Shown here: piece by piece, positions 1 to 53,418 of the stretch | Layout of the letters: each line of letters starts with the position of its first letter | How positions within the stretch are numbered: the stretch's first letter is position 1 | NCBI RefSeq assembly: GCF_000934845.1 | Contig: NZ_JXIQ01000025.1 | Span: 1-53,418, forward strand | DNA: 53,418 nt | Source: Mesobacillus subterraneus | Lineage (GTDB): Bacteria; Bacillota; Bacilli; Bacillales; Cytobacillaceae | Reading direction: 5' to 3' | Notes under the pieces: model-generated | Told to the model about the DNA's origin: nothing | Database searches by the model: none | What the model saw: only the letters and a program-made list of their open reading frames with translations | Translations under genes and position numbers: made by a program

Positions 1-554
1 TACAGATTCTCGGGAATGCAGGTTAAATAGGACAAATTTGTGAATAAACACGACAGGTTTGACGATAATCTAAGACCGCGACTTCATTCTTCTCAGGCAA
101 TCAAAAATTTTGCGGGTTAGAGGAAAAATCTAAAAAGCAAAAGGCACGATGAGCAGTTAAAACCGCTGATCGTGCCTTTTTTTGAGCAAAACTTCCGATT
201 GTCCTCTAAAAGAACCGTCTATTTGTCCCACAATTTTTCAAAAAGATTCATTTCTTTCTGTTCTGGCTGCCTCTCTACATTATTCGCTAACTCTCTTACT
301 TCTCTTTCCTGATCCTTTGCGCTATTTCATCAATCGATTGATTAGTTTTATCAACTCCTGCTCCATCTTAACCAATTCGGATTTTGTGTTTCTTGGCTTA
401 TTTTTCAAATTTCAGTGTTGCCTATCTATTGCTCCCAATGAATCGGAAGGCATTTTTTAAGAGCTGCTTCAACTATCGAATCATATCTTTTTAGGCATCA
501 ACCACTTTATTCAAAACTTCATTTCTTGCCATCCGGCCCTCCAATGGCTCACGG
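1..554. other. No supported gene; degenerate sequence
   Basis: Apart from the terminator at 140-183, no reading frame here has a ribosome binding site or a recognisable protein pattern. Minus-strand frames around 230-420 give short charged, coiled-coil-like stretches broken by several stops, which could be an eroded gene. Confidence 0.4.
140..183 (+). terminator. Rho-independent terminator
   Basis: AAAGGCACGAT pairs with ATCGTGCCTTT around a partly paired inner stem (GCAGTT/AACCGC) and is followed by a run of seven T. It probably ends a plus-strand gene lying left of the window. Confidence 0.75.
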
Positions 555-1931
555 TTATAAGAGAAGATATGCGAAAAGTATGCCCAGTACACAAAGCAAC
601 ATCGCATATGGAAGATTACTTAAAGTAATTCGGAATGGGCTTTGCTGTGTATTGCGTGATGTCAACTGCACCACTAAATTGAACGTTCCAACTGCTACTG
701 TTGAAATTGCCCCTGCAATTATAACAAGTGCCAAGCTTGTCGGATTTACCGTTTCTTCCAATGCTAAGACTAAACTACTGAAGATTCCTATTGTTGCAAC
801 TGGATGAACGCCCAAAACACTTAATACGATAAATATAATCTGAATAAACAAAAAAATTAACAATGGGTAGTCGGTAGCTTCCAAAACAGCATCTTGAATG
901 TAATTAGTAACTGAAGAACCGCTAATACCATTCGAAAAATAAGATAATGAAATAAACAACAAAATAAAATTTTGCATATTATTTGTTTCCTTTTTCCAAG
1001 ATACCCATCCACTAATTAAAAAACTCCTTTTCCTTCCTATTATGCTAGCCCAACTTAAAGAAAAAAAGGGAATAAGGAGCGTAACGGTAAAGATAAAATT
1101 TAGATTTAACAGTCTACCAATTAAGATTATTAAAGCTAAAAATAATGTTATTGCTACAAATAATTCAATTATTTTTCCTTTCAATTGTTTTTTATGTACT
1201 ACCCTTTCGAGGGGAAACTCAAAAGAATATTTTCGATAACGAATGTTTCCCCAAAGAGTATCAATCAAAAAAGCAATCAAGGTTATAAGAAGCAGATAAA
1301 TTAGAACAGAATCATATGATACATTTGTAATAAGCAATGACATGGCGAGCAGCATCTCTAAGGGGCTCCATAGAAGAGCTAGCGTATAGGCTCTTATTGT
1401 TACATTTCTAATAAAGGAATCTCTTACATCTTTATCTACAAACCTTAATTTATTCTTCAACACTTCTTGTGAAATTGTTAATGCAGATAAATTAAGGAAG
1501 GCTGACAGAACAATTGTTAAAATAGCGCTCCGTACATAAAGTCCGCCCATATGGTTGGAATGAAGATTTAATAGGTTTTTTAGAGTCCTATCATATCTCC
1601 CGATGTGGACTACGCTACTCATCAAAGGAAGAATTGATAACAAAGATAAAATCGGTAAATTTGATGTAACGAATGCAGGGGTTTCTATTAATGATTGGCC
1701 AGATTCCATGTACCCTATCGTACCTATAACGATAAATGAAGAAGCGAGGATTTTAAACGTTCTGGTTGCTTCAGGTAAGGAAACCAATAACATTAACAAT
1801 GTAAGCATACCAATAAAATAATTCCAAGCCTCACAATGAATGAATACATTTATCCCATAAAGAAGAAAAACAAATGAATGAAATATATATATATGGTTAA
1901 ACAACAATTCCTTTTCCATTTTGTCCTTCAC
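555..1931 (-). CDS. Multi-pass membrane protein, possible anion or organic-acid transporter
   Basis: A 458-residue, strongly hydrophobic protein with about ten to twelve predicted membrane segments along its whole length and a cytoplasmic loop rich in Arg and Lys near residues 165-185. I do not recognise a diagnostic motif. Length and layout resemble permeases of the ion-transporter superfamily (the CitMHS, ArsB and DASS kinds), but that is a guess from topology. The GTG at 1931 opens the frame; an ATG four codons inside has AAGGA four bases upstream and could be the true start. The gene stands alone, with more than 400 bases to the next gene, and nothing ties it to the sugar cluster to its right. 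Confidence 0.55.
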   Translation of the reverse strand: MKDKMEKELLFNHIYIFHSFVFLLYGINVFIHCEAWNYFIGMLTLLMLLVSLPEATRTFKILASSFIVIGTIGYMESGQSLIETPAFVTSNLPILSLLSILPLMSSVVHIGRYDRTLKNLLNLHSNHMGGLYVRSAILTIVLSAFLNLSALTISQEVLKNKLRFVDKDVRDSFIRNVTIRAYTLALLWSPLEMLLAMSLLITNVSYDSVLIYLLLITLIAFLIDTLWGNIRYRKYSFEFPLERVVHKKQLKGKIIELFVAITLFLALIILIGRLLNLNFIFTVTLLIPFFSLSWASIIGRKRSFLISGWVSWKKETNNMQNFILLFISLSYFSNGISGSSVTNYIQDAVLEATDYPLLIFLFIQIIFIVLSVLGVHPVATIGIFSSLVLALEETVNPTSLALVIIAGAISTVAVGTFNLVVQLTSRNTQQSPFRITLSNLPYAMLLCVLGILFAYLLL

Positions 1932-2384
1932 ATCGATATACCATTTCCTCTTAATTTTGAGATATTATCCTTCCTATAGTAGCTGGGAAAACCCCATTGC
2001 TAATAGCAATTATTATGGAAATATGACATCTATCTGATTATCGATATGCATTGCTCCTTTAACACTTTATTTAGGTTCTCTTTCTTAATACTCCAAAAAC
2101 AGATAACAGCCATTCAAATTGATAAAAGAATCCCCTGCCACGATTTCTTCTTTTCCAAACAACAGGGATTTCATGTATAACCTGCATTCCTAAAATTTGT
2201 AACGAGAATTTGTAGTGAAAGCCTTTATATACAATGTTTATAACGTTTTTTCTTCATAATAAATCGTTATATATAACTGATTTTGTAACGTGGCAACGTC
2301 CTTTGTTTTCAAGGGTTTTGAAGACCCTCTTATACAATTCGGGAATCTAGGGTATAAAGAAAGAGTTATTATTTTTTTCAATTA
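1932..2384. other. Intergenic region, no gene seen
   Basis: AT-rich spacer between two minus-strand genes. It should hold the promoter of the membrane-protein gene and the end of the LarA operon. A weak hairpin (AGGGT/ACCCT arms near 2314-2330) may be the operon terminator. No open frame has a ribosome binding site. Confidence 0.4.
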
Positions 2385-3857
2385 CTACATATGATGAAGA
2401 AATTCTTCGTCATTATATACATCATTCTTCATCATTAGATGGACAGCAGCTGTTTTAAATGCCTTTGGCAGCGCAAGTATAGAAGGATCATTACCAACGA
2501 ATTTTTTCTTTGCATCCTCTAAAGCTTCCTCAAAAGTTGCTCTCGTCTTTAGACCCATTCCTCTTGCAAAGCCTGGCATTTCTGCTCCAACAACATAAAT
2601 TGCGGCTGCATGTTTTTCGGCTATATGTCCACTAGAAATCATTGAAAATCCATGGAAGGGATGATATGAATATGCATAACGGTATTTTCGAATATATTCT
2701 TGGTTCGTTGCGAAATACTCTCCGAAATGATTTAGATCCTTTAGAGTATTCATACCATCTTTTTGGAAAAGTTCATACATCTCTTTTGTATATGGCCAGT
2801 TTTCTTCATGGAAATCGCCATTGCAGGTAGTTGAACAGATGATTACACATTTGTCACTCATTATCCTGCGATGTCGGACCACTTGGGCGGATATTGCTTG
2901 CATGAGCATGATGGGATTCGTTCCCATACCATCACCATAATGGAAGGATTGCGGCATGCCAAATACCAGGACATCATATTTTTTCTCTGCAAAAGGAACG
3001 AAAGTCCTTTTATTGGCTGTCGCCCAGGATTTGGGCTGCATTTCTTTGGCGTATCCACTATTAATCTCAATTTGCCTTGACTTCGTATCAAGGACAGCAT
3101 CACAGCAGAAAAACTTCTTTCCCATCCGTTTCTCCATATGTTCGCCGATTTCATCAAATTTTGTCCGCATTAATGATTTAGTGCTGACAGGTACAAAGTC
3201 CTTCCTATGCATAACTTTGGGTACGTGATGAGATGCTATCGATTTCCAATGGGTAATTCCTGTTGAACAGTGTTTATATCCGCCTGAATAGCCTCCATAC
3301 GGATTCCCTTGTGTATGTCCAATCAAAATGGCAATATCGCTATCGTACACATATTTATTCATGATGACGGGATCCCCGCTCTCAGTAGTGCCCAAATCTA
3401 TTAAGTTTTCATAGTCTTCACTATCATGATTGATTATTTGGTTTGAATACCAGAAATTGTTGAATATTTCCTCACCCAAAATGTTGAGGATTTCTTTTTC
3501 TGTGTTTTTTCTGTGAAGGCCATTCGAACAGATAAACTTAATATCTTCCTGCTTAACGCCCACACTATATAGCTCTTTCAAAATCAATTTTATGGAAACC
3601 TTTCTGTGGGCAGTTGGCTGTTCTCCCCCCTTTACCCTGTCAGGGAAGATAATCGCCACCTTCGCCCCTTCTTTTCCGACTTTTGTCAAAGGCTCCATTC
3701 CAATTGGGTTCCGAATTGATTCAAGGGTTGCTTTTTCAATTTCATCCTCTGGAATACATGGAGGATCCGGTACGGTTTCACCGGGCACAAACACGTCGGT
3801 ATTGTCAGGCAATTCTGCTTCCATGAGCCCATGTCCGTATTCAAATGATAGTTTCAC
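2385..3857 (-). CDS. LarA-family nickel-pincer hydroxyacid racemase/epimerase homologue
   Basis: A 490-residue member of the LarA family (DUF2088), which racemises or epimerises alpha-hydroxy acids by hydride transfer to the nickel-pincer nucleotide. Residues matching the Lactiplantibacillus LarA set, by my own alignment from memory: Asp73 (FPDR), His115 (GLHR), cofactor-attachment Lys195 (SGGYK) and a nickel-ligand His211 sixteen residues later. Where LarA has its second catalytic His, ten residues before the Lys, this protein has Asn185, and the PKD-type lysine motif of the C-terminal domain is absent. Substrate is therefore unlikely to be plain lactate. It is longer than classical LarA (about 425). 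GTG start lies directly after the TIM-like stop codon, so the genes are translationally coupled. larE, larB and larC, about 14 kb away, supply the cofactor. Confidence 0.85.
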   Translation of the reverse strand: MKLSFEYGHGLMEAELPDNTDVFVPGETVPDPPCIPEDEIEKATLESIRNPIGMEPLTKVGKEGAKVAIIFPDRVKGGEQPTAHRKVSIKLILKELYSVGVKQEDIKFICSNGLHRKNTEKEILNILGEEIFNNFWYSNQIINHDSEDYENLIDLGTTESGDPVIMNKYVYDSDIAILIGHTQGNPYGGYSGGYKHCSTGITHWKSIASHHVPKVMHRKDFVPVSTKSLMRTKFDEIGEHMEKRMGKKFFCCDAVLDTKSRQIEINSGYAKEMQPKSWATANKRTFVPFAEKKYDVLVFGMPQSFHYGDGMGTNPIMLMQAISAQVVRHRRIMSDKCVIICSTTCNGDFHEENWPYTKEMYELFQKDGMNTLKDLNHFGEYFATNQEYIRKYRYAYSYHPFHGFSMISSGHIAEKHAAAIYVVGAEMPGFARGMGLKTRATFEEALEDAKKKFVGNDPSILALPKAFKTAAVHLMMKNDVYNDEEFLHHM

Positions 3858-4721
3858 TTATATGCACCTGCTTTCCCTTGAATGATTTTTGCCCAAAAAG
3901 GTCTGGACAATGTCCAGGTATTCTTCAGGATAGAAGCCTATTTCTCCTTCAAATCTGGTTAAGGCAACTAGTCCGCCATCTATTTCCGGTATTGAAGCAA
4001 GCATGCCGGCATTTTCTGCCTTTAACCCTCCACCATATATGACAGGTAAGCCGTTTGTCTCTTGCTTTACAAATCTGGCAACTTCCTGGATGTAATCCTT
4101 GCCAGGTGGAGTTTTTTTTGGTCCAATTGCCCATATTGGCTCATATGCAATTGTGACACTACTCGTTTCTACTCCTTCGAGTCCTATTTTTAGTTGTTCA
4201 CGCAATATCTCCTGCCAGCGTTCCTGTTCTCCTTCTTTTTCTCCAATACAGTATAAAACAGACATTCCGGCTGCGATTGCAGCCTTGATTTCTTTATTTA
4301 ACAAGCGGTTTATCACATCTAACGAAGTCCCAGATGCTTCCCTGATTAAGTCTTCCTTATCATTTCTTTCTTCACTATGGCCAATAATTGTGTCCAAGCA
4401 CCCAATCGCCTTCATTGAATTAGCTGTACGATTGCTTGTGAATGCACCAAAGTTTCCTCCCTTGGCTGTATCTTCCCTGAAAACACTTTGACAGCCAATA
4501 GCTATATTCGTCTCCCCATTAACAGAGTTTAAAGCGTTAATTAAATGGGTTTCTGGCAAAAAAAAGACAAACTCTACTTCGTCGTTTGCATATTGCTTTA
4601 AACCTCCCATAGTGCTTCGAACAATGAAATTACCCCATTCGGGTGCTCTGGTAAAACGATTTATGCCGCCATATTCTGCCGGGATATCAAACCGTTTTAA
4701 ATTCGCATAAATCCGTTTCAT
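3858..4721 (-). CDS. Triose-phosphate-isomerase paralogue with altered phosphate loops
   Basis: A 287-residue TIM-barrel protein. The catalytic set of triose-phosphate isomerase is present: Asn7/Lys9 (YANLK), His115 (GHSEER) and Glu194 (YEPIWAIG). The phosphate-gripping loops are not: YGGS is YGGG (229-232), and the LVGG motif of the last loop reads LVAL (251-254). There is also about 20 residues of extra sequence before the catalytic His. It is probably an aldose-ketose isomerase acting on a small substrate other than, or in addition to, glyceraldehyde 3-phosphate. TIM paralogues with shifted substrates are known, for example in erythritol catabolism. ATG at 4721 is chosen because AAAGGTG lies six bases upstream. 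It is between the phosphofructokinase and LarA genes in one operon. Confidence 0.8.
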   Translation of the reverse strand: MKRIYANLKRFDIPAEYGGINRFTRAPEWGNFIVRSTMGGLKQYANDEVEFVFFLPETHLINALNSVNGETNIAIGCQSVFREDTAKGGNFGAFTSNRTANSMKAIGCLDTIIGHSEERNDKEDLIREASGTSLDVINRLLNKEIKAAIAAGMSVLYCIGEKEGEQERWQEILREQLKIGLEGVETSSVTIAYEPIWAIGPKKTPPGKDYIQEVARFVKQETNGLPVIYGGGLKAENAGMLASIPEIDGGLVALTRFEGEIGFYPEEYLDIVQTFLGKNHSRESRCI

Positions 4722-4757
4722 GATTATCACCTTTTAATCCCTTTAATTTGAGGAAAA

Positions 4758-5933
4758 CTACTTTCTTATCTCTTTATCTTTGAAACTGAGGAATTCAGGC
4801 AGTTCTTCACCAATTAAGGGTTTACACCACTGAATGAATTTTTCAGTCACATTATTCCCACGCTCATTAATAAAATGATCAGGAAGTTTTTTTTCGTGAA
4901 GCATAACTTCTTGAATTGGCACCAAGAATGTCTCGATTGAATACTTTTCTTCCGGCAAACGTCTTATACCCACCATTACACCTGTTCTGCCAGAAACAGC
5001 AGCTTGAACTGCCGTTCTCCCAACCAAAACGGCTTCTTCCTGATCAATTTTGGACTGAAGTGCTATAGAAGTTCTTCCTGCAAGACCAGGCTTCTCACCT
5101 CTGGCTTTAATTCCAAGTCTTTTAATAACGAGATTCGCTAAATATTCACTTACATCTCCGTAATAAACAGATCTGCCCCGCTGGAAAATAGGCGGTACGA
5201 TTGGTTCTTGTTCAGCGTTTTTTAATCCTTCACTTACAACCACAACAACTCCGCCCAAACGATCGTATAATTCCTTGACATCTTCCATGAATTCCTCTTC
5301 TACGAAGGGCCTTTCCGGCAAATAAATCAAATGCGGGGCATCCTCTTTTCTTTTTCTTGCTAACGCAGAAGCCGCTGTAATCCATCCCGCGTTTCGTCCC
5401 ATTGCTTCTATGATGGTGACATGGATCGGCAGCGATTTCACATCTGCCCCGATTTCCGCTGTTGTATGGGCTAAAAATTTTGCAGCGCTCCCGTATCCAG
5501 GTGCATGATCAATTATTGCAATATCATTATCGATTGTTTTTGGAATCCCAATCACATATATTTCTTCATTCTTACATACCTCATGGACTCTCCCGCATGC
5601 TTCCATTGTTCCGTTTCCACCATTGAATAGTACATATTTAATATCATGCTTTTTAAAGATATCTGGCATTTTCTCATAATGTTCCTGTTTCAAAGGAAAT
5701 CTGGATGAGCCTATTGCTGTTCCCGGTGTTTGCAGTAATAGGTCCAAATCAGCATCCTTAGTTGTGCCCAAATCTAAAAAGTTTTCTTTGAGGATTGCTT
5801 CAGAACCGCCAATAGCTCCGTAAATCTTATCTATACAAATATTATTTTGGGCCTCTTTAATGACTCCATATAGGGAGGAATTAAGGACAGCCGTTGGTCC
5901 ACCACCATGAACGATGAGTATATTATTCTTCAT
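4758..5933 (-). CDS. Phosphofructokinase-family sugar kinase (PPi-type features)
   Basis: A 391-residue phosphofructokinase of the long, pyrophosphate-type branch. Motifs: GGGP (10-13) at the phosphoryl-donor site, PKTIDND (131-137) with catalytic Asp135 and the Lys132 typical of PPi-dependent enzymes, and MGRNAGW (178-184). The donor-loop GGDG/GGDD motif reads GGNGT (105-109), so the metal-binding Asp is Asn107; donor preference cannot be read from sequence alone. The usual role is phosphorylating fructose 6-phosphate at C1. In this operon, beside a PGI homologue lacking a normal phosphate site, the acceptor may be a different ketose. It lies 36 bases after the PGI-like gene region and shares its operon. 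Confidence 0.82.
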   Translation of the reverse strand: MKNNILIVHGGGPTAVLNSSLYGVIKEAQNNICIDKIYGAIGGSEAILKENFLDLGTTKDADLDLLLQTPGTAIGSSRFPLKQEHYEKMPDIFKKHDIKYVLFNGGNGTMEACGRVHEVCKNEEIYVIGIPKTIDNDIAIIDHAPGYGSAAKFLAHTTAEIGADVKSLPIHVTIIEAMGRNAGWITAASALARKRKEDAPHLIYLPERPFVEEEFMEDVKELYDRLGGVVVVVSEGLKNAEQEPIVPPIFQRGRSVYYGDVSEYLANLVIKRLGIKARGEKPGLAGRTSIALQSKIDQEEAVLVGRTAVQAAVSGRTGVMVGIRRLPEEKYSIETFLVPIQEVMLHEKKLPDHFINERGNNVTEKFIQWCKPLIGEELPEFLSFKDKEIRK

Positions 5934-6020
5934 TGTTTTTATCGCCTCAATCTAATTCCATATGAACCGTCACCGGATACGGCTTAGAATAAAGAATCAA
6001 CATTATATATAGGATTTGGA

Positions 6021-7307
6021 TTAAAATCCCCTTCCCAATTTTTCGAACATCAGTTTTTTATAATCTTCTACTCCTGGCTGGTCGAATGGATTCACTCCAA
6101 GTATTCTGCCTGAAAGATAAACAGTGAATTCAAACAGATAAAACAATTGCCCTAAATAATATTCATTCATTTCCGGCACAGAAAATTTAACGCATGGTAT
6201 ACCTCCATTAAAGTGGGCTCCTATGGTGGCACCTAATGCAATTTTATTAATCTCCCAAAGATTTTCACCATTAACATAATCAAAGTTGTCTTCAACATGG
6301 TCTTTTTCGATCACTAAACTACTGTTAGGGTTTTCAATATCAAGAAATGTTTCAAAAATGATTGGCTGTCCTTGCTGAACGTATTGACCAATTGAATGCA
6401 AGTCTTCAGAATAGTTTACAGCCACAGGGAAAAGGCCCTTTCCCTCTTTCCCTTCACTTTCTGCGAATAATTGAATCCACCATTTTGAAAAATAGTGGAA
6501 CTGAGGTTCAAAAAAAGCGAGCATTTCAATTTTATAGCCTTTATCCAAGAGAATGTTCCTGAAAGTGGAATACTTTAATGCCAGATTATCAATATCTGTT
6601 TGGTTGTGCATCAGATCCTGCATTTTTTTGGCACCTTCAATCAGGCTAGAAATATCAATACCTGCAACAGCCATAGGAAGTAATCCAACATCAGTCAAAG
6701 CAGAAAATCTGCCGCCAATATTTTCAGGAAAAATAAAAAAATCAAAATTATGTTCCTTGGCAACCTGATGTAAAGAACTATTAATTGTACCGGTAACGGA
6801 TATTCGTTTATTAGTTTCATTGCCATATTTACTGTACAAGAAGTTCCGCAGAATACGGAAACTTAATCCAGGCTCTAAAGTTTCAAAATTTTTGGCAATG
6901 ACATTAATATAAACGGATTTACCCTCCAGCTGTTTTAGCAAGTTATTCATGTAATGTGGAGAAAGATTGTTGCCAGCATAGAGAATTTCAGGTTTACTTT
7001 CTTTTTGCAGAGCTTTAATTACTGCTCTTGCTGCCTGATTGGAACCTCCAACCCCGACAATCACAAAAACATCAGCTTCTTTTCTTATTGTTTCGGCTTT
7101 TTCTTTCACAAATTGTACAGCTTCATCACTGGCCCACTCTTCTACATCCATCCAGCCCCAGACATCATCCTGGTGGGAGGTCCTTTCCGAATAGACTTTT
7201 CCAAGCGCCTCATCCAGCCATTTTTTATTTTTACTTAACCGTTCGTTTAATTCCTGATCAGAAACAAATTGTTTATTTTGCAAAAATTCCAGTCTAATAT
7301 CATTCAT
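6021..7307 (-). CDS. Phosphoglucose-isomerase paralogue with altered phosphate site
   Basis: A 428-residue sugar isomerase (SIS fold) close in length to Bacillus glucose-6-phosphate isomerase. Catalytic elements are kept: GGR (Arg200), ESEGK (Glu283), GAH (His365) and YKK (Lys417), plus VNPFDQPGVE. The phosphate loop that reads SKSGTT or SKTFTT in the family is AKNFET here (138-143), removing a Ser and a Thr or Ser that normally hold the C6 phosphate; GVGGSN (85-90) replaces GIGGSY. It probably interconverts an aldose and a ketose that lack a 6-phosphate or carry another group there. The ATG at 7307 is chosen for AAGAAGGTG seven bases upstream; a longer frame would run into the previous gene. 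Confidence 0.83.
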   Translation of the reverse strand: MNDIRLEFLQNKQFVSDQELNERLSKNKKWLDEALGKVYSERTSHQDDVWGWMDVEEWASDEAVQFVKEKAETIRKEADVFVIVGVGGSNQAARAVIKALQKESKPEILYAGNNLSPHYMNNLLKQLEGKSVYINVIAKNFETLEPGLSFRILRNFLYSKYGNETNKRISVTGTINSSLHQVAKEHNFDFFIFPENIGGRFSALTDVGLLPMAVAGIDISSLIEGAKKMQDLMHNQTDIDNLALKYSTFRNILLDKGYKIEMLAFFEPQFHYFSKWWIQLFAESEGKEGKGLFPVAVNYSEDLHSIGQYVQQGQPIIFETFLDIENPNSSLVIEKDHVEDNFDYVNGENLWEINKIALGATIGAHFNGGIPCVKFSVPEMNEYYLGQLFYLFEFTVYLSGRILGVNPFDQPGVEDYKKLMFEKLGRGF

Positions 7308-7332
7308 GCCAAACACCTTCTTTTTGAGAATT

Positions 7333-8349
7333 TCACTTTTCCATTGAAACCCGTGACATTCGCTTAGCAGATTCATATATACCGAGTACTACTTCCAATG
7401 TCTTGATTGCATCATCCGGACTGACAGGCACTGGTTTATCATTTAACAGGCATTGATAATAGTGTTTTAGCTGGCTAGTATGATAGTTACTCCAATATGT
7501 CTCCCCTTCGCCTTTTATCTCCGCAGTTGGATGGATGATAAGCTCTTTTCCATTCAATCTAATTGTTACCTTTTCTCCTTCAAGCAAAATAGACCCATTT
7601 TCAGCACTCAATTCAATCCTGATCGGACTGTTGCTAGTAAAGTAATTGCAGGCGAAGAATGAATAAATGACCCCATTCTCGAATGTAATTGCAGCACTTG
7701 CAACATCCTCGACTTCGATTTGAGTAAGAACTCTTGTGTCTATTTGCGCTTTTATCGATTTCACTTCACTCCCGACCAAGTAACGGACCAAATCGATAGA
7801 ATGGATTGCCTGGTCAATAACGACCCCACCGCCTTCTTTTTCCCAGCTACCCTTCCATTCAATTTGATAGTATGAGGGAGGCCGATGCCAATTTAGCGAG
7901 GACCATGCACCAGTTATCTTTCCAAATGCCCCCTGGTCAATCAGCTTTTTCGCTTCAATAATTCCATCTATATATCTATTCTGGAATATTACTCCTAACT
8001 TTTTTCCAGTATTCTTAGCTGTTTCTGCCATGGCTCTACCATCTTCTAACGTTGTTGCGATTGGCTTTTCAGTCAAAACATTAAAGCCTGCTTCAAGACA
8101 CTGAATAACATGCTCCCTGTGCAAATAGTGCGGACTCAGAACATGAACGACGTCCAGGTTTTTCTGCAATAGATCCTCAATAGAGTCGGAATATTCACAG
8201 CCACTAAAGTTCATAGCAAATTTTTCTGCACGCCTCAAATCGATATCCAAGGCGTATTTTACTTCTATGTTGCTTAACCTTTTAAATGCTTCTGCATATA
8301 CAACAGAGATTCTTCCACAACCAATGACTCCAACCTTTAATTTATTCAT
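7333..8349 (-). CDS. Gfo/Idh/MocA-family NAD(P)-dependent oxidoreductase
   Basis: A 338-residue sugar or cyclitol dehydrogenase. The N-terminal Rossmann fold shows GVIGCGRIS (7-15), the family EKP motif is at 94-96, and the active-site pair IDQAIH gives Asp179 and His183. Enzymes of this family oxidise or reduce a single ring hydroxyl, commonly at C1 or C3. ATG at 8349 is preceded by AAGGAGG at good spacing; an upstream in-frame ATG lacks one. It follows the isomerase-like gene and precedes the PGI-like gene, so it should act early on the imported sugar. Confidence 0.85.
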   Translation of the reverse strand: MNKLKVGVIGCGRISVVYAEAFKRLSNIEVKYALDIDLRRAEKFAMNFSGCEYSDSIEDLLQKNLDVVHVLSPHYLHREHVIQCLEAGFNVLTEKPIATTLEDGRAMAETAKNTGKKLGVIFQNRYIDGIIEAKKLIDQGAFGKITGAWSSLNWHRPPSYYQIEWKGSWEKEGGGVVIDQAIHSIDLVRYLVGSEVKSIKAQIDTRVLTQIEVEDVASAAITFENGVIYSFFACNYFTSNSPIRIELSAENGSILLEGEKVTIRLNGKELIIHPTAEIKGEGETYWSNYHTSQLKHYYQCLLNDKPVPVSPDDAIKTLEVVLGIYESAKRMSRVSMEK

Positions 8350-8417
8350 TGATTTTCCTCCTTTTTTCGGTTTGAGTGGTTGTGACATAGCTTTTTTACT
8401 TGAGTGAAAGAATTCGT

Positions 8418-9290
8418 TTATATAAACTGTTTTAAATATTTTTGCCCTCTTATCAATCCAGCCTTAACTTTTTCCTGAGTCCCATCCCAAACGGGGTCTT
8501 CATGCTCGATACTTATGGTCCCATCGAATCCAACCTGGTTTAAATGATCAATGAATTTATTCCAATCAAGCTCCCCTAAGCCAGGTACTCTATATCTCCA
8601 CCATCCGGAAGAATCAATTTCTCCATTTTTCGGGTTGAACAAAATTCCAGTTCTTCGCAAGGTGGTATAATTTATTTCCGTATCTTTTGCGTGAACATGG
8701 CCAATTTTATGGCCGAACTCAAGAATAGGAATATAAGGATCGATGAATTGCCATATCAAATGGGAAGGGTCATAGGCAAGCTTCAGTTTGTCGCTGTCAA
8801 TTCGCGAAAAGATTTCATCCCACATATATGGAGAAATGCCTATATTCCCCATTAGAGGGCAGTTTTCTATACAAAGGGTTACGTTATTTTCCTCTGCCTT
8901 TTCAACCATTACTTTTAAAAATTCTACTGATGCTTCTATACTTTTCATGGGATTAAAACGGACTCCATCATATGCATCTTTAGAAACTCCTGTTGAGCAA
9001 AGCACTTTTTCTATATTAAATTCCCCTGCCAACTCTATCCTTTTAATAATGTTACTTTTGTAATATTCTGCCATTTCGCTGTTAGGATCCAAAAAGTTCC
9101 TGCAATATGTTAGGGCAGAAATGTCTATTGTCCCGGAACTTTTGATTTTTTCAACTTCATCTTCTTTTAAGTCGACCGACGGCCCAACTTCCAAATCTGT
9201 AAATCCATTTTCATATCCCCAAGTAGCCAGGTCCTTCAGGTCACTAACTCCTGATTCGGCCAACACATTTGTCAAAAAACCTACGCGCAT
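8418..9290 (-). CDS. Xylose-isomerase-like TIM-barrel sugar isomerase/epimerase or lyase
   Basis: A 290-residue protein of the sugar phosphate isomerase/epimerase (AP endonuclease 2) superfamily. The expected divalent-metal ligands are visible: Glu142 (IENCP), Asp174 and His177 (YDPSH), His200 (HVHAKD) and a Glu in SIEHED (262-264). Members act as keto-sugar isomerases, epimerases or, beside Gfo/Idh dehydrogenases, as beta-eliminating or hydrating enzymes on 3-keto glycosides, as in levoglucosan degradation. Sandwiched between two Gfo/Idh genes, the second kind of role is plausible here. Start has AAGGAGG seven bases upstream. Confidence 0.8.
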   Translation of the reverse strand: MRVGFLTNVLAESGVSDLKDLATWGYENGFTDLEVGPSVDLKEDEVEKIKSSGTIDISALTYCRNFLDPNSEMAEYYKSNIIKRIELAGEFNIEKVLCSTGVSKDAYDGVRFNPMKSIEASVEFLKVMVEKAEENNVTLCIENCPLMGNIGISPYMWDEIFSRIDSDKLKLAYDPSHLIWQFIDPYIPILEFGHKIGHVHAKDTEINYTTLRRTGILFNPKNGEIDSSGWWRYRVPGLGELDWNKFIDHLNQVGFDGTISIEHEDPVWDGTQEKVKAGLIRGQKYLKQFI

Positions 9291-9308
9291 GATGTATACC
9301 TCCTTGAT

Positions 9309-10349
9309 TTAATGATTTGCAAGCATGTCATCTATCATTTGCTGAATGAATTTTGCATGCCTAATCGTTCTTTCGTTTGTTGCTTTACCATAAACACAAT
9401 CGGCAAAATTCTGGATGATACCATTATGTCCGCCTTTTCCTTCCAATTCCACCACTGTTTTATCTTCAGCTTGATATGCGCCTTCTTTATTTTTTAACCA
9501 AACGCTGATTTCATTAGGTCTGCTGAAATCACCGCATACCATGCCTCCTTCACCAACCACTTCAATGGTATGGTTGCATACGCCGACACGGCTGGCTGAA
9601 AAAGATAACAACGCACCACTTTCAGTCTTCGCGATAAACATGGCTGAATCATCATTAGTCACAGTTCTTTTTTCTTTTGTTGCTGGATCGTTTCTTTCAT
9701 TAATATGAGTAGACGAAACCAGTTTGAAATCCTTCAATTTACCTTCCGATGCGGATAGTAAGTAATAAGCTAAATCCAGCATGTGGCAGCCAAAGTCACT
9801 TACCGCTCCTGGTCCTGACTGTTCCTTATCCATTCGCCATTCCCGTTCTACACTTTTATCCGCTATCCTGTTTCCTCCAAGCTGCTGCCTGCATGTATAA
9901 ATTGCGCCTAGTTTTCCACTATCAATTAATTCTTTTATAAATTCATATATTGGGAATTCCCTATAGTTAAAGCTTACCATTGAAATTACGTCAGCATTCG
10001 ATTCTGCCGCCTTTAACAACTCATCCACTGACTTAGCATTTACGGCAATTGGTTTTTCCACTAATATATGTTTATTGTGGTCCAAGGCTTTAATAGCAAC
10101 CTCAATATGCTGGTCATTTGGAACGCAAATTGACACGGCATCCACCATCCCCAACAGTTCCTCATAACTGTCACAAATCTTTACATTTTCTAGATTGTTA
10201 CGAGAGTAAAAGGATCTAGCCATCTCCTTATCAATATCGTATATGGCTGCCAGCACGGTATCATCGCAGTTATTTATACCCTCCAAATGATTGCTGGCAA
10301 TACCTACTGTCTTTCCTGTCCCAACAATACCGAATCTTATTTTGTTCAT
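9309..10349 (-). CDS. Gfo/Idh/MocA-family oxidoreductase
   Basis: A 346-residue second dehydrogenase of the family, clearly different from the one at 7333-8349. Features are GIVGTGK (7-13), EKP at 98-100 and a DFGCH active-site motif giving Asp185 and His189. Two such enzymes flanking one TIM-barrel protein suggests one oxidises the substrate and the other reduces the product, regenerating the cofactor. It lies 18 bases upstream of the TIM-barrel gene and 45 bases downstream of the permease gene, in the same operon. Confidence 0.85.
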   Translation of the reverse strand: MNKIRFGIVGTGKTVGIASNHLEGINNCDDTVLAAIYDIDKEMARSFYSRNNLENVKICDSYEELLGMVDAVSICVPNDQHIEVAIKALDHNKHILVEKPIAVNAKSVDELLKAAESNADVISMVSFNYREFPIYEFIKELIDSGKLGAIYTCRQQLGGNRIADKSVEREWRMDKEQSGPGAVSDFGCHMLDLAYYLLSASEGKLKDFKLVSSTHINERNDPATKEKRTVTNDDSAMFIAKTESGALLSFSASRVGVCNHTIEVVGEGGMVCGDFSRPNEISVWLKNKEGAYQAEDKTVVELEGKGGHNGIIQNFADCVYGKATNERTIRHAKFIQQMIDDMLANH

Positions 10350-10393
10350 CAGAATGAAACATCACCTTTCGATTGTTTATCTTTTTAGATGTC

Positions 10394-11221
10394 CTACTTT
10401 ACCGCACCCGTAGTAAGTCCACCCATAATTCTTTTCCTCATGATCATGTACAAAATTAAAACAGGGAGCAATGCTAGAACGAATGCAGCAAACGCCATCG
10501 TGAAATCTACGGAATAAGTGCTTTGGAAGTTATAAACGAACATTGGAAGTGTCCACTTATCCGGGGCTGCGCTCAATACAATCAATGGCATCTGAAAATC
10601 ATTCCATATCCATAAAGCATCTTTTATAATGATGGTGGCTAAAATAGGTTTCATTAAGGGATATGTAATTTTGGTAATGGTTTGAATTCGCGAACACCCA
10701 TCTATTTCGGCTGCTTCTTCTATTTCAATAGGTAAAGTTTTTATGTACCCTACCAAAAGAAAGACATCCTGGGTAAGCGCTCCGGCTACGTATAGCAATA
10801 TCAATCCCGTATGGTTCATTAAACCCAAATCAGACAAGAGCTTTACAATCGGTACCATCTTTACCTGAAAGGGGACAAATATCCCAAGCAAAATAAAGTA
10901 AAATAAAAATTTATAATACTTATTTTTATCCATATTCCTTGCGATAGAAAAAGAGATCAGCGGAGCAACGATCAGAATCAATATGACTCCAATAATGGTT
11001 ATAAATAGTGAATTGGTGAGGTATTGAAAGTAATTCGATGTATTGATCACTTTAATAAAGTTTGTGAAATTCAAGTTTTCTGGTAACGCGAAGAAGCTTT
11101 TGGATAGCTCCTGTGTTGTTTTCATGGCATTTATTATGCTTAAATACAGCGGTCCAATTATTAAAATACTACCTATAAGCAAATATAAGTATTTCCCCAT
11201 CTGTGTCAATCGGTAAATCAT
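10394..11221 (-). CDS. Carbohydrate ABC transporter permease (MalG type)
   Basis: A 275-residue inner-membrane permease with six predicted helices. The EAA motif that docks the ATPase is EEAAEIDGCSRIQTITKITYPLMKP in the fifth cytoplasmic loop (begins near residue 167). Length and C-terminal ending are typical of MalG-type subunits. It overlaps the stop of the MalF-type gene by four bases (ATGA). No ATPase gene is in the cluster, so a shared MsmX-like ATPase elsewhere is expected, as in Bacillus subtilis. Confidence 0.92.
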   Translation of the reverse strand: MIYRLTQMGKYLYLLIGSILIIGPLYLSIINAMKTTQELSKSFFALPENLNFTNFIKVINTSNYFQYLTNSLFITIIGVILILIVAPLISFSIARNMDKNKYYKFLFYFILLGIFVPFQVKMVPIVKLLSDLGLMNHTGLILLYVAGALTQDVFLLVGYIKTLPIEIEEAAEIDGCSRIQTITKITYPLMKPILATIIIKDALWIWNDFQMPLIVLSAAPDKWTLPMFVYNFQSTYSVDFTMAFAAFVLALLPVLILYMIMRKRIMGGLTTGAVK

Positions 11222-12117
11222 TCAGCTGACACCTCCTTTTTCTGGGTTAATTTAACCTGGATCAGTGAAATCGCTGCAATCAGCAAAAAAACTATTACTC
11301 CCACTGTTACCGAGTAGCCGAACCTTCGTTCTTCAAATGCGAGTTTATAAATCAAAGTCCCAATAGATTCAGTTGCACCAGCTGGACCACCACCCGTGAT
11401 GGCCATTACATAGTCGAAGACTCCCAAACCGGCTTTAAGCTGTAAAATGAACACTATACTAATGGTAGGGATTAAATAAGCGAAGGTTACATGCTTGAAT
11501 TTTTGGCTGTAGCTAGCCCCGTCCATTTCAGCTGCCTCATACAATTCGCCAGGCACGTTTTGAAGTGCAGCAGCGAACAATACCATAGGGATGGCCGTTG
11601 CAGTCCAGATATTTGCAAAGAGGATACCAAACCCCGCCATGTCAGGATTTGATAAAATATTTGTAGAAAGGGCCTCAATACCAAGATTTTGCCCAAGTGC
11701 CGGCAATGCCCTATAATACATTTCCTTAAAAATCATTCCAACAGTAACTAAGCTCATTACGGCAGGCACAAAGAAAACGGTAGTAAAAAAAGAAAAGCCT
11801 TTTAAATTTTTGGATTCTAAAATCAAAGCTATAGTTATAGCAAAAAATATGACTCCCACTATCAAAAAGAAAGAATACTTAAAAGTGAATCCTAAAGTTT
11901 CAATGAAACGTTCATCGTCAATCAATCTTTGATAGTTTTCAAATCCAATTACATTGAATTGCTGGCTGATTCCATTCCAGTCTGTGAAACTGTAGAAAAG
12001 CCCCATTAAAAGGGGGATAACAAAAAAAACAGAATAAATAATAAGTCCTGGCAACGTTATAAAAAAATCGGTTAAACGTTTCGAACCTTTCTCCCTGTTT
12101 TTGCCATTAAATGCCAT
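11218..12117 (-). CDS. Carbohydrate ABC transporter permease (MalF type)
   Basis: A 299-residue permease with six predicted helices and a MalF-type EAA loop (YEAAEMDGASYSQKF, second half of the protein). With the MalG-type subunit it forms the channel for the sugar delivered by the lipoprotein encoded upstream. The ATG at 12117 is chosen because a run containing GGAGGAGG precedes it; an in-frame ATG at 12150 would add an acidic tail upstream of that site. Confidence 0.9.
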   Translation of the reverse strand: MAFNGKNREKGSKRLTDFFITLPGLIIYSVFFVIPLLMGLFYSFTDWNGISQQFNVIGFENYQRLIDDERFIETLGFTFKYSFFLIVGVIFFAITIALILESKNLKGFSFFTTVFFVPAVMSLVTVGMIFKEMYYRALPALGQNLGIEALSTNILSNPDMAGFGILFANIWTATAIPMVLFAAALQNVPGELYEAAEMDGASYSQKFKHVTFAYLIPTISIVFILQLKAGLGVFDYVMAITGGGPAGATESIGTLIYKLAFEERRFGYSVTVGVIVFLLIAAISLIQVKLTQKKEVSAE

Positions 12118-12166
12118 TTCCACTTCCTCCTCCACTCCAACGATCTCCATATCCTGGACCTCACTT

Positions 12167-12211
12167 ACAACGTTTAAGATAATGATTTTAGAATCACATC
12201 TTAAACGTTGT
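12167..12211. promoter_or_regulatory. Perfect 13-bp inverted repeat between binding-protein and permease genes
   Basis: ACAACGTTTAAGA (12167-12179) and TCTTAAACGTTGT (12199-12211) are exact inverted repeats 19 bases apart. As RNA they would form a strong hairpin after the binding-protein gene with no T-run, a common device for stabilising and over-expressing that gene. Each arm also contains AACGTTTAA, the core of the LacI-type boxes seen upstream, so a pair of repressor sites is the alternative. Confidence 0.6.
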
Positions 12212-12263
12212 ATAGCAATTGGCCCAAAGTCTGAAGATGTAGATATTCCTTTCCCTCTAAAAT

Positions 12264-13514
12264 CTATTTGTTATAGATTTGCTTTACTGCTTTGTCCAGC
12301 TTTTTCATAGAAGCATCAACATCACCAGTTGCAATTAAATCTTGTAAAACTTTGTTAAACTCCGTCACCATCCCTGGGGCCCAATAGTTCCTTGGAATTT
12401 TAAAGTTTTTACCTTCTTTTATCGCGTTCGTCACTGCCTCAAGCTCAGGTACCGATGATTCTACGCCATTAACCAATGATGGAGATCCTTCGATATCATG
12501 GAATTTTTGTGCAGTTTCTTTCTTTGTCAACCATTCCAAAAAGATTTTCGCCTCTTTTTTATACTCTGAATCTTTGGAAATCGCTAACCCATAATCCATA
12601 TTGGTTCCAACCTTAGTCTCTGCTTCTGTCTTGCCAGGTACCAAGAACATGGATATGTTCAGATCAGGATTTGCTTCCTTAATTAGAGGCAGGGCAAATG
12701 TTCCCTGATACATCATTGCGGCTTTACCATTCGCAAATTCATTTATTGCTTGTTCATAACCAACGCCAAGGCTGTCTTTTTGGCCGTATTTGTGCAATTT
12801 CAAAATAAACTCCGCTACTTCTTTCATACCTTGATGATCTGCTGCAGAAGCTTTCCCTTCTGCAATATCCTTGAACAGTTCACCCTTATCATCGAAAAAC
12901 AGCCCAGTTAACCTATCACCTAATGCTCCAATAGTCCATAGTTCCTGGTCAGAAAAAGATAAGCCCATGATTCCTTTAGATTTGAAATAGTCCAAAACTT
13001 CAAATAGTTCATCTTGCGTTTTTGGTATTTCAATATCATGTTCATTAAAAAGATCCACATTGTAGTAAATTCCAGTACCATTGGCCAAATACGGAACAAA
13101 GTAATTTACTCCATCAATTTTATTATCATCCACCACATCCTGACTGAAATTAGATTTAAGGAATTCTTCTTTGGTTAAATCGATAAAATACCCTTCATAA
13201 ACAAGCCCTAACTCCGCAGTATTATACGGGAATGTTGCTATGTCAGGCATATCATTGGCGACTGCTCTCGTTTGCAGGACAGTGGCTGTCTCAGGAGGAT
13301 TGTTTACAGTAACTTTGATGTTTGGGTATTCCTTGTGAAACTGTTCAAGTATTTTTGGCCAAACTGAATTTAATTCGGGTTTGTGGGATACGACTTCTAA
13401 CTCAACTGCACCCTTTCCTGAACTTTCTCCACTCGTTTCCTTACTACTGCTGCATGCAGCCAGAAGTGTACCTACAATCAACAGCACTATTAAAAATTGC
13501 AGTGTCTTTCTCAT
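12264..13514 (-). CDS. Extracellular solute-binding lipoprotein for sugar ABC transporter
   Basis: A 416-residue family 1 solute-binding protein. A lipoprotein signal peptide is clear: MRK, hydrophobic core, then lipobox LLAAC with the lipidated Cys near residue 21, followed by a Ser-rich linker. It captures the substrate outside the membrane and passes it to the two permeases. It is the first structural gene of the leftward operon, and the upstream region (13520-13760) carries cre-like and LacI-type boxes. Confidence 0.92.
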   Translation of the reverse strand: MRKTLQFLIVLLIVGTLLAACSSSKETSGESSGKGAVELEVVSHKPELNSVWPKILEQFHKEYPNIKVTVNNPPETATVLQTRAVANDMPDIATFPYNTAELGLVYEGYFIDLTKEEFLKSNFSQDVVDDNKIDGVNYFVPYLANGTGIYYNVDLFNEHDIEIPKTQDELFEVLDYFKSKGIMGLSFSDQELWTIGALGDRLTGLFFDDKGELFKDIAEGKASAADHQGMKEVAEFILKLHKYGQKDSLGVGYEQAINEFANGKAAMMYQGTFALPLIKEANPDLNISMFLVPGKTEAETKVGTNMDYGLAISKDSEYKKEAKIFLEWLTKKETAQKFHDIEGSPSLVNGVESSVPELEAVTNAIKEGKNFKIPRNYWAPGMVTEFNKVLQDLIATGDVDASMKKLDKAVKQIYNK

Positions 13515-13683
13515 AATTCCCCTCCTAAATAATCATAATTTCTTCAATGATCGACTCAAATTATACTTTGAATTTATCCACTCTCACCTACCCTCTGTTA
13601 ATGTACTTCATTGACATTCAGCATTGAGTTTCACACAACAAATGACACGGTTTACAATTTCATCCTATCATAGGTGATTAAAA

Positions 13684-13713
13684 TGTAAACGCTTTTTTAG
13701 TTAAACGTTTTAC
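13684..13713. promoter_or_regulatory. cre-like box and LacI-type operator upstream of the importer operon
   Basis: TGTAAACGCTTTTT (from 13684) matches a CcpA cre site closely, and GTTAAACGTTTTAC (13700-13713) is a near-palindrome with the CG centre typical of LacI-family operators. Similar boxes stand at 16269 and 16448, upstream of the aldolase and lar genes, which suggests that one regulator controls the whole cluster. Confidence 0.6.
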
Positions 13714-13751
13714 ATATAAATTCTTATTTTACGCTGAATTTATTAGCTTTT

Positions 13752-13790
13752 AAAAATAAAAAAGGATCCCGATTTATGGAATGGGACCCG
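13752..13790 (-). terminator. Terminator after the LacI-type regulator
   Basis: On the minus strand GGGTCCC pairs with GGGATCC (one G-T pair) and is followed by TTTTTTATTTTT. It lies 33 bases after the regulator stop codon. Confidence 0.65.
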
Positions 13791-13822
13791 AGTTGTTTAT
13801 GGCTGGCTTTATCTATCTAATT

Positions 13823-14878
13823 TTATTTTGTTTTCGTTATATCCATACAGCTTTCACGCTCTATTATAGAATAAGGTAACTCGATCTTCATAGGGATTTT
13901 TTTTCCGTTATTTATTCGATCGATCAATAGTTTAGCGGTGACCTTCCCGAGTTCTTCCCGGGGAACATGAATGGTAGTGATCATCGGAGAAACATATTGG
14001 ACAGTATCGATATCATCTATTCCCATGATGGAAATATCCTCTGGAACCTTCAAGTCACTTTCCTTAATGGCCTTGACAGCACCAATCGCAGATAAATCAT
14101 TTCCGCAAAAAATTGCTGTGACCTCTCTTTTATCTTTTAAATATTCCTTGGTAGCCAAGTAACCGTATTCGGAAGAAAATTGGCATTCTATGATATTTTC
14201 ATTTCTTACAGTCAAATTTAATTGCCTCATTGCATCACAATAACCCTGGTACCTAACTTCGTTTTTAGTTTCTCCTAAATACGCAATCTTTGTGTGCCCG
14301 AGTCTATTTAAATACTTTACAACAGAAATTGCTGCCTGGTAGCCATCAGTCAAGACCTGGTCATAGTCAGCATGTGCTACCTTATTCAACCCGGTATATA
14401 CGATATATTTGTAATGCTTTTTTATGAAACTTAGTAAATGTTTATCAAACCTTCCCAGGATTGCGACACCATCAACATTATAAGAGGAAATGAGCTCGTA
14501 TGTTTTGGGGTCATTAATGTCATATCCTGAAAAGGAATATTTTAATATGTATCCCAGTTTAAACGCTTCACGTTCCAGTGAACGGGCAATTTCTGAAAAA
14601 AATGGATTGCTGTCACCAACAGTTGAACGTGCATAGATACACCCAATCGTCTTTGATTGGGTCTTCTGCGGAAAGTGAGAATCCTTCATTTTCAATCTGC
14701 GCGCAGTGGCATTTGGTACGTAGTTTGTCTGCCTTACTATGTCCCAGATCTTGCTCTGCACATCTTTGCTCGCAACTTTGGTATTACTATGATTAATGAC
14801 CCTTGATACAGTTGTTATAGAGACCCCTGCCATTTTCGCAATATCTTTTAACGTTACTGAACTTTGATCATTTTCCAT
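13823..14878 (-). CDS. LacI-family transcriptional regulator of the sugar cluster
   Basis: A 351-residue regulator. The N-terminal LacI helix-turn-helix reads TLKDIAKMAGVSITTVSRVI (about 9-28), followed by a hinge and a periplasmic-binding-protein-like effector domain. ATG at 14878 has GGAGGGG four bases upstream; the longer frame does not. It sits between the aldolase gene and the importer operon on the same strand. Operators with a TNAAACGTTT core at 13700, 16269 and 16448 are the likely targets; the effector should be the imported sugar or an early intermediate. Confidence 0.9.
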   Translation of the reverse strand: MENDQSSVTLKDIAKMAGVSITTVSRVINHSNTKVASKDVQSKIWDIVRQTNYVPNATARRLKMKDSHFPQKTQSKTIGCIYARSTVGDSNPFFSEIARSLEREAFKLGYILKYSFSGYDINDPKTYELISSYNVDGVAILGRFDKHLLSFIKKHYKYIVYTGLNKVAHADYDQVLTDGYQAAISVVKYLNRLGHTKIAYLGETKNEVRYQGYCDAMRQLNLTVRNENIIECQFSSEYGYLATKEYLKDKREVTAIFCGNDLSAIGAVKAIKESDLKVPEDISIMGIDDIDTVQYVSPMITTIHVPREELGKVTAKLLIDRINNGKKIPMKIELPYSIIERESCMDITKTK

Positions 14879-14954
14879 ATTACCCCTCCAAAAGGTCAAT
14901 TGCTAATCCTTAAATCTTGTTCCTCTTAAGTATGCCTGTTAATCTAAGTCCAAT

Positions 14955-16094
14955 CTAAATACGAACCATATCGTCCAATGAAAGAAGTTCAACCAAAGGG
15001 GCTTTGCCAGCAGAACCAAAGTTCACAATTAAGGACCCTGCAATTTCCTTTACTGCTAATTCAACGGAATTGATTATTGCTGCTACATCGTCATCAAGAA
15101 TTTTACCAGAAGTAACCGTGTCCATAATGGGTTGGAAGAATACTCGTGGATCTACTTGTTTTCTGTTTTCTTCCAGGAGTTGATATATCGCTCCTACTGA
15201 ATCGCTGTTTTTCATAGCGGGAGATTTCATAAATAATTCTCTCAAATTCCTTGTAGTCGCCAGTCGGATGTCTGTATCGACATTTATTTTGTTGATCCCA
15301 GCAGAAATTGCCTTCTTCAATTCACCAATTGAAATTCCTTGAGCGCCCTCAACAATTCCCCCATAACCATTTATTTCGTCCACAATATGTCCAGGTATGG
15401 TAGAAGAACCATGGGAAACAATGGCACAAAATATCCCTTCATGTCTAAGTATTTCTTTAATAGCAACGACTATTTCTCTTCTTAGCTTAACATCTTTCCC
15501 TTTATTTGGCCCATGCATTGTACCATAGGAAATTGCTAAGCTGTCAACTTCAGTCCTTTTTATGAAATCAAGCGCTTGCAGAGGATTGGTATAGGTTGAT
15601 TGGTTTGAGAAAACATGATCCTCAACACCAGCCAACACGCCTAGTTCACCTTCAACTGTAACCCCTCTGGCATGTGCATACTTGACTACTTCCTGCGTCA
15701 GTTCTATATTTTCTTCATAAGGAAGAGAAGAACCATCAATCATTACAGACGTGTACCCGCCATCAATTGCTGCCTTAACAGATTCTAAATCTTTGCCGTG
15801 ATCTAAGTGAAGTACTATGGGAATAGGCGAATTCTCTGCATATTTCTTTACAGCATCACCTAGTAGCTTCGCTCCCTTCCTTTTATCTTCAATGGTTGAA
15901 CTGATGAAGTCAGTTCTCCCCCCCATAAAGCCATTCGCTAAATCTGCACCTTGAATTAATGCTGGAGATCTAAACATTTCATGAACTTCGATGATTGCTT
16001 TTACCTGCGCAATCGTATTGACGTTAAATGCAGGCTGCCCAAAGCGATATCTTTCTGTAGCGTGAAGCAAAGGCATTAATGGAATTAATGGCAT
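14955..16094 (-). CDS. Class II fructose-bisphosphate-aldolase family protein
   Basis: A 379-residue zinc aldolase of the longer class II kind. Motifs: HLDHG (96-100) with Asp98 and zinc His99, VEGELG (147-152), GTMHG (191-195) with His194, SHGSS (227-231) with His228, and NVDTD (271-275). It should split a ketose bisphosphate, or here a ketose 1-phosphate analogue, into dihydroxyacetone phosphate and an aldehyde. AGAAGGAG stands five bases before the ATG. It is encoded 76 bases upstream of the LacI-type gene, while its logical partners (PGI-, PFK- and TIM-like) lie in the next operon. Confidence 0.85.
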   Translation of the reverse strand: MPLIPLMPLLHATERYRFGQPAFNVNTIAQVKAIIEVHEMFRSPALIQGADLANGFMGGRTDFISSTIEDKRKGAKLLGDAVKKYAENSPIPIVLHLDHGKDLESVKAAIDGGYTSVMIDGSSLPYEENIELTQEVVKYAHARGVTVEGELGVLAGVEDHVFSNQSTYTNPLQALDFIKRTEVDSLAISYGTMHGPNKGKDVKLRREIVVAIKEILRHEGIFCAIVSHGSSTIPGHIVDEINGYGGIVEGAQGISIGELKKAISAGINKINVDTDIRLATTRNLRELFMKSPAMKNSDSVGAIYQLLEENRKQVDPRVFFQPIMDTVTSGKILDDDVAAIINSVELAVKEIAGSLIVNFGSAGKAPLVELLSLDDMVRI

Positions 16095-16268
16095 TTTTTA
16101 CTCCTTCTCTCTTCAAAATATGAAATATTTTGGAACACCATGTGTTTCAAGTCCTAAATAAATTAGTTTTCAGACATACCTTTTCTGAGTTTCTATCTAG
16201 TTATGAGATAAATGTCCAATGCATTATATATGTTAGCATTAAGGGGAGAAACTTCAAAATATTTTTTA

Positions 16269-16282
16269 CTCAAACGTTTTAT
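16269..16282. promoter_or_regulatory. LacI-type operator-like box
   Basis: CTCAAACGTTTTAT has the AAACGTTT palindromic core shared with 13700-13713. It lies about 175 bases upstream of the aldolase start. Confidence 0.45.
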
Positions 16283-16447
16283 CTCTCTTAGCGCTACACA
16301 CACTTTTTTTATAATGTTTAAACTAGAGCTCCGAAACCTTTTAGAACCTATTAATTATTTCATAGTATTGCTAATTAATGATAAATATAAATTAGTAGAT
16401 CACATAATTTAAAAGGGTTTTTATTTCTAATGAGGATTATCATCCTT

Positions 16448-16460
16448 GTTAAACGTTTGC
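16448..16460. promoter_or_regulatory. LacI-type operator-like box
   Basis: GTTAAACGTTTGC repeats the sequence of the 13700 box almost exactly (shared GTTAAACGTTT). It sits in the divergent region between the aldolase and larE genes. Confidence 0.5.
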
Positions 16461-17074
16461 ATAAAATTTGATTATCATTTAACTTTATACATGTTAGTAT
16501 TTATCTAAAGTTAACTGAATAGGCTTCTCGCTTTTTGATTTATGCAAATAGCCACAGTTCTAAAAAATCATCGTTTTAGCAATTAAAGGCCCTTGCAGAA
16601 GGTACGAAAACTACTATACCCAAAGATTTTAATACTAAATTAGCAGGGAGGAATATAAATAGTAGGGACCGCTCTAAATTTCTTTATCTTACCCCTCTAT
16701 GATTGTTCCCTTGTGAGAAGAAAGCTATATTTCCCTTTCAAGCACCATAAAGGTTGTTAACTTGGGAATCTCGAATTCTTGATTCATCTGAAAACCTACA
16801 TCGGTATCTCAAAATATTATTTAATTTATCCCGAGAAAATATCTTAATCTAAATTATAATATAGTAATGAATGAAGAGGAAAAATCCAGAAAATTTTTTC
16901 TTGCTTTTTTATGAAAGTTAGTAAATGGGACAAGAGACACACATAAAGTAAAATTGGAAATTTAGACTTTGTGTTCCATGTTTGAGGTTAAAAGCGTGAA
17001 TCTTACGCCAAAAATTTAAATATTACTATATTTCCAGAAGAATTTCTCTAATGAAATAAAGGAGGGACAAGGGC

Positions 17075-17893
17075 ATGCTTCATGAAAAATATATAAAACT
17101 TAAATCAATACTTAGAGAAATGGAATCCGTGGCTGTTGCTTTTTCAGGCGGTGTAGACAGCACTTTTTTATTGAAAGTGGCAGTCGATGTGCTTGAACCA
17201 GAAAATGTGGTGGCGATAACGGCTAATTCAGAATCATTCCCCTCAGTTGAACTAGAAGAATCGAAAGCATTGGCCAGCCTTATTGGGGCAAAACATATTA
17301 TAATAGAAACTTCAGAGTTGAACCTGCCCGGCTATGCCGAAAATACCAAAGATAGATGCTATTTCTGCAAAAAAGGACTGTTTAACGACGTATATCCGAT
17401 TATGAATAAATATGGATTCAAAAATGTGGTGTATGGGTTGATTGCCGATGATATGGGCGATCATCGTCCTGGTTTAAGAGCAGCCAAAGAGCTTGATGTT
17501 CGAGGTCCGTTGCAGGAGGCAGGTTTATATAAGACTGAAATTCGTGAATTATCTAGGGAGATTAAGTTGCCGACATGGGACAAACCAGCCATGGCTTGTC
17601 TATCTTCGAGGATCGCTTATGGCGAAACGATTACACAAGAAAAACTAACAAAAGTAGAAAAATCAGAGTTCTTTATAAAGAAGCTTGGTATTAGGCAGGT
17701 TAGGGTAAGAACTCATGAAGAAATTGCCCGTATTGAAGTGGATCCCCCTGATCTCAAAGTGATCCTCGAAAACTACAAGGTGGTTTCCAATGCACTTGAA
17801 TCATATGGCTACAAGTATGTAACACTAGACCTGGCAGGGTACAAAAGTGGCAACATGAATAAGATGATTGCACAAGGAGTTTCAAAGGTATAA
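17075..17893 (+). CDS. larE: LarE, sacrificial sulfur transferase of nickel-pincer synthesis
   Basis: A 272-residue PP-loop ATP pyrophosphatase. SGGVDS (24-29) binds ATP. LarE adenylates the pyridinium carboxylates made by LarB and converts them to thiocarboxylates. Cys175 (MACLSSR) matches the sulfur-donating Cys of Lactiplantibacillus LarE. DRCYFCK adds Cys95 and Cys98, so this may be the three-cysteine kind that uses an iron-sulfur cluster and is not consumed. It opens the lar operon with a strong AAAGGAGGG site and precedes larB by 33 bases. Confidence 0.93.
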   Translation: MLHEKYIKLKSILREMESVAVAFSGGVDSTFLLKVAVDVLEPENVVAITANSESFPSVELEESKALASLIGAKHIIIETSELNLPGYAENTKDRCYFCKKGLFNDVYPIMNKYGFKNVVYGLIADDMGDHRPGLRAAKELDVRGPLQEAGLYKTEIRELSREIKLPTWDKPAMACLSSRIAYGETITQEKLTKVEKSEFFIKKLGIRQVRVRTHEEIARIEVDPPDLKVILENYKVVSNALESYGYKYVTLDLAGYKSGNMNKMIAQGVSKV

Positions 17894-17926
17894 CTACTCA
17901 CAAAACAATTAGGGGTTGATATGTAA

Positions 17927-18715
17927 ATGGAACAAATTGAATATATCCTTCAGCAGGTTAAGGAAGGCTCCTTAAATGTAGACCACGCTAAAAAATTACT
18001 ATTGCCATATGAGGATTTGGAAGGGTTTGCAAAGCTTGATCATTTTCGTCAAGGACGGACCGGTTTTCCAGAAGTAGTATTTGGTGAAGGAAAAACGGTC
18101 CACCAAATCATTAACATTATAAATAGCCTTATGAAAACAAACAGGCGTGTCCTTGCCACACGAATTGACGAATTAAAAGCACACCAAATTCAAGCAATAC
18201 TACCCATGCTCACCTATCACCCTGTTGCCAAAGCATTGACCTGGGTACATTCCGAAGAGCCTGAAGTCCTGTATGATGGATACGTTGCAATTGTCTGTGC
18301 GGGAACATCCGACCTTCCTGTTGGGGAAGAGGCTGCTATTACAGCCGAAGCTTTTGGATGTAAAACTGAACGGATTTACGATGTCGGCGTTGCTGGGATA
18401 CACCGCCTGTTCCACCAGCTTGAACGGATTGAGAATGCGTCGGCGACGGTTGTTATTGCTGGCATGGAAGGCGCATTAGCAAGTGTGGTAGGCGGATTGA
18501 TTAGCAATCCTATCGTAGCTGTTCCCACAAGCATCGGATACGGAGCTAACTTTCAAGGACTATCAGCTCTGCTATCAATGCTGAACACCTGCTCCCCCGG
18601 GATCAGTGTCGTAAATATTGATAATGGATTTGGCGCTGGGTATTATGCCGCGCTAATCAACCAAAAAACTTCAAACAAGAAAGGAACGTACAGAAATGAG
18701 GACTCTATATTTTGA
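17927..18715 (+). CDS. larB: LarB, pyridinium-3,5-biscarboxylate mononucleotide synthase
   Basis: A 262-residue protein with the PurE-like carboxylase domain in its C-terminal half (CAGTSDLPVGEEAA, then DVGVAGIHR and IAGMEGALASVVGGL). LarB carboxylates and hydrolyses nicotinic acid adenine dinucleotide, the first step of nickel-pincer cofactor assembly. The end overlaps the larC start by 20 bases, supporting translational coupling. Confidence 0.93.
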   Translation: MEQIEYILQQVKEGSLNVDHAKKLLLPYEDLEGFAKLDHFRQGRTGFPEVVFGEGKTVHQIINIINSLMKTNRRVLATRIDELKAHQIQAILPMLTYHPVAKALTWVHSEEPEVLYDGYVAIVCAGTSDLPVGEEAAITAEAFGCKTERIYDVGVAGIHRLFHQLERIENASATVVIAGMEGALASVVGGLISNPIVAVPTSIGYGANFQGLSALLSMLNTCSPGISVVNIDNGFGAGYYAALINQKTSNKKGTYRNEDSIF

Positions 18716-19469
18716 CTGTTTCTCTGGAATCAGCGGTGATATGACAGTGGGTGCTTTAATCGATTTGGGTGTTGATCCCATTGTTATCGAAAAAGAGTTA
18801 AGAAAACTGAAGCTGGAAAGTGAATATTCTCTATCATGGGAAAAAGTCTTGAAAAACGGGATTTCCGCTGTCCAATTTCATGTTAATGTCGAGTACAACC
18901 CTAATCCCAAGGATGATCACCATTATAAGAAATCACACGGACACAGACATTTCAGCCATATAATGGAGATGATCAAAAATGCAAATTTTAACGAGAGGGT
19001 GACAGAGATTTCACTCGAAATCTTTGATAAAGTTGCCCTTTCCGAATCCAAAATACATAATATCCCTCTGGAAAAAGTTCATTTTCACGAAGTCGGAGCG
19101 ATTGATTCCATAATTGACATAGTGGCGACTGCCATTTGCATTGATTTGCTGAATCCCGATGAAATCATCTCTTCCCCTGTTCCAGTTGGAAGCGGAACGA
19201 TAAAAATTGACCATGGATATTATCCAGTACCTGCTCCAGCAACATTGGACCTATTGAAAGGGATTCCCCTTAAAGAAACAAATATAGAAGGCGAATTAAC
19301 TACACCAACCGGCGCTGGCATCCTGGCTACATTAATAGACAAGTTTCAGACAATGCCTTCCATAAAAATTGAACAGATTGGATATGGAGCGGGAACAAAA
19401 ACTTTCAAAAATCATCCAAATGTTTTACGTCTAGTGATAGGAGAGAGGGTTGAGCGCAATGAAACATGA
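18696..19469 (+). CDS. larC: LarC N-terminal part (LarC1), nickel insertion
   Basis: A 257-residue N-terminal part of LarC, the CTP-dependent nickel insertase. It begins LYFDCFSGISGDM and includes the His-rich stretch near residues 68-90 and HFHEVGAIDSIID. Full-length LarC normally continues past the RLVIGE region, but this frame stops at 19467-19469 while the remainder continues in another frame from 19441. Split larC1/larC2 joined by programmed frameshifting is established for Lactiplantibacillus plantarum; the same is likely here. Confidence 0.9.
   Translation: MRTLYFDCFSGISGDMTVGALIDLGVDPIVIEKELRKLKLESEYSLSWEKVLKNGISAVQFHVNVEYNPNPKDDHHYKKSHGHRHFSHIMEMIKNANFNERVTEISLEIFDKVALSESKIHNIPLEKVHFHEVGAIDSIIDIVATAICIDLLNPDEIISSPVPVGSGTIKIDHGYYPVPAPATLDLLKGIPLKETNIEGELTTPTGAGILATLIDKFQTMPSIKIEQIGYGAGTKTFKNHPNVLRLVIGERVERNET
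19441..19466 (+). other. Frame overlap for a likely larC programmed frameshift
   Basis: The larC1 and larC2 frames are both open only between 19441 and 19466. Joining them needs a +1 (or -2) shift. The overlap contains GAGAGAGGGTTGAG, a Shine-Dalgarno-like stretch that could stimulate slippage or start separate LarC2 synthesis at TTG 19450 or ATG 19459. Confidence 0.55.
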
Positions 19470-19923
19470 CTTAGCGCATCGGTTTGAGCATCTTGATGAA
19501 AATATGATGAAAGTTGAAGTAAATCTTGATGATATATCAAGTGAGTGGCTTGGATATGTAATGGACTTACTATTCGAAGTCGGTGTCAACGACGTTTTTT
19601 ATATCCCTATCTACATGAAGAAGAATCGTCCTGGTGTAATGCTTCAGGTCCTGTGTGACACCAAGAATCTTGAATTGGTCAAAAGTATCATATTTGCAGA
19701 AACCACCACATTAGGAATAAGGTACTACCCAGCCTCCGTCCACAGGCTGGAAAGACGATTTATAAAGGTGGATACGCACTTGGGAAGAGTATCTGTAAAG
19801 CAGGGGTTTCATAAGGGGATGTTAGTACAACAAGCCCCTGAATATGAAGATTGCAGGAAATTAGCAGAAAAACACAAAATTCCTTTGCAGCTGGTTTTCC
19901 AAGAGGTATGGAAAGAACTTTGA
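19450..19923 (+). CDS. larC: LarC C-terminal part (LarC2)
   Basis: A 157-residue C-terminal part of LarC in the +1 frame relative to LarC1. It carries the conserved VEVNLDDISSEWLGYVMD and IPIYMKKNRPG motifs and should be made mainly as a fusion to LarC1 by ribosomal frameshifting, or separately from TTG 19450 or ATG 19459. LarC binds and inserts nickel in the last step of cofactor synthesis. Confidence 0.88.
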   Translation: MSAMKHDLAHRFEHLDENMMKVEVNLDDISSEWLGYVMDLLFEVGVNDVFYIPIYMKKNRPGVMLQVLCDTKNLELVKSIIFAETTTLGIRYYPASVHRLERRFIKVDTHLGRVSVKQGFHKGMLVQQAPEYEDCRKLAEKHKIPLQLVFQEVWKEL

Positions 19924-20025
19924 CATTTTTGCTCTTCTATTAGGATAATTCAGCAAACGCGATATCCAACTTCCTCAACTATAATCTGCTCCCAGTTTGA
20001 TCCTAGTGAATGGCATGAAGATTGG

Positions 20026-20375
20026 TTAAGGGTGATTACAGCCATCCAAATGTACCATCTCTGCCATTGTTTTTACCAAAGAGTGACAAGAAATTTACCA
20101 CTAAACGACAAGCTATTTACCAACCCAATGTAAAAGGCAAGCGAAGCGCTTCTTGATACTAAGTAGGCGGGAGAAGCTTACGGCTGGCAGCCTCTAGCGA
20201 CCATCGAGAGTGCTCCAAGGGGATTGCCGGCAAGGGCTGCAACATTATACCCATCGGAGACTCAGTGTCAAGAATGCCTTTGGAGCGGTCGATAAAAGGG
20301 TTGGTAAATGAATGTACAATTCTGATAAATTCCTTCTAAAAGAGTGGTAAAAAGCAATGGCCGTAATCAAAGGCC
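20026..20375. mobile_element. Small non-coding element with IS21-like terminal repeats
   Basis: Both ends carry several spaced copies of a TTTACCA / TGGTAAA motif in inverted orientation, and the outer edges share GATTAC-GCCAT. The roughly 170-base GC-richer core between them shows no protein frame. Multiple terminal repeats like these are typical of IS21-family ends; this looks like an internally deleted derivative. A related single end lies at about 41030-41100. Confidence 0.45.
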
Positions 20376-20411
20376 TACTTGTAGACTTTATTCATGATCG
20401 CATAAATAGTA

Positions 20412-20795
20412 CATGATTCCTATCACATCATGATGGATGGAGATAATTCAATGCGTGGACGTCGTGGATGTTTATGGGCTCTTTTCTTTGCGCCATGGGA
20501 CGGTGATCTTTTTTCATTCTGCCTTTGGAAACCTACCGTTAATAATTGCGTACGCTAAGATTCCAACATGCAAGTGCCAATCGAGCACTACTTTGATTTG
20601 CTTCTTGTATGAGTTCTACTACGAGTGGGTGATCTGACGGAAGAATCATTCTTCCTCTTTGTCCCCCAGACCGCCAGGGTCTTTTTTCTTAATAATAGAA
20701 TTGCTGTTGCTGCTGCTTCAGCTAATGCATTCTCTTTTTTAAATCCTTTTCAATTAATTTCCTGCGCTTTTTCTTTGCTGCAAAAGATGTCATTA
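20412..20795 (-). pseudogene. IS3-family transposase remnant (orfA end and orfB start)
   Basis: Minus-strand frames, joined across small frameshifts and stops, give an OrfA-like tail (KKRRKLIEKDL, then ENALAEAAATAILLLRKK) and an OrfB-like head (VVELIQEANQSSARLALAC, DHRPMAQRKEP) of one IS3-family type. At least three disruptions are visible, so it is inactive. It directly follows the group II intron fragment. Confidence 0.55.
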
Positions 20796-20854
20796 CCTAC
20801 TGGCAAGTTTGTAGTGGACTTTCACCTCCAAGTTATCGCCCATGCAGGGCACAC
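20796..20854 (-). mobile_element. 5' fragment of a group IIC intron
   Basis: Reading leftwards from 20854, GTGTGCCCTGCATGGGC closely matches the 5' end of class C bacterial group II introns (GUGYG start), followed by CTTGGAGGTGAAAGTCC. It starts right after a terminator hairpin, the known insertion preference of this class. No domain V or reverse transcriptase follows; the IS3 remnant replaces the rest. Confidence 0.6.
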
Positions 20855-20891
20855 CAAAGTAAAATCGGGAGCTGTTTATATACGCTCCCGG
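20855..20891 (-). terminator. Terminator downstream of the DUF1028 operon
   Basis: CGGGAGC (20866-20872) pairs with GCTCCCG (20884-20890) around an 11-base loop; on the minus strand it is followed by ATTTTACTTT and then the group II intron 5' end. It probably terminates the 20980-24719 operon. Confidence 0.6.
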
Positions 20892-20979
20892 TTACTTTCC
20901 GTTAAAATTCTGGATGAAGACAGAAATAAACAATCAATTTAAACCCCTATAAGTCCATAAAAACCGTTACCACGTCCAG

Positions 20980-21684
20980 TTATTTACTATCCTGCAGCAA
21001 TCCCATTTCCCTTGACGACTCAAAATTAAAATTCCCTTTTGGGTTGGCTTTGGTTGGAAGCATTTCAACGAATGGGAACAATTCTTTTTTTGCTACTTCG
21101 TAAACCCTGCCTAGTTCTTTGACGGGATCAGGGTGTTCATCGACTCGCAAGTCGACCAATGGATATTCCTCGGTACTGACTACTTTCACCGCGGCGGATT
21201 GCCTTCCACGTTTGTCGCCGCCAGCATCCTGCCCGGCCTGAAGGGCGATGATCAGCCTGTCCGCAAGCGGCTTTCCTTTGCTGTTTTCAAATGCCCGGGC
21301 GGTTTCCAGAATTGTGTCTTTTCCGACAAGCATATTCCCTGCCACACCGTAGTTTTGACCAACAATCTGGCCATTCCATCCATCACATTTTTCACCAGTG
21401 AAGGCAACCGCCTTACCGGTATTGTCGACAATAACAAACTGCCTGATTGCCGGCTCTGGATCTTCCTTAAGGATTCGTTCCTTTACTTCCTCGGCCGATA
21501 ATCCTTCCTTCAGATACTTCAGTCCGTTGATACCGATATATGGGTTTACAAAGGATTGGGTGGCAATCCCACCTACGCCAGCTTCCACAAATGGGCACAG
21601 AGTTCCAACAGCTGGTACCCTTGTTGTCACAGCGACACCGAAATTTCCGGTTTCCTCACATCTTGCTGTAATAGAAAAAGTCAT
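20980..21684 (-). CDS. DUF1028 family (Ntn-hydrolase-like) protein
   Basis: A 234-residue DUF1028 protein beginning MTFSITARCEETGNFGVAV; after removal of the start residue Thr2 could serve as the N-terminal nucleophile. Members are Ntn-hydrolase-like and often sit beside amidohydrolases and transporters; the physiological reaction is not settled. Here the gene follows an M20 carbamoylase-type gene by 28 bases and is last in the operon before the terminator at 20855. Confidence 0.82.
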   Translation of the reverse strand: MTFSITARCEETGNFGVAVTTRVPAVGTLCPFVEAGVGGIATQSFVNPYIGINGLKYLKEGLSAEEVKERILKEDPEPAIRQFVIVDNTGKAVAFTGEKCDGWNGQIVGQNYGVAGNMLVGKDTILETARAFENSKGKPLADRLIIALQAGQDAGGDKRGRQSAAVKVVSTEEYPLVDLRVDEHPDPVKELGRVYEVAKKELFPFVEMLPTKANPKGNFNFESSREMGLLQDSK

Positions 21685-21712
21685 TTCTAATTCCTCCCTT
21701 TCCTTTTAAAAG

Positions 21713-23014
21713 TCAGCCTTTCATAACATCTTCAATAAACGCTTTTAAAGTATGAACCCCGTATACACAGTCGTTCAAAGATGACCATTCAAGCGGATTG
21801 TGGCTGATGCCGTCCTTGCTCCTGACAAATAACATCGCGGCTGGATACTTTTCTCCTACAATCATTGCATCATGGCCTGCTCCGCTTGGAATGAAAACAG
21901 GCTTAATGCCAACTTTCCGGACTGCTTTAACCAGCTGTTCCTGAAGCTGTTGGGCAATCGGCATCGGTGTAATTTGGGTGTTGCAGCTAGTCCTGACCTC
22001 AATACTCCTCTCAGTAGCTACTGCTTCTGCCTTTTTCCTGACCATCTCTACCAGCCGGTCCCGGGTTTCTTCATGAATATCACGGATATCAGTAAACATG
22101 TATACTTCTTGAGGGATTACATTCACACCATTTGGAGAAACATTTATCCTCCCCACTGTCGCTACAGCTGTTTCAGAAACTTTCCCCGGCAGCCTCTCGA
22201 CTTCCTGAAGAAACATGCCCGCAGCCACCAGCGGATCTTTGCGGCCAACCATTGGCGTATTGCCCGCATGGCCGGCTTCCCCCATAAAAATAACTTCCAG
22301 CCAGGCTGGCCCTGCAATGCCGCTGACAATCCCGACAGGTTCATCCTCTCTTTCAAGAATTTTTCCCTGTTCAATATGGACTTCGACAAACAATTCTATT
22401 TCCCTGCCATGGTTCCTCGCATCAATATACTTGTCAAAACTGCTTCCGTATTCATTGATTACTTCATCAAACGTCAGAGCGTTTTCGTCAACGAGTCCCT
22501 TCAATAAATCAGGGCTTGTCTGGCCCGTGAAAGCACGACTTCCTGTCAGTCCGCTTTTGAAGCGAGATCCTTCCTCATCCGAAAAAATCACGACCTCATA
22601 CGGTTTTTCAGGTGCATAACCTTGCTCCTTCCATGACTCAACTACCTCTAATGCTGAAAGAACACCTAGTGGCCCGTCAAAATGCCCTCCGTTGGGTACA
22701 CTGTCAAGATGCGAGCCGGAAATAATCGAAGGTCCATCACTTTTGCCTCGCAGCTTTCCGAACACATTTCCTGCTCCATCAACCGTGACAAAAAGACCCG
22801 CATCTTCCATCCAGCTTATGACCAGTTCCTTCGCCTGCTTTTCGAGTAATGAATAACCAGACCGAGTCACACCGCCACTTTCTTGCAAACCAATATTTGA
22901 TAGTTCACTAAGTCTTCTCGCAATCCGTTCTCCACTTACTCCCGAATGGCTAAGCTCAGGCTTATACCCTTCCAATAACCTTCCATAAAAAGTTGCTTGT
23001 TCTGTTTTCTGCAT
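21713..23014 (-). CDS. M20-family hydantoinase/carbamoylase amidase (AllC/HyuC-like)
   Basis: A 433-residue Zn-dependent amidase. Metal ligands of the family are visible: His102 (SGSHLDS), Asp113 (HFDG), Glu147-Glu148 (SDEEGS), a His in EVHIEQG and the final His in GAGHDAM. Relatives hydrolyse N-carbamoyl amino acids, allantoate or ureidoglycolate, releasing ammonia and carbon dioxide. The exact substrate cannot be read from sequence. ATG at 23014 has GGGGTGA four bases upstream. It is between the symporter unit and the DUF1028 gene. Confidence 0.87.
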   Translation of the reverse strand: MQKTEQATFYGRLLEGYKPELSHSGVSGERIARRLSELSNIGLQESGGVTRSGYSLLEKQAKELVISWMEDAGLFVTVDGAGNVFGKLRGKSDGPSIISGSHLDSVPNGGHFDGPLGVLSALEVVESWKEQGYAPEKPYEVVIFSDEEGSRFKSGLTGSRAFTGQTSPDLLKGLVDENALTFDEVINEYGSSFDKYIDARNHGREIELFVEVHIEQGKILEREDEPVGIVSGIAGPAWLEVIFMGEAGHAGNTPMVGRKDPLVAAGMFLQEVERLPGKVSETAVATVGRINVSPNGVNVIPQEVYMFTDIRDIHEETRDRLVEMVRKKAEAVATERSIEVRTSCNTQITPMPIAQQLQEQLVKAVRKVGIKPVFIPSGAGHDAMIVGEKYPAAMLFVRSKDGISHNPLEWSSLNDCVYGVHTLKAFIEDVMKG

Positions 23015-23042
23015 ACTTTCACCCCGTTGCATTTAAAAATTT

Positions 23043-23165
23043 TTACCAAATCTTCTTTCTCTTCAGCTCATAAAGGAAGTAGCCAAAGATATAAAACATC
23101 AGCGAACCTGAACCGACAATACTGACCCAGATCAAAATATTGAATGCTTCGGCAGAAATGATCAT
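23043..23165 (-). CDS. 40-residue membrane protein after the symporter
   Basis: Translation gives a 40-residue protein with one hydrophobic helix (about residues 8-33) and a basic tail ELKRKKIW. Its ATG overlaps the symporter stop as ATGA, and AGGAGGTGAC lies six bases upstream, an excellent ribosome binding site. The coupling suggests a small subunit or modulator of the symporter. I know no family for it. Confidence 0.72.
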   Translation of the reverse strand: MIISAEAFNILIWVSIVGSGSLMFYIFGYFLYELKRKKIW

Positions 23166-24592
23166 TTGCGTGTCACCTCCTGTACAGCTCCGACCCGATA
23201 TAGTTTTTCCCAGTCATAATTTGCAGGCTTCACTAAGCTGCCAATCCAGCAGACGAGGAATGAAATCCATCCACTGACAACGACACCCTGCAGTGACCCG
23301 ATTGTATAATAGGCAATATATCCGCCGATTACAGCAAGGATTGCTGCCCAGAAGCTGACATCTGCATTCAGCTTTTTCCAGAACAGGCCATAAATGATCG
23401 GGAATACGAATGCTGCGTTGATAACGCCCAGGAAAATGAGCATCTGCAGCATAGTCAGGAATTTCGGTAAACTGATGAGAAGCGCTAGAACCCCAATGAC
23501 AACTGTCAGCACCTTTGCCATCTTTAGCAGCTTTTTATTATCCGCATTTGGATTAATGGATTTATAAACATCATTTAAAATCAGCGAAACCAATGAATTA
23601 AGAATGGCCGCGATGGTAGAAGCTAGGGCAGACCATACTCCGACAAGAAAGACCCAGCTAACGAATTCACCACCATAGATTTCAGCAATATATGGCGCAA
23701 CCTGGTTTACCTGCTCTGGAGCCTGATCAGTGCCGATTGCAACGAAAGCAAGGGTTGCTGTGGCAAGAGGGACAAAGAACCAGCCAATCCCGGCAAGCGA
23801 GAAGATGCTCATCAGTTTCTCTTTTCGAACCGCATATGCCCTTTGCCAGAAGGTGTTATCCATGAAAACTTCCCCAATGCCCATCATCGCTCCGGCGAAC
23901 ATGAATAAGATTCCAGACGGAAGCAGCAAATCAAGTTTTTCTGGTGCCAGCTTTTGGATTCCTTCATATATTGGTGCTACGCCAGTATTAAAGTACACAA
24001 TCGGCGGAACGACAATAACCACAACGAATATCAGCATTACCTGGAAGAACGCGATTCCTGTGACAGACGAGAAACCTCCCATCGAAGCATAGATAATGAC
24101 TATCAGGAAAGTCAGCACAACAGCCAGTTCATAAGGAATATGGAAGGTCTGCTCGAGCAGGAGTCCTCCCCCGATTCCCTGGGTCATCAGCAATCCGAAA
24201 ATATAGATGAATACCATGAATAAAAAGAAATAATAGTTCTTTTTATCAAATCTGTTCTTGTAAAAGTCTCCAATTGTCTTTCCATTTGGAATGATGGCGT
24301 GAATCCTTTTTCCTAGCGGGGAGAAGGCAACCACAGCCACACCGCCCAAAAAAGAATAGGCAATTGCTCCGATAACCCCCATACCGTATGCCGCTTCAGG
24401 GGCTGCCATGATTGTGTTTCCAGTAATCCAGAAGGCAAGGAGAGAAGTAGTTCCAAAGGCGACGCCGAGCTTACCGTTCCCTGAAATATAATCATCAGCA
24501 GTGGAAACCTTTTTTGAAATGTACCAGCTTGATGCGATAAAAATTGCGCCCAACGCCAAGATAACTAGTATATTAACCGAAAAAGCGCTCAT
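23162..24592 (-). CDS. Sodium:solute symporter (SSS family)
   Basis: A 476-residue SSS-family permease with about 13 predicted membrane helices. The N-terminal STADDYISGNGKLG stretch and the GYIGSFLG-like glycine-rich first helices are typical of the PutP/PanF/urea-transporter superfamily. Substrate is probably the nitrogen compound handled by the M20 amidase, such as a ureide, hydantoin or carbamoyl amino acid. Tiny membrane-protein genes overlap both its ends. Confidence 0.88.
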   Translation of the reverse strand: MSAFSVNILVILALGAIFIASSWYISKKVSTADDYISGNGKLGVAFGTTSLLAFWITGNTIMAAPEAAYGMGVIGAIAYSFLGGVAVVAFSPLGKRIHAIIPNGKTIGDFYKNRFDKKNYYFFLFMVFIYIFGLLMTQGIGGGLLLEQTFHIPYELAVVLTFLIVIIYASMGGFSSVTGIAFFQVMLIFVVVIVVPPIVYFNTGVAPIYEGIQKLAPEKLDLLLPSGILFMFAGAMMGIGEVFMDNTFWQRAYAVRKEKLMSIFSLAGIGWFFVPLATATLAFVAIGTDQAPEQVNQVAPYIAEIYGGEFVSWVFLVGVWSALASTIAAILNSLVSLILNDVYKSINPNADNKKLLKMAKVLTVVIGVLALLISLPKFLTMLQMLIFLGVINAAFVFPIIYGLFWKKLNADVSFWAAILAVIGGYIAYYTIGSLQGVVVSGWISFLVCWIGSLVKPANYDWEKLYRVGAVQEVTRK

Positions 24593-24719
24593 CTTGCCCT
24601 ACCCCCTCCTTCTTGCTAGTGTATTCCATTTCCCCATAAAGACCGACCATTGGACCAAAAGTTGAAGCGATTACAATTAAAAACAATAAAATGCTTGCCG
24701 TAATCCAGAATGCCATCAT
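24573..24719 (-). CDS. Tiny membrane protein before the symporter
   Basis: A 48-residue protein: one hydrophobic helix (FWITASILLFLIVIASTF) then an acidic-basic tail. Three consecutive ATG codons make the start uncertain (24716, 24719 or 24722); AGGGG spacing favours the inner two. It overlaps the symporter start by 20 bases. SSS permeases with a small partner subunit are known (YhdT with PanF), so this may be an accessory subunit. Confidence 0.65.
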   Translation of the reverse strand: MMAFWITASILLFLIVIASTFGPMVGLYGEMEYTSKKEGVGQDERFFG

Positions 24720-24813
24720 CATTTCCCCTTTCAGTAATTTACTGATAATTATATAAAATTTTGAATTTTAATAATATGTCTAAAAAAGACAAAGAAACCA
24801 AACCAAATTTGTC

Positions 24814-26565
24814 TCATAATGATAAACCAGGCTTGTTAAGGTACTTATTAATTTTCAATGCTAGATAAAGTTCCAAACCCAATTCTCCAACCAAATCTTT
24901 GATTCCGAGAATGGTTTTGATTCTATTAATTCGGTATTTAACTGTATTTTCATGAAGAAACATTTTTTCGGCTGTTTTCCTAGTGCTTTGGCTATTGGCA
25001 AGGTAACACTCCAATGTTGTCGCAAGTTCAGTATTATGTTGGTTGTCATACTTAAGTATCTTTTCGAGGTCCATTTTCAAGAAGCTCTCAAGTTCTTTTT
25101 GATCCATACTGAGAAATAACCTGTACACTCCCAGCTCCTTATAGGTCAAAAATTTGACTCCTGGATGATCGACCTGTTTTATGTACTCCACGCACACGAA
25201 TGAGTCCTGTAAAGAATAGTGAATTTCTGAAAAATCGATAAAACTCCTGCCTACTCCAGCTCGGAGTTGGAATCGTTCTTCTAAGCTCGATAAGAACTCA
25301 CAAAGTATTTTATGGAAGTCTGCTTCAACAGTTTTCTCCCTGCAGGCAAATAAAATGGAATAACGATAGCCATCTTCGTAAACCAGCGTCAAATTCGGAA
25401 AAAGGTTCAGGTTCCGTTGAAGTTGTCGGGAAAAGTTTTGTTTCATCCCAAGGCCACCATCGTAGTCGAAACTGTCGGAAAGTAATTCCACTGTGATAAA
25501 AACATAAACATCGTTTTCCCGATATAAATTCATTTTTTTTAGAATGGCTATGCCGTTATCGGGATTTTTTAAAATGTCATTCATGATGGAGCGCTGATAA
25601 CTAAACTTATTCGAGATATTCTGATTCAACGACTGAATTTCAAGTGCAAAAACTGTCGTTGCCTGCTCAATAGCAAAGATATCCAGGGAATCCAGCACTT
25701 CATCCTTTTCAGCTACCACAAGCAACACCCCGGACAGTTCCTTCTCAGTCATGATTGGAAAGAAGTAAACCTGATACTCTTCACCATCGATATAGACATC
25801 TCTATTAAGTGGCCGGTCACCGTTCCACATACCTTCGTCTTTAATGGAATGACTGATATCCTCAATTTTCTGATCTGTACAAGCAAGCAAATCGAAATAT
25901 TCATTGGAAACGCCCACTGGTTTGTTGATTAATTCCGACAGCGTCTTAGTAATTTCCGCTATATCCTGATTGGACATATACACTTTTGTTAATTCCCGGT
26001 GAATATGGTTCGAGCGCTCATTTCGAGAAAGCAGTGTCGCATTTTCAATAGCTATTACAGCCTGGGTGGCGAATGTCTGAAGCAGCATAAGATTTTCCTG
26101 ATTAAACCGGACATTTTCTGAAAAGCTATCAATCGTCAGCACGCCGGTGCACTTCCCCTCCGTAATCAAAGGGGCGCAAATCGTACTTGTCGGGATTCTG
26201 TGGTCTTTCCCAAGAGACTTTTGGTATAAATCCATGTTTCCAGGTGAGAGGTCGGACATCCCCTTATATGTATCAGTTCCAGAAGTAAACAACAACGGCT
26301 CCTTCAATACCAGCGTCTTACCGCTCATTCCTTCATTGGGCCTAAGCGCCACTTTTCCCATATATTCCATATTAAATCCAATAGCCGAAATCGCCTTAAG
26401 GAAATCTTTCTGGGGATCAAAAAGAAACAGTACACTTGCATCAGCCCAATCGAAAACACATAGAACCTCTTCAATAATCAGATGCAGTACCTCATTCAGG
26501 TCCCGGGTAGAAGTCAAAGCCTTCGTGGCATTAATCAAACTCATCAGTTGCTTCTCTGTATTCAT
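24814..26565 (-). CDS. PucR/CdaR-type regulator with GAF domain
   Basis: A 583-residue regulator. An N-terminal GAF sensor domain (about 15-165), a middle region of the CdaR kind, and a C-terminal PucR helix-turn-helix (STRKTAEKMFLHENTVKYRI, near 530-550). Members activate catabolic operons in response to their substrate, for instance purine degradation. It lies upstream of the symporter operon on the same strand, with about 90 bases between, and probably controls it. Confidence 0.87.
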   Translation of the reverse strand: MNTEKQLMSLINATKALTSTRDLNEVLHLIIEEVLCVFDWADASVLFLFDPQKDFLKAISAIGFNMEYMGKVALRPNEGMSGKTLVLKEPLLFTSGTDTYKGMSDLSPGNMDLYQKSLGKDHRIPTSTICAPLITEGKCTGVLTIDSFSENVRFNQENLMLLQTFATQAVIAIENATLLSRNERSNHIHRELTKVYMSNQDIAEITKTLSELINKPVGVSNEYFDLLACTDQKIEDISHSIKDEGMWNGDRPLNRDVYIDGEEYQVYFFPIMTEKELSGVLLVVAEKDEVLDSLDIFAIEQATTVFALEIQSLNQNISNKFSYQRSIMNDILKNPDNGIAILKKMNLYRENDVYVFITVELLSDSFDYDGGLGMKQNFSRQLQRNLNLFPNLTLVYEDGYRYSILFACREKTVEADFHKILCEFLSSLEERFQLRAGVGRSFIDFSEIHYSLQDSFVCVEYIKQVDHPGVKFLTYKELGVYRLFLSMDQKELESFLKMDLEKILKYDNQHNTELATTLECYLANSQSTRKTAEKMFLHENTVKYRINRIKTILGIKDLVGELGLELYLALKINKYLNKPGLSL

Positions 26566-27020
26566 TCAGATCCCGTCCCTTTTCGATGTTATTTAAAACC
26601 ATCATATAAGGAAAACAAACTCCCGTCATCTGTGTTATACAGTTCTCACTCTTTTAAGTTCTAAAAAACCGCTGCTTAAAAAATATTATCCCTTACCACT
26701 AAACATAAATGTTTTTCTGGAATAATAATCACTGGTGTTAATTAAACAGGAGGACAAACTCATCTACTTCATTCAATATGTACAAAAAGGCTGGAAATCA
26801 CGAAGACATGTTTACTATAATTTAGATAAATATGATCATAATATTGAGCGTTTATACCCGATTGGATCCTATTTGACCCAGAACTCCTGTGGACAGCTCA
26901 ACGCATAACCCTTTCCTCCCCCTCCCTTACACTCGAGAAATTTCACATTTTATGTGAAGTATACTTCGTTCTCATTGTTCTCAAACAATTATGTAATTTT
27001 GGTAGAAGGGAATTTCCTCT
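26566..27020. other. Intergenic region with a gene remnant
   Basis: A plus-strand frame from about 26762 to 26908 (starts FIQYVQKGWKSRRHVYYNL) follows GGAGGAC but has no start codon at the right distance; it looks like a decayed gene end. A short segment at 26935-26975 (AATTTCACATTTTATGTGAAG) recurs at about 38226-38265. Confidence 0.4.
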
Positions 27021-27251
27021 TTGGATAACCACCAGCAAACTATTTTCATAGGAAAGACATTGCAAAGGCTGCGGAAAGAAGAGAAATTGAATCAGGAAGA
27101 TTTAGCACACCCCAGCGGTTTAACAAGAGAATACATCTGAATGCTTGAACGGAATATATATAATCCAACTCTCTGGACGATACAACGTTTAGCAAAATCA
27201 TTCGGCATGGAACTTCAAAGCAGCAAAAAAGATAGCCAGAACAAAGATTAA
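27021..27251 (+). pseudogene. XRE-family helix-turn-helix gene with in-frame stop
   Basis: The frame gives GKTLQRLRKEEKLNQEDLA, then GLTREYI, an in-frame TGA (27138-27140), and MLERNIYNPTLWTIQRLAKSFG. This is a complete XRE DNA-binding domain interrupted by one stop. Start is a weak TTG at 27021. It is 23 bases upstream of the small gene at 27275, which it may once have controlled. Confidence 0.65.
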
Positions 27252-27274
27252 TCAGACTTCAAGGAGGCAGCAAA

Positions 27275-27538
27275 ATGAAGTACTTCATCCTATATATCTC
27301 CTACTCGCCCGACTTCACCCAGGAACTTTATATCAAAAGCAAGTCCATCGAGCATCTCCTTGAACGCATCGGCCGCTATACCCCCTGCTGCCTCGCCACA
27401 AGCCAAGACAACATCAACACAAACCAAACCCTATCCATCTACGCAAGAGAAATCATTCCCAGCCAACTTAGCATAAAGAAATCTCAATTCGCCACCATAA
27501 ACGAAAACAAAAGCTACAGCACAAAGGATTTAGAGTAG
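27275..27538 (+). CDS. 87-residue protein of unknown function, founder of a dispersed repeat
   Basis: CAAGGAGGCAGCAAA precedes the ATG, so expression is plausible. The 87 residues show no known domain; the C-terminus QFATINENKSYSTKDLE recurs at 47848-48039, and shorter DNA pieces of the same end occur at 27736, 38290, 38461 and 42410. Because each copy is followed by the same terminator-like hairpin, this gene end is part of a repeated cassette. I do not recognise a function. Confidence 0.55.
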   Translation: MKYFILYISYSPDFTQELYIKSKSIEHLLERIGRYTPCCLATSQDNINTNQTLSIYAREIIPSQLSIKKSQFATINENKSYSTKDLE

Positions 27539-27548
27539 AATGCCAATA

Positions 27549-27590
27549 AAAAATAACAAAAACCAGATCGGAACCTAATCCGATCTGGTT
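27549..27590 (-). terminator. Strong hairpin, terminator on the minus strand
   Basis: AACCAGATCGGA and TCCGATCTGGTT form a 12-bp stem with a 6-base loop. The T-rich run (TTTTTGTTATTTTTT) follows on the minus strand; on the plus strand it may still end the 87-residue gene inefficiently. Confidence 0.55.
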
Positions 27591-27794
27591 ATAAACTTTA
27601 GATTTAAAATCCCCATGCCGCTACAAGCCCAGGACAAATAACCCCAGCAAAACTAAAACAACCCGCCCATGCAGCAAATATTTCGACCCCCGAATAGAAC
27701 CTAGGAGCCGCCCCTTTATCCCATAGAAAAACCAATTCGCGACAATAAATGAAAATAAATCCTACAGCACAAAAGACTTAGAATAACCCGATCA

Positions 27795-27835
27795 CAAAAA
27801 ATCCACCAAGACACATTGTCCAGGCGGATTTTTGT
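27795..27835 (+). terminator. Terminator-like hairpin of the composite repeat
   Basis: AAAAATCC(A/G)CC pairs with GGCGGATTTTT around a loop containing GACACATTGTC. The same hairpin recurs at 38519, 42436 and 48049. Confidence 0.6.
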
Positions 27836-27920
27836 TTATTCATTCTCACACAACCCAGCCACCTGACACCCACACCCCATGCCTTCATACCCCTTGAATA
27901 TAACCACCATACCATACTAG

Positions 27921-27962
27921 TTGTAAAAAATGGTGGGACGAGGAACCTCGTCCCTATGTCCC
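27921..27962 (+). repeat. REP-like palindromic unit, copy 1
   Basis: TTGTAAAAAATGGTGGGACG, then AGGAACCTCGTCCC and TATGTCCC. The right edge directly abuts the truncated transposase frame at 27963. Confidence 0.75.
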
Positions 27963-28411
27963 TCGTGTTTGGCAAACGAGGGGATGGCCTTACTGTCCAT
28001 AGCCAAATGTTTGCCGAAATCCGGTAATAGGTGCGTTATACCTTGGACAAGTCGCTCAAAGAGTTGATCCACCAACTCTTCATGGTCCATAAATGTTTTT
28101 AAAAAACGGGTGTATGCCGAGGACGTTGGAACTTGCCCTTCAAATCCACACATATCCCTTAACTGTCCATTACGCCCAAGTTCTCGACGTGATTTTTCAA
28201 TAGTGTCGTGTTGGAACACAATTCCTGCCAATACCGAGTTCTACATGGCACAAACCGGATAGTCATCCCGACCCTGTCCACGTTTTTTTTCAAGTGTTGC
28301 CATCAGGTCTTCATCGGGCATATAGTCCAGTACCAGACCCAAACGCTCCAAATCCCCAAGTTCATCAAGTTCTTTCCAGAAAAACAGACTCATTTGTGAT
28401 ATAATAGCCAC
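27963..28411 (-). pseudogene. Truncated IS1182-like transposase
   Basis: From a GTG at 28411 with GGGAGG upstream the frame gives a DUF772-type transposase N-terminus (RELGRNGQLRDMCGFEG, VPTSSAYTRFL, DFGKHLAMDSKAI). A TAG at 28241-28243 interrupts it where Trp is expected, and the catalytic remainder is missing: the frame runs straight into a REP-like unit after KHEGHR. Inactive. Confidence 0.7.
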
Positions 28412-28581
28412 GCAGGAAACCTCCCAAGTCTTTAGATTGTTTTTGTCGTGATTAACTATCTATTCCACTTTGGTGCGGTTTTTCCTGCTTTTTAGTTGTT
28501 TGGGGTGGATTTTTTAACGATCCCGTATTTCTATGCTATTTCCTCTTGTTTTTACCCCTTTTGTGGGGGAAAGTTTTTTTA

Positions 28582-28800
28582 TGCCCCTTCAGTAATCCTT
28601 ATCTGATGCGGCTTTACGTACATCGAAAATAGCTCTACGGGACCCATGACCTTCATTATGTGTTTAATAACCTTTAATTTTTCAGCCTGTTCGGGTGTAA
28701 TATATCCGTCAATGGCGAGCTCCAGTTCAGGTATTTTGGATAGACAACATTCAATGATTGCACAGCAATAAACGAGTGGTTGTTTATACAAAGATAAGCC
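28582..28800 (-). pseudogene. IS110-family transposase fragment
   Basis: The minus frame gives IPELELAIDGYITPEQAEKLKVIKHIMK, a stretch I recognise from IS110-family transposases. Only about 70 residues remain. Confidence 0.5.
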
Positions 28801-29012
28801 TACATGTTCAAAGTCGCACTTATTTGTGCTTGGAAACGCAATCTGCACATATAAAAAGGCGGTTATTCCTCAACCGGAGCATCCCACTCCCCTCTATGAC
28901 TATAGATTTGTCAAACTAACGCTCAAGCTAAACTTGTTTCATTGCGTTTTGTGCCTTGAGCGAAGCGAAAGGAATGGATATAAAAATGAAGCAAAAACAA
29001 TTGAAAACCTTT

Positions 29013-29055
29013 TTGAAAGCGTTTATAATTATTAATATACAAAATATAGTATATT
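29013..29055 (+). promoter_or_regulatory. Promoter, cre-like box and YhfZ-type operator of the yhf operon
   Basis: TTGAAA (29013-29018), 17 bases, TATACA (29036-29041) make a good sigma-A promoter. TTGAAAGCGTTTATA over the -35 resembles a cre site. AATATAC (29034-29040), 8 bases, GTATATT (29049-29055) is an inverted repeat over the -10, matched by the same arrangement at 34501. Confidence 0.7.
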
Positions 29056-29074
29056 GTTCACGAGGTAGATGGTG

Positions 29075-30001
29075 ATGTGGGAAAAATTATATTCTAAGAA
29101 CGGATTAGCAGCCAAACATATTGCACAAGAATTAATCCAATTGGATATCGGGGTTAAGATTCCACGAGTATCGGATTACAGTGAAAAGTTGAATTTTGGC
29201 AGGGGAACCGTGCAGAGTGCCCTAAGTCTATTGGAGGAAATGAAGGCGATAAAGCTTGAAGCGAGGGGTCATTTAGGTACCTTCTTGATTAGAAAAGATA
29301 ACGACCTCTTAAGTGAAATTGCGGGGATTTCTCCACTAGTAGGTTCTATGCCCTTGCCCTATTCAAGAAAATATGAAGGGTTAGCGACGGGAATTATTGA
29401 GGCATTTGAATCAAAAGGGAAAAAAATCTATTTAAGCTATATGCGTGGTGGCTTAAACCGGATCGAAACAGTTCGTACAAAGAGAAGTGATTTTGTAATT
29501 GTCTCTAAAATGACGGCAGAAAAGGTACTCTCTGATTACCCAAATCTTAAGATTATCAAAAGACTAGGAATGAATAGCTATGTTTCTGCCCATAAGATTT
29601 TCCTAGCCGACTCTAATGAAGAAGAAATTCGCGATGACATGAAGATTGGCGTTGATATGGACTCTTTGGACCAAAGGAATCTGACCTTTATGGAATTTGG
29701 TGGAAGAAATGTAGAATTTGTTAATGTCAATTACATGCAACTGTTTGAGATGCTTTTATCCAAGCAAATTGATGCTGCTGTCTGGAATCAAGATGATCGA
29801 AAAATGGATGGATCATTTAAAGCGATAGATTTTCAGTCACCACAAGCCAAGAAAATCTCGATGGATACTTCAGAGGCCGTCATTATTATTGATGGGGACA
29901 GAGAAAAAGAAATTTTGGAAAAATGGAATTCAGTGGAATTAGAAAAAATTCTAGAAATCCAAGCAAGTGTTGAAACGGGAGAGAGATTACCAAGCTATTA
30001 A
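29075..30001 (+). CDS. yhfZ: YhfZ-like GntR-type regulator
   Basis: About 308 residues. The N-terminal winged helix includes LNFGRGTVQSALSLLEE, followed by a wing and an effector-binding domain of the YhfZ C-terminal type. The family regulates yhf operons. ATG at 29075 has GAGG at good distance; an in-frame ATG at 29069 is closer to it than usual. It is first in the operon, downstream of the 29013 promoter, and probably autoregulates through the repeated AATATAC-N8-GTATA operator. Confidence 0.8.
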   Translation: MWEKLYSKNGLAAKHIAQELIQLDIGVKIPRVSDYSEKLNFGRGTVQSALSLLEEMKAIKLEARGHLGTFLIRKDNDLLSEIAGISPLVGSMPLPYSRKYEGLATGIIEAFESKGKKIYLSYMRGGLNRIETVRTKRSDFVIVSKMTAEKVLSDYPNLKIIKRLGMNSYVSAHKIFLADSNEEEIRDDMKIGVDMDSLDQRNLTFMEFGGRNVEFVNVNYMQLFEMLLSKQIDAAVWNQDDRKMDGSFKAIDFQSPQAKKISMDTSEAVIIIDGDREKEILEKWNSVELEKILEIQASVETGERLPSY

Positions 30002-30038
30002 TTAATACAAGACCCCAAAAAAGAAAGGTCTGATCATC

Positions 30039-30914
30039 ATGTTACAAAACGGGATCACGTATATGCATGAACATACAACAATTGATCTATCAGAATTGAA
30101 GTGTAATGAAGATTGTCAGTTAGATGTATTTTCAGAGACTGTTAGAGAGTATAAGAAGTTATACGAAAAAGGAGTTCGAAATATCGTCGATGTGACGAAC
30201 TTCGGAATGGGGAGAAATATTCCCTTTGTACAAAAGGTAGCAGGGGAATCTGGAATCAATATTATTCATGCAACTGGTTTTTACCAAGAAAAATTTTATC
30301 CCATCCAGGTATTCCGCGAAACAAAGGAACAGCTGGCTGAGAGAATGGTAAAAGAAATTACCGTAGGCATTAAGGGTACAAATGTCAAAGCCGAGATCAT
30401 CGGTGAAATCGGTACAAGTCACAATAAATGGACTGATGCAGAAAAGAAGGTGTTCGAAGCAGTCGTGATGGTCCATAAGGAAACGAACAAGCCGATTACA
30501 ACACATACGAGTTTGGGGACTTTGGGACATGAACAGGTTGCGTTCTTTAAGGAAAACGGAGTTGATTTGAATCGAGTCATTATTGGTCATGTCGATTTAA
30601 CTGGAGACTTCGATTATATTTTGAAGATCATAAAAGAAGGCGCTTACGTAGAATTTGACACGATTGGCAAAGAGAATTACATGCCAGACCAAGTTCGAGC
30701 TGATATTTTGAAAAAACTGCAAGACCTTGGGTTTATCGACCGCGTTCTTTTATCCATGGATATTACGCGCAAGTCACATCTAGAATACCTTGGTGGATTG
30801 GGCTATTCCTTCTTATTAGATAATTTTGTTCCACGTCTGCAACAGAGCGGAGTAACAGACGAATCCATCGAAAAAATGCTTGTGAAAAACCCAATGACTT
30901 TTATGAAAGGATAA
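30039..30914 (+). CDS. php: Phosphotriesterase-homology protein (Php/YhfV-like)
   Basis: A 291-residue TIM-barrel metal hydrolase of the amidohydrolase superfamily. Ligands: HEH motif His10 and His12, a Glu in EIGTSHN in place of the carboxylated Lys of phosphotriesterase, His in TTHTS, His in GHVD, and Asp in SMDIT. The substrate of Php is unknown; relatives include lactonases. AAAGAAAGG precedes the start. It follows yhfZ by 37 bases. Confidence 0.87.
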   Translation: MLQNGITYMHEHTTIDLSELKCNEDCQLDVFSETVREYKKLYEKGVRNIVDVTNFGMGRNIPFVQKVAGESGINIIHATGFYQEKFYPIQVFRETKEQLAERMVKEITVGIKGTNVKAEIIGEIGTSHNKWTDAEKKVFEAVVMVHKETNKPITTHTSLGTLGHEQVAFFKENGVDLNRVIIGHVDLTGDFDYILKIIKEGAYVEFDTIGKENYMPDQVRADILKKLQDLGFIDRVLLSMDITRKSHLEYLGGLGYSFLLDNFVPRLQQSGVTDESIEKMLVKNPMTFMKG

Positions 30915-32033
30915 GTGGAATATATGCAAACATATCCTTTAAATAGTATTTCCATTGAAGCAGCCCAGCAAAAACAATTTAGACTGGTGGACATCGTTAC
31001 CAAACATTTTCGTGGAGAAGAACTGCTGCAGTTAGGTGATTTAGGTGTCGTGAAAGGAATTAATAAGCCTCGTACCACGAAAAAAGTAGAAGAAGTATTA
31101 GCCGAGTATTTTGGTGTAGAAAAGGCGATGTTAGTACGGGGAGCTGGCACAGGGGCATTACGTTTTGGATTTATGAGCTTCTTAAAGCATGGCGATAAGA
31201 TTCTTGTACATGAGGCACCAATTTATCCGACAAGTAAGACGACATTAGAATATATGGGAGTTGTTACAATTCCGGTTGATTTCCATGATCAGAAAAAAGT
31301 GGTGGAAGTGATTAAAGAGAATCCAGAGCTTAAGGGAGCACTCGTTCAGCATACTCGACAAAAGATGGATGACCGTTATGACTTAGTAGAGATCATTGAA
31401 GTCATACGTTCTGCAAACCCTCAATTAACGATCGTCACAGATGATAATTATGCAGCGATGAAGGTTGAAAAAATAGGAACGGAAGCTGGAGCAGACTTAG
31501 CAACCTTTTCTTTATTTAAGTTGTTGGGTCCTGAAGGGATAGGACTCATATTAGGAAAAGCAGCCTTAATTAACAGCATAGAGAAATTGAATTATTCAGG
31601 TGGAAGTCAAGTACAGGGTTATGAAGCAATGGAGGCATTACGAGGGCTCATTTATGCGCCTGTGATGCTTGCAATTCAAGCAAAAGTCAATGACCAGCTC
31701 ATACGTTTTTTGAATAATGGGAAAGTTGAAGGTGTGAAACAAGCTTTTCTTGCCAATGCTCAATCTAAAGTGTTGCTGGTAGAGCTTGATGAGCCGATTG
31801 CAGAGGAAGTATTACAGCATGCAAACGAATTAGGAGCAGCTCCAAATCCAGTAGGTGCCGAATCCAAATATGAATTTGCTCCTATGTTCTATCGAGTTTC
31901 AGGCACATTCCTGGCAGCGGACCCTTCCTTAGCGAAAAAAATGATCCGCATTAATCCATTTAGAAGTGGTGTTGATACGATTATCCGAATACTCGAAACG
32001 TCGATTCAACGGGCGATAGAAAATCGTTCATAG
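30915..32033 (+). CDS. yhfS: YhfS-like PLP-dependent aminotransferase-fold enzyme
   Basis: A 372-residue fold-type I pyridoxal phosphate enzyme: the N-terminal GAGTGALRFG (77-86) for cofactor phosphate, Asp176 (TDDN) for the pyridine nitrogen and Lys202 (FSLFKLLGPEG) as the Schiff-base lysine. It belongs to the YhfS group, related to cystathionine lyases and aminotransferases; reaction unknown. A GTG at 30915 directly follows the php stop; ATG at 30924 is an alternative. Confidence 0.83.
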   Translation: MEYMQTYPLNSISIEAAQQKQFRLVDIVTKHFRGEELLQLGDLGVVKGINKPRTTKKVEEVLAEYFGVEKAMLVRGAGTGALRFGFMSFLKHGDKILVHEAPIYPTSKTTLEYMGVVTIPVDFHDQKKVVEVIKENPELKGALVQHTRQKMDDRYDLVEIIEVIRSANPQLTIVTDDNYAAMKVEKIGTEAGADLATFSLFKLLGPEGIGLILGKAALINSIEKLNYSGGSQVQGYEAMEALRGLIYAPVMLAIQAKVNDQLIRFLNNGKVEGVKQAFLANAQSKVLLVELDEPIAEEVLQHANELGAAPNPVGAESKYEFAPMFYRVSGTFLAADPSLAKKMIRINPFRSGVDTIIRILETSIQRAIENRS

Positions 32034-32057
32034 AATACTATTATTGGAGGCAATGAA

Positions 32058-33281
32058 ATGGCAAGAAGAGTAATAGTCTTAATATTAGATAGCTTAGGTG
32101 TCGGCTATATGGAAGATGCAATGGATTATCATCCGCAAGATGTGGGAGCCAATACCTTTTCGCATATATTAACAGAAGTTCCCTCATTAAAGATACCTAC
32201 ATTCGAGCGTCTCGGTATTAATAAAATATTGAATCATCCAAACTTGGAGAATACAAATCCTATTGCGAGCTTCGGTGTTTGCAAGTTAATGCATCAAGGT
32301 GCAGATAGTTTTGAAGGGCATAATGAAATCATGGGCACGAAGCCAAGAAAGGCTTATTTGGCGCCATTTATAGAGAATATGGATGAAGTAAAAATGGCAC
32401 TTGAAAGGGAAGGCTATAAGGTAACCATTCCAAAACCAGAAATCCCTTATTTGTTAGTGAATGATTTGGTGATTGTCGCTGATAACATTGAGACTGATTA
32501 TGGACAAATATATAATGTCAGTGCTCCTCTAGACTTTATTTCATTTGAAGAGGTTTTAAAAATCGGTCAATGTGTGAGAGATCATGTAAAGGTGAACAGA
32601 GTAATTGCCCTAGGTGGAGAAAATGTGACTCCAGAGCATTTGCAGGATTCCGTGGAAAGACGGGAAGATGGACTTGTAGGCGTGAATTCTCCAAAATCAA
32701 ATGTGTATAAACAAGGGTATCAGGTGCGTCATTTGGGATATGGAATTTCTCCTGAGCATCAGCTTCCTACTCTTGCGATCCATGCAGGATTCGAAGTTTC
32801 CCTTGTTGGAAAGATGCAGGACGTCATCCATTGTGATGGGGCACATAAATATCCAGGAGTGGACACTGATCAAGTCATGCGTGATATTTTAAACGAAATG
32901 GATCGTGTTGGGCATGGAGTGATCGCTGCGACAGTACAAGAAACAGACTTAGCAGGTCATGCGCAAAATCCAATCCGATATGCAGATCGAATCGAAGTCG
33001 TTGAAAGTTATTTGCCAGCACTTCTAGATAAGATGACAGAAGAAGACCTTCTAATCATGAGTGCGGATCATGGCAACGATCCAACGATTGGTCATAATCA
33101 GCATACGCGAGAAAAAACGTATTTATTGGCTTACCATAAACAGCTTAAGTCGGTTTGTGTAGGAGAAAGAGAGACGCTATCCGATATCGCTGCCACTGCG
33201 GCAGAGTATCTTGGAATATCGAATATAGAGAATGGAACTTCGTTTCTCTCATTAATGCAACAACAAGATAGGAGTGAGTGA
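32058..33281 (+). CDS. yhfW: YhfW-like metalloenzyme of the phosphopentomutase family
   Basis: A 407-residue alkaline-phosphatase-superfamily protein resembling phosphopentomutase (DeoB): LDSLGVG near the N-terminus with the first metal Asp, GADSFEGHNEIMG around the phosphorylated Thr or Ser region, DLAGHAQN and the C-terminal SADHGND-GHNQHTRE metal motif. The substrate is probably a sugar phosphate, not established. GGAGG at good spacing precedes the ATG. It ends one base before the yhfX start. Confidence 0.85.
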   Translation: MARRVIVLILDSLGVGYMEDAMDYHPQDVGANTFSHILTEVPSLKIPTFERLGINKILNHPNLENTNPIASFGVCKLMHQGADSFEGHNEIMGTKPRKAYLAPFIENMDEVKMALEREGYKVTIPKPEIPYLLVNDLVIVADNIETDYGQIYNVSAPLDFISFEEVLKIGQCVRDHVKVNRVIALGGENVTPEHLQDSVERREDGLVGVNSPKSNVYKQGYQVRHLGYGISPEHQLPTLAIHAGFEVSLVGKMQDVIHCDGAHKYPGVDTDQVMRDILNEMDRVGHGVIAATVQETDLAGHAQNPIRYADRIEVVESYLPALLDKMTEEDLLIMSADHGNDPTIGHNQHTREKTYLLAYHKQLKSVCVGERETLSDIAATAAEYLGISNIENGTSFLSLMQQQDRSE

Positions 33282-33282
33282 G

Positions 33283-34434
33283 ATGTTTTTAGAAGTAACC
33301 CAAAAGTACAATCCTAAATTAATACAATACGCAATGGAACTTCATCAAAATGGCTCAATCACACCAAACACATATGTTGTCGATCTGGACACGATAAGAA
33401 GAAATAGTGAACTTCTGTCTTTAGAAGCCAAAAAACAGAATATTGAACTATTCTTTATGACCAAACAGTTTGGGCGAAATCCGCTAGTTTCTAAAGCGAT
33501 TGTCGAAGCTGGAATTGAAAAAGCGGTCGCAGTTGATCCGTGGGAGGCATTATCGTTAAGTAAACATGGCATTAAAATTGGACATGTTGGACATTTAGTT
33601 CAAATTCCGAAAAACATGATTCCTCAAATTTTGCAATTGAATCCAGAGTTTGTGACGGTCTTTAGTTATGAAAATGCCAAGAATCTTAGTAAAGCCTCTG
33701 TAAGATTGAATAAAAGGCAAAAGGTTTTTTTACGAATTGCTAACGATAAAGACTTTTTCTTTAATGGTCAAGAGGGTGGTTTCGGAATAGAACAATTGGA
33801 ACAACAAATCGAAGAGCTGGAAAAATTAGCTGGAATTGAAATTGCCGGACTGACTAGCTTTCCTTGTGTATTGATCCAAGATGAGACAGCAAAGGTTACG
33901 CCGAATGTAAAATCGATGCATGAAGCAAAAGCATTGCTTGAAGAAAGAGGATATCGAAAGCTAGAAATAAATATGCCGAGCGCAACTTCAACGGAAACAA
34001 TGAAACTTCTAAAAGATAATGGAGCCACGCAAGGCGAGCCCGGTCATGCTTTAACAGGAACAACACCAATTCATGCCGTAAAGGACTTAGCTGAGAAACC
34101 TGCGATGATCTATGTCACCGAAGTATCTCATTTTTATCAAAACAGGGCGTATGTATTTGGAGGAGGTTTTTATCCACGTTCACAAATGAAAGGTGCATTA
34201 GTGGGGACAAACAAGAATAATCTTAAACATGTACCAATTTTACAAAATGACCCATGCAATATTGATTACTATGGCACATTAGAAACAAACGACGTCAAGA
34301 TTGGGGATTCAGTTATTTACGCTTTCCGGACGCAAGTTTTTGTCACGAATGCACAGGTAGCTGTCGTACAGAATTTATCTTCCAATCCGGAGCTTCTTGG
34401 AATTTATGATTCAAAAGGCAATGAGATAGGTTAA
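33283..34434 (+). CDS. yhfX: YhfX-like PLP enzyme (alanine-racemase fold)
   Basis: A 383-residue fold-type III pyridoxal phosphate protein. Lys61 in FMTKQFGRNP is the likely Schiff-base lysine at the end of the first barrel strand, with the C-terminal beta domain after about residue 260. YhfX proteins resemble alanine racemase and ornithine decarboxylase; activity unknown. ATG at 33283 is chosen because AGGAG is eight bases before it; an upstream GTG in frame overlaps yhfW. Confidence 0.83.
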   Translation: MFLEVTQKYNPKLIQYAMELHQNGSITPNTYVVDLDTIRRNSELLSLEAKKQNIELFFMTKQFGRNPLVSKAIVEAGIEKAVAVDPWEALSLSKHGIKIGHVGHLVQIPKNMIPQILQLNPEFVTVFSYENAKNLSKASVRLNKRQKVFLRIANDKDFFFNGQEGGFGIEQLEQQIEELEKLAGIEIAGLTSFPCVLIQDETAKVTPNVKSMHEAKALLEERGYRKLEINMPSATSTETMKLLKDNGATQGEPGHALTGTTPIHAVKDLAEKPAMIYVTEVSHFYQNRAYVFGGGFYPRSQMKGALVGTNKNNLKHVPILQNDPCNIDYYGTLETNDVKIGDSVIYAFRTQVFVTNAQVAVVQNLSSNPELLGIYDSKGNEIG

Positions 34435-34468
34435 CCCTATGAGTCATTTGAAAATTCAAAAGATTTCA

Positions 34469-34520
34469 TTGAAAAACAAAAATGTAAACGCTATAATTAC
34501 AATATACAATATACTGTATA
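34469..34520 (+). promoter_or_regulatory. Second yhf promoter with cre-like box and operator
   Basis: TTGAAA (34469-34474), 17 bases, TATAAT (34492-34497) is a consensus sigma-A promoter. TGTAAACGCTATAA overlapping the -10 is cre-like, and AATATAC (34501-34507), 8 bases, GTATA (34516-34520) repeats the operator geometry at 29034. Confidence 0.75.
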
Positions 34521-34551
34521 AGACAAACTATCAGATTGCGAGTGAAGCTTT

Positions 34552-35658
34552 ATGTCAGACTTAATCAACAAAGTGAAGCTTGCTGGAAGAGAATTAGGAA
34601 GATCTGTCGTTGATCTCAATCCCAACATTACTGAAGAGATGAAAGGCAAAAATATTAAGCCTTTATATTTCGGGATTAAAGATACAAATCAAATTCCAGC
34701 AGCCATGATTGAGAGACTTCGCTCAGATAAACGTTTTGTTTGGCTCACAGTAGATAAAGCTTCTAATCGAGGACGTGCGTTAGATACCGACCTAATAAAT
34801 CCGGTAACCTATCGAGTCATGACAGGGTCATCGAGTGGAGGACCGATCAATATCATCAAGGGGATTACGGACTTTGCGATCGGAACAGACGGGGGAGGAT
34901 CAGTTTTGGCACCAGCCATGAGTTGTCAGCTGCCCTCCATGATTGGTGCGGGTGTAGGAACTCTCGTGAAAAATAGTAAGAAGTCAACGGATGGCCAATT
35001 ATTCACAGGAAGTGTCGGAGTGATTGGCAAAAGCATTCACATGATAAAAACAGTGATGGAATGCCTAATGGATGAACGTTTTTCAAACGACGCATTTAGA
35101 AAAATAAAAATTGTTATTCCAAAAAAGGGAACGGTCATCTGTCCAGATGGACGAGATATGCATGAAAAGGTGATGTACTATCTTTCGAAAATAGATGGAT
35201 ATACGATCGAAGAAGTTGACATGACGGGAATTGAAAATAGAAAAACGGGAATGGCTGTTATCGAAGAATCATTTGAGAAAGAGAACGTAGATCTAATCGT
35301 TACTTGTGAAGGACCGGTTGATGTGTATGGTTATGGTGAAACGATTCCACAATTCTTCGGCACACCAGGAATGGAGATTACTAAAAATCATGGGAAATTT
35401 CTAATCAGGTCAGCCAACATGTGCCAAACAACAGCCTTAACGATACCCGTAGAAACACTTGCCAGTGGGTTGGTAGTGATTGGTAAGAAAGGGATCGACT
35501 CTGCTATTCAAGCCATTAAGTTGGCAGAAAAGCTCGAAAAGGTGATTGAAATGCCAGAGGTTTGGAAGAACTATTTCATTCAAGAATCCCAATTTACAGG
35601 ATTAGAGTTGAAGGAGATAAATGCATTTCATCATAAAACGAGGGAGGATGCTCTATGA
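34552..35658 (+). CDS. Amidase-signature-family protein in the yhf cluster
   Basis: A 368-residue amidase-like protein. The Ser-Ser-Lys catalytic set seems present: Lys43 (FGIKD), cis-Ser in TGSSSGG (91-97) and nucleophile Ser117 (GTDGGGSV). It is shorter than usual amidases (about 450-500). It probably hydrolyses an amide in the yhf pathway; E. coli's operon has no such gene. It is the first gene behind the 34469 promoter and overlaps the next gene by four bases. Confidence 0.75.
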   Translation: MSDLINKVKLAGRELGRSVVDLNPNITEEMKGKNIKPLYFGIKDTNQIPAAMIERLRSDKRFVWLTVDKASNRGRALDTDLINPVTYRVMTGSSSGGPINIIKGITDFAIGTDGGGSVLAPAMSCQLPSMIGAGVGTLVKNSKKSTDGQLFTGSVGVIGKSIHMIKTVMECLMDERFSNDAFRKIKIVIPKKGTVICPDGRDMHEKVMYYLSKIDGYTIEEVDMTGIENRKTGMAVIEESFEKENVDLIVTCEGPVDVYGYGETIPQFFGTPGMEITKNHGKFLIRSANMCQTTALTIPVETLASGLVVIGKKGIDSAIQAIKLAEKLEKVIEMPEVWKNYFIQESQFTGLELKEINAFHHKTREDAL

Positions 35659-36020
35659 AACTAGAAGAATATATCGAGAGATTGAGGATCCTATTAGAGC
35701 AAGAAGTGATTACAACTAAATCTTATGAAGTAGCACTTGAAGCCTACAATGAGCTGCTCAAAGTTTTAAATAAAACAGAGGTTACCCAAGCAGAGATGTT
35801 ATTCACCCATTTGCCAATGGCGCTGACGCGGATTAACAATGAATACATAGTGGAGGGTCCAGTCAAAGAGATTGTTGATGAAATTATGAATTCTAAACAC
35901 TTTGCTATTGCGAAATCTCAAGTAGATATCATCGAAGAGAATTGGGGAAATGTATTGCCACAAGGAGAGAAGGATTTCCTATATTTACACTATACAACGG
36001 TTCTAGATTTGAATCTTTAA
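35655..36020 (+). CDS. yhfY: YhfY-like PRD-domain protein
   Basis: A 121-residue helical protein resembling a single PTS-regulation-type (PRD) domain, with a His in the FTHLPMALTRI stretch. In E. coli the same position holds YhfY. It has no DNA-binding domain, so it may modulate another regulator or enzyme. Its ATG overlaps the amidase stop (ATGA) and has GGGAGG upstream. Confidence 0.75.
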   Translation: MKLEEYIERLRILLEQEVITTKSYEVALEAYNELLKVLNKTEVTQAEMLFTHLPMALTRINNEYIVEGPVKEIVDEIMNSKHFAIAKSQVDIIEENWGNVLPQGEKDFLYLHYTTVLDLNL

Positions 36021-36033
36021 GGGGGAAAATCAA

Positions 36034-36393
36034 ATGAAAATTGTAGTTGGCGGACAGGTAGAGAAGAAGAAAATTCAAGATTTAATTAATGAAATCGACC
36101 CATCGATTGAAACAGTTGTGAAATCGGATTTAGATGCAGCAATGGTTATGAAGACTGGGCAAGCAGACTATTATTTTGGTGCTTGTCACACAGGAGGCGG
36201 TGGTGCATTGGCCATGGCAATCGCGCTTATCGGTAGAGATAAGTGTGAAACAGTATCCATGCCAGGGAAAAAGCCAAATGAAGAAAAAGTAATCGAAGCA
36301 GTCAAAGCAGGAAAGAAAGCATTTGGTTTTACAGGCGATCATGCCGAAACAGCAGTACCAATGATTGTAAAAGCAATTAAATCAAATTCTTAA
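36034..36393 (+). CDS. yhfU: YhfU-like protein (DUF2620)
   Basis: A 119-residue small alpha/beta protein of the DUF2620 family, with a glycine-rich ACHTGGGGALAMAIALIG segment. It accompanies YhfT in yhf operons and could be a soluble partner of the transporter. AAGGGGGAAA precedes the ATG. Function unknown. Confidence 0.82.
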   Translation: MKIVVGGQVEKKKIQDLINEIDPSIETVVKSDLDAAMVMKTGQADYYFGACHTGGGGALAMAIALIGRDKCETVSMPGKKPNEEKVIEAVKAGKKAFGFTGDHAETAVPMIVKAIKSNS

Positions 36394-36414
36394 TGAGGTA
36401 GGGGGTCAAAAAGA

Positions 36415-37704
36415 ATGGAAACATTATTCGTCATTTTGATTGGGATCGTAGCCGCTGTCTTGTCAAACAGAAATATTGCGGTATTTAACGATGGGTTACG
36501 CCCAATTGTATCTGAACACATCGAAGGAAGATTAAAACGTAGAGAATTAGGATTAACAGCGTTTGCGATGAGTTTTGGTCTCGTTATTGGATTCGGGATT
36601 CCTTTTACATTGTCAGCCAGCATTATTTTAATTCATAGTATTCTATTAGGAACCGATATCATTGGCTTAGCTACACCAAAGAATAAATGGGGAACCCCAG
36701 TAGCCGCAGTCATTGGTGGTTTGTATGGATGGGGATTGATTGCAGGATTAGAGGGCTTTGTTAAGTTATTCGAGCATTTACCACTCAATTTCTTAGATCC
36801 TCTTGGTCAAGTGGGAACTCCAGTAGTCGTTACATTTATGGCATTCCCAGCATTAGCAGTTGCGATGCAATTTAGTATTAAGAAAGGTATTTTAACCTTT
36901 GTTGTATCTGCTTTAGTGAGACAATTGGCTGTATGGGCAAACACAAGTGCGTTTATTAAAATCGGTGGAAACGCTGTTTCTCTGAACCAAGAAGGTATGG
37001 CTTTAATCGTTGGAATGATTTTCTTATTCACTTATGCTATTAAGGAAAAGCAAGAAGGTGCCTCTATTGATTTGGCATCCGTGTTTAGTGACAAGGTTCT
37101 CTCCATTAAGAAAAATGTAGTCTTCTTTATGGTGATTGGTGGCCTTATTGCAGGTGCAACAAATCTTTTATTAATGGCAGGTGACCCAATTTCACTAAAC
37201 TTACTTGCTGAAGGTAAGCAAACCGACGCTGGTATTGCAGCAGGTGCAAGGGCAATTGGTTTTATCCCATTAGTCGCTAGCACTGCCATTGCAACAGGTG
37301 TATATAGTCCAGTTGGATTTACGCTCATCTTTGTTGTAGGTCTATTCTCACCAAACGTATGGTTAGCTGTCCTAACCGGAGCTGCTGTCATTTTCGGTGA
37401 AGTCATGTTGTTAAGCTATATTGCTAGATTCTTAGATAAATTCCCAGGTGTAAGAAACTCTGGAGAAAATATTCGTAATGCCATGACTAAATTGCTTGAA
37501 GTCGCACTATTAATCGGTGGGGCAAATGCTTCAAATACGATTGCTCCTGGTTTTGGGTTCTTCTTCATTGCAGGATTCTATCTGATAAATGAAGTAGCAG
37601 GACGCCCAATCGTTCGTATGGCTGTTGGCCCATTAGGTGCCATCGCTGTAGGCATTATTGCCAATATCTTAGTGGCATTAGGAATCATGGTCATTCCAGA
37701 ATAA
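36415..37704 (+). CDS. yhfT: YhfT-like membrane transport protein
   Basis: A 429-residue protein with about 12 predicted membrane helices, matching the YhfT family of putative transporters in length and in its N-terminal MSFGLVIGFGIPF region. It presumably imports the substrate of the yhf pathway. It is the last gene before the terminator at 37717. Confidence 0.83.
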   Translation: METLFVILIGIVAAVLSNRNIAVFNDGLRPIVSEHIEGRLKRRELGLTAFAMSFGLVIGFGIPFTLSASIILIHSILLGTDIIGLATPKNKWGTPVAAVIGGLYGWGLIAGLEGFVKLFEHLPLNFLDPLGQVGTPVVVTFMAFPALAVAMQFSIKKGILTFVVSALVRQLAVWANTSAFIKIGGNAVSLNQEGMALIVGMIFLFTYAIKEKQEGASIDLASVFSDKVLSIKKNVVFFMVIGGLIAGATNLLLMAGDPISLNLLAEGKQTDAGIAAGARAIGFIPLVASTAIATGVYSPVGFTLIFVVGLFSPNVWLAVLTGAAVIFGEVMLLSYIARFLDKFPGVRNSGENIRNAMTKLLEVALLIGGANASNTIAPGFGFFFIAGFYLINEVAGRPIVRMAVGPLGAIAVGIIANILVALGIMVIPE

Positions 37705-37716
37705 GAGTTATCTTTT

Positions 37717-37765
37717 AAAAGAGGGCTTTGCATTTGTGTAAAAACAAGTGTAGGACTCTCTTTTT
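37717..37765 (+). terminator. Terminator of the yhf operon
   Basis: AAAAGAG (37717-37723) pairs with CTCTTTT (37758-37764) with an inner stem between, then a T-run; it lies 13 bases after yhfT. Confidence 0.6.
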
Positions 37766-38630
37766 CACAGTAAATTATTACTCTGCACCATTTACACAAC
37801 TATCTCAAAAAAATCTTAGGGTTTGCACAACAACTCTTTGAGTTTACTATTCTATAAATCTCGACAAATTTCGGAAAGTGACAGGCACCCTTCTTTTAAG
37901 GAACCGTTCCTTTGTCCCAAGAAACCCTAGCGTATCAACAAACCAAACCAACTATCCCCGCGTCTTACCTGTGTCTCTCCCAAATCCACACTCCACAAAA
38001 CCCAAGTAGCTTCGCATGTCTCCAAATTAAACAAACGTTTGATTAAATTGGCCCCTGGACTTAAGGGTGCGGGTTATCCAACCTCTATCATGCATTCGTC
38101 TCAGCCACTTCCAAAGTATTGTCTTATCACGCGCAAACATCAGGTTACCGCCAAAAATGCCCATTTAATTCCAATAAACTATTTCGACTCCCGATTGAGA
38201 CGCCAGAACCGCCATTGTTTACCCATCTTCCCTCTAAAATTTCACTATTTATGTGAAGAATACTTCGGTCAAAACCAACTTCACCACCATCAACGAAAAC
38301 AAAAAGATTTTGAGTAGAATGCCAATAAAAAATAATAAAAACCAGAACAGAATATTATTCCGATCTGGTTATAAACTTTAGATGTAAAATCCCATGCAGC
38401 AAATATTTCGACCCCCGAATGGAACCCAGGAACCTCCCCTTTATCCCATAAAAAAATCAATTCGCGACAATAAATAAAAATAAATCCTACAGCACAAAAG
38501 ACTTAGAATAACCCGATCACAAAAAATCTGCCAAGACACATTGTCCAGGTGGATTTTTATTTATTCATTTTCACACTACCCCGACGCCCACACCCCATGC
38601 CCCTTGAATCTAACCACCATACCATACCAG
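37766..38630 (+). repeat. Gene-free tract of dispersed repeats
   Basis: Holds a segment (about 37775-37905, including AAATCTCGACAAATTTCGG) repeated at 50690-50835, a degenerate REP piece (37898-37920), a CAAACGTTTG palindrome near 38032, and composite repeat copy 2 (38270-38600). No gene is supported. Confidence 0.6.
38519..38559 (+). terminator. Terminator-like hairpin of the composite repeat, copy 2
   Basis: AAAAAATCTGCC pairs imperfectly with GGTGGATTTTT; same element as 27795-27835. Confidence 0.45.
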
Positions 38631-38672
38631 TTGTAAAAAAATGGTGGGACAAGGAACCTGTCCCTATGTCCC
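38631..38672 (+). repeat. REP-like palindromic unit, copy 2
   Basis: TTGTAAAAAAATGGTGGGAC, AAGGAACCTGTCCC, TATGTCCC. Its last bases form the stop codon of the RAYT transposase gene. Confidence 0.8.
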
Positions 38673-39428
38673 AATGCGATCAATCACACTTTTCGAAATC
38701 CCTGTGATTCTGGAGATTTGCCTAATTGTCACCCCCTCCAGTTTCTTTATCTGAAGCAAAACCGCATCCCTGTTTTCTCGGTCCATTCGCTGTAACAGAC
38801 TATTATTGGAGATGCCCATTTCATGAAGATAGATCCTGACTTGGTTGTCAGATAATCTGAATCTCACTTTATATTCTAAACATTGATCCTTATTAGACTC
38901 CTGCATATAATGAATGAACCATTTAAGTGCTGCTTTTCTGTCACTAGAAATTTGATTGAATGCCCGGTCGATATCAACAAGTTCCCCTTTTCGCATATAT
39001 TCATTCATGCTTGTCCACATACTAGTAAATATATCTTTCGCTAATCCGGCTTTTAATGGGTTTTGATGAATATATCGTAAGGCGGTGAAAAAATAACGGT
39101 CGTCCTCGACATTTTCGCTTTTAAATCGTTCTTGAAATAAATGGCCTACCCGCTGGTATTTCATGTTATACCAATACACATAACTTGAACTAACTCGTTT
39201 GATAACATTGGCGATGGCTTCTTCTCCTTCTTTTATTAGCAAATGGACATGGTTATCCATCAAACAGTAGCCATAAAGCTCAAAACCAGTGATCTTCTTG
39301 TATTTTTTCAATGTTTCTAAAAACTTCAGCTTGTCTTCATCCTCTTCAAAAATCGTTTGCTGATTGATTCCTCGGAGCATAAGGTGGTAAACACCACTCC
39401 TGCTTATCTTCCTTGCTTCCCGCGGCAA
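38664..39428 (-). CDS. REP-associated tyrosine transposase (RAYT)
   Basis: A 254-residue IS200/IS605-like Y1 HUH transposase. HUH motif is His60 and His62 (DNHVHLL), and a likely nucleophile Tyr119 lies in RYIHQNPLKAG; the C-terminus carries a helix-turn-helix (TIRQISRITGISKSVIDRI). RAYTs nick and move REP palindromes and are generally single-copy and non-self-mobile. TTG at 39428 is chosen: the protein then begins PREARKISRSGVYHLMLRG as in the family, with GGAGGTG upstream. REP-like sequence touches both ends of the gene. Confidence 0.85.
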   Translation of the reverse strand: MPREARKISRSGVYHLMLRGINQQTIFEEDEDKLKFLETLKKYKKITGFELYGYCLMDNHVHLLIKEGEEAIANVIKRVSSSYVYWYNMKYQRVGHLFQERFKSENVEDDRYFFTALRYIHQNPLKAGLAKDIFTSMWTSMNEYMRKGELVDIDRAFNQISSDRKAALKWFIHYMQESNKDQCLEYKVRFRLSDNQVRIYLHEMGISNNSLLQRMDRENRDAVLLQIKKLEGVTIRQISRITGISKSVIDRIGT

Positions 39429-39451
39429 AAGGTAAATCACCTCCAGAATTA

Positions 39452-39467
39452 GGTGGGACATAGGGAC
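39452..39467 (-). repeat. Partial REP arm upstream of the RAYT gene
   Basis: GGTGGGACATAGGGAC: inverted relative to copy 2, so the RAYT gene is bracketed by opposed REP arms, as expected of a REP-RAYT unit. Confidence 0.6.
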
Positions 39468-39630
39468 GTTTACTTTTTCAAATACTTACTTATAACTTTC
39501 CATAATAACTCGTTTTCAACTTCCCCTTCAAAGTAGGCATACAGTAGCTAGCAAATGGTATGCCCCCGCCTCCTTACCCCTTTTCCACCTCACTTTTTAA
39601 AAACTTTGGTTAGTGACTGTAGCTTACACC

Positions 39631-39674
39631 AACTGTAAAAAATTGGTGGAACGAGGGACCTGTCCCTTTGTCCC
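39631..39674 (+). repeat. REP-like palindromic unit, copy 3
   Basis: AACTGTAAAAAATTGGTGGA, ACGAGGGACCTGTCCC, TTTGTCCC. The right edge abuts the truncated YifB/ComM frame. Confidence 0.75.
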
Positions 39675-40414
39675 CGGGCTTCTCTTGTCAATGGAGGAAG
39701 GATTGAAGGAAATGTTTCCGCCAACATGCTTTTCCCACAGCCCGGTGGACCGCTCATCAGCACATTATGCCCGCCAGCAGCCGCTATTTCTAGAGCCTCT
39801 TTCGCATTTTCATGGCCGATAATATGGGGAAAATCGTGGCTAAAGCTAAAATCACACAGTTCTTCTTCAGTTTTTGCCACTACAGCCGAAAGTGGAAGAA
39901 GCAGCTGCCCTGATAAGTATTCCATCACTTCATGGATATTCGCTACTTTTATACACTCAAGGTCTTTGAGCATTTCAGTGGGAACACTCTCATCATTTGG
40001 CATCACTACCTTGTCAAAGCCCAGCAGCTTTGCGGCAATCAATGCCGGCAGCATACCGTCCGCCTTCCGGACAGAGCCATCGAGCGAAAGTGCGCCGATA
40101 AACGCAATCCGTTCCGGCAATGCCATCTTGATGAACCCCTCCTCTTTTAAAATTCCCACTGCCATCGCCAGATCAAACATCGCGCCATTCTTCCGTTGCT
40201 CCGGCGGTGATAAGTTGACGACAACCTTCCGATCTGTCAAATCACACTTCAGTAACCGCAGCACCGCCATAACCCGTTCCTTCGACTCCTTCACTGAAGC
40301 ATCCGGCAACCCGACAATCACCATCGACTCCTTCCCTTTTGACACCTCGACCTCCACATCGACAGGATAACCCTCGAGACCCTGTAGTCCAATAGAAGAA
40401 ACCTTAACAGCCAG
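39675..40414 (-). pseudogene. YifB/ComM-family Mg-chelatase-like ATPase, 3' truncated
   Basis: About 245 residues: the N-terminal Lon-like domain (VIVGLPDASVKESKERV, VNLSPPEQRKNGAMFDLA, IGALSLDGSVRK) and the AAA+ Walker A (SGPPGCGKSML). The complete protein is about 500 residues. The frame ends in a REP-like unit just after ILPPLTREARGQ, removing Walker B and everything after. The start would be CTG at 40414 after GGGGGAG, so the start codon may also be damaged. ComM helps branch migration in natural transformation; this copy cannot work. Confidence 0.8.
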
Positions 40415-40666
40415 GATAAACTCCCCCTTTATTAGCTAGTTTTTGATAAATGGAAACAATAGAATCGGGAACATGAAGTTCAATACCAGAAAAACATCGG
40501 AGACCAATAGAAGGAAAAAGAAGAAGGGATAGGAAGGATCAACATACATTATTCGACATCAGCTTTTTAACTCCTGCCTTATCCTATAAAATATTTCAGA
40601 CGCTCCCTCACACAAAAAAAGAAGCAACAAAATCCTCCTTCTCGAAAGAAAAAAAGCATTCAGCGT

Positions 40667-40686
40667 TTAATCAAACGTTTGATTAA
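40667..40686. promoter_or_regulatory. Perfect 20-bp palindrome, LacI-type operator-like
   Basis: TTAATCAAAC followed by its exact reverse complement. The CG centre and length match LacI-family operators, and CAAACGTTTG recurs at 38032. No intact gene is close enough to name its target. Confidence 0.45.
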
Positions 40687-40983
40687 TAAACTAGCCAAGC
40701 ACCATTTGGACAGTTAATCCAGCAGTTTTAGGACAAATAGCTGGTAAATAGTACTTTTTTATATCCGGGAATCTTGCTGCTATTGAAAGTAATTTGAGAT
40801 GCCAATGCAGCTAAGTACTTCTTTTCACAGATATTTACCGGAGAAGTGATGATGAAAATAGTAGATAGTTTACTAACTATTTGTGTATGGGACGAGGAAG
40901 ATGATGTAGATTTCGATGAACTGGTCCGTTGGGCAATTGAGATTACCAGCTCCATCTGTCCGCAATACTCACTACACTACAGC

Positions 40984-41016
40984 AACTGTAAAATATGGTA
41001 GGACGAGAGGCAGGGG
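40984..41016 (+). repeat. Degenerate REP-like unit
   Basis: AACTGTAAAATATGGTAGGAC and a decayed palindrome. Confidence 0.45.
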
Positions 41017-41030
41017 AATTTTAATTAAGT

Positions 41031-41100
41031 TTAAGTTGGTAAACAATTTGGCACTTGCCGGTAAATTCTCTGTCATTGAGTGGTAAAAAAGATGGCAGAG
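41031..41100 (-). repeat. IS21-like terminal repeat cluster
   Basis: Four TGGTAAA-type motifs (near 41036, 41054, 41081, 41099) spaced about 20-28 bases resemble the ends of the element at 20026-20375. No transposase remains. Confidence 0.4.
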
Positions 41101-41130
41101 GTGGTAAGATCCTAAGGCCGCAATCATTAA

Positions 41131-41250
41131 AACAACCATGCCACTTCAAGCCCAGGACAAATAACCCCAGCAAAACTCAGAAAACCCGACCATGCAGCAA
41201 ATATTTAGATTCCCGAATGGGACACTGAAACCGTCACTTTGGCCCACTAA
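41131..41250 (+). repeat. Composite repeat piece
   Basis: Repeats the segment at 27612-27700 (CTTCAAGCCCAGGACAAAT and CATGCAGCAAATATTT pieces). Confidence 0.5.
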
Positions 41251-41292
41251 TTGTAAAAAAATGGTGGGACGAGGGACCTGTCCCTATGTCCC
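41251..41292 (+). repeat. REP-like palindromic unit, copy 4
   Basis: TTGTAAAAAAATGGTGGGAC, GAGGGACCTGTCCC, TATGTCCC. The right edge abuts the truncated UPF0060 frame. Confidence 0.75.
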
Positions 41293-41429
41293 TTGGAGGA
41301 GTATTTATTGTTCTTTCTGTATTGTGGGGATGGGGTATTGAAAAAAGAACACCTGATTTATACGATTGGATAGGTGCTGGTATATGTTTAGTGGGTGTTT
41401 CAGTAATGTTATTTGCACCTCGCCAATAA
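41292..41429 (+). pseudogene. UPF0060 (YnfA) membrane protein, 5' truncated
   Basis: The 45 codons read LGGVFIVLSVLWGWGIEK and DLYDWIGAGICLVGV, the well-conserved end of UPF0060 small membrane proteins (about 108 residues when complete). The first half is missing and is replaced by a REP-like unit. No start codon is available. Confidence 0.7.
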
Positions 41430-41478
41430 AGTAAAAAGACAAGAATTGAAAAAAGCGAAAGGTACGTCCCCTCGCTTC

Positions 41479-41772
41479 TTAGAGCTGATATAACACAATA
41501 TGGCACTGATCTACCTCATCCTTAAGTTTTTTTGATGCCATTGACAGGTTTATTACATCTATTTTCAAGAGTGTTTCTAACTCTTCTTCCAGGGTTTCTG
41601 TAAAAGTTAACCAATCCCGTGATGATAAATCTGGTGCTATTATAGCTAAATCAATATCTGAACGCGGGCTGTGGTCACCATGAGCTCTCGAGCCAAACAA
41701 TACAACCTTTTTTATATCGGGAAACCTTGCTGCTATTGAAGTTATTTGAGATGTAATGGTAGATGCAAGCAT
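41479..41772 (-). CDS. MNT-type minimal nucleotidyltransferase (antitoxin-like)
   Basis: A 97-residue protein with the nucleotidyltransferase motif GSRAHG (27-32) and Asp39/Asp41. In HEPN/MNT modules this protein neutralises the HEPN partner, in studied cases by adenylylating it. It follows the HEPN gene by one base on the same strand. Confidence 0.83.
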   Translation of the reverse strand: MLASTITSQITSIAARFPDIKKVVLFGSRAHGDHSPRSDIDLAIIAPDLSSRDWLTFTETLEEELETLLKIDVINLSMASKKLKDEVDQCHIVLYQL

Positions 41773-41773
41773 T

Positions 41774-42169
41774 TTAATTGCCTGCTTTTTTAATTAAGAT
41801 TTTTAATGTGGTTTTCATTTCTGGAAAATATTTTTTGATGTTCTGCAAAATTCTAAGAGCAGCTTCTTCGTCATATGTATGCGAAGTTTCGTTTCTATCC
41901 TTTAGCATTTGAAGCCAAGCGGTTTCATCGTTTAGCCAGCCAATTTGATACGCTTCTTTGAGCGTTTCTTTTGGAGTCATTGTTTCAATTCCCTCTGAAG
42001 CCAATATTCGTTTCAGTGTTTTCCAGTATAGTTCAATTGTAAATTCAAAACGTTGAATTGTACCATCAACCAATAAACTGTTCGATAGATCTTCCCCAAG
42101 TGCTTCCTCCAGTCTTGTAATAGCTTGTTCCAAATTATTTACGCTTTGCAACAATTTACGCTTACTCAC
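41774..42169 (-). CDS. HEPN-family protein (HI0074-like, likely RNase toxin)
   Basis: A 131-residue all-helical protein of the nucleotidyltransferase-substrate-binding family. The R-x4-H motif of HEPN nucleases is RNETSH (Arg92, His97). It forms a pair with the MNT gene directly after it, a type II-like or type VII toxin-antitoxin arrangement. Confidence 0.8.
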   Translation of the reverse strand: MSKRKLLQSVNNLEQAITRLEEALGEDLSNSLLVDGTIQRFEFTIELYWKTLKRILASEGIETMTPKETLKEAYQIGWLNDETAWLQMLKDRNETSHTYDEEAALRILQNIKKYFPEMKTTLKILIKKAGN

Positions 42170-42290
42170 TCAATCAACTCCTTTAACGCTTTTCTATATA
42201 ATCATTATACATTCGCCACAATTATGCAACAATACTTAACATGCGGAGGGTCAAGGCAGCCTAAAGTTGCGGATTTTAAAGTTGCACATT

Positions 42291-42365
42291 CTCACACTAC
42301 CCAGCCACCCGACACCCACACCCCATACCTCCATGCCTCTTGTATATAACCACCATACCATACCA
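42291..42365 (+). repeat. Leader of the REP-like unit
   Basis: CCCACACCCCATAC and AACCACCATACCATACCAG: the roughly 70-base segment that also precedes the copies at 27921, 38631, 43701 and 48166. Confidence 0.55.
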
Positions 42366-42407
42366 GTTGTAAAAAAATGGTGAGACAAGGTACCTGTCCC
42401 TGTGTCC
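42366..42407 (+). repeat. REP-like palindromic unit, copy 5
   Basis: GTTGTAAAAAAATGGTGAGAC, AAGGTACCTGTCCC, TGTGTCC. Confidence 0.75.
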
Positions 42408-42435
42408 GCACAAAAGACTTAGAATAACCCGATCA

Positions 42436-42476
42436 CAAAAAATCCGCCCAGACACATTGCCAGGCGGATTTTTATT
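42436..42476 (+). terminator. Terminator-like hairpin of the composite repeat, copy 3
   Basis: AAAAATCCGCC pairs with GGCGGATTTTT. It lies between two REP-like units. Confidence 0.55.
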
Positions 42477-42544
42477 TATTCATTTTCACCCTACCCCAAC
42501 ACCCAAACCCCATGCCCCATGAATCTAACCACCACACCATACTA

Positions 42545-42587
42545 GTTGTAAAAAAATGGTGGGACAAGGAACCTGTCCCTATGTCCC
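42545..42587 (+). repeat. REP-like palindromic unit, copy 6
   Basis: GTTGTAAAAAAATGGTGGGAC, AAGGAACCTGTCCC, TATGTCCC; ends three bases from the cupin stop codon. Confidence 0.75.
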
Positions 42588-42589
42588 TT

Positions 42590-42949
42590 TTATATCAATG
42601 AAAGATCGGAAACCGTTCTATCATTGACTTCGTCACCCGTATTAACGGTTGATTTCGGTTCAAAAAAGATAACATGTGCTTCCTCTTCTGCAATGGGAAG
42701 ATGCTCTACGCCTTTAGGAACAATCATGAATTCCCCCTCATTAAGGTGCACATCTCTATCCCTAAATTTAAGCAAAAGTTCTCCTTTTACAACAAGGAAC
42801 ATCTCATCCTCATGTTCATGCTTATGCCAGATGAACTCCCCCTTCAGCTTCGCGAATTTTACATGCAAATCGTTAATTTCTCCAGCGATTTTAGGACTCC
42901 AATAATCACTAAAAAGAGAGAACTTTTCGTTGATATTTACCTTATCCAT
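42590..42949 (-). CDS. Small cupin-domain protein
   Basis: A 119-residue single-domain cupin: WHKHEHEDEMFLVVKGELLL carries the first motif (two His and a Glu) and GEFMIVPKGVEHLP the second. Such proteins bind a metal and often a small ligand; function unassigned. The stop lies at the edge of a REP-like unit, but domain and length are complete. Confidence 0.8.
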   Translation of the reverse strand: MDKVNINEKFSLFSDYWSPKIAGEINDLHVKFAKLKGEFIWHKHEHEDEMFLVVKGELLLKFRDRDVHLNEGEFMIVPKGVEHLPIAEEEAHVIFFEPKSTVNTGDEVNDRTVSDLSLI

Positions 42950-43029
42950 TTGTAGGATCCCCCTATTGCAAGTTTTTTTTGAATCCTTTTTTTGGATTCG
43001 TTTATAATCTTTATTTTTTTCGCACTCAC

Positions 43030-43150
43030 TTTAGTAGTTGAGACTCCCACCCCTAAAGGGAGTGCTATCGCACCGTAGTGGGCTTTCCCATTCGGAAAAT
43101 CTGTAAAGATTCTTGCGCGAATCCAAGTATAAGACCTCGACTTTTCTCCC
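43030..43150 (-). mobile_element. Possible IS200/IS605-type right-end relic
   Basis: On the minus strand a structured GC-richer segment (CCCACTACGGTGCG, then a CTCCC/GGGAG hairpin at 43044-43062, then CTCAACTACT) looks like the 3' end of a TnpB-associated element. No TnpB frame remains. Weak call. Confidence 0.25.
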
Positions 43151-43319
43151 AATCTCGACCTTTGCATATGTTTTTTATCGATATAAAAATTCATACTATT
43201 GTATGTAAGGAAGCTATGTCTATTATTTCACCTTTTGACTTGTTTGTTAAGTCTCTACCATTATACTGCTTCAGGTAATAGATGTACGGAAAAGCAGTCA
43301 ATCGTCCCCATGTCCCTTT

Positions 43320-43603
43320 ACAGATTTTTTTTTAAGCCACGACAGCTGCGTGGTCAGTTTGCCGACTTCGGCGTATAGGTTTTGAATCTGGTCTTCATAG
43401 CTGGAGATGAGTTGATCCTGTTTTTTATTGTCTTATGTAAACAGCTGTGGCAGTTGTTCTAACGCAGACTTACGCCATTGCCGTAATTGATTCACATGGA
43501 TTCCATGGTGGGAAGCAAGTTCGCTCAATGACTTTTCTTCCTTGAATATTTCCAGCACGATTTGAGATTTAAATTCTGGTGTATATCGGTTTCTTTTTGT
43601 CAT
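43320..43603 (-). pseudogene. IS3-family OrfA remnant
   Basis: ATG at 43603 begins TKRNRYTPEFKSQIVLEIF, then LSELASHHGIHVNQLRQWRK: an IS3 OrfA helix-turn-helix. A TAA at 43433-43435 interrupts it, and the frame decays after LTTQLSWLKKK next to a partial REP end (43305-43317). OrfB is absent. Confidence 0.75.
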
Positions 43604-43700
43604 AAAACTACTTTAACATCTCCTCATTTCGTGTCTAGTTTCATGGGTCCATTATACCATACCTCCATGCCCCTTCTATGTAACCACCACACAATACCAG

Positions 43701-43742
43701 TTGTAAAAAAATGGTGGGACAAGGAACCTGTCCCTGTGTCCC
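43701..43742 (+). repeat. REP-like palindromic unit, copy 7
   Basis: TTGTAAAAAAATGGTGGGAC, AAGGAACCTGTCCC, TGTGTCCC; followed by a second CTGTCCC. Confidence 0.75.
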
Positions 43743-43880
43743 TGTCCCTGAATAATATGTTATTTTAAATTACATTTCTGAATTTATTTTATCATTTTTA
43801 TCCTTTAATTGTGTTATGTTGTTATTTTTAGTATCATATAATTAAGAAAGGTCATACTATGTAAGAAAGGAGGCCTTCAC

Positions 43881-44231
43881 ATGAAAAAATTATCAACCGC
43901 TAAACTTGCTGAAACAGTAAAAGAAAAGCGAGAACAAAAAGAGTTAACTCAAGAAGAACTAAGCAACCTTACTGGCATCAACCGAGTCATGATTGGCCGC
44001 ATAGAACGGGAAAATTTCATCCCATCAATTACTCAATTTGAAGCATTATCTAAGATTTTGGATTTCGAAATTACGGATATGTTTGTTGAAAAAAAGGAAA
44101 CGAACTCATTTATTGCTTTGCGAAGTGAAGCGTTAAGTGAAGGAGAAAAAGAGGGTGTTGATCGGTTGTTCAAAATGATGCTCACTCTTAGACAGCAAAT
44201 ACTGTTAAGGAGAAAATTCGAAAATGAGTAA
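43881..44231 (+). CDS. XRE-family regulator of an ImmA/PIN module
   Basis: A 116-residue protein: N-terminal XRE helix-turn-helix (ELTQEELSNLTGINRVMIGRIE) and a short C-terminal helix region. AGAAAGGAGG stands ten bases before the ATG. It overlaps the ImmA gene by eight bases and is the likely autoregulator and the ImmA target. Confidence 0.85.
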   Translation: MKKLSTAKLAETVKEKREQKELTQEELSNLTGINRVMIGRIERENFIPSITQFEALSKILDFEITDMFVEKKETNSFIALRSEALSEGEKEGVDRLFKMMLTLRQQILLRRKFENE

Positions 44232-45096
44232 TAGGATTGTACTTAACGAACTACAAATTGAAAATATTCGTAAACTAGCCAGGGATAAACGTCAAACCTT
44301 GGGCTTTGTAGGGGAAACTCCAATTGCTAATGATATTTTTACAATAATTGAAAACTTAGACATTAGACTGCTGGAGTACCCAATCAAATCAGAGGACGGG
44401 AATCCAGCTTTTTCGGCTGCACTCATGTATTCCGAAGAAGGTGGCGAAGAACTTGTTTTTATTGGTTTGAATACTGCCGATTATTTTGATAAACAGGTTT
44501 TTGCTCTTGCTCATGAGTTATATCATTTTTATACGAAAACTGGATCTCACTTGAGTCGGTTAGAAGATGAAGAACACAACTTAATTGAAGCACAGGCCAA
44601 CCGATTTGCAGCGGAATTCTTGTTACCTGAAAGCATACTGGAAAGCATCGTTCTTATAGAATTCAAAACATCTTCGCTTCAAAAAGTGCAGACCAAGACC
44701 ATACTTCGTTTCATTGCAAGGCTTCAATGTACATGGTGGCTACCCTATCGTTCATTGGTTAAGAGATTAAAGGAGATCAATGCAATTTCAGAGGAACAGT
44801 ATACTGAACTTTATGCTGCTGACGAACGTAATCTTAATAGTGAATATGGTCGATTAGGCCAAGCCATTAACAAAGATATCTTTTCTAAGCTTAACACTAC
44901 TACTTCAACAACCGGTATTTCTCCAAAAGACATCGAGGTCATTATTCGTAACTTTGAAGATAATATTATAGATGAAGATAAATTCACTGAGACATTAAAC
45001 TTGTTTCATAAAAACCCTGATGACTTCGGATATGAGTTTACAATTTTGGATGAAGATATGGATGAATTTGAAGCCTTCTTTAAAGAGAGACAATGA
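44224..45096 (+). CDS. ImmA/IrrE-family metallopeptidase
   Basis: A 290-residue protein with a zinc protease motif HELYH (97-101) and a likely third ligand Glu122 in IEAQANRFAAEFLLP. ImmA/IrrE proteases cut XRE-type repressors in response to stress. The C-terminal 110 residues are an acidic extension without a domain I recognise. It overlaps both neighbours (8 and 4 bases). Confidence 0.87.
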   Translation: MSNRIVLNELQIENIRKLARDKRQTLGFVGETPIANDIFTIIENLDIRLLEYPIKSEDGNPAFSAALMYSEEGGEELVFIGLNTADYFDKQVFALAHELYHFYTKTGSHLSRLEDEEHNLIEAQANRFAAEFLLPESILESIVLIEFKTSSLQKVQTKTILRFIARLQCTWWLPYRSLVKRLKEINAISEEQYTELYAADERNLNSEYGRLGQAINKDIFSKLNTTTSTTGISPKDIEVIIRNFEDNIIDEDKFTETLNLFHKNPDDFGYEFTILDEDMDEFEAFFKERQ

Positions 45097-45800
45097 AAGT
45101 TAACGTAACTTCCTCTAACCCTGGTTTAAAAAGTATCTTTAAGCATCCTGATCAAATTATAACAATGGATGCTAATTTTCTTATTTCTCCAGATAGAAGT
45201 AAACACGCAAAATATTGTTTTGGTTTCCCTAAATTTAAAGAAGTGTGGCTAGACCCAATCTTTGTGGCATTCCCTAACTTAGCGATACACGAGGCCGTCT
45301 ATGATGAGTTGGTTATACCGTCCGTTCAGTCTTATATTGATAGTCAAATTAATAGTACTCCACGTCGCCTAGTTGTTCATCAAGATGAGGCTTTAACTCC
45401 TGAAGAAAAAGTGTTAAGAGATTCCATTGAAGAGAAAATCTTTCCATTAACCAAGTATGAGCCACTACTAGATAATAAAGAGGATTGTGGTGAAGTGAAG
45501 TCCCTAGCTTTCATTGCGGTAAAAGAATTACTGTACTTTGCTGCTAATGATTCGAATGCTATTCAATTGGTTGAAAAGGCTGAAGAGTGGACTACGGGAC
45601 TAGATAATGTACAAGCTATCAAAATGTATGAACTTATTTATTATTTATACAAAATGGATTTCGGTGATAGACAATCTTTGAGAATACTTTACAAATATCA
45701 ATATTATCTAACACCTTATGAAAAAAAGAATAATCCAGAATGGGGACAATTTGTTGAGGGAATGGATATCCTATATCCCTCTATTTTGAATGAAGATTAA
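45093..45800 (+). CDS. PIN-like nuclease-domain protein (probable toxin)
   Basis: A 235-residue protein. The order MDANFL (Asp26), HEAVYDEL (Glu67/Asp71), DCGE (Asp131/Glu134) and AANDSNA (Asp153) matches the acidic quartet of PIN-domain ribonucleases. The last 70 residues are helical and unassigned. Its four-base overlap with the ImmA-type gene makes a three-gene XRE-protease-PIN operon. The PIN assignment is by pattern and not certain. Confidence 0.65.
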   Translation: MKVNVTSSNPGLKSIFKHPDQIITMDANFLISPDRSKHAKYCFGFPKFKEVWLDPIFVAFPNLAIHEAVYDELVIPSVQSYIDSQINSTPRRLVVHQDEALTPEEKVLRDSIEEKIFPLTKYEPLLDNKEDCGEVKSLAFIAVKELLYFAANDSNAIQLVEKAEEWTTGLDNVQAIKMYELIYYLYKMDFGDRQSLRILYKYQYYLTPYEKKNNPEWGQFVEGMDILYPSILNED

Positions 45801-45805
45801 CGAAC

Positions 45806-45858
45806 CCACCAAGAAACCACCCGAAACCTAGATGCTAACTCGGTGGGTTGCTAGTTTT
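45806..45858 (+). terminator. Possible terminator of the XRE-ImmA-PIN operon
   Basis: AACCCACC and GGTGGGTT arms around a long loop six bases after the PIN-like stop; only a short T-run follows. Confidence 0.4.
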
Positions 45859-46004
45859 CCGCTATTTTTTCTTCTTCCTTCTCGGCCGTTTCACCTTCAA
45901 TTTGTACGAGAGTTTGTCTTCTAGATAACACTCCCATTCAATACCCGTGCTAAGTTTATAAACAATCCGACTATATCGCGGTAAATGGTTCCACCTTCTA
46001 CAAG

Positions 46005-46345
46005 TCATTCAAAAATATCAGCTCTGAAGGCGATGAGGTGCTTCAGTGGATCAAACTCTGGCATGTCCTTTAATTCATTACTTAGCCACTCCAGTTCAGT
46101 AAGATACTTTGCAGCCTTTTCCTGTCGCTCCTCAAACGCATAAAGCTGATTTTTCAACTTCACAATCTCATTCGTTAAGTACGACCCGCTTTGTATCTTG
46201 TCCAGCTTGATTAAGCTCTTCATCTACCGCTTCATATAATTCTTGATTGAGTTGCTCCATCATTATTTCTATTTCTTCGATCTTGGTTTGTTCTCGCTTG
46301 GTTAAGTCTGTCCTTGCTGCTGAAGCTTCCACTTCAAATTGAAAA
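46005..46345 (-). pseudogene. Coiled-coil protein remnant with frameshift
   Basis: Two minus frames join across one frameshift near 46195: TDLTKREQTKIEEIEIMMEQ in one and YLTNEIVKLKNQLYAFEE through EFDPLKHLIAFRADIFE in the other. A coiled coil followed by FDPLKHLI resembles the tail of large serine recombinases, but that is tentative. The 5' part is missing at the REP-like unit 46362-46404. Confidence 0.45.
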
Positions 46346-46361
46346 CGATCATACTATACTA

Positions 46362-46404
46362 TTTGTAAAAAAATGGTGGGACAAGGTACCTGTCCCTCCG
46401 TCCC
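46362..46404 (+). repeat. REP-like palindromic unit, copy 8
   Basis: TTTGTAAAAAAATGGTGGGAC, AAGGTACCTGTCCC, TCCGTCCC. Confidence 0.75.
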
Positions 46405-46468
46405 TTCCTGTAATTCTTAGAGTGAATAATGTATAATAAGGCTAAATAAATGAAAGTAGGGGATGTTA

Positions 46469-46699
46469 ATGGAGCCTATAAGAATTGAACATGATGACAT
46501 AAAAAAAGCAATTGAATCTGGTCATTCTTACATCCAAGTTGGGAAAAGAAAATTTTTATTGATGGAAGTAGAGGCTATTGGTGACGATGTTTGTTATGAA
46601 GTTACTGATCCGGAAGAAGAAATGCAATTAAGAGCTGCTATAGATCAAGATAACCCAATTCTATCAGATGAAGAAATAAATAAAATGTTAAAGAGTTAA
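46469..46699 (+). CDS. Small acidic protein, probable antitoxin
   Basis: A 76-residue acidic protein (begins MEPIRIEHDDIKKAIESGH, ends LSDEEINKMLKS) without a clear DNA-binding motif. ATG at 46469 is six bases after GGGG; an ATG two codons earlier has no spacing. It is three bases upstream of a ParE/RelE-like gene, the usual antitoxin position. Confidence 0.6.
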   Translation: MEPIRIEHDDIKKAIESGHSYIQVGKRKFLLMEVEAIGDDVCYEVTDPEEEMQLRAAIDQDNPILSDEEINKMLKS

Positions 46700-46702
46700 A
46701 AC

Positions 46703-47086
46703 ATGAAAATATTATGGAGAAAATCAGCAATTACTTCATTATTAGAATTAGATCGTTGGAGAGGTAGTATTGAATTGCCTCCAATTGCACCGTACTTAAA
46801 AGACACCATTCACCAGTATTTCGCAAACCAGGATTTCACAATACATATTCCTGGCCGGCACATTCTCATTCAAAAAATGCCGGTAGACCTACGAATGGTT
46901 CTAGTTTTTATTGGAAAATCAGATCCTTACAAAGTCTTTTACAGAATAACAACAAGTCAAATTGAAATATTTTTAATTCGCCACCCACATCAAAATTCAA
47001 CTAGCATGATGATCCTCCCCATCTTCTTCTATTACTTTCAGTTCCCTCCTCATCAAACCTTACGTGAGCTTTCGTTGAGGTTATGA
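46703..47086 (+). CDS. ParE/RelE-like toxin
   Basis: A 127-residue basic protein. KILWRKSAITSLLELDRW at the start and DPYKVFYRITTSQIEIFLIRHPHQ near residues 75-98 have the strand-helix pattern and final RHP motif of the ParE/RelE toxin fold. The last 28 residues after the His motif are unlike the family and may be a read-through into other sequence. Confidence 0.6.
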   Translation: MKILWRKSAITSLLELDRWRGSIELPPIAPYLKDTIHQYFANQDFTIHIPGRHILIQKMPVDLRMVLVFIGKSDPYKVFYRITTSQIEIFLIRHPHQNSTSMMILPIFFYYFQFPPHQTLRELSLRL

Positions 47087-47301
47087 AGGCATATCTGCCG
47101 ATTCCACTTTTCAAAGATCCTGTTATTACCACCAATTGGCAGCATATTTTTCCAACAATAACGGAAAACAATGGCACGATCTCCCACATCAAAGTCCAAG
47201 TGATGACTCTTAATTCTTGAAAAACTGTTCAATTTTCACTTGACGGTTACACTCCCTGTCTTCCTGCCTCATGTATGTAGTAACTACCGTACTTAAAATT
47301 G

Positions 47302-47341
47302 CTGTAAAAAAATGGTGGGACGAAACCTGTTCCTGTGTCCC
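47302..47341 (+). repeat. REP-like palindromic unit, copy 9
   Basis: GCTGTAAAAAAATGGTGGGAC, GAAACCTGTTCC, TGTGTCCC; central palindrome shortened. Confidence 0.65.
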
Positions 47342-47406
47342 TCACATTGGGCCGTAAACAGTAAAGAAGCGAAATCCTGTAGATGAATCTTGTACACCCC
47401 ATACCA

Positions 47407-47441
47407 GTTGTAAAAAATGGTGGGACAAGGAAGCTGTCCCT
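47407..47441 (+). repeat. REP-like palindromic unit, copy 10
   Basis: GTTGTAAAAAATGGTGGGAC, AAGGAAGCTGTCCC; the final TGTCCC is lost. Confidence 0.65.
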
Positions 47442-47496
47442 GCGGACCTTCATATTATCAAGATTTTAAAGTCGAAATAAGTTAGGAATGAAACTA

Positions 47497-47669
47497 ATGA
47501 CGAAAACACGAATTATAAATGCTATTGGGCTGATATTTATAATTTTTCTGGGAATTGTTAAGATATTCTTTTCGGAACAATTTTCATTAATAACTACTGG
47601 TTTTGGCGGATGGTCTGTGTTATTCTTGGACTTGTTTTAGCATTTTATAAGCCAAGATTACAAAAATAG
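47497..47669 (+). pseudogene. Small two-helix membrane protein with a frameshift
   Basis: ATG at 47497 with AGGAA upstream gives TKTRIINAIGLIFIIFLGIV, then SLITTGF; a frame change near 47608 restores CVILGLVLAFYKPRLQK before TAG 47667-47669. The two helices and basic tail read naturally only across the shift, so the gene is either broken or carries a sequencing slip. A terminator follows. Confidence 0.5.
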
Positions 47670-47689
47670 CCTACTTAATAAGTTTGACT

Positions 47690-47722
47690 CTAGCCCTTTG
47701 AGAAGTTCAAGGGTTTTTTTTA
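47690..47722 (+). terminator. Rho-independent terminator
   Basis: AGCCCTT / AAGGGTT stem with a 10-base loop, then eight T. Confidence 0.7.
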
Positions 47723-47799
47723 TTAGAATTTGTTAAATCTAGCATTACAAGAAAACAAAAGCAGTTTGACACGAAATCAACTGCTTCTTCTATTATGTA

Positions 47800-48039
47800 T
47801 CACACTCTCAAGACTTCACTCAGGAACTATATGTCAAAACTAAATCAATGGAGCATCTGCTCATGCAAATCGAGCGCTATGCAGACGGCAATCTTTCCAC
47901 AAGCAAAGGCTCCATCCACACAATGAACGTCGCCTCCATCTTCGCTAGAGAAGTGGAACCCAGCCAAATCCCTTTAAAGAAAAATCAATTCGCAACAATA
48001 AATGAAAATAAATCCTACAGCACAAAAGACTTAGAATAA
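47800..48039 (+). pseudogene. 5'-truncated copy of the 87-residue gene
   Basis: In frame, HSQDFTQELYVKTKSMEHLL and SQIPLKKNQFATINENKSY match the gene at 27275-27538 from residue 12 to the end. The first dozen codons and the ribosome binding site are missing. An ATG at 47848 could only start a 63-residue fragment. Confidence 0.6.
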
Positions 48040-48048
48040 CCCGATCAC

Positions 48049-48087
48049 AAAAAATCCGCCAAGATACATTATCCAGGCGGATTTTTG
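48049..48087 (+). terminator. Terminator-like hairpin of the composite repeat, copy 4
   Basis: AAAAATCCGCC pairs with GGCGGATTTTT, right after the truncated gene copy. Confidence 0.55.
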
Positions 48088-48165
48088 TTTATTCATTCTC
48101 ACACTCACACCACCCGACACCCACACCCCACGACTCCATGCCCCATGCATGTAACCACCATACCA

Positions 48166-48208
48166 GTTGTAAAAAAATGGTGGGACAAGGTACCTGTCCC
48201 TGTGTCCC
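48166..48208 (+). repeat. REP-like palindromic unit, copy 11
   Basis: GTTGTAAAAAAATGGTGGGAC, AAGGTACCTGTCCC, TGTGTCCC. Confidence 0.75.
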
Positions 48209-48225
48209 TTTACACTTGAATATTT

Positions 48226-48540
48226 TTATTTTCCTAACTCCAGCAAATCCTCTAAAGGCTCATAACCTTTATCATTGAAAACGTACTTCTGCACTTCACC
48301 ATTGATGGTGGCAGTGATCAGCCCCATCACCTGACCTGGATTCTTCTGAAAGGTCATGGGTAGCTCACCAAATAACTCGGACCCGAAGGATGATTCAATG
48401 AAGTCCAGTTTATTAAGATGAATTGTCCTGATGAAGTTCAAGATGTTAAACTTGATCTGTTCTTCGAGACTCAAGTCTACTGCTTTCAGCATTTTCTTTA
48501 CTTCTATTTCTGAATACTTCAATTGGCCATCCTCTTTCAT
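48226..48540 (-). CDS. Hypothetical 104-residue protein
   Basis: No known domain recognised; mixed helices and an acidic C-terminus. Its ATG follows the stop of the pRiA4b ORF-3-like gene by one base, so the two form an operon. The stop is 18 bases from the REP-like unit at 48166-48208. Confidence 0.6.
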   Translation of the reverse strand: MKEDGQLKYSEIEVKKMLKAVDLSLEEQIKFNILNFIRTIHLNKLDFIESSFGSELFGELPMTFQKNPGQVMGLITATINGEVQKYVFNDKGYEPLEDLLELGK

Positions 48541-48541
48541 T

Positions 48542-49273
48542 TCACTTCCTATACTTATCCTCGATCACTTTGTAGTTCTCATGATTAATCTTGTCCCACT
48601 CGGTTTTCTTGTAATCAAGACCTTTGAGTCTGGCATTAATCCATTCAGGATTGTACTCTCTGAAATTCCAATCCTCAACCCAAGCCTTCATGTCACCATG
48701 CTCTGGATGCTTTGGATCCCTGTAGGCTTCTAGAAATTCATAAAACCCATGAATCCCGCCGACATCTTCTGGCGGTGCTGTCTCAGCTCCATCAAGTAGA
48801 GTTGGGTATCCGAAGTAATAATCATCAACGATTTCTTCAAGTTTAATGGTAAACCGCCAGTCATCCCCAAAGTCATAGTTGTATCGGATTTCTTTATACT
48901 TTTCCAGGTAATCATCAATCTTCAGTCCAGTAGGCTTTCTGACCTCAATCTTTAATCGCTCCTGGTGGTTCTGTTCAAACTGAAGCATATTGGCAGGCAT
49001 TGATTTCAGCCGATCTTCATAATACTTTTTATTCTTTATGTAGTGCTGGTGTTCCATGTATGCTTCTTCATTATCTGTGACGATTCTATTCTCTTCCGGT
49101 AGATCAAACTCATACAGATGATAACCACCTCCAGGATAACCACTCTGAAAGTTGCTCACATTTTGGATAATATCATGAAGCCTTCTATATGTAGCCCCTG
49201 CTGGCATTATAACTCTTCTCCAAATCAATGGACTTGATTCTTCTAGTTCTATTTTGATTATATATGATTTCAT
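48542..49273 (-). CDS. Plasmid pRiA4b ORF-3-like family protein
   Basis: A 243-residue protein of the IS1096/pRiA4b ORF-3-like family: IKIELEESSPLIWRRVIMPA at the start, YNYDFGDDWRFTI in the middle and PPEDVGGIHGFYEF afterwards, all family hallmarks. Function unknown; genes of this family are frequent in mobile and accessory regions. Confidence 0.85.
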   Translation of the reverse strand: MKSYIIKIELEESSPLIWRRVIMPAGATYRRLHDIIQNVSNFQSGYPGGGYHLYEFDLPEENRIVTDNEEAYMEHQHYIKNKKYYEDRLKSMPANMLQFEQNHQERLKIEVRKPTGLKIDDYLEKYKEIRYNYDFGDDWRFTIKLEEIVDDYYFGYPTLLDGAETAPPEDVGGIHGFYEFLEAYRDPKHPEHGDMKAWVEDWNFREYNPEWINARLKGLDYKKTEWDKINHENYKVIEDKYRK

Positions 49274-49284
49274 TTACTGAGCAC

Positions 49285-49575
49285 CTCCATTTAAGCTTTG
49301 AGAATGAGCACCACTCGCAGCGAGCATATGCTTTGACCTATTTTCCCACCCACTCTGAATAATTGTTTTCTCGTCTTTATTTAACAACTTCTTTTATTTC
49401 TCTACTAGCACTTGATATTCATTTACCATATTCTCTACCTATGAACTTCTTTTAGTCCTCTTTATATTAGAGTACAGTGAAGAATAAAAATCCAAACTCC
49501 CATCAGTTAAGTAAATTTCCCTAGTTAAATACTCTAGTAGTTCTTTCACATTAGATGAAATTTCTAATACATACA
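49285..49575 (-). pseudogene. Decayed hypothetical gene
   Basis: One minus frame gives MYVLEISSNVKELLEYLTRE, FYSSLYSNIKRTKRSS, then after an in-frame stop VENMVNEYQVLVEK and another stop before KKLLNKDEKTIIQSGWENR. Two stops and no recognised domain. Confidence 0.45.
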
Positions 49576-49582
49576 TAAATTG

Positions 49583-50348
49583 CTACAAACTACGAAATAA
49601 AGTGTCAAAAAAGATTGTACGAGCATCTTTTTTATCTTCAGGTCTAAGTTCATCTGCTAATTGAGCAATTTTATCTCTTAGCTTATTTAATTTATCTAAA
49701 CTCTTTTCTTTTGTTGGATCTGTTGCATGATATGTAGCAAAGATTAAACTTTCCAATAATTGAGCACTAATCGTTTTGTTTGTTAGAAATCCCTATTCTG
49801 GAAGGCACATACTAATCGAAACTATCCTGCGTCCTTTCCATTCTAACGTCGTGTATGGAGAACTTTCTTTCTCTTCCTGATATAACTTCATGAAGTTATT
49901 CTTTTGTAAGTAAACTCTATGACGGAGTATTTGTTTTTGTGCATTTAACATTCCGTCACCTAGACTGCGTAAAACTTCCACGTCATCACCTAATTGAAAT
50001 TCATCTGGAAGTGACCGTTTTTTAATTTCCAAAAATACTTTTCCCTTTCCTGTTTCTAACACAACATCACATTGTCCTTTTTCTTCCGGATTAGTTATTG
50101 AATAGTGCCCAATTTTATATGGAATGTTCTTAGCATTTAAGCTATCTTTTACATGATCTTCAATGGAGTCTCCCAAGTTTCTATCCAGATTTGAAACTTT
50201 AGCGTCTTTAAGTATTTGATGTATAACTCTACAAAAAGAATAGCCGCAAAAATGAGATGATATCATAAAGTATGTGTCTTCCCTTATTTTTACTAAGGGT
50301 TTATCAAAGAGATTTGCAGGTGTCAAGATTTGGGCATATTCTTTATTG
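49583..50348 (-). pseudogene. PD-(D/E)xK-like nuclease gene, REP-truncated, with amber stop
   Basis: The frame reads SIEDHVKDSLNAKNIPYKIG, then KGQCDVVLETGKGKVFLEIKK: Asp, Glu-x-Lys spacing of a restriction-endonuclease-like core. A TAG at about 49793 interrupts it; the same frame then continues GFLTNKTISAQLLESLIF to a natural stop at 49583. The 5' end starts inside the REP-like unit at 50349-50383, so the original N-terminus is lost. Confidence 0.6.
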
Positions 50349-50383
50349 GGGACACAGGGACAGGTTCCTTGTCCCTGTGTCCC
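50349..50383. repeat. REP-like palindrome, extended form
   Basis: GGGGACACAGGGACA and TGTCCCTGTGTCCC are near-perfect inverted arms around GGTTCCT; the usual poly-A leader is absent. It is fused to a nuclease gene on the left and to composite-repeat sequence on the right. Confidence 0.7.
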
Positions 50384-50437
50384 TCTGAATAACCCGATCA
50401 CAAAAAATCCGCCAAGACACATTGCACAGTGATAATC

Positions 50438-50590
50438 ATGGAAACATTTCTTGAATTCTTGCGTGAAGTTCTGAAGGAAGTAGTGCGTGAAATAAGCGCC
50501 TATTTCTTTCGGAAAAGCATTCTAGATCTAAAACACAAGAAAACCACCCCGCGCCGTCGCAAGCATAGGGGTGGTTCTCAACATAAATAA
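50438..50590 (+). CDS. Possible 50-residue amphipathic basic protein
   Basis: ATG at 50438 gives an N-terminal amphipathic helix (METFLEFLREVLKEVVREI) and a basic tail (KKTTPRRRKHRGG). There is no good ribosome binding site. The tail codons fold into a hairpin (ACCACCCC/GGGGTGGT), so it may be a real small gene whose end doubles as a terminator. I do not recognise it. Confidence 0.4.
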   Translation: METFLEFLREVLKEVVREISAYFFRKSILDLKHKKTTPRRRKHRGGSQHK

Positions 50591-50870
50591 AACCGCTTCT
50601 TCGCTGTTTATATTCAGCTGCACCTTTTATTCTACCATATTCTTATACCCTACTACTCTACAATCTTCAACAAAATCCCGAAAATGACAGTGGATTGCGC
50701 CACCCTAGACACAAAAAATACTCTGCGCCAATTCCTCAGAGCTTTTCCAAAAAATCTCAGATTCGAAACATACTTTTCGAGTTTTCTATTCTACAAATCT
50801 CGACAAATTTCGGGAAGTGACAGGCACCCTTCTTTATGCCCCTTGAATGCGACCACCACAACATACCAAT
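50591..50870 (+). repeat. Gene-free tract with a dispersed repeat
   Basis: 50690-50835 repeats the segment at 37775-37905 (shared AAATCTCGACAAATTTCGG and GTGACAGGCACCCTTCTTT). No gene seen. Confidence 0.55.
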
Positions 50871-50912
50871 TGTAAAAAAATGGTGGGACAGGGAACCTGT
50901 CCCTGTGTCCCT
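50871..50912 (+). repeat. REP-like palindromic unit, copy 12
   Basis: TGTAAAAAAATGGTGGGAC, AGGGAACCTGTCCC, TGTGTCCC. Its right edge abuts the terminator of the GNAT pair. Confidence 0.75.
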
Positions 50913-50925
50913 CCCCCGCACAAAA

Positions 50926-50955
50926 AAGAACCCTGTATTTTAACGGGTTCGGTCT
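50926..50955 (-). terminator. Terminator of the GNAT operon
   Basis: On the minus strand GAACCC pairs with GGGTTC and is followed by TTTTTTG; about 95 bases after the GNAT stop. Confidence 0.6.
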
Positions 50956-51050
50956 CAAAACACTAATTACACATATAAGTCTAATGCTATTGATAAAATA
51001 ATTAAAAAAGAACCTGGAATGTTCCAAGCTCTGTTATCTAATGGTATCTA

Positions 51051-51587
51051 TTAAAATCTTAGATAGGCTAATATTTTTTGGTTATTATTAATTTGAAGAA
51101 TTTTAAATTCATTTTTCAAATAAAAATCATTTAAATATGGATTATCATCATATTCTACACACACTATTCGTAAACCTAATAAATCGTATATAAGTTCACA
51201 GTTCTCTAATGCAAAACCTAAGATAACATCCCCGCTAATTTCACCCTTATAACTATCGGATCTTCCTAGCTGGGCTATTAAAATCGAATTAAATACTTTA
51301 GCACTTTTATTTCCGGCTAATTTCCTTCTTGATTCATTTGAAACTTCGTCTGTAATTTCAAAAGGTTTTGCTAAAAGAGTAAAATAACCAATTATTTCAT
51401 CATTATTTTCATCATCCACCACTAGACTAGTACGAGTTAAAGCTCTTTTTTCATTTGGAATTGCATTAAAGTGTAGAAATGTTTCCACATCTTTGTTCTT
51501 TATGCTTCGGAAAAATGATAAGTATAGATAAATATCAGCCTCTTCTTGAGTTGCCTCAATTAAGCTTGATAAACTAACTATTTGCAT
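51051..51587 (-). CDS. GNAT-fold acetyltransferase, possible toxin
   Basis: A 178-residue protein with GNAT-like order: acidic helix start, TSLVVDDENNDEIIGYFTLL strand pair, ILIAQLGRS (the motif A entry, with Q-x-x-G-R/K-like LGRSDSYKG), then LRIVCVEYDDNPYLNDFYLK near the end. Acetyltransferases with a small upstream partner form toxin pairs that modify aminoacyl-tRNA. Its ATG overlaps the upstream small gene by ten bases. Confidence 0.7.
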   Translation of the reverse strand: MQIVSLSSLIEATQEEADIYLYLSFFRSIKNKDVETFLHFNAIPNEKRALTRTSLVVDDENNDEIIGYFTLLAKPFEITDEVSNESRRKLAGNKSAKVFNSILIAQLGRSDSYKGEISGDVILGFALENCELIYDLLGLRIVCVEYDDNPYLNDFYLKNEFKILQINNNQKILAYLRF

Positions 51588-51754
51588 TTTCTAGAATTTA
51601 ATATTCTTGCTGCATTAGCAATTCTTTCTGATTTATTAAGCTTTATATCATTAAATACATTTGCATGTCTAATTTTAGTGCGTGGAGACGATATAATTTT
51701 TTTAGATGCTTCTTCATCTAGAGTAAATCGTTGAAAAATTGTTTCCGTAGCCAT
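51578..51754 (-). CDS. Small partner of the GNAT protein, probable antitoxin
   Basis: A 58-residue protein beginning MATETIFQRFTLDEEASKKI. It does not look like the ribbon-helix-helix DUF1778 antitoxin of the best-known GNAT pairs. ATG at 51754 follows AGGAGG by eight bases; an in-frame ATG at 51778 has no such site. The ten-base overlap suggests coupled translation. Confidence 0.65.
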   Translation of the reverse strand: MATETIFQRFTLDEEASKKIISSPRTKIRHANVFNDIKLNKSERIANAARILNSRKCK

Positions 51755-51778
51755 TTCAACATCCTCCTTATCGCACAT

Positions 51779-52007
51779 ACTATCACCCCAATTTGAAAAG
51801 TAGTAGTTAGTATATGCATTCCTTGATAAAATTATACCACCTTATTATAAATAATTCCACAGTAGATGTGTCATGAAAACTTAGACAATTCGTCATATAT
51901 TTAAAAAGGAAATTTTACTGTATTCGGTTCAAATAGTTACATTAACAAGGTATCCATTTAAAATGTAGTGTTGGTAATTTTATTGTTAACTTTCAGAGTG
52001 CCTCGTA
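51779..52007. other. AT-rich spacer, no gene
   Basis: Promoter region of the GNAT pair and the left junction of the prophage relic. The tape-measure gene that normally follows the tail chaperone is missing here. Confidence 0.45.
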
Positions 52008-52211
52008 CTATATCCCCACCGGAATCACATCATCAATCGATAGATCCTCCATGGGTTTGGCCATTCCAGTAAATTGTTTGTAGCATTCCCATAAATCCAT
52101 CAAATACCCAAGCGGCAAAAGCCATGCTTCCTCTTCCTGACGATGTAGATGAACCGTGCCATAATAAAGTAGTCGGATAAACAGCTCGTCATCGCTTACC
52201 CGACTTCCTCG
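52008..52211 (-). CDS. Tail-assembly chaperone GT extension (by -1 frameshift)
   Basis: A 67-codon frame without its own start: after the slippery site it gives RGSRVSDDELFIRLLYYGT, through MDLWECYKQFTGMAKPME, to TAG 52008-52010. It is the T part of a G-GT fusion. In tailed phages such a -1 shift yields a minor longer chaperone that recruits the tape-measure protein. Confidence 0.75.
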   Translation of the reverse strand, partial: RGSRVSDDELFIRLLYYGTVHLHRQEEEAWLLPLGYLMDLWECYKQFTGMAKPMEDLSIDDVIPVGI

Positions 52212-52621
52212 TTTTTTGAGGGCTCACTCTCAATATGCCGTTTAGTTCCTTTCTTCATGCTGGCCATAATGGCGTTTTTGTACTCTGCCAATTCAAAAGG
52301 TGTGGTCAATAGTTCAATCTCTTCTTCTGACAGCAGCTCTTTCTTCGCATCCTTATTTCTCAGATTATGAATCAGAATCGATTGGTTAGACAACAGCGTA
52401 ATCAACCATACGATCTCATCTAAAGCAAGTTCAAAATCCTTCGTGTTCATCAGTTTATTTCCAAGATTCTCAAGACCACCATAGCGCTTAGCAATTTCCT
52501 TCGTTGCCTTCGTAGTCAAAATTAACCTGTATTCCTCGCCACCTATTTCAATGACAGCACTTCTTTCATTCGCAGCAGTATCTATCTCCAAAGGTGTACC
52601 CTCTATTTTTTCATTTCCCAC
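52196..52621 (-). CDS. Phage tail-assembly chaperone (G)
   Basis: A 141-residue acidic protein (VIEIGGEEYRLILTTKATKEIAKRYGG) typical of tail-assembly chaperones of Siphoviridae-type prophages in Firmicutes. It lies between a tail-tube gene end and the expected tape-measure position. The last codons contain the frameshift site (52211-52217). Confidence 0.78.
   Translation of the reverse strand: MGNEKIEGTPLEIDTAANERSAVIEIGGEEYRLILTTKATKEIAKRYGGLENLGNKLMNTKDFELALDEIVWLITLLSNQSILIHNLRNKDAKKELLSEEEIELLTTPFELAEYKNAIMASMKKGTKRHIESEPSKNEEVG
52211..52217 (-). promoter_or_regulatory. -1 ribosomal frameshift slippery site
   Basis: The minus strand reads TCA AAA AAC in the G frame, that is A-AAA-AAC, a canonical slippery heptamer. 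Slipping back one base leads exactly into the open GT frame. Confidence 0.8.
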
Positions 52622-52643
52622 TTTTCATCCATCCTTCCTATTT

Positions 52644-53142
52644 TTACGATACATTTACCGTAGCCACAGTGGTTGTGACGTCAGTGGCACCAGTTGAGCT
52701 CAATACACAGTAATAATAGTAGGTTCCAGCAATAATGTCAGTCTGGATATCAAAGCTTGCAGACGATTCTCCATTGATAACTGTTCCTCCGCTTGCACTA
52801 TCGATGGTGTTTTCATACCATTGGTAAGTTATTGGATTGCTCGTGTTGATACTTGCTACCACAGACAAGCTGCCGGAAATACTACCTGCCATTACATCTG
52901 TTAAAGGGCTGATTTTCAATGGTGATCACCGGTTCGACTGGTGTAAAATTAGGTTCATAAACTGTGCTGAACCAATCCGTAATGGTTAAAGTCGCAACGC
53001 CAGTATCTCCTTCAGTCACCTCTGCCTTCCATGGATGTTTACTTTCAGCATCTAGCTTGTTTCGTCTAAAGACGGTTCCTTCTATGGTTGGACTACTAAA
53101 GGTAATCGAGTCACCTTTGGTAGCTAGCCCAAGTTTCGCCAA
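52644..53142 (-). pseudogene. Phage major tail protein end with Ig-like domain, frameshifted
   Basis: The first part (AKLGLATKGDSITFSSPTIE, through TDWFSTVYEPNFTPVEPVITIE) looks like the C-terminal half of a tail-tube protein. After a frameshift near 52910 the frame gives an Ig-like domain (AGSISGSLSVVAS, YQWYENT, AGTYYYYCV, ATVNVS), as on lambda gpV-type proteins. The 5' end is cut at the hairpin 53144-53183; TTG at 53142 is only nominal. Confidence 0.6.
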
Positions 53143-53143
53143 A

Positions 53144-53183
53144 ATTGCTTAGAAATCCCGCCGCGACGGGATTTCTAAGCAAT
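53144..53183. repeat. Perfect 17-bp inverted repeat at the prophage junction
   Basis: ATTGCTTAGAAATCCCG (53144-53160) and CGGGATTTCTAAGCAAT (53167-53183) are exact inverted copies around CCGCGA. The tail gene is truncated at its left edge, so it marks a rearrangement or, possibly, an assembly fold-back. Confidence 0.7.
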
Positions 53184-53191
53184 CTTGGTCG

Positions 53192-53418
53192 CTACAACCT
53201 TTTTCCGACAATTCTGTGATCCCTTCTCAACGGATCTTTCACTCCTAGTTTTTTATAAACTTCATTATGGGTGGTTTCCGGATTCCCGGAAACTCTTATG
53301 TGATGAATTTGTTCCTCTTCATCGGTTAGTATTATGGTAGATCTTTGGTGAGTGGAGAGCTGTTCTTTGATGGTAGACCAGCCTCGATGATCCCCGGTTT
53401 CTCGTAGTTGGTGTTCAA
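53192..53418 (-). CDS. Partial unknown protein, open at the window edge
   Basis: A minus-strand frame of 75 codons enters from beyond the window and ends at TAG 53192-53194. It reads DHRGWSTIKEQLSTHQ, ILTDEEEQIHHIRVSGNPET, KKLGVKDPLRRDHRIVGKRL. The spacing suggests a helix-turn-helix-containing C-terminus, but I do not recognise a family. Confidence 0.45.
   Translation of the reverse strand, partial: EHQLRETGDHRGWSTIKEQLSTHQRSTIILTDEEEQIHHIRVSGNPETTHNEVYKKLGVKDPLRRDHRIVGKRL

Follow-up and report, generated by a model that had tools for sequence, protein, structure and literature searches.

Gene content and layout of the cassette

The window, i.e., the whole 53,418-nucleotide stretch of Mesobacillus subterraneus DNA that was analysed, carries a cassette of intact open reading frames (ORFs) on the minus strand between positions 2385 and 16094. 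An earlier note on this DNA had counted eleven genes; the number is twelve plus the lar genes, and Pfam and NCBIfam bear out the family assignments (Lar_N, TIM, PFK, PGI, two Gfo/Idh, AP_endonuc_2, SBP, LacI, class II FBA, and two BPD_transp_1 permeases). A single-histidine nickel-pincer enzyme, LarA (2385..3857; Lar_N), is adjoined by homologues of triosephosphate isomerase (TIM, 3858..4730; PF00121), PFK (4758..5933; PPi-PFK-like subfamily NF010675 by Pfam/NCBIfam, motif alignment, and tree, with motifs GGNGT and PKTIDND), and phosphoglucose isomerase (PGI, 6021..7376; Pfam/NCBIfam). The next three genes encode a Gfo/Idh oxidoreductase that may be a 3-keto-sugar reductase (7333..8388; Pfam, with homologues in loci L035, L055, and L061), an AP_endonuc_2 TIM barrel that may be a lyase/hydratase or epimerase (8418..9290; Pfam), and a second Gfo/Idh oxidoreductase, a candidate glycoside 3-dehydrogenase (9309..10349; Pfam), whose best NCBIfam match, levoglucosan dehydrogenase, scores 129.5 bits, far below the cut-off of 650. 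Two ABC sugar permeases (10394..11221 and 11218..12150; both PF00528, with GlcU/MalG and UgpA/MalF, respectively, as nearest NCBIfam matches below cut-off), a solute-binding lipoprotein (12264..13514; SBP_bac_1), a LacI-family regulator (13823..14899; Pfam), and a class II aldolase homologue, FBA, that keeps its 1-phosphate side motifs (14955..16094; Pfam and motifs) complete the cassette.

Among the listed ORFs of at least 120 amino acids in 2385..16094, the PFK homologue is the sole sugar kinase, in agreement with the earlier claim that hexokinase is missing, and there is no ABC ATPase. The larEBC genes, previously described as lying beside larA, are present and exceed their NCBIfam cut-offs, but they lie just past the cassette on the plus strand (17075-19923): larE (17075..17893; TIGR00268, 355.7 bits, cut-off 150), larB (17927..18715; NF033503, 292.8 bits, cut-off 175), and larC (18696..19923) as two overlapping frames, larC1 (18696-19469) and larC2 (19450-19923), with TIGR00299 and NF052512 over cut-off and PF01969 split across both. 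Downstream of larA, a hydrophobic protein of 458 amino acids with no Pfam or NCBIfam match (555..1931, minus strand) is possibly a product exporter, which is a guess; no homologue of it was seen in the 27 loci compared, four places being counted twice among them (L005/L092, L007/L094, L008/L095, and L011/L098).

The earlier proposal of LacI control gains support from the relatives, in which a common operator-like motif, CAAACGTTTG, lies upstream of transporter, glycolytic, and lar genes (PFK, TauC, PMI, larC, and TauE); the scan counted the exact decamer, and its 482-kb control may still include cassette loci. The window itself is suggestive in this respect, with a putative operator core, AAACGTTT, between the LacI and lipoprotein genes (13703..13710) and two putative operator-like sites, CAAACGTTTT at 16271 and TAAACGTTTG at 16450, between the aldolase gene and larE (16271..16459).

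Conservation of the cassette and its LarA subfamily

Of 281 confirmed LarA loci, 80 were analysed. Conserved co-occurrence of the genes, a check that the earlier note had called for, was observed and goes beyond chance: the 59 loci in which more than 20 kb was available around LarA contained TIM in 55, a kinase (PFK or ketohexokinase) in 52, an aldolase in 43, and all three in 40. These counts were taken by tblastn because ORF-based rows missed genes hidden under longer antisense ORFs. TIM lay at most 350 bp from LarA in 70 of the 74 loci with a co-oriented TIM, and ketohexokinase replaced the cassette PFK in every locus that carried it (6 of 6). The entry modules interchange among loci, with PGI, NagA/NagB, SIS, or PMI-like genes (gluco, manno, GlcNAc, and GalNAc types) at the head of the route. 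A search of plasmid records gave no LarA match at 1e-30.

Judged by its sequence, the window LarA is a member of the single-histidine LarA subfamily published in 2025 (LarA_Sp and LarA_Bw; PDB 9q2u, 9q3k, and 9q3j; PMC12611868). It is closely related to LarA_Sp (PDB 9q2u) and LarA_Bw, which it matches at 909.9 and 803.4 bits over ∼480 residues, and has their active-site residues: H115, N185 (where a second catalytic His would stand), K195 (the NPN lysine), and H211 (the nickel histidine), each conserved in at least 95% of 79 rows. It is not a typical alpha-hydroxy-acid racemase: Asn occupies the second His position, and LarA_Sp is reported not to racemise lactate (PMC12611868). Octameric assembly is a trait of this subfamily, and the same paper describes glycolysis-like neighbours in two genomes, including PGI, PFK, and TIM beside the Streptococcus plurextorum enzyme, and gives neither substrate nor pathway (PMC12611868). 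The earlier label "undescribed" must thus be given up for the subfamily and for those neighbours and stands for the pathway and substrate, of which we found no description in the literature searched. To the published picture the present analysis adds the wider cassette, the common motif, the ketohexokinase substitution, and the sulfur-linked genes. The ligand of LarA_Sp has a mass of 316.5 Da.

Rewritten phosphate sites and sulfur-linked neighbours

Ordinary TIM, PFK, PGI, and FBA are encoded elsewhere in the window genome; a lack of host copies of the first three had been one part of what the earlier note named as grounds against its reading. TIM and PFK were likewise found outside the cassette in each of 12 genomes, as was FBA in 12 of 12, and 9 of 10 had a second PGI. 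When aligned with host copies, the cassette PGI has AKNFETLEPG in place of the canonical 6-phosphate motif SKSGTTTEPA, and the cassette TIM has lost its canonical phosphate loops for YGGG and ALTRF (the row labelled host L206 in this comparison is, by motif, a cassette-type copy). Phosphate motifs are also rewritten in the cassette NagA, NagB, and FBA relative to solved relatives. Catalytic columns, in contrast to these sites, are kept: Arg/Glu/His/Lys in PGI and His/Glu in TIM. For TIM, the comparison with host copies covers the His and Glu columns, the host N-termini around the Lys being misaligned in it. The catalytic K12 of TIM is present in at least 95% of rows of a 76-row cassette alignment in which five places occur twice; R13, K206, and R259 are present in at least 90-95% of rows. 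Invariant Arg/Lys residues mark the rebuilt sites of TIM, NagB, and PFK.

Because host copies exist elsewhere and the 6-phosphate sites of the cassette are rewritten, we rejected the idea of a spare set of ordinary glycolysis genes; an extra copy of the pathway with a lactate racemase alongside has the family names in its favour and is highly improbable in view of the conserved synteny, the motif changes, and the single-histidine LarA. The earlier proposal of isomerisation, C1 phosphorylation, and aldol cleavage is supported, as a dedicated and conserved pathway acting on a hexose that lacks a C6 phosphate.

Sulfur-linked genes were frequent near LarA. Sulfonate-type NitT/TauT ABC importers were found in 36 of 80 LarA loci as compared to 2 of 113 controls, TauE exporters in 19 of 80 as compared to 2 of 113, and sulfatases in 11 of 80 as compared to 1 of 113, where the LarA loci are related to each other and some of the controls still touch cassette genes. 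The controls were 133 loci fetched around TIM, PFK, FBA, PGI, SqvB, and aldehyde dehydrogenase genes, less 20 that bore LarA. The density of TauE per 100 kb was 1.23 in LarA loci and 0.46 in controls. TauE was detected in 19 of 80 loci by profile and in 19 of 80 by tblastn, with 18 in common; all 19 had it on the same strand as LarA, and in 16 of them it followed LarA at a distance of no more than 5.4 kb. Six of the 80 loci encoded a FucI-family protein, a distant relative of the sulfoquinovose isomerase SftI, which was its only NCBIfam match (224 bits, cut-off 700). None of the three markers occurred in 23 of 80 loci, and the NitT/TauT and TauE families transport other anions too. Since the window itself showed no sulfatase or NitT/TauT gene among its listed ORFs, and a family scan of the downstream membrane protein showed no TauE, its link to sulfur rests on its relatives. 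An aldehyde dehydrogenase with 54-55% identity to that of a sulfo-EMP2 cluster lay near the cassette in two genomes, and was set aside as unspecific, the window genome having 49-50% copies elsewhere.

A candidate pathway and its rivals

We conclude that the cassette probably encodes a dedicated route of the EMP type. Its substrate would be a hexose, and in relatives hexosamines too, with a sulfate ester or sulfonate at C6 where hexokinase would otherwise have put a phosphate. The recurrent importers, TauE/SafE proteins, sulfatases, and SftI relative favour such a group, so that of the substituents considered in the earlier note the sulfonate has gained ground and the sugar acid is no longer the best fit. 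The sulfur group and all of the substrates are inferences, and the LarA reaction is the most conjectural part. In the window, the ABC transporter would import the sugar in glycosidic form, and the Gfo/AP_endonuc_2/Gfo trio would release or invert it via a 3-keto intermediate. PGI would then form the ketose and PFK its C1 phosphate, FBA would cleave this to DHAP and a three-carbon aldehyde with the sulfo group, TIM would convert the sulfo-aldehyde to a ketone, and the C3 sulfo unit would undergo hydride chemistry at the nickel pincer of LarA. We propose that, with this chemistry, most cassettes would need no further dedicated redox enzyme.

Several observations count against this reading. The Glu in the former phosphate loop of the window PGI is odd for anion binding, and a pathway that tolerates sulfate would be needless beside a sulfatase unless the sulfatase acts at another position. 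We know of no hexosamine bearing a C6 sulfonate; sulfate on hexosamines and sulfonate on glucose would therefore be two substrates for one LarA.

Known systems resemble parts of the cassette. Levoglucosan and 3-keto-glycoside routes (LgdA-C and YcjQRS) combine a Gfo/Idh dehydrogenase, an AP_endonuc_2 partner, and a second Gfo/Idh protein; the cassette has this trio but, unlike them, follows it with PGI. It shares families, reaction order, and catalytic columns with canonical EMP with amino-sugar entry (Pgi, NagA, NagB, Pfk, Fba, and Tpi), but the 6-phosphate sites are rewritten in the enzymes compared and the paralogues are separate from host enzymes. Sulfo-EMP and sulfo-EMP2 sulfoglycolysis (YihSTUV; SqvD, SqiK, and SqiA; PMC9594981) gives the same kind of products as we propose here, DHAP and a C3 sulfo-aldehyde. 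Like sulfo-EMP2, the cassette has a PF00365 C1 kinase of NF010675, a PF01116 class II aldolase, and no hexokinase; unlike it, the cassette has PGI or NagB instead of SqvD, of which no counterpart was seen among the listed window ORFs, and adds TIM and LarA. The listed ORFs of the window cassette include no clustered sulfolactaldehyde reductase or dehydrogenase. In trees, PFK fell in the same broad clade as SqiK, with other PPi-type PFKs nested closer, and FBA formed its own clade outside the three sulfo-EMP2 aldolases sampled; as the window genome also gave no match to PF16161 (SqvB), we rejected the label of sulfo-EMP2 membership.

Of the alternatives, a hexuronate or aminouronate route survives best and is nevertheless unlikely. 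The C6 carboxylate would lead, by cleavage, to DHAP and tartronate semialdehyde, which TIM would turn into hydroxypyruvate, with LarA acting on an alpha-hydroxy acid; known LarA homologues do act on hydroxy acids, including sugar acids (PMC11770544). The basic residues of the rebuilt sites could bind carboxylate as well. In locus L097, LarA has a reductase-like partner whose best match is tartronate semialdehyde reductase (197 bits, below the cut-off of 340.75), and L093 and L097 contain TTT-type transporters, DapA-like aldolases, and SMP-30 or IlvD proteins, which are common in sugar-acid routes. However, the partner carries LGRP where carboxylate-binding relatives presumably have SGG, and in LarA the carboxylate-binding Arg is replaced by Lys and the second His is missing, in a subfamily whose member LarA_Sp left lactate unracemised. 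This route also leaves the sulfatases, TauE, sulfonate-type importers, and SftI relative unexplained.

A free (6-hydroxyl) or 6-deoxy sugar, passing via a ketose 1-phosphate to DHAP and glyceraldehyde or lactaldehyde, is improbable. A neutral C6 fits the lost 6-phosphate sites and the use of ketohexokinase, and the Glu of the PGI loop could hold a hydroxyl, but the invariant Arg/Lys residues in the rebuilt sites suggest an anion, and the sulfur-linked neighbours would again have no explanation. Common routes already exist for free glucose, mannose, and amino sugars, which we counted against it. A phosphonate, phosphodiester, or other different group at C6 seems quite improbable: it would fit in that C6 seems blocked by a non-phosphate anion, but a phosphonate gene was not noticed in passing in the loci examined.

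With a sulfate or sulfonate at C6 as the preferred reading, LarA may expel sulfite or sulfate in a hidden redox reaction, isomerise its substrate by a 1,2-hydride shift, or epimerise it at C2. We regard as doubtful, and put forward tentatively, the idea of a new nickel-pincer reaction on a non-carboxylate C3 sulfo compound, in which hydride would pass from one carbon to the next and expel sulfite or sulfate, one His being sufficient. The constant strand of TauE is consistent with it, as is the absence of the cassette TIM in the 4 of 4 genomes with the reductase-like partner. So is locus L012, where the sole companions of LarA are larE, a reductase-like gene, and a TauE-like gene (TauE by profile only, E 2.6e-9). 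If the idea is correct, sulfated or sulfonated sugars could be used with all six of their carbons in a redox-neutral, oxygen- and radical-free way, and inorganic sulfur would be freed.

The literature searched contained no publication on glyceraldehyde sulfate, fructose 6-sulfate, or dihydroxyacetone sulfate, and sulfolactaldehyde, hydroxyacetone sulfonate, and methylglyoxal jointly gave only a general review; among the matches listed, we saw no use of 6-sulfated GlcNAc or GalNAc and no pathway joining sulfosugars with a racemase, a triose, PGI/PFK, or LarA, and those on glycosaminoglycans concerned ecology. Known sulfoglycolysis ends in a reduction or an oxidation, whose place would be taken in the preferred reading by a TIM homologue and a nickel enzyme. 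This reading offers a candidate pathway, and a few substrates that can be assayed, for the hitherto orphan LarA enzymes with a single histidine. It also predicts a sulfo-sugar route for various gut Lachnospiraceae, spirochaetes, streptococci, and bacilli, which, if it is true, could use sulfoquinovose, or 6-sulfated sugars of mucin or glycosaminoglycans, without first removing the sulfur group.

Gene content, spread and control

The twelve cassette genes (2385–16094, minus strand) are intact ORFs, running LarA, TIM, PFK, PGI, Gfo/Idh, an AP_endonuc_2 barrel and a second Gfo/Idh, together with two ABC permeases, a binding lipoprotein, a LacI regulator and a class II aldolase (FBA). Family assignments hold for 12 of 12 (Pfam, NCBIfam), and larE, larB and a two-frame larC, each above its NCBIfam cut-off, lie beside them on the plus strand (17075–19923), bearing out the gene set described in the earlier note. 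larC itself (18696–19923, plus strand) is divided between larC1 and larC2, overlapping frames that each pass the cut-off; we take this arrangement to resemble L. plantarum larC, where a frameshift joins both parts. The window also holds a plus-strand Yhf-type cluster (29069–37704; YhfZ regulator, phosphotriesterase-family, YhfS-like, metalloenzyme, YhfX-like, amidase-like and YhfT genes) and, on the minus strand (38664–40357), an IS200-like Y1 transposase adjoining an apparently shortened Mg-chelatase-family (ComM-like) ORF of 255 aa.

A single scan over genome contigs yielded 281 confirmed LarA relatives, and the 80 best were retained as loci. A co-oriented TIM is present in 74 of the 80, at most 350 bp from LarA in 70 of these 74. 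Among the 59 loci longer than 20 kb, 55 have TIM, 52 have PFK or ketohexokinase, 43 have aldolase and 40 have all three. TIM is absent from six loci (L012, L072, L044, L060, L063 and L078); in L012 and L072 a beta-hydroxyacid-dehydrogenase-family gene adjoins LarA, and L044 meets a contig end. In a sample of 398 genomes of the phylum, eight, the window's own among them, have a LarA relative at 1e-60. Because this LarA occurs in 1 of 299 genomes of the order, the window genome itself, and in none of the seven other genomes of the genus, we infer that the cassette was acquired horizontally. It is a conserved, jointly regulated pathway that has probably spread horizontally. The Gfo/AP_endonuc_2/Gfo trio also adjoins the cassette in L035, L055 and L061 (Hungatella, Streptococcus moroccensis).

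The 80 loci contain 59 copies of the decamer CAAACGTTTG, spread over 51 loci and never inside a recognised gene; 51 copies precede a cassette gene match by at most 450 bp (PFK 33, TauC 10, larC 4, PMI 2, TauE 1, LacI 1); control sequence contains 5 in 482 kb. In the window, the core AAACGTTT appears 7 times against 1.66 expected, a count reached by 0 of 100 shuffles; three copies (13703, 16272, 16451) lie between cassette genes, a fourth is within a permease gene and the other three are elsewhere. The exact decamer is found there only outside the cassette (38032 and 40672), so that common control of lar genes and cassette is supported for the relatives and, for the window, only suggested.

Host glycolysis and the altered phosphate sites

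A spare glycolysis can be rejected, since host enzymes exist beside the cassette copies: all 12 cassette genomes searched have a canonical TIM elsewhere (308–343 bits, versus 100–128 for the cassette TIM) and a canonical PFK (350–403 bits), an FBA copy above 320 bits is present in 12 of 12 genomes searched (two of them sulfo-EMP2 rather than cassette genomes), and a second PGI was found in nine of ten genomes with a cassette PGI, the L028 genome showing none besides the cassette copy. The earlier note had named a lack of host PGI, PFK and TIM copies, together with normal activity of the cassette enzymes, as grounds against its proposal.

Aligned with host copies, the cassette PGI retains columns that we take to be catalytic (Arg, Glu, His, Lys), and its presumed phosphate loop reads AKNFETLEPG in place of SKSGTTTEPA, the pattern A-K-x-F-x-T-x-E-P-G holding in at least 95% of 18 rows. 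The cassette TIM keeps the presumed catalytic His and Glu, with YGGS changed to YGGG and ALTRF in the last loop. Alignment to relatives of solved structure places Ile and His, in the cassette NagB, at what we take to be the phosphate Arg and Lys of the canonical deaminase; by the same comparison the cassette NagA has His for the Arg of the REPG motif, and the cassette FBA retains GSS and NVDTD on the presumed 1-phosphate side, with CSR changed to GAD-L on the other. Because these sites appear rebuilt with basic residues (TIM R13, K206, R259; NagB R225, R230, R234, R238; PFK K276, R278, K281, R287) rather than emptied, C6 of the substrate would bear an anion other than phosphate; a Glu gained in the window's PGI loop argues against this.

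Ketohexokinase occurs in six loci (Pfam Khk in the one scanned), all six without PFK in the sequence compared, two of these stretches being short. That a non-homologous C1 kinase occupies the same place supports phosphorylation at C1 of a ketohexose without 6-phosphate. Entry genes identified by tblastn among the 80 loci were PGI (20), NagA (43), NagB (39), SIS (4) and PMI-like (3); PGI, NagB, SIS or PMI is present in 49. At the tblastn threshold 18 of the 59 long loci have none of these four, among them L078, with a weaker SIS match, and L035 and L055, with a GlcNAc 2-epimerase-family protein. This set of modules suits a single class of C6-modified sugar in its glucose, mannose, GlcNAc and GalNAc forms.

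Sulfur-linked neighbours and the substrate

Of the 80 loci, 36 have NitT/TauT (sulfonate/taurine-type) importers, 19 have TauE/SafE and 11 have sulfatases, with at least one of the three in 57. The 113 control loci (430 kb), taken around TIM, PFK, FBA, PGI, SqvB and ALDH after dropping 20 that bear LarA, and some still touching cassette genes, have 2, 2 and 1. Per 100 kb the contrast, among loci related to one another, is clear for importers (2.34 versus 0.46) and moderate for TauE (1.23 versus 0.46) and two sulfatase groups (0.65 versus 0; 0.58 versus 0.23). Pfam confirms TauE in all four proteins scanned, each representing a different one of four sequence clusters. TauE shares LarA's strand in 19 of 19 loci, is no more than 5.4 kb downstream in 16, and is within 1.1 kb of LarA in four of seven deeper places. 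CUT1 occurs in eight loci, with NitT/TauT alongside in two, so the two importer types are seldom together. We regard C6 sulfo-sugars as the more probable substrate class.

Sulfatases (the two scanned being PF00884 with an SGSH-type C-terminus) and hexosamine modules favour sulfate as the C6 group, and 6-O-sulfate occurs on mucin and glycosaminoglycan sugars; four loci also encode a radical SAM/SPASM protein, in our reading a sulfatase-maturing enzyme. Three observations lean weakly towards a sulfonate such as sulfoquinovose: the FucI-family protein of six loci (sole NCBIfam match SftI, sulfoquinovose isomerase, 224 bits versus a cut-off of 700), the subfamily of the kinase, and an aldehyde dehydrogenase located close to the cassette in two genomes.

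In its working the pathway resembles sulfo-EMP glycolysis. One review gives sulfo-EMP2 a PF00365 kinase, a PF01116 aldolase, the isomerase SqvD, and sulfolactate or DHPS as end product (PMC9594981), and a second notes the missing hexokinase step (PMC12965863). We compared three clusters that combine SqvB, an SftI-like isomerase (SftI confirmed in L162), a kinase and an aldolase, using FastTree, midpoint-rooted trees of few sequences. The cassette PFK groups, at a support of 0.94 and apart from PfkA, with the sampled sulfo-EMP2 kinases and other PPi-type PFKs; the cassette FBA forms a clade of its own (0.97) that excludes the sampled sulfo-EMP2 aldolases. Because of that separation, and of the lack of any SqvB match in the window genome, we do not assign the pathway to sulfo-EMP2.

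LarA and the proposed route

Window LarA matches PDB 9q2u (909.9 bits) and 9q3j (803.4 bits), both described in 2025 with a LarA subfamily that has only one catalytic histidine. That paper reports that lactate racemisation was not found (data not shown), gives a ligand of 316.5 Da without its identity, reports glycolysis-like neighbours in two genomes, and proposes carbohydrate metabolism, naming no substrate; LarA racemases have two histidines, one per enantiomer (PMC12611868). The cassette LarA has Asn at one of those positions, and H115, N185, K195, H211, H306, Y307 and H402 are each conserved in at least 95% of 79 rows, including seven more distant relatives (47–67% identity to the window protein). 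One base could suffice for an intramolecular 1,2-hydride shuttle, or for hydride removal with leaving-group loss. Given a sulfo substrate, we rank hidden-redox release of sulfite or sulfate only slightly ahead of C2 epimerisation, neither reaching an even chance, and other isomerisations take up what remains. Within the pathway, the orphan nickel enzyme gains a role open to testing. As far as we found, the subfamily is published and the pathway around it apparently is not, in a search with preprints and most subscription papers outside it.

By our proposal, the window's ABC transporter would import a glycoside, on which the Gfo/AP_endonuc_2/Gfo trio may act via a 3-keto sugar, by analogy with the levoglucosan and YcjQRS routes; in NCBIfam, one of the pair of Gfo/Idh proteins scores best against levoglucosan dehydrogenase, far below cut-off. 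PGI, PFK and FBA in turn would yield DHAP and a C3 sulfo aldehyde, which TIM would convert to the ketone before LarA acts. Gene groupings among the deeper relatives point to TIM and LarA as handling this C3 half: divergent PFK, aldolase, TIM, LarA and TauE stand together in L094, L095 and L098 (three genomes, one family), and where a reductase-like protein lies beside LarA, the cassette TIM is missing in four of four genomes. In these four (L012, L072, L096, L097) the adjoining beta-hydroxyacid-dehydrogenase-family protein carries DxPVLGRP. L097 also has a second, distant LarA homologue (990–2267, plus strand; 25% identity) near the first, adjoining TTT-type transporter genes and an IlvD-family dehydratase. 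The TIM–LarA operon of L093 (4254–13223), with two TTT-type transporters, DapA-like aldolases, an SDR, an SMP-30 lactonase-like protein, an arylsulfotransferase-family protein and GcvH, is perhaps an ED-like version of the pathway.
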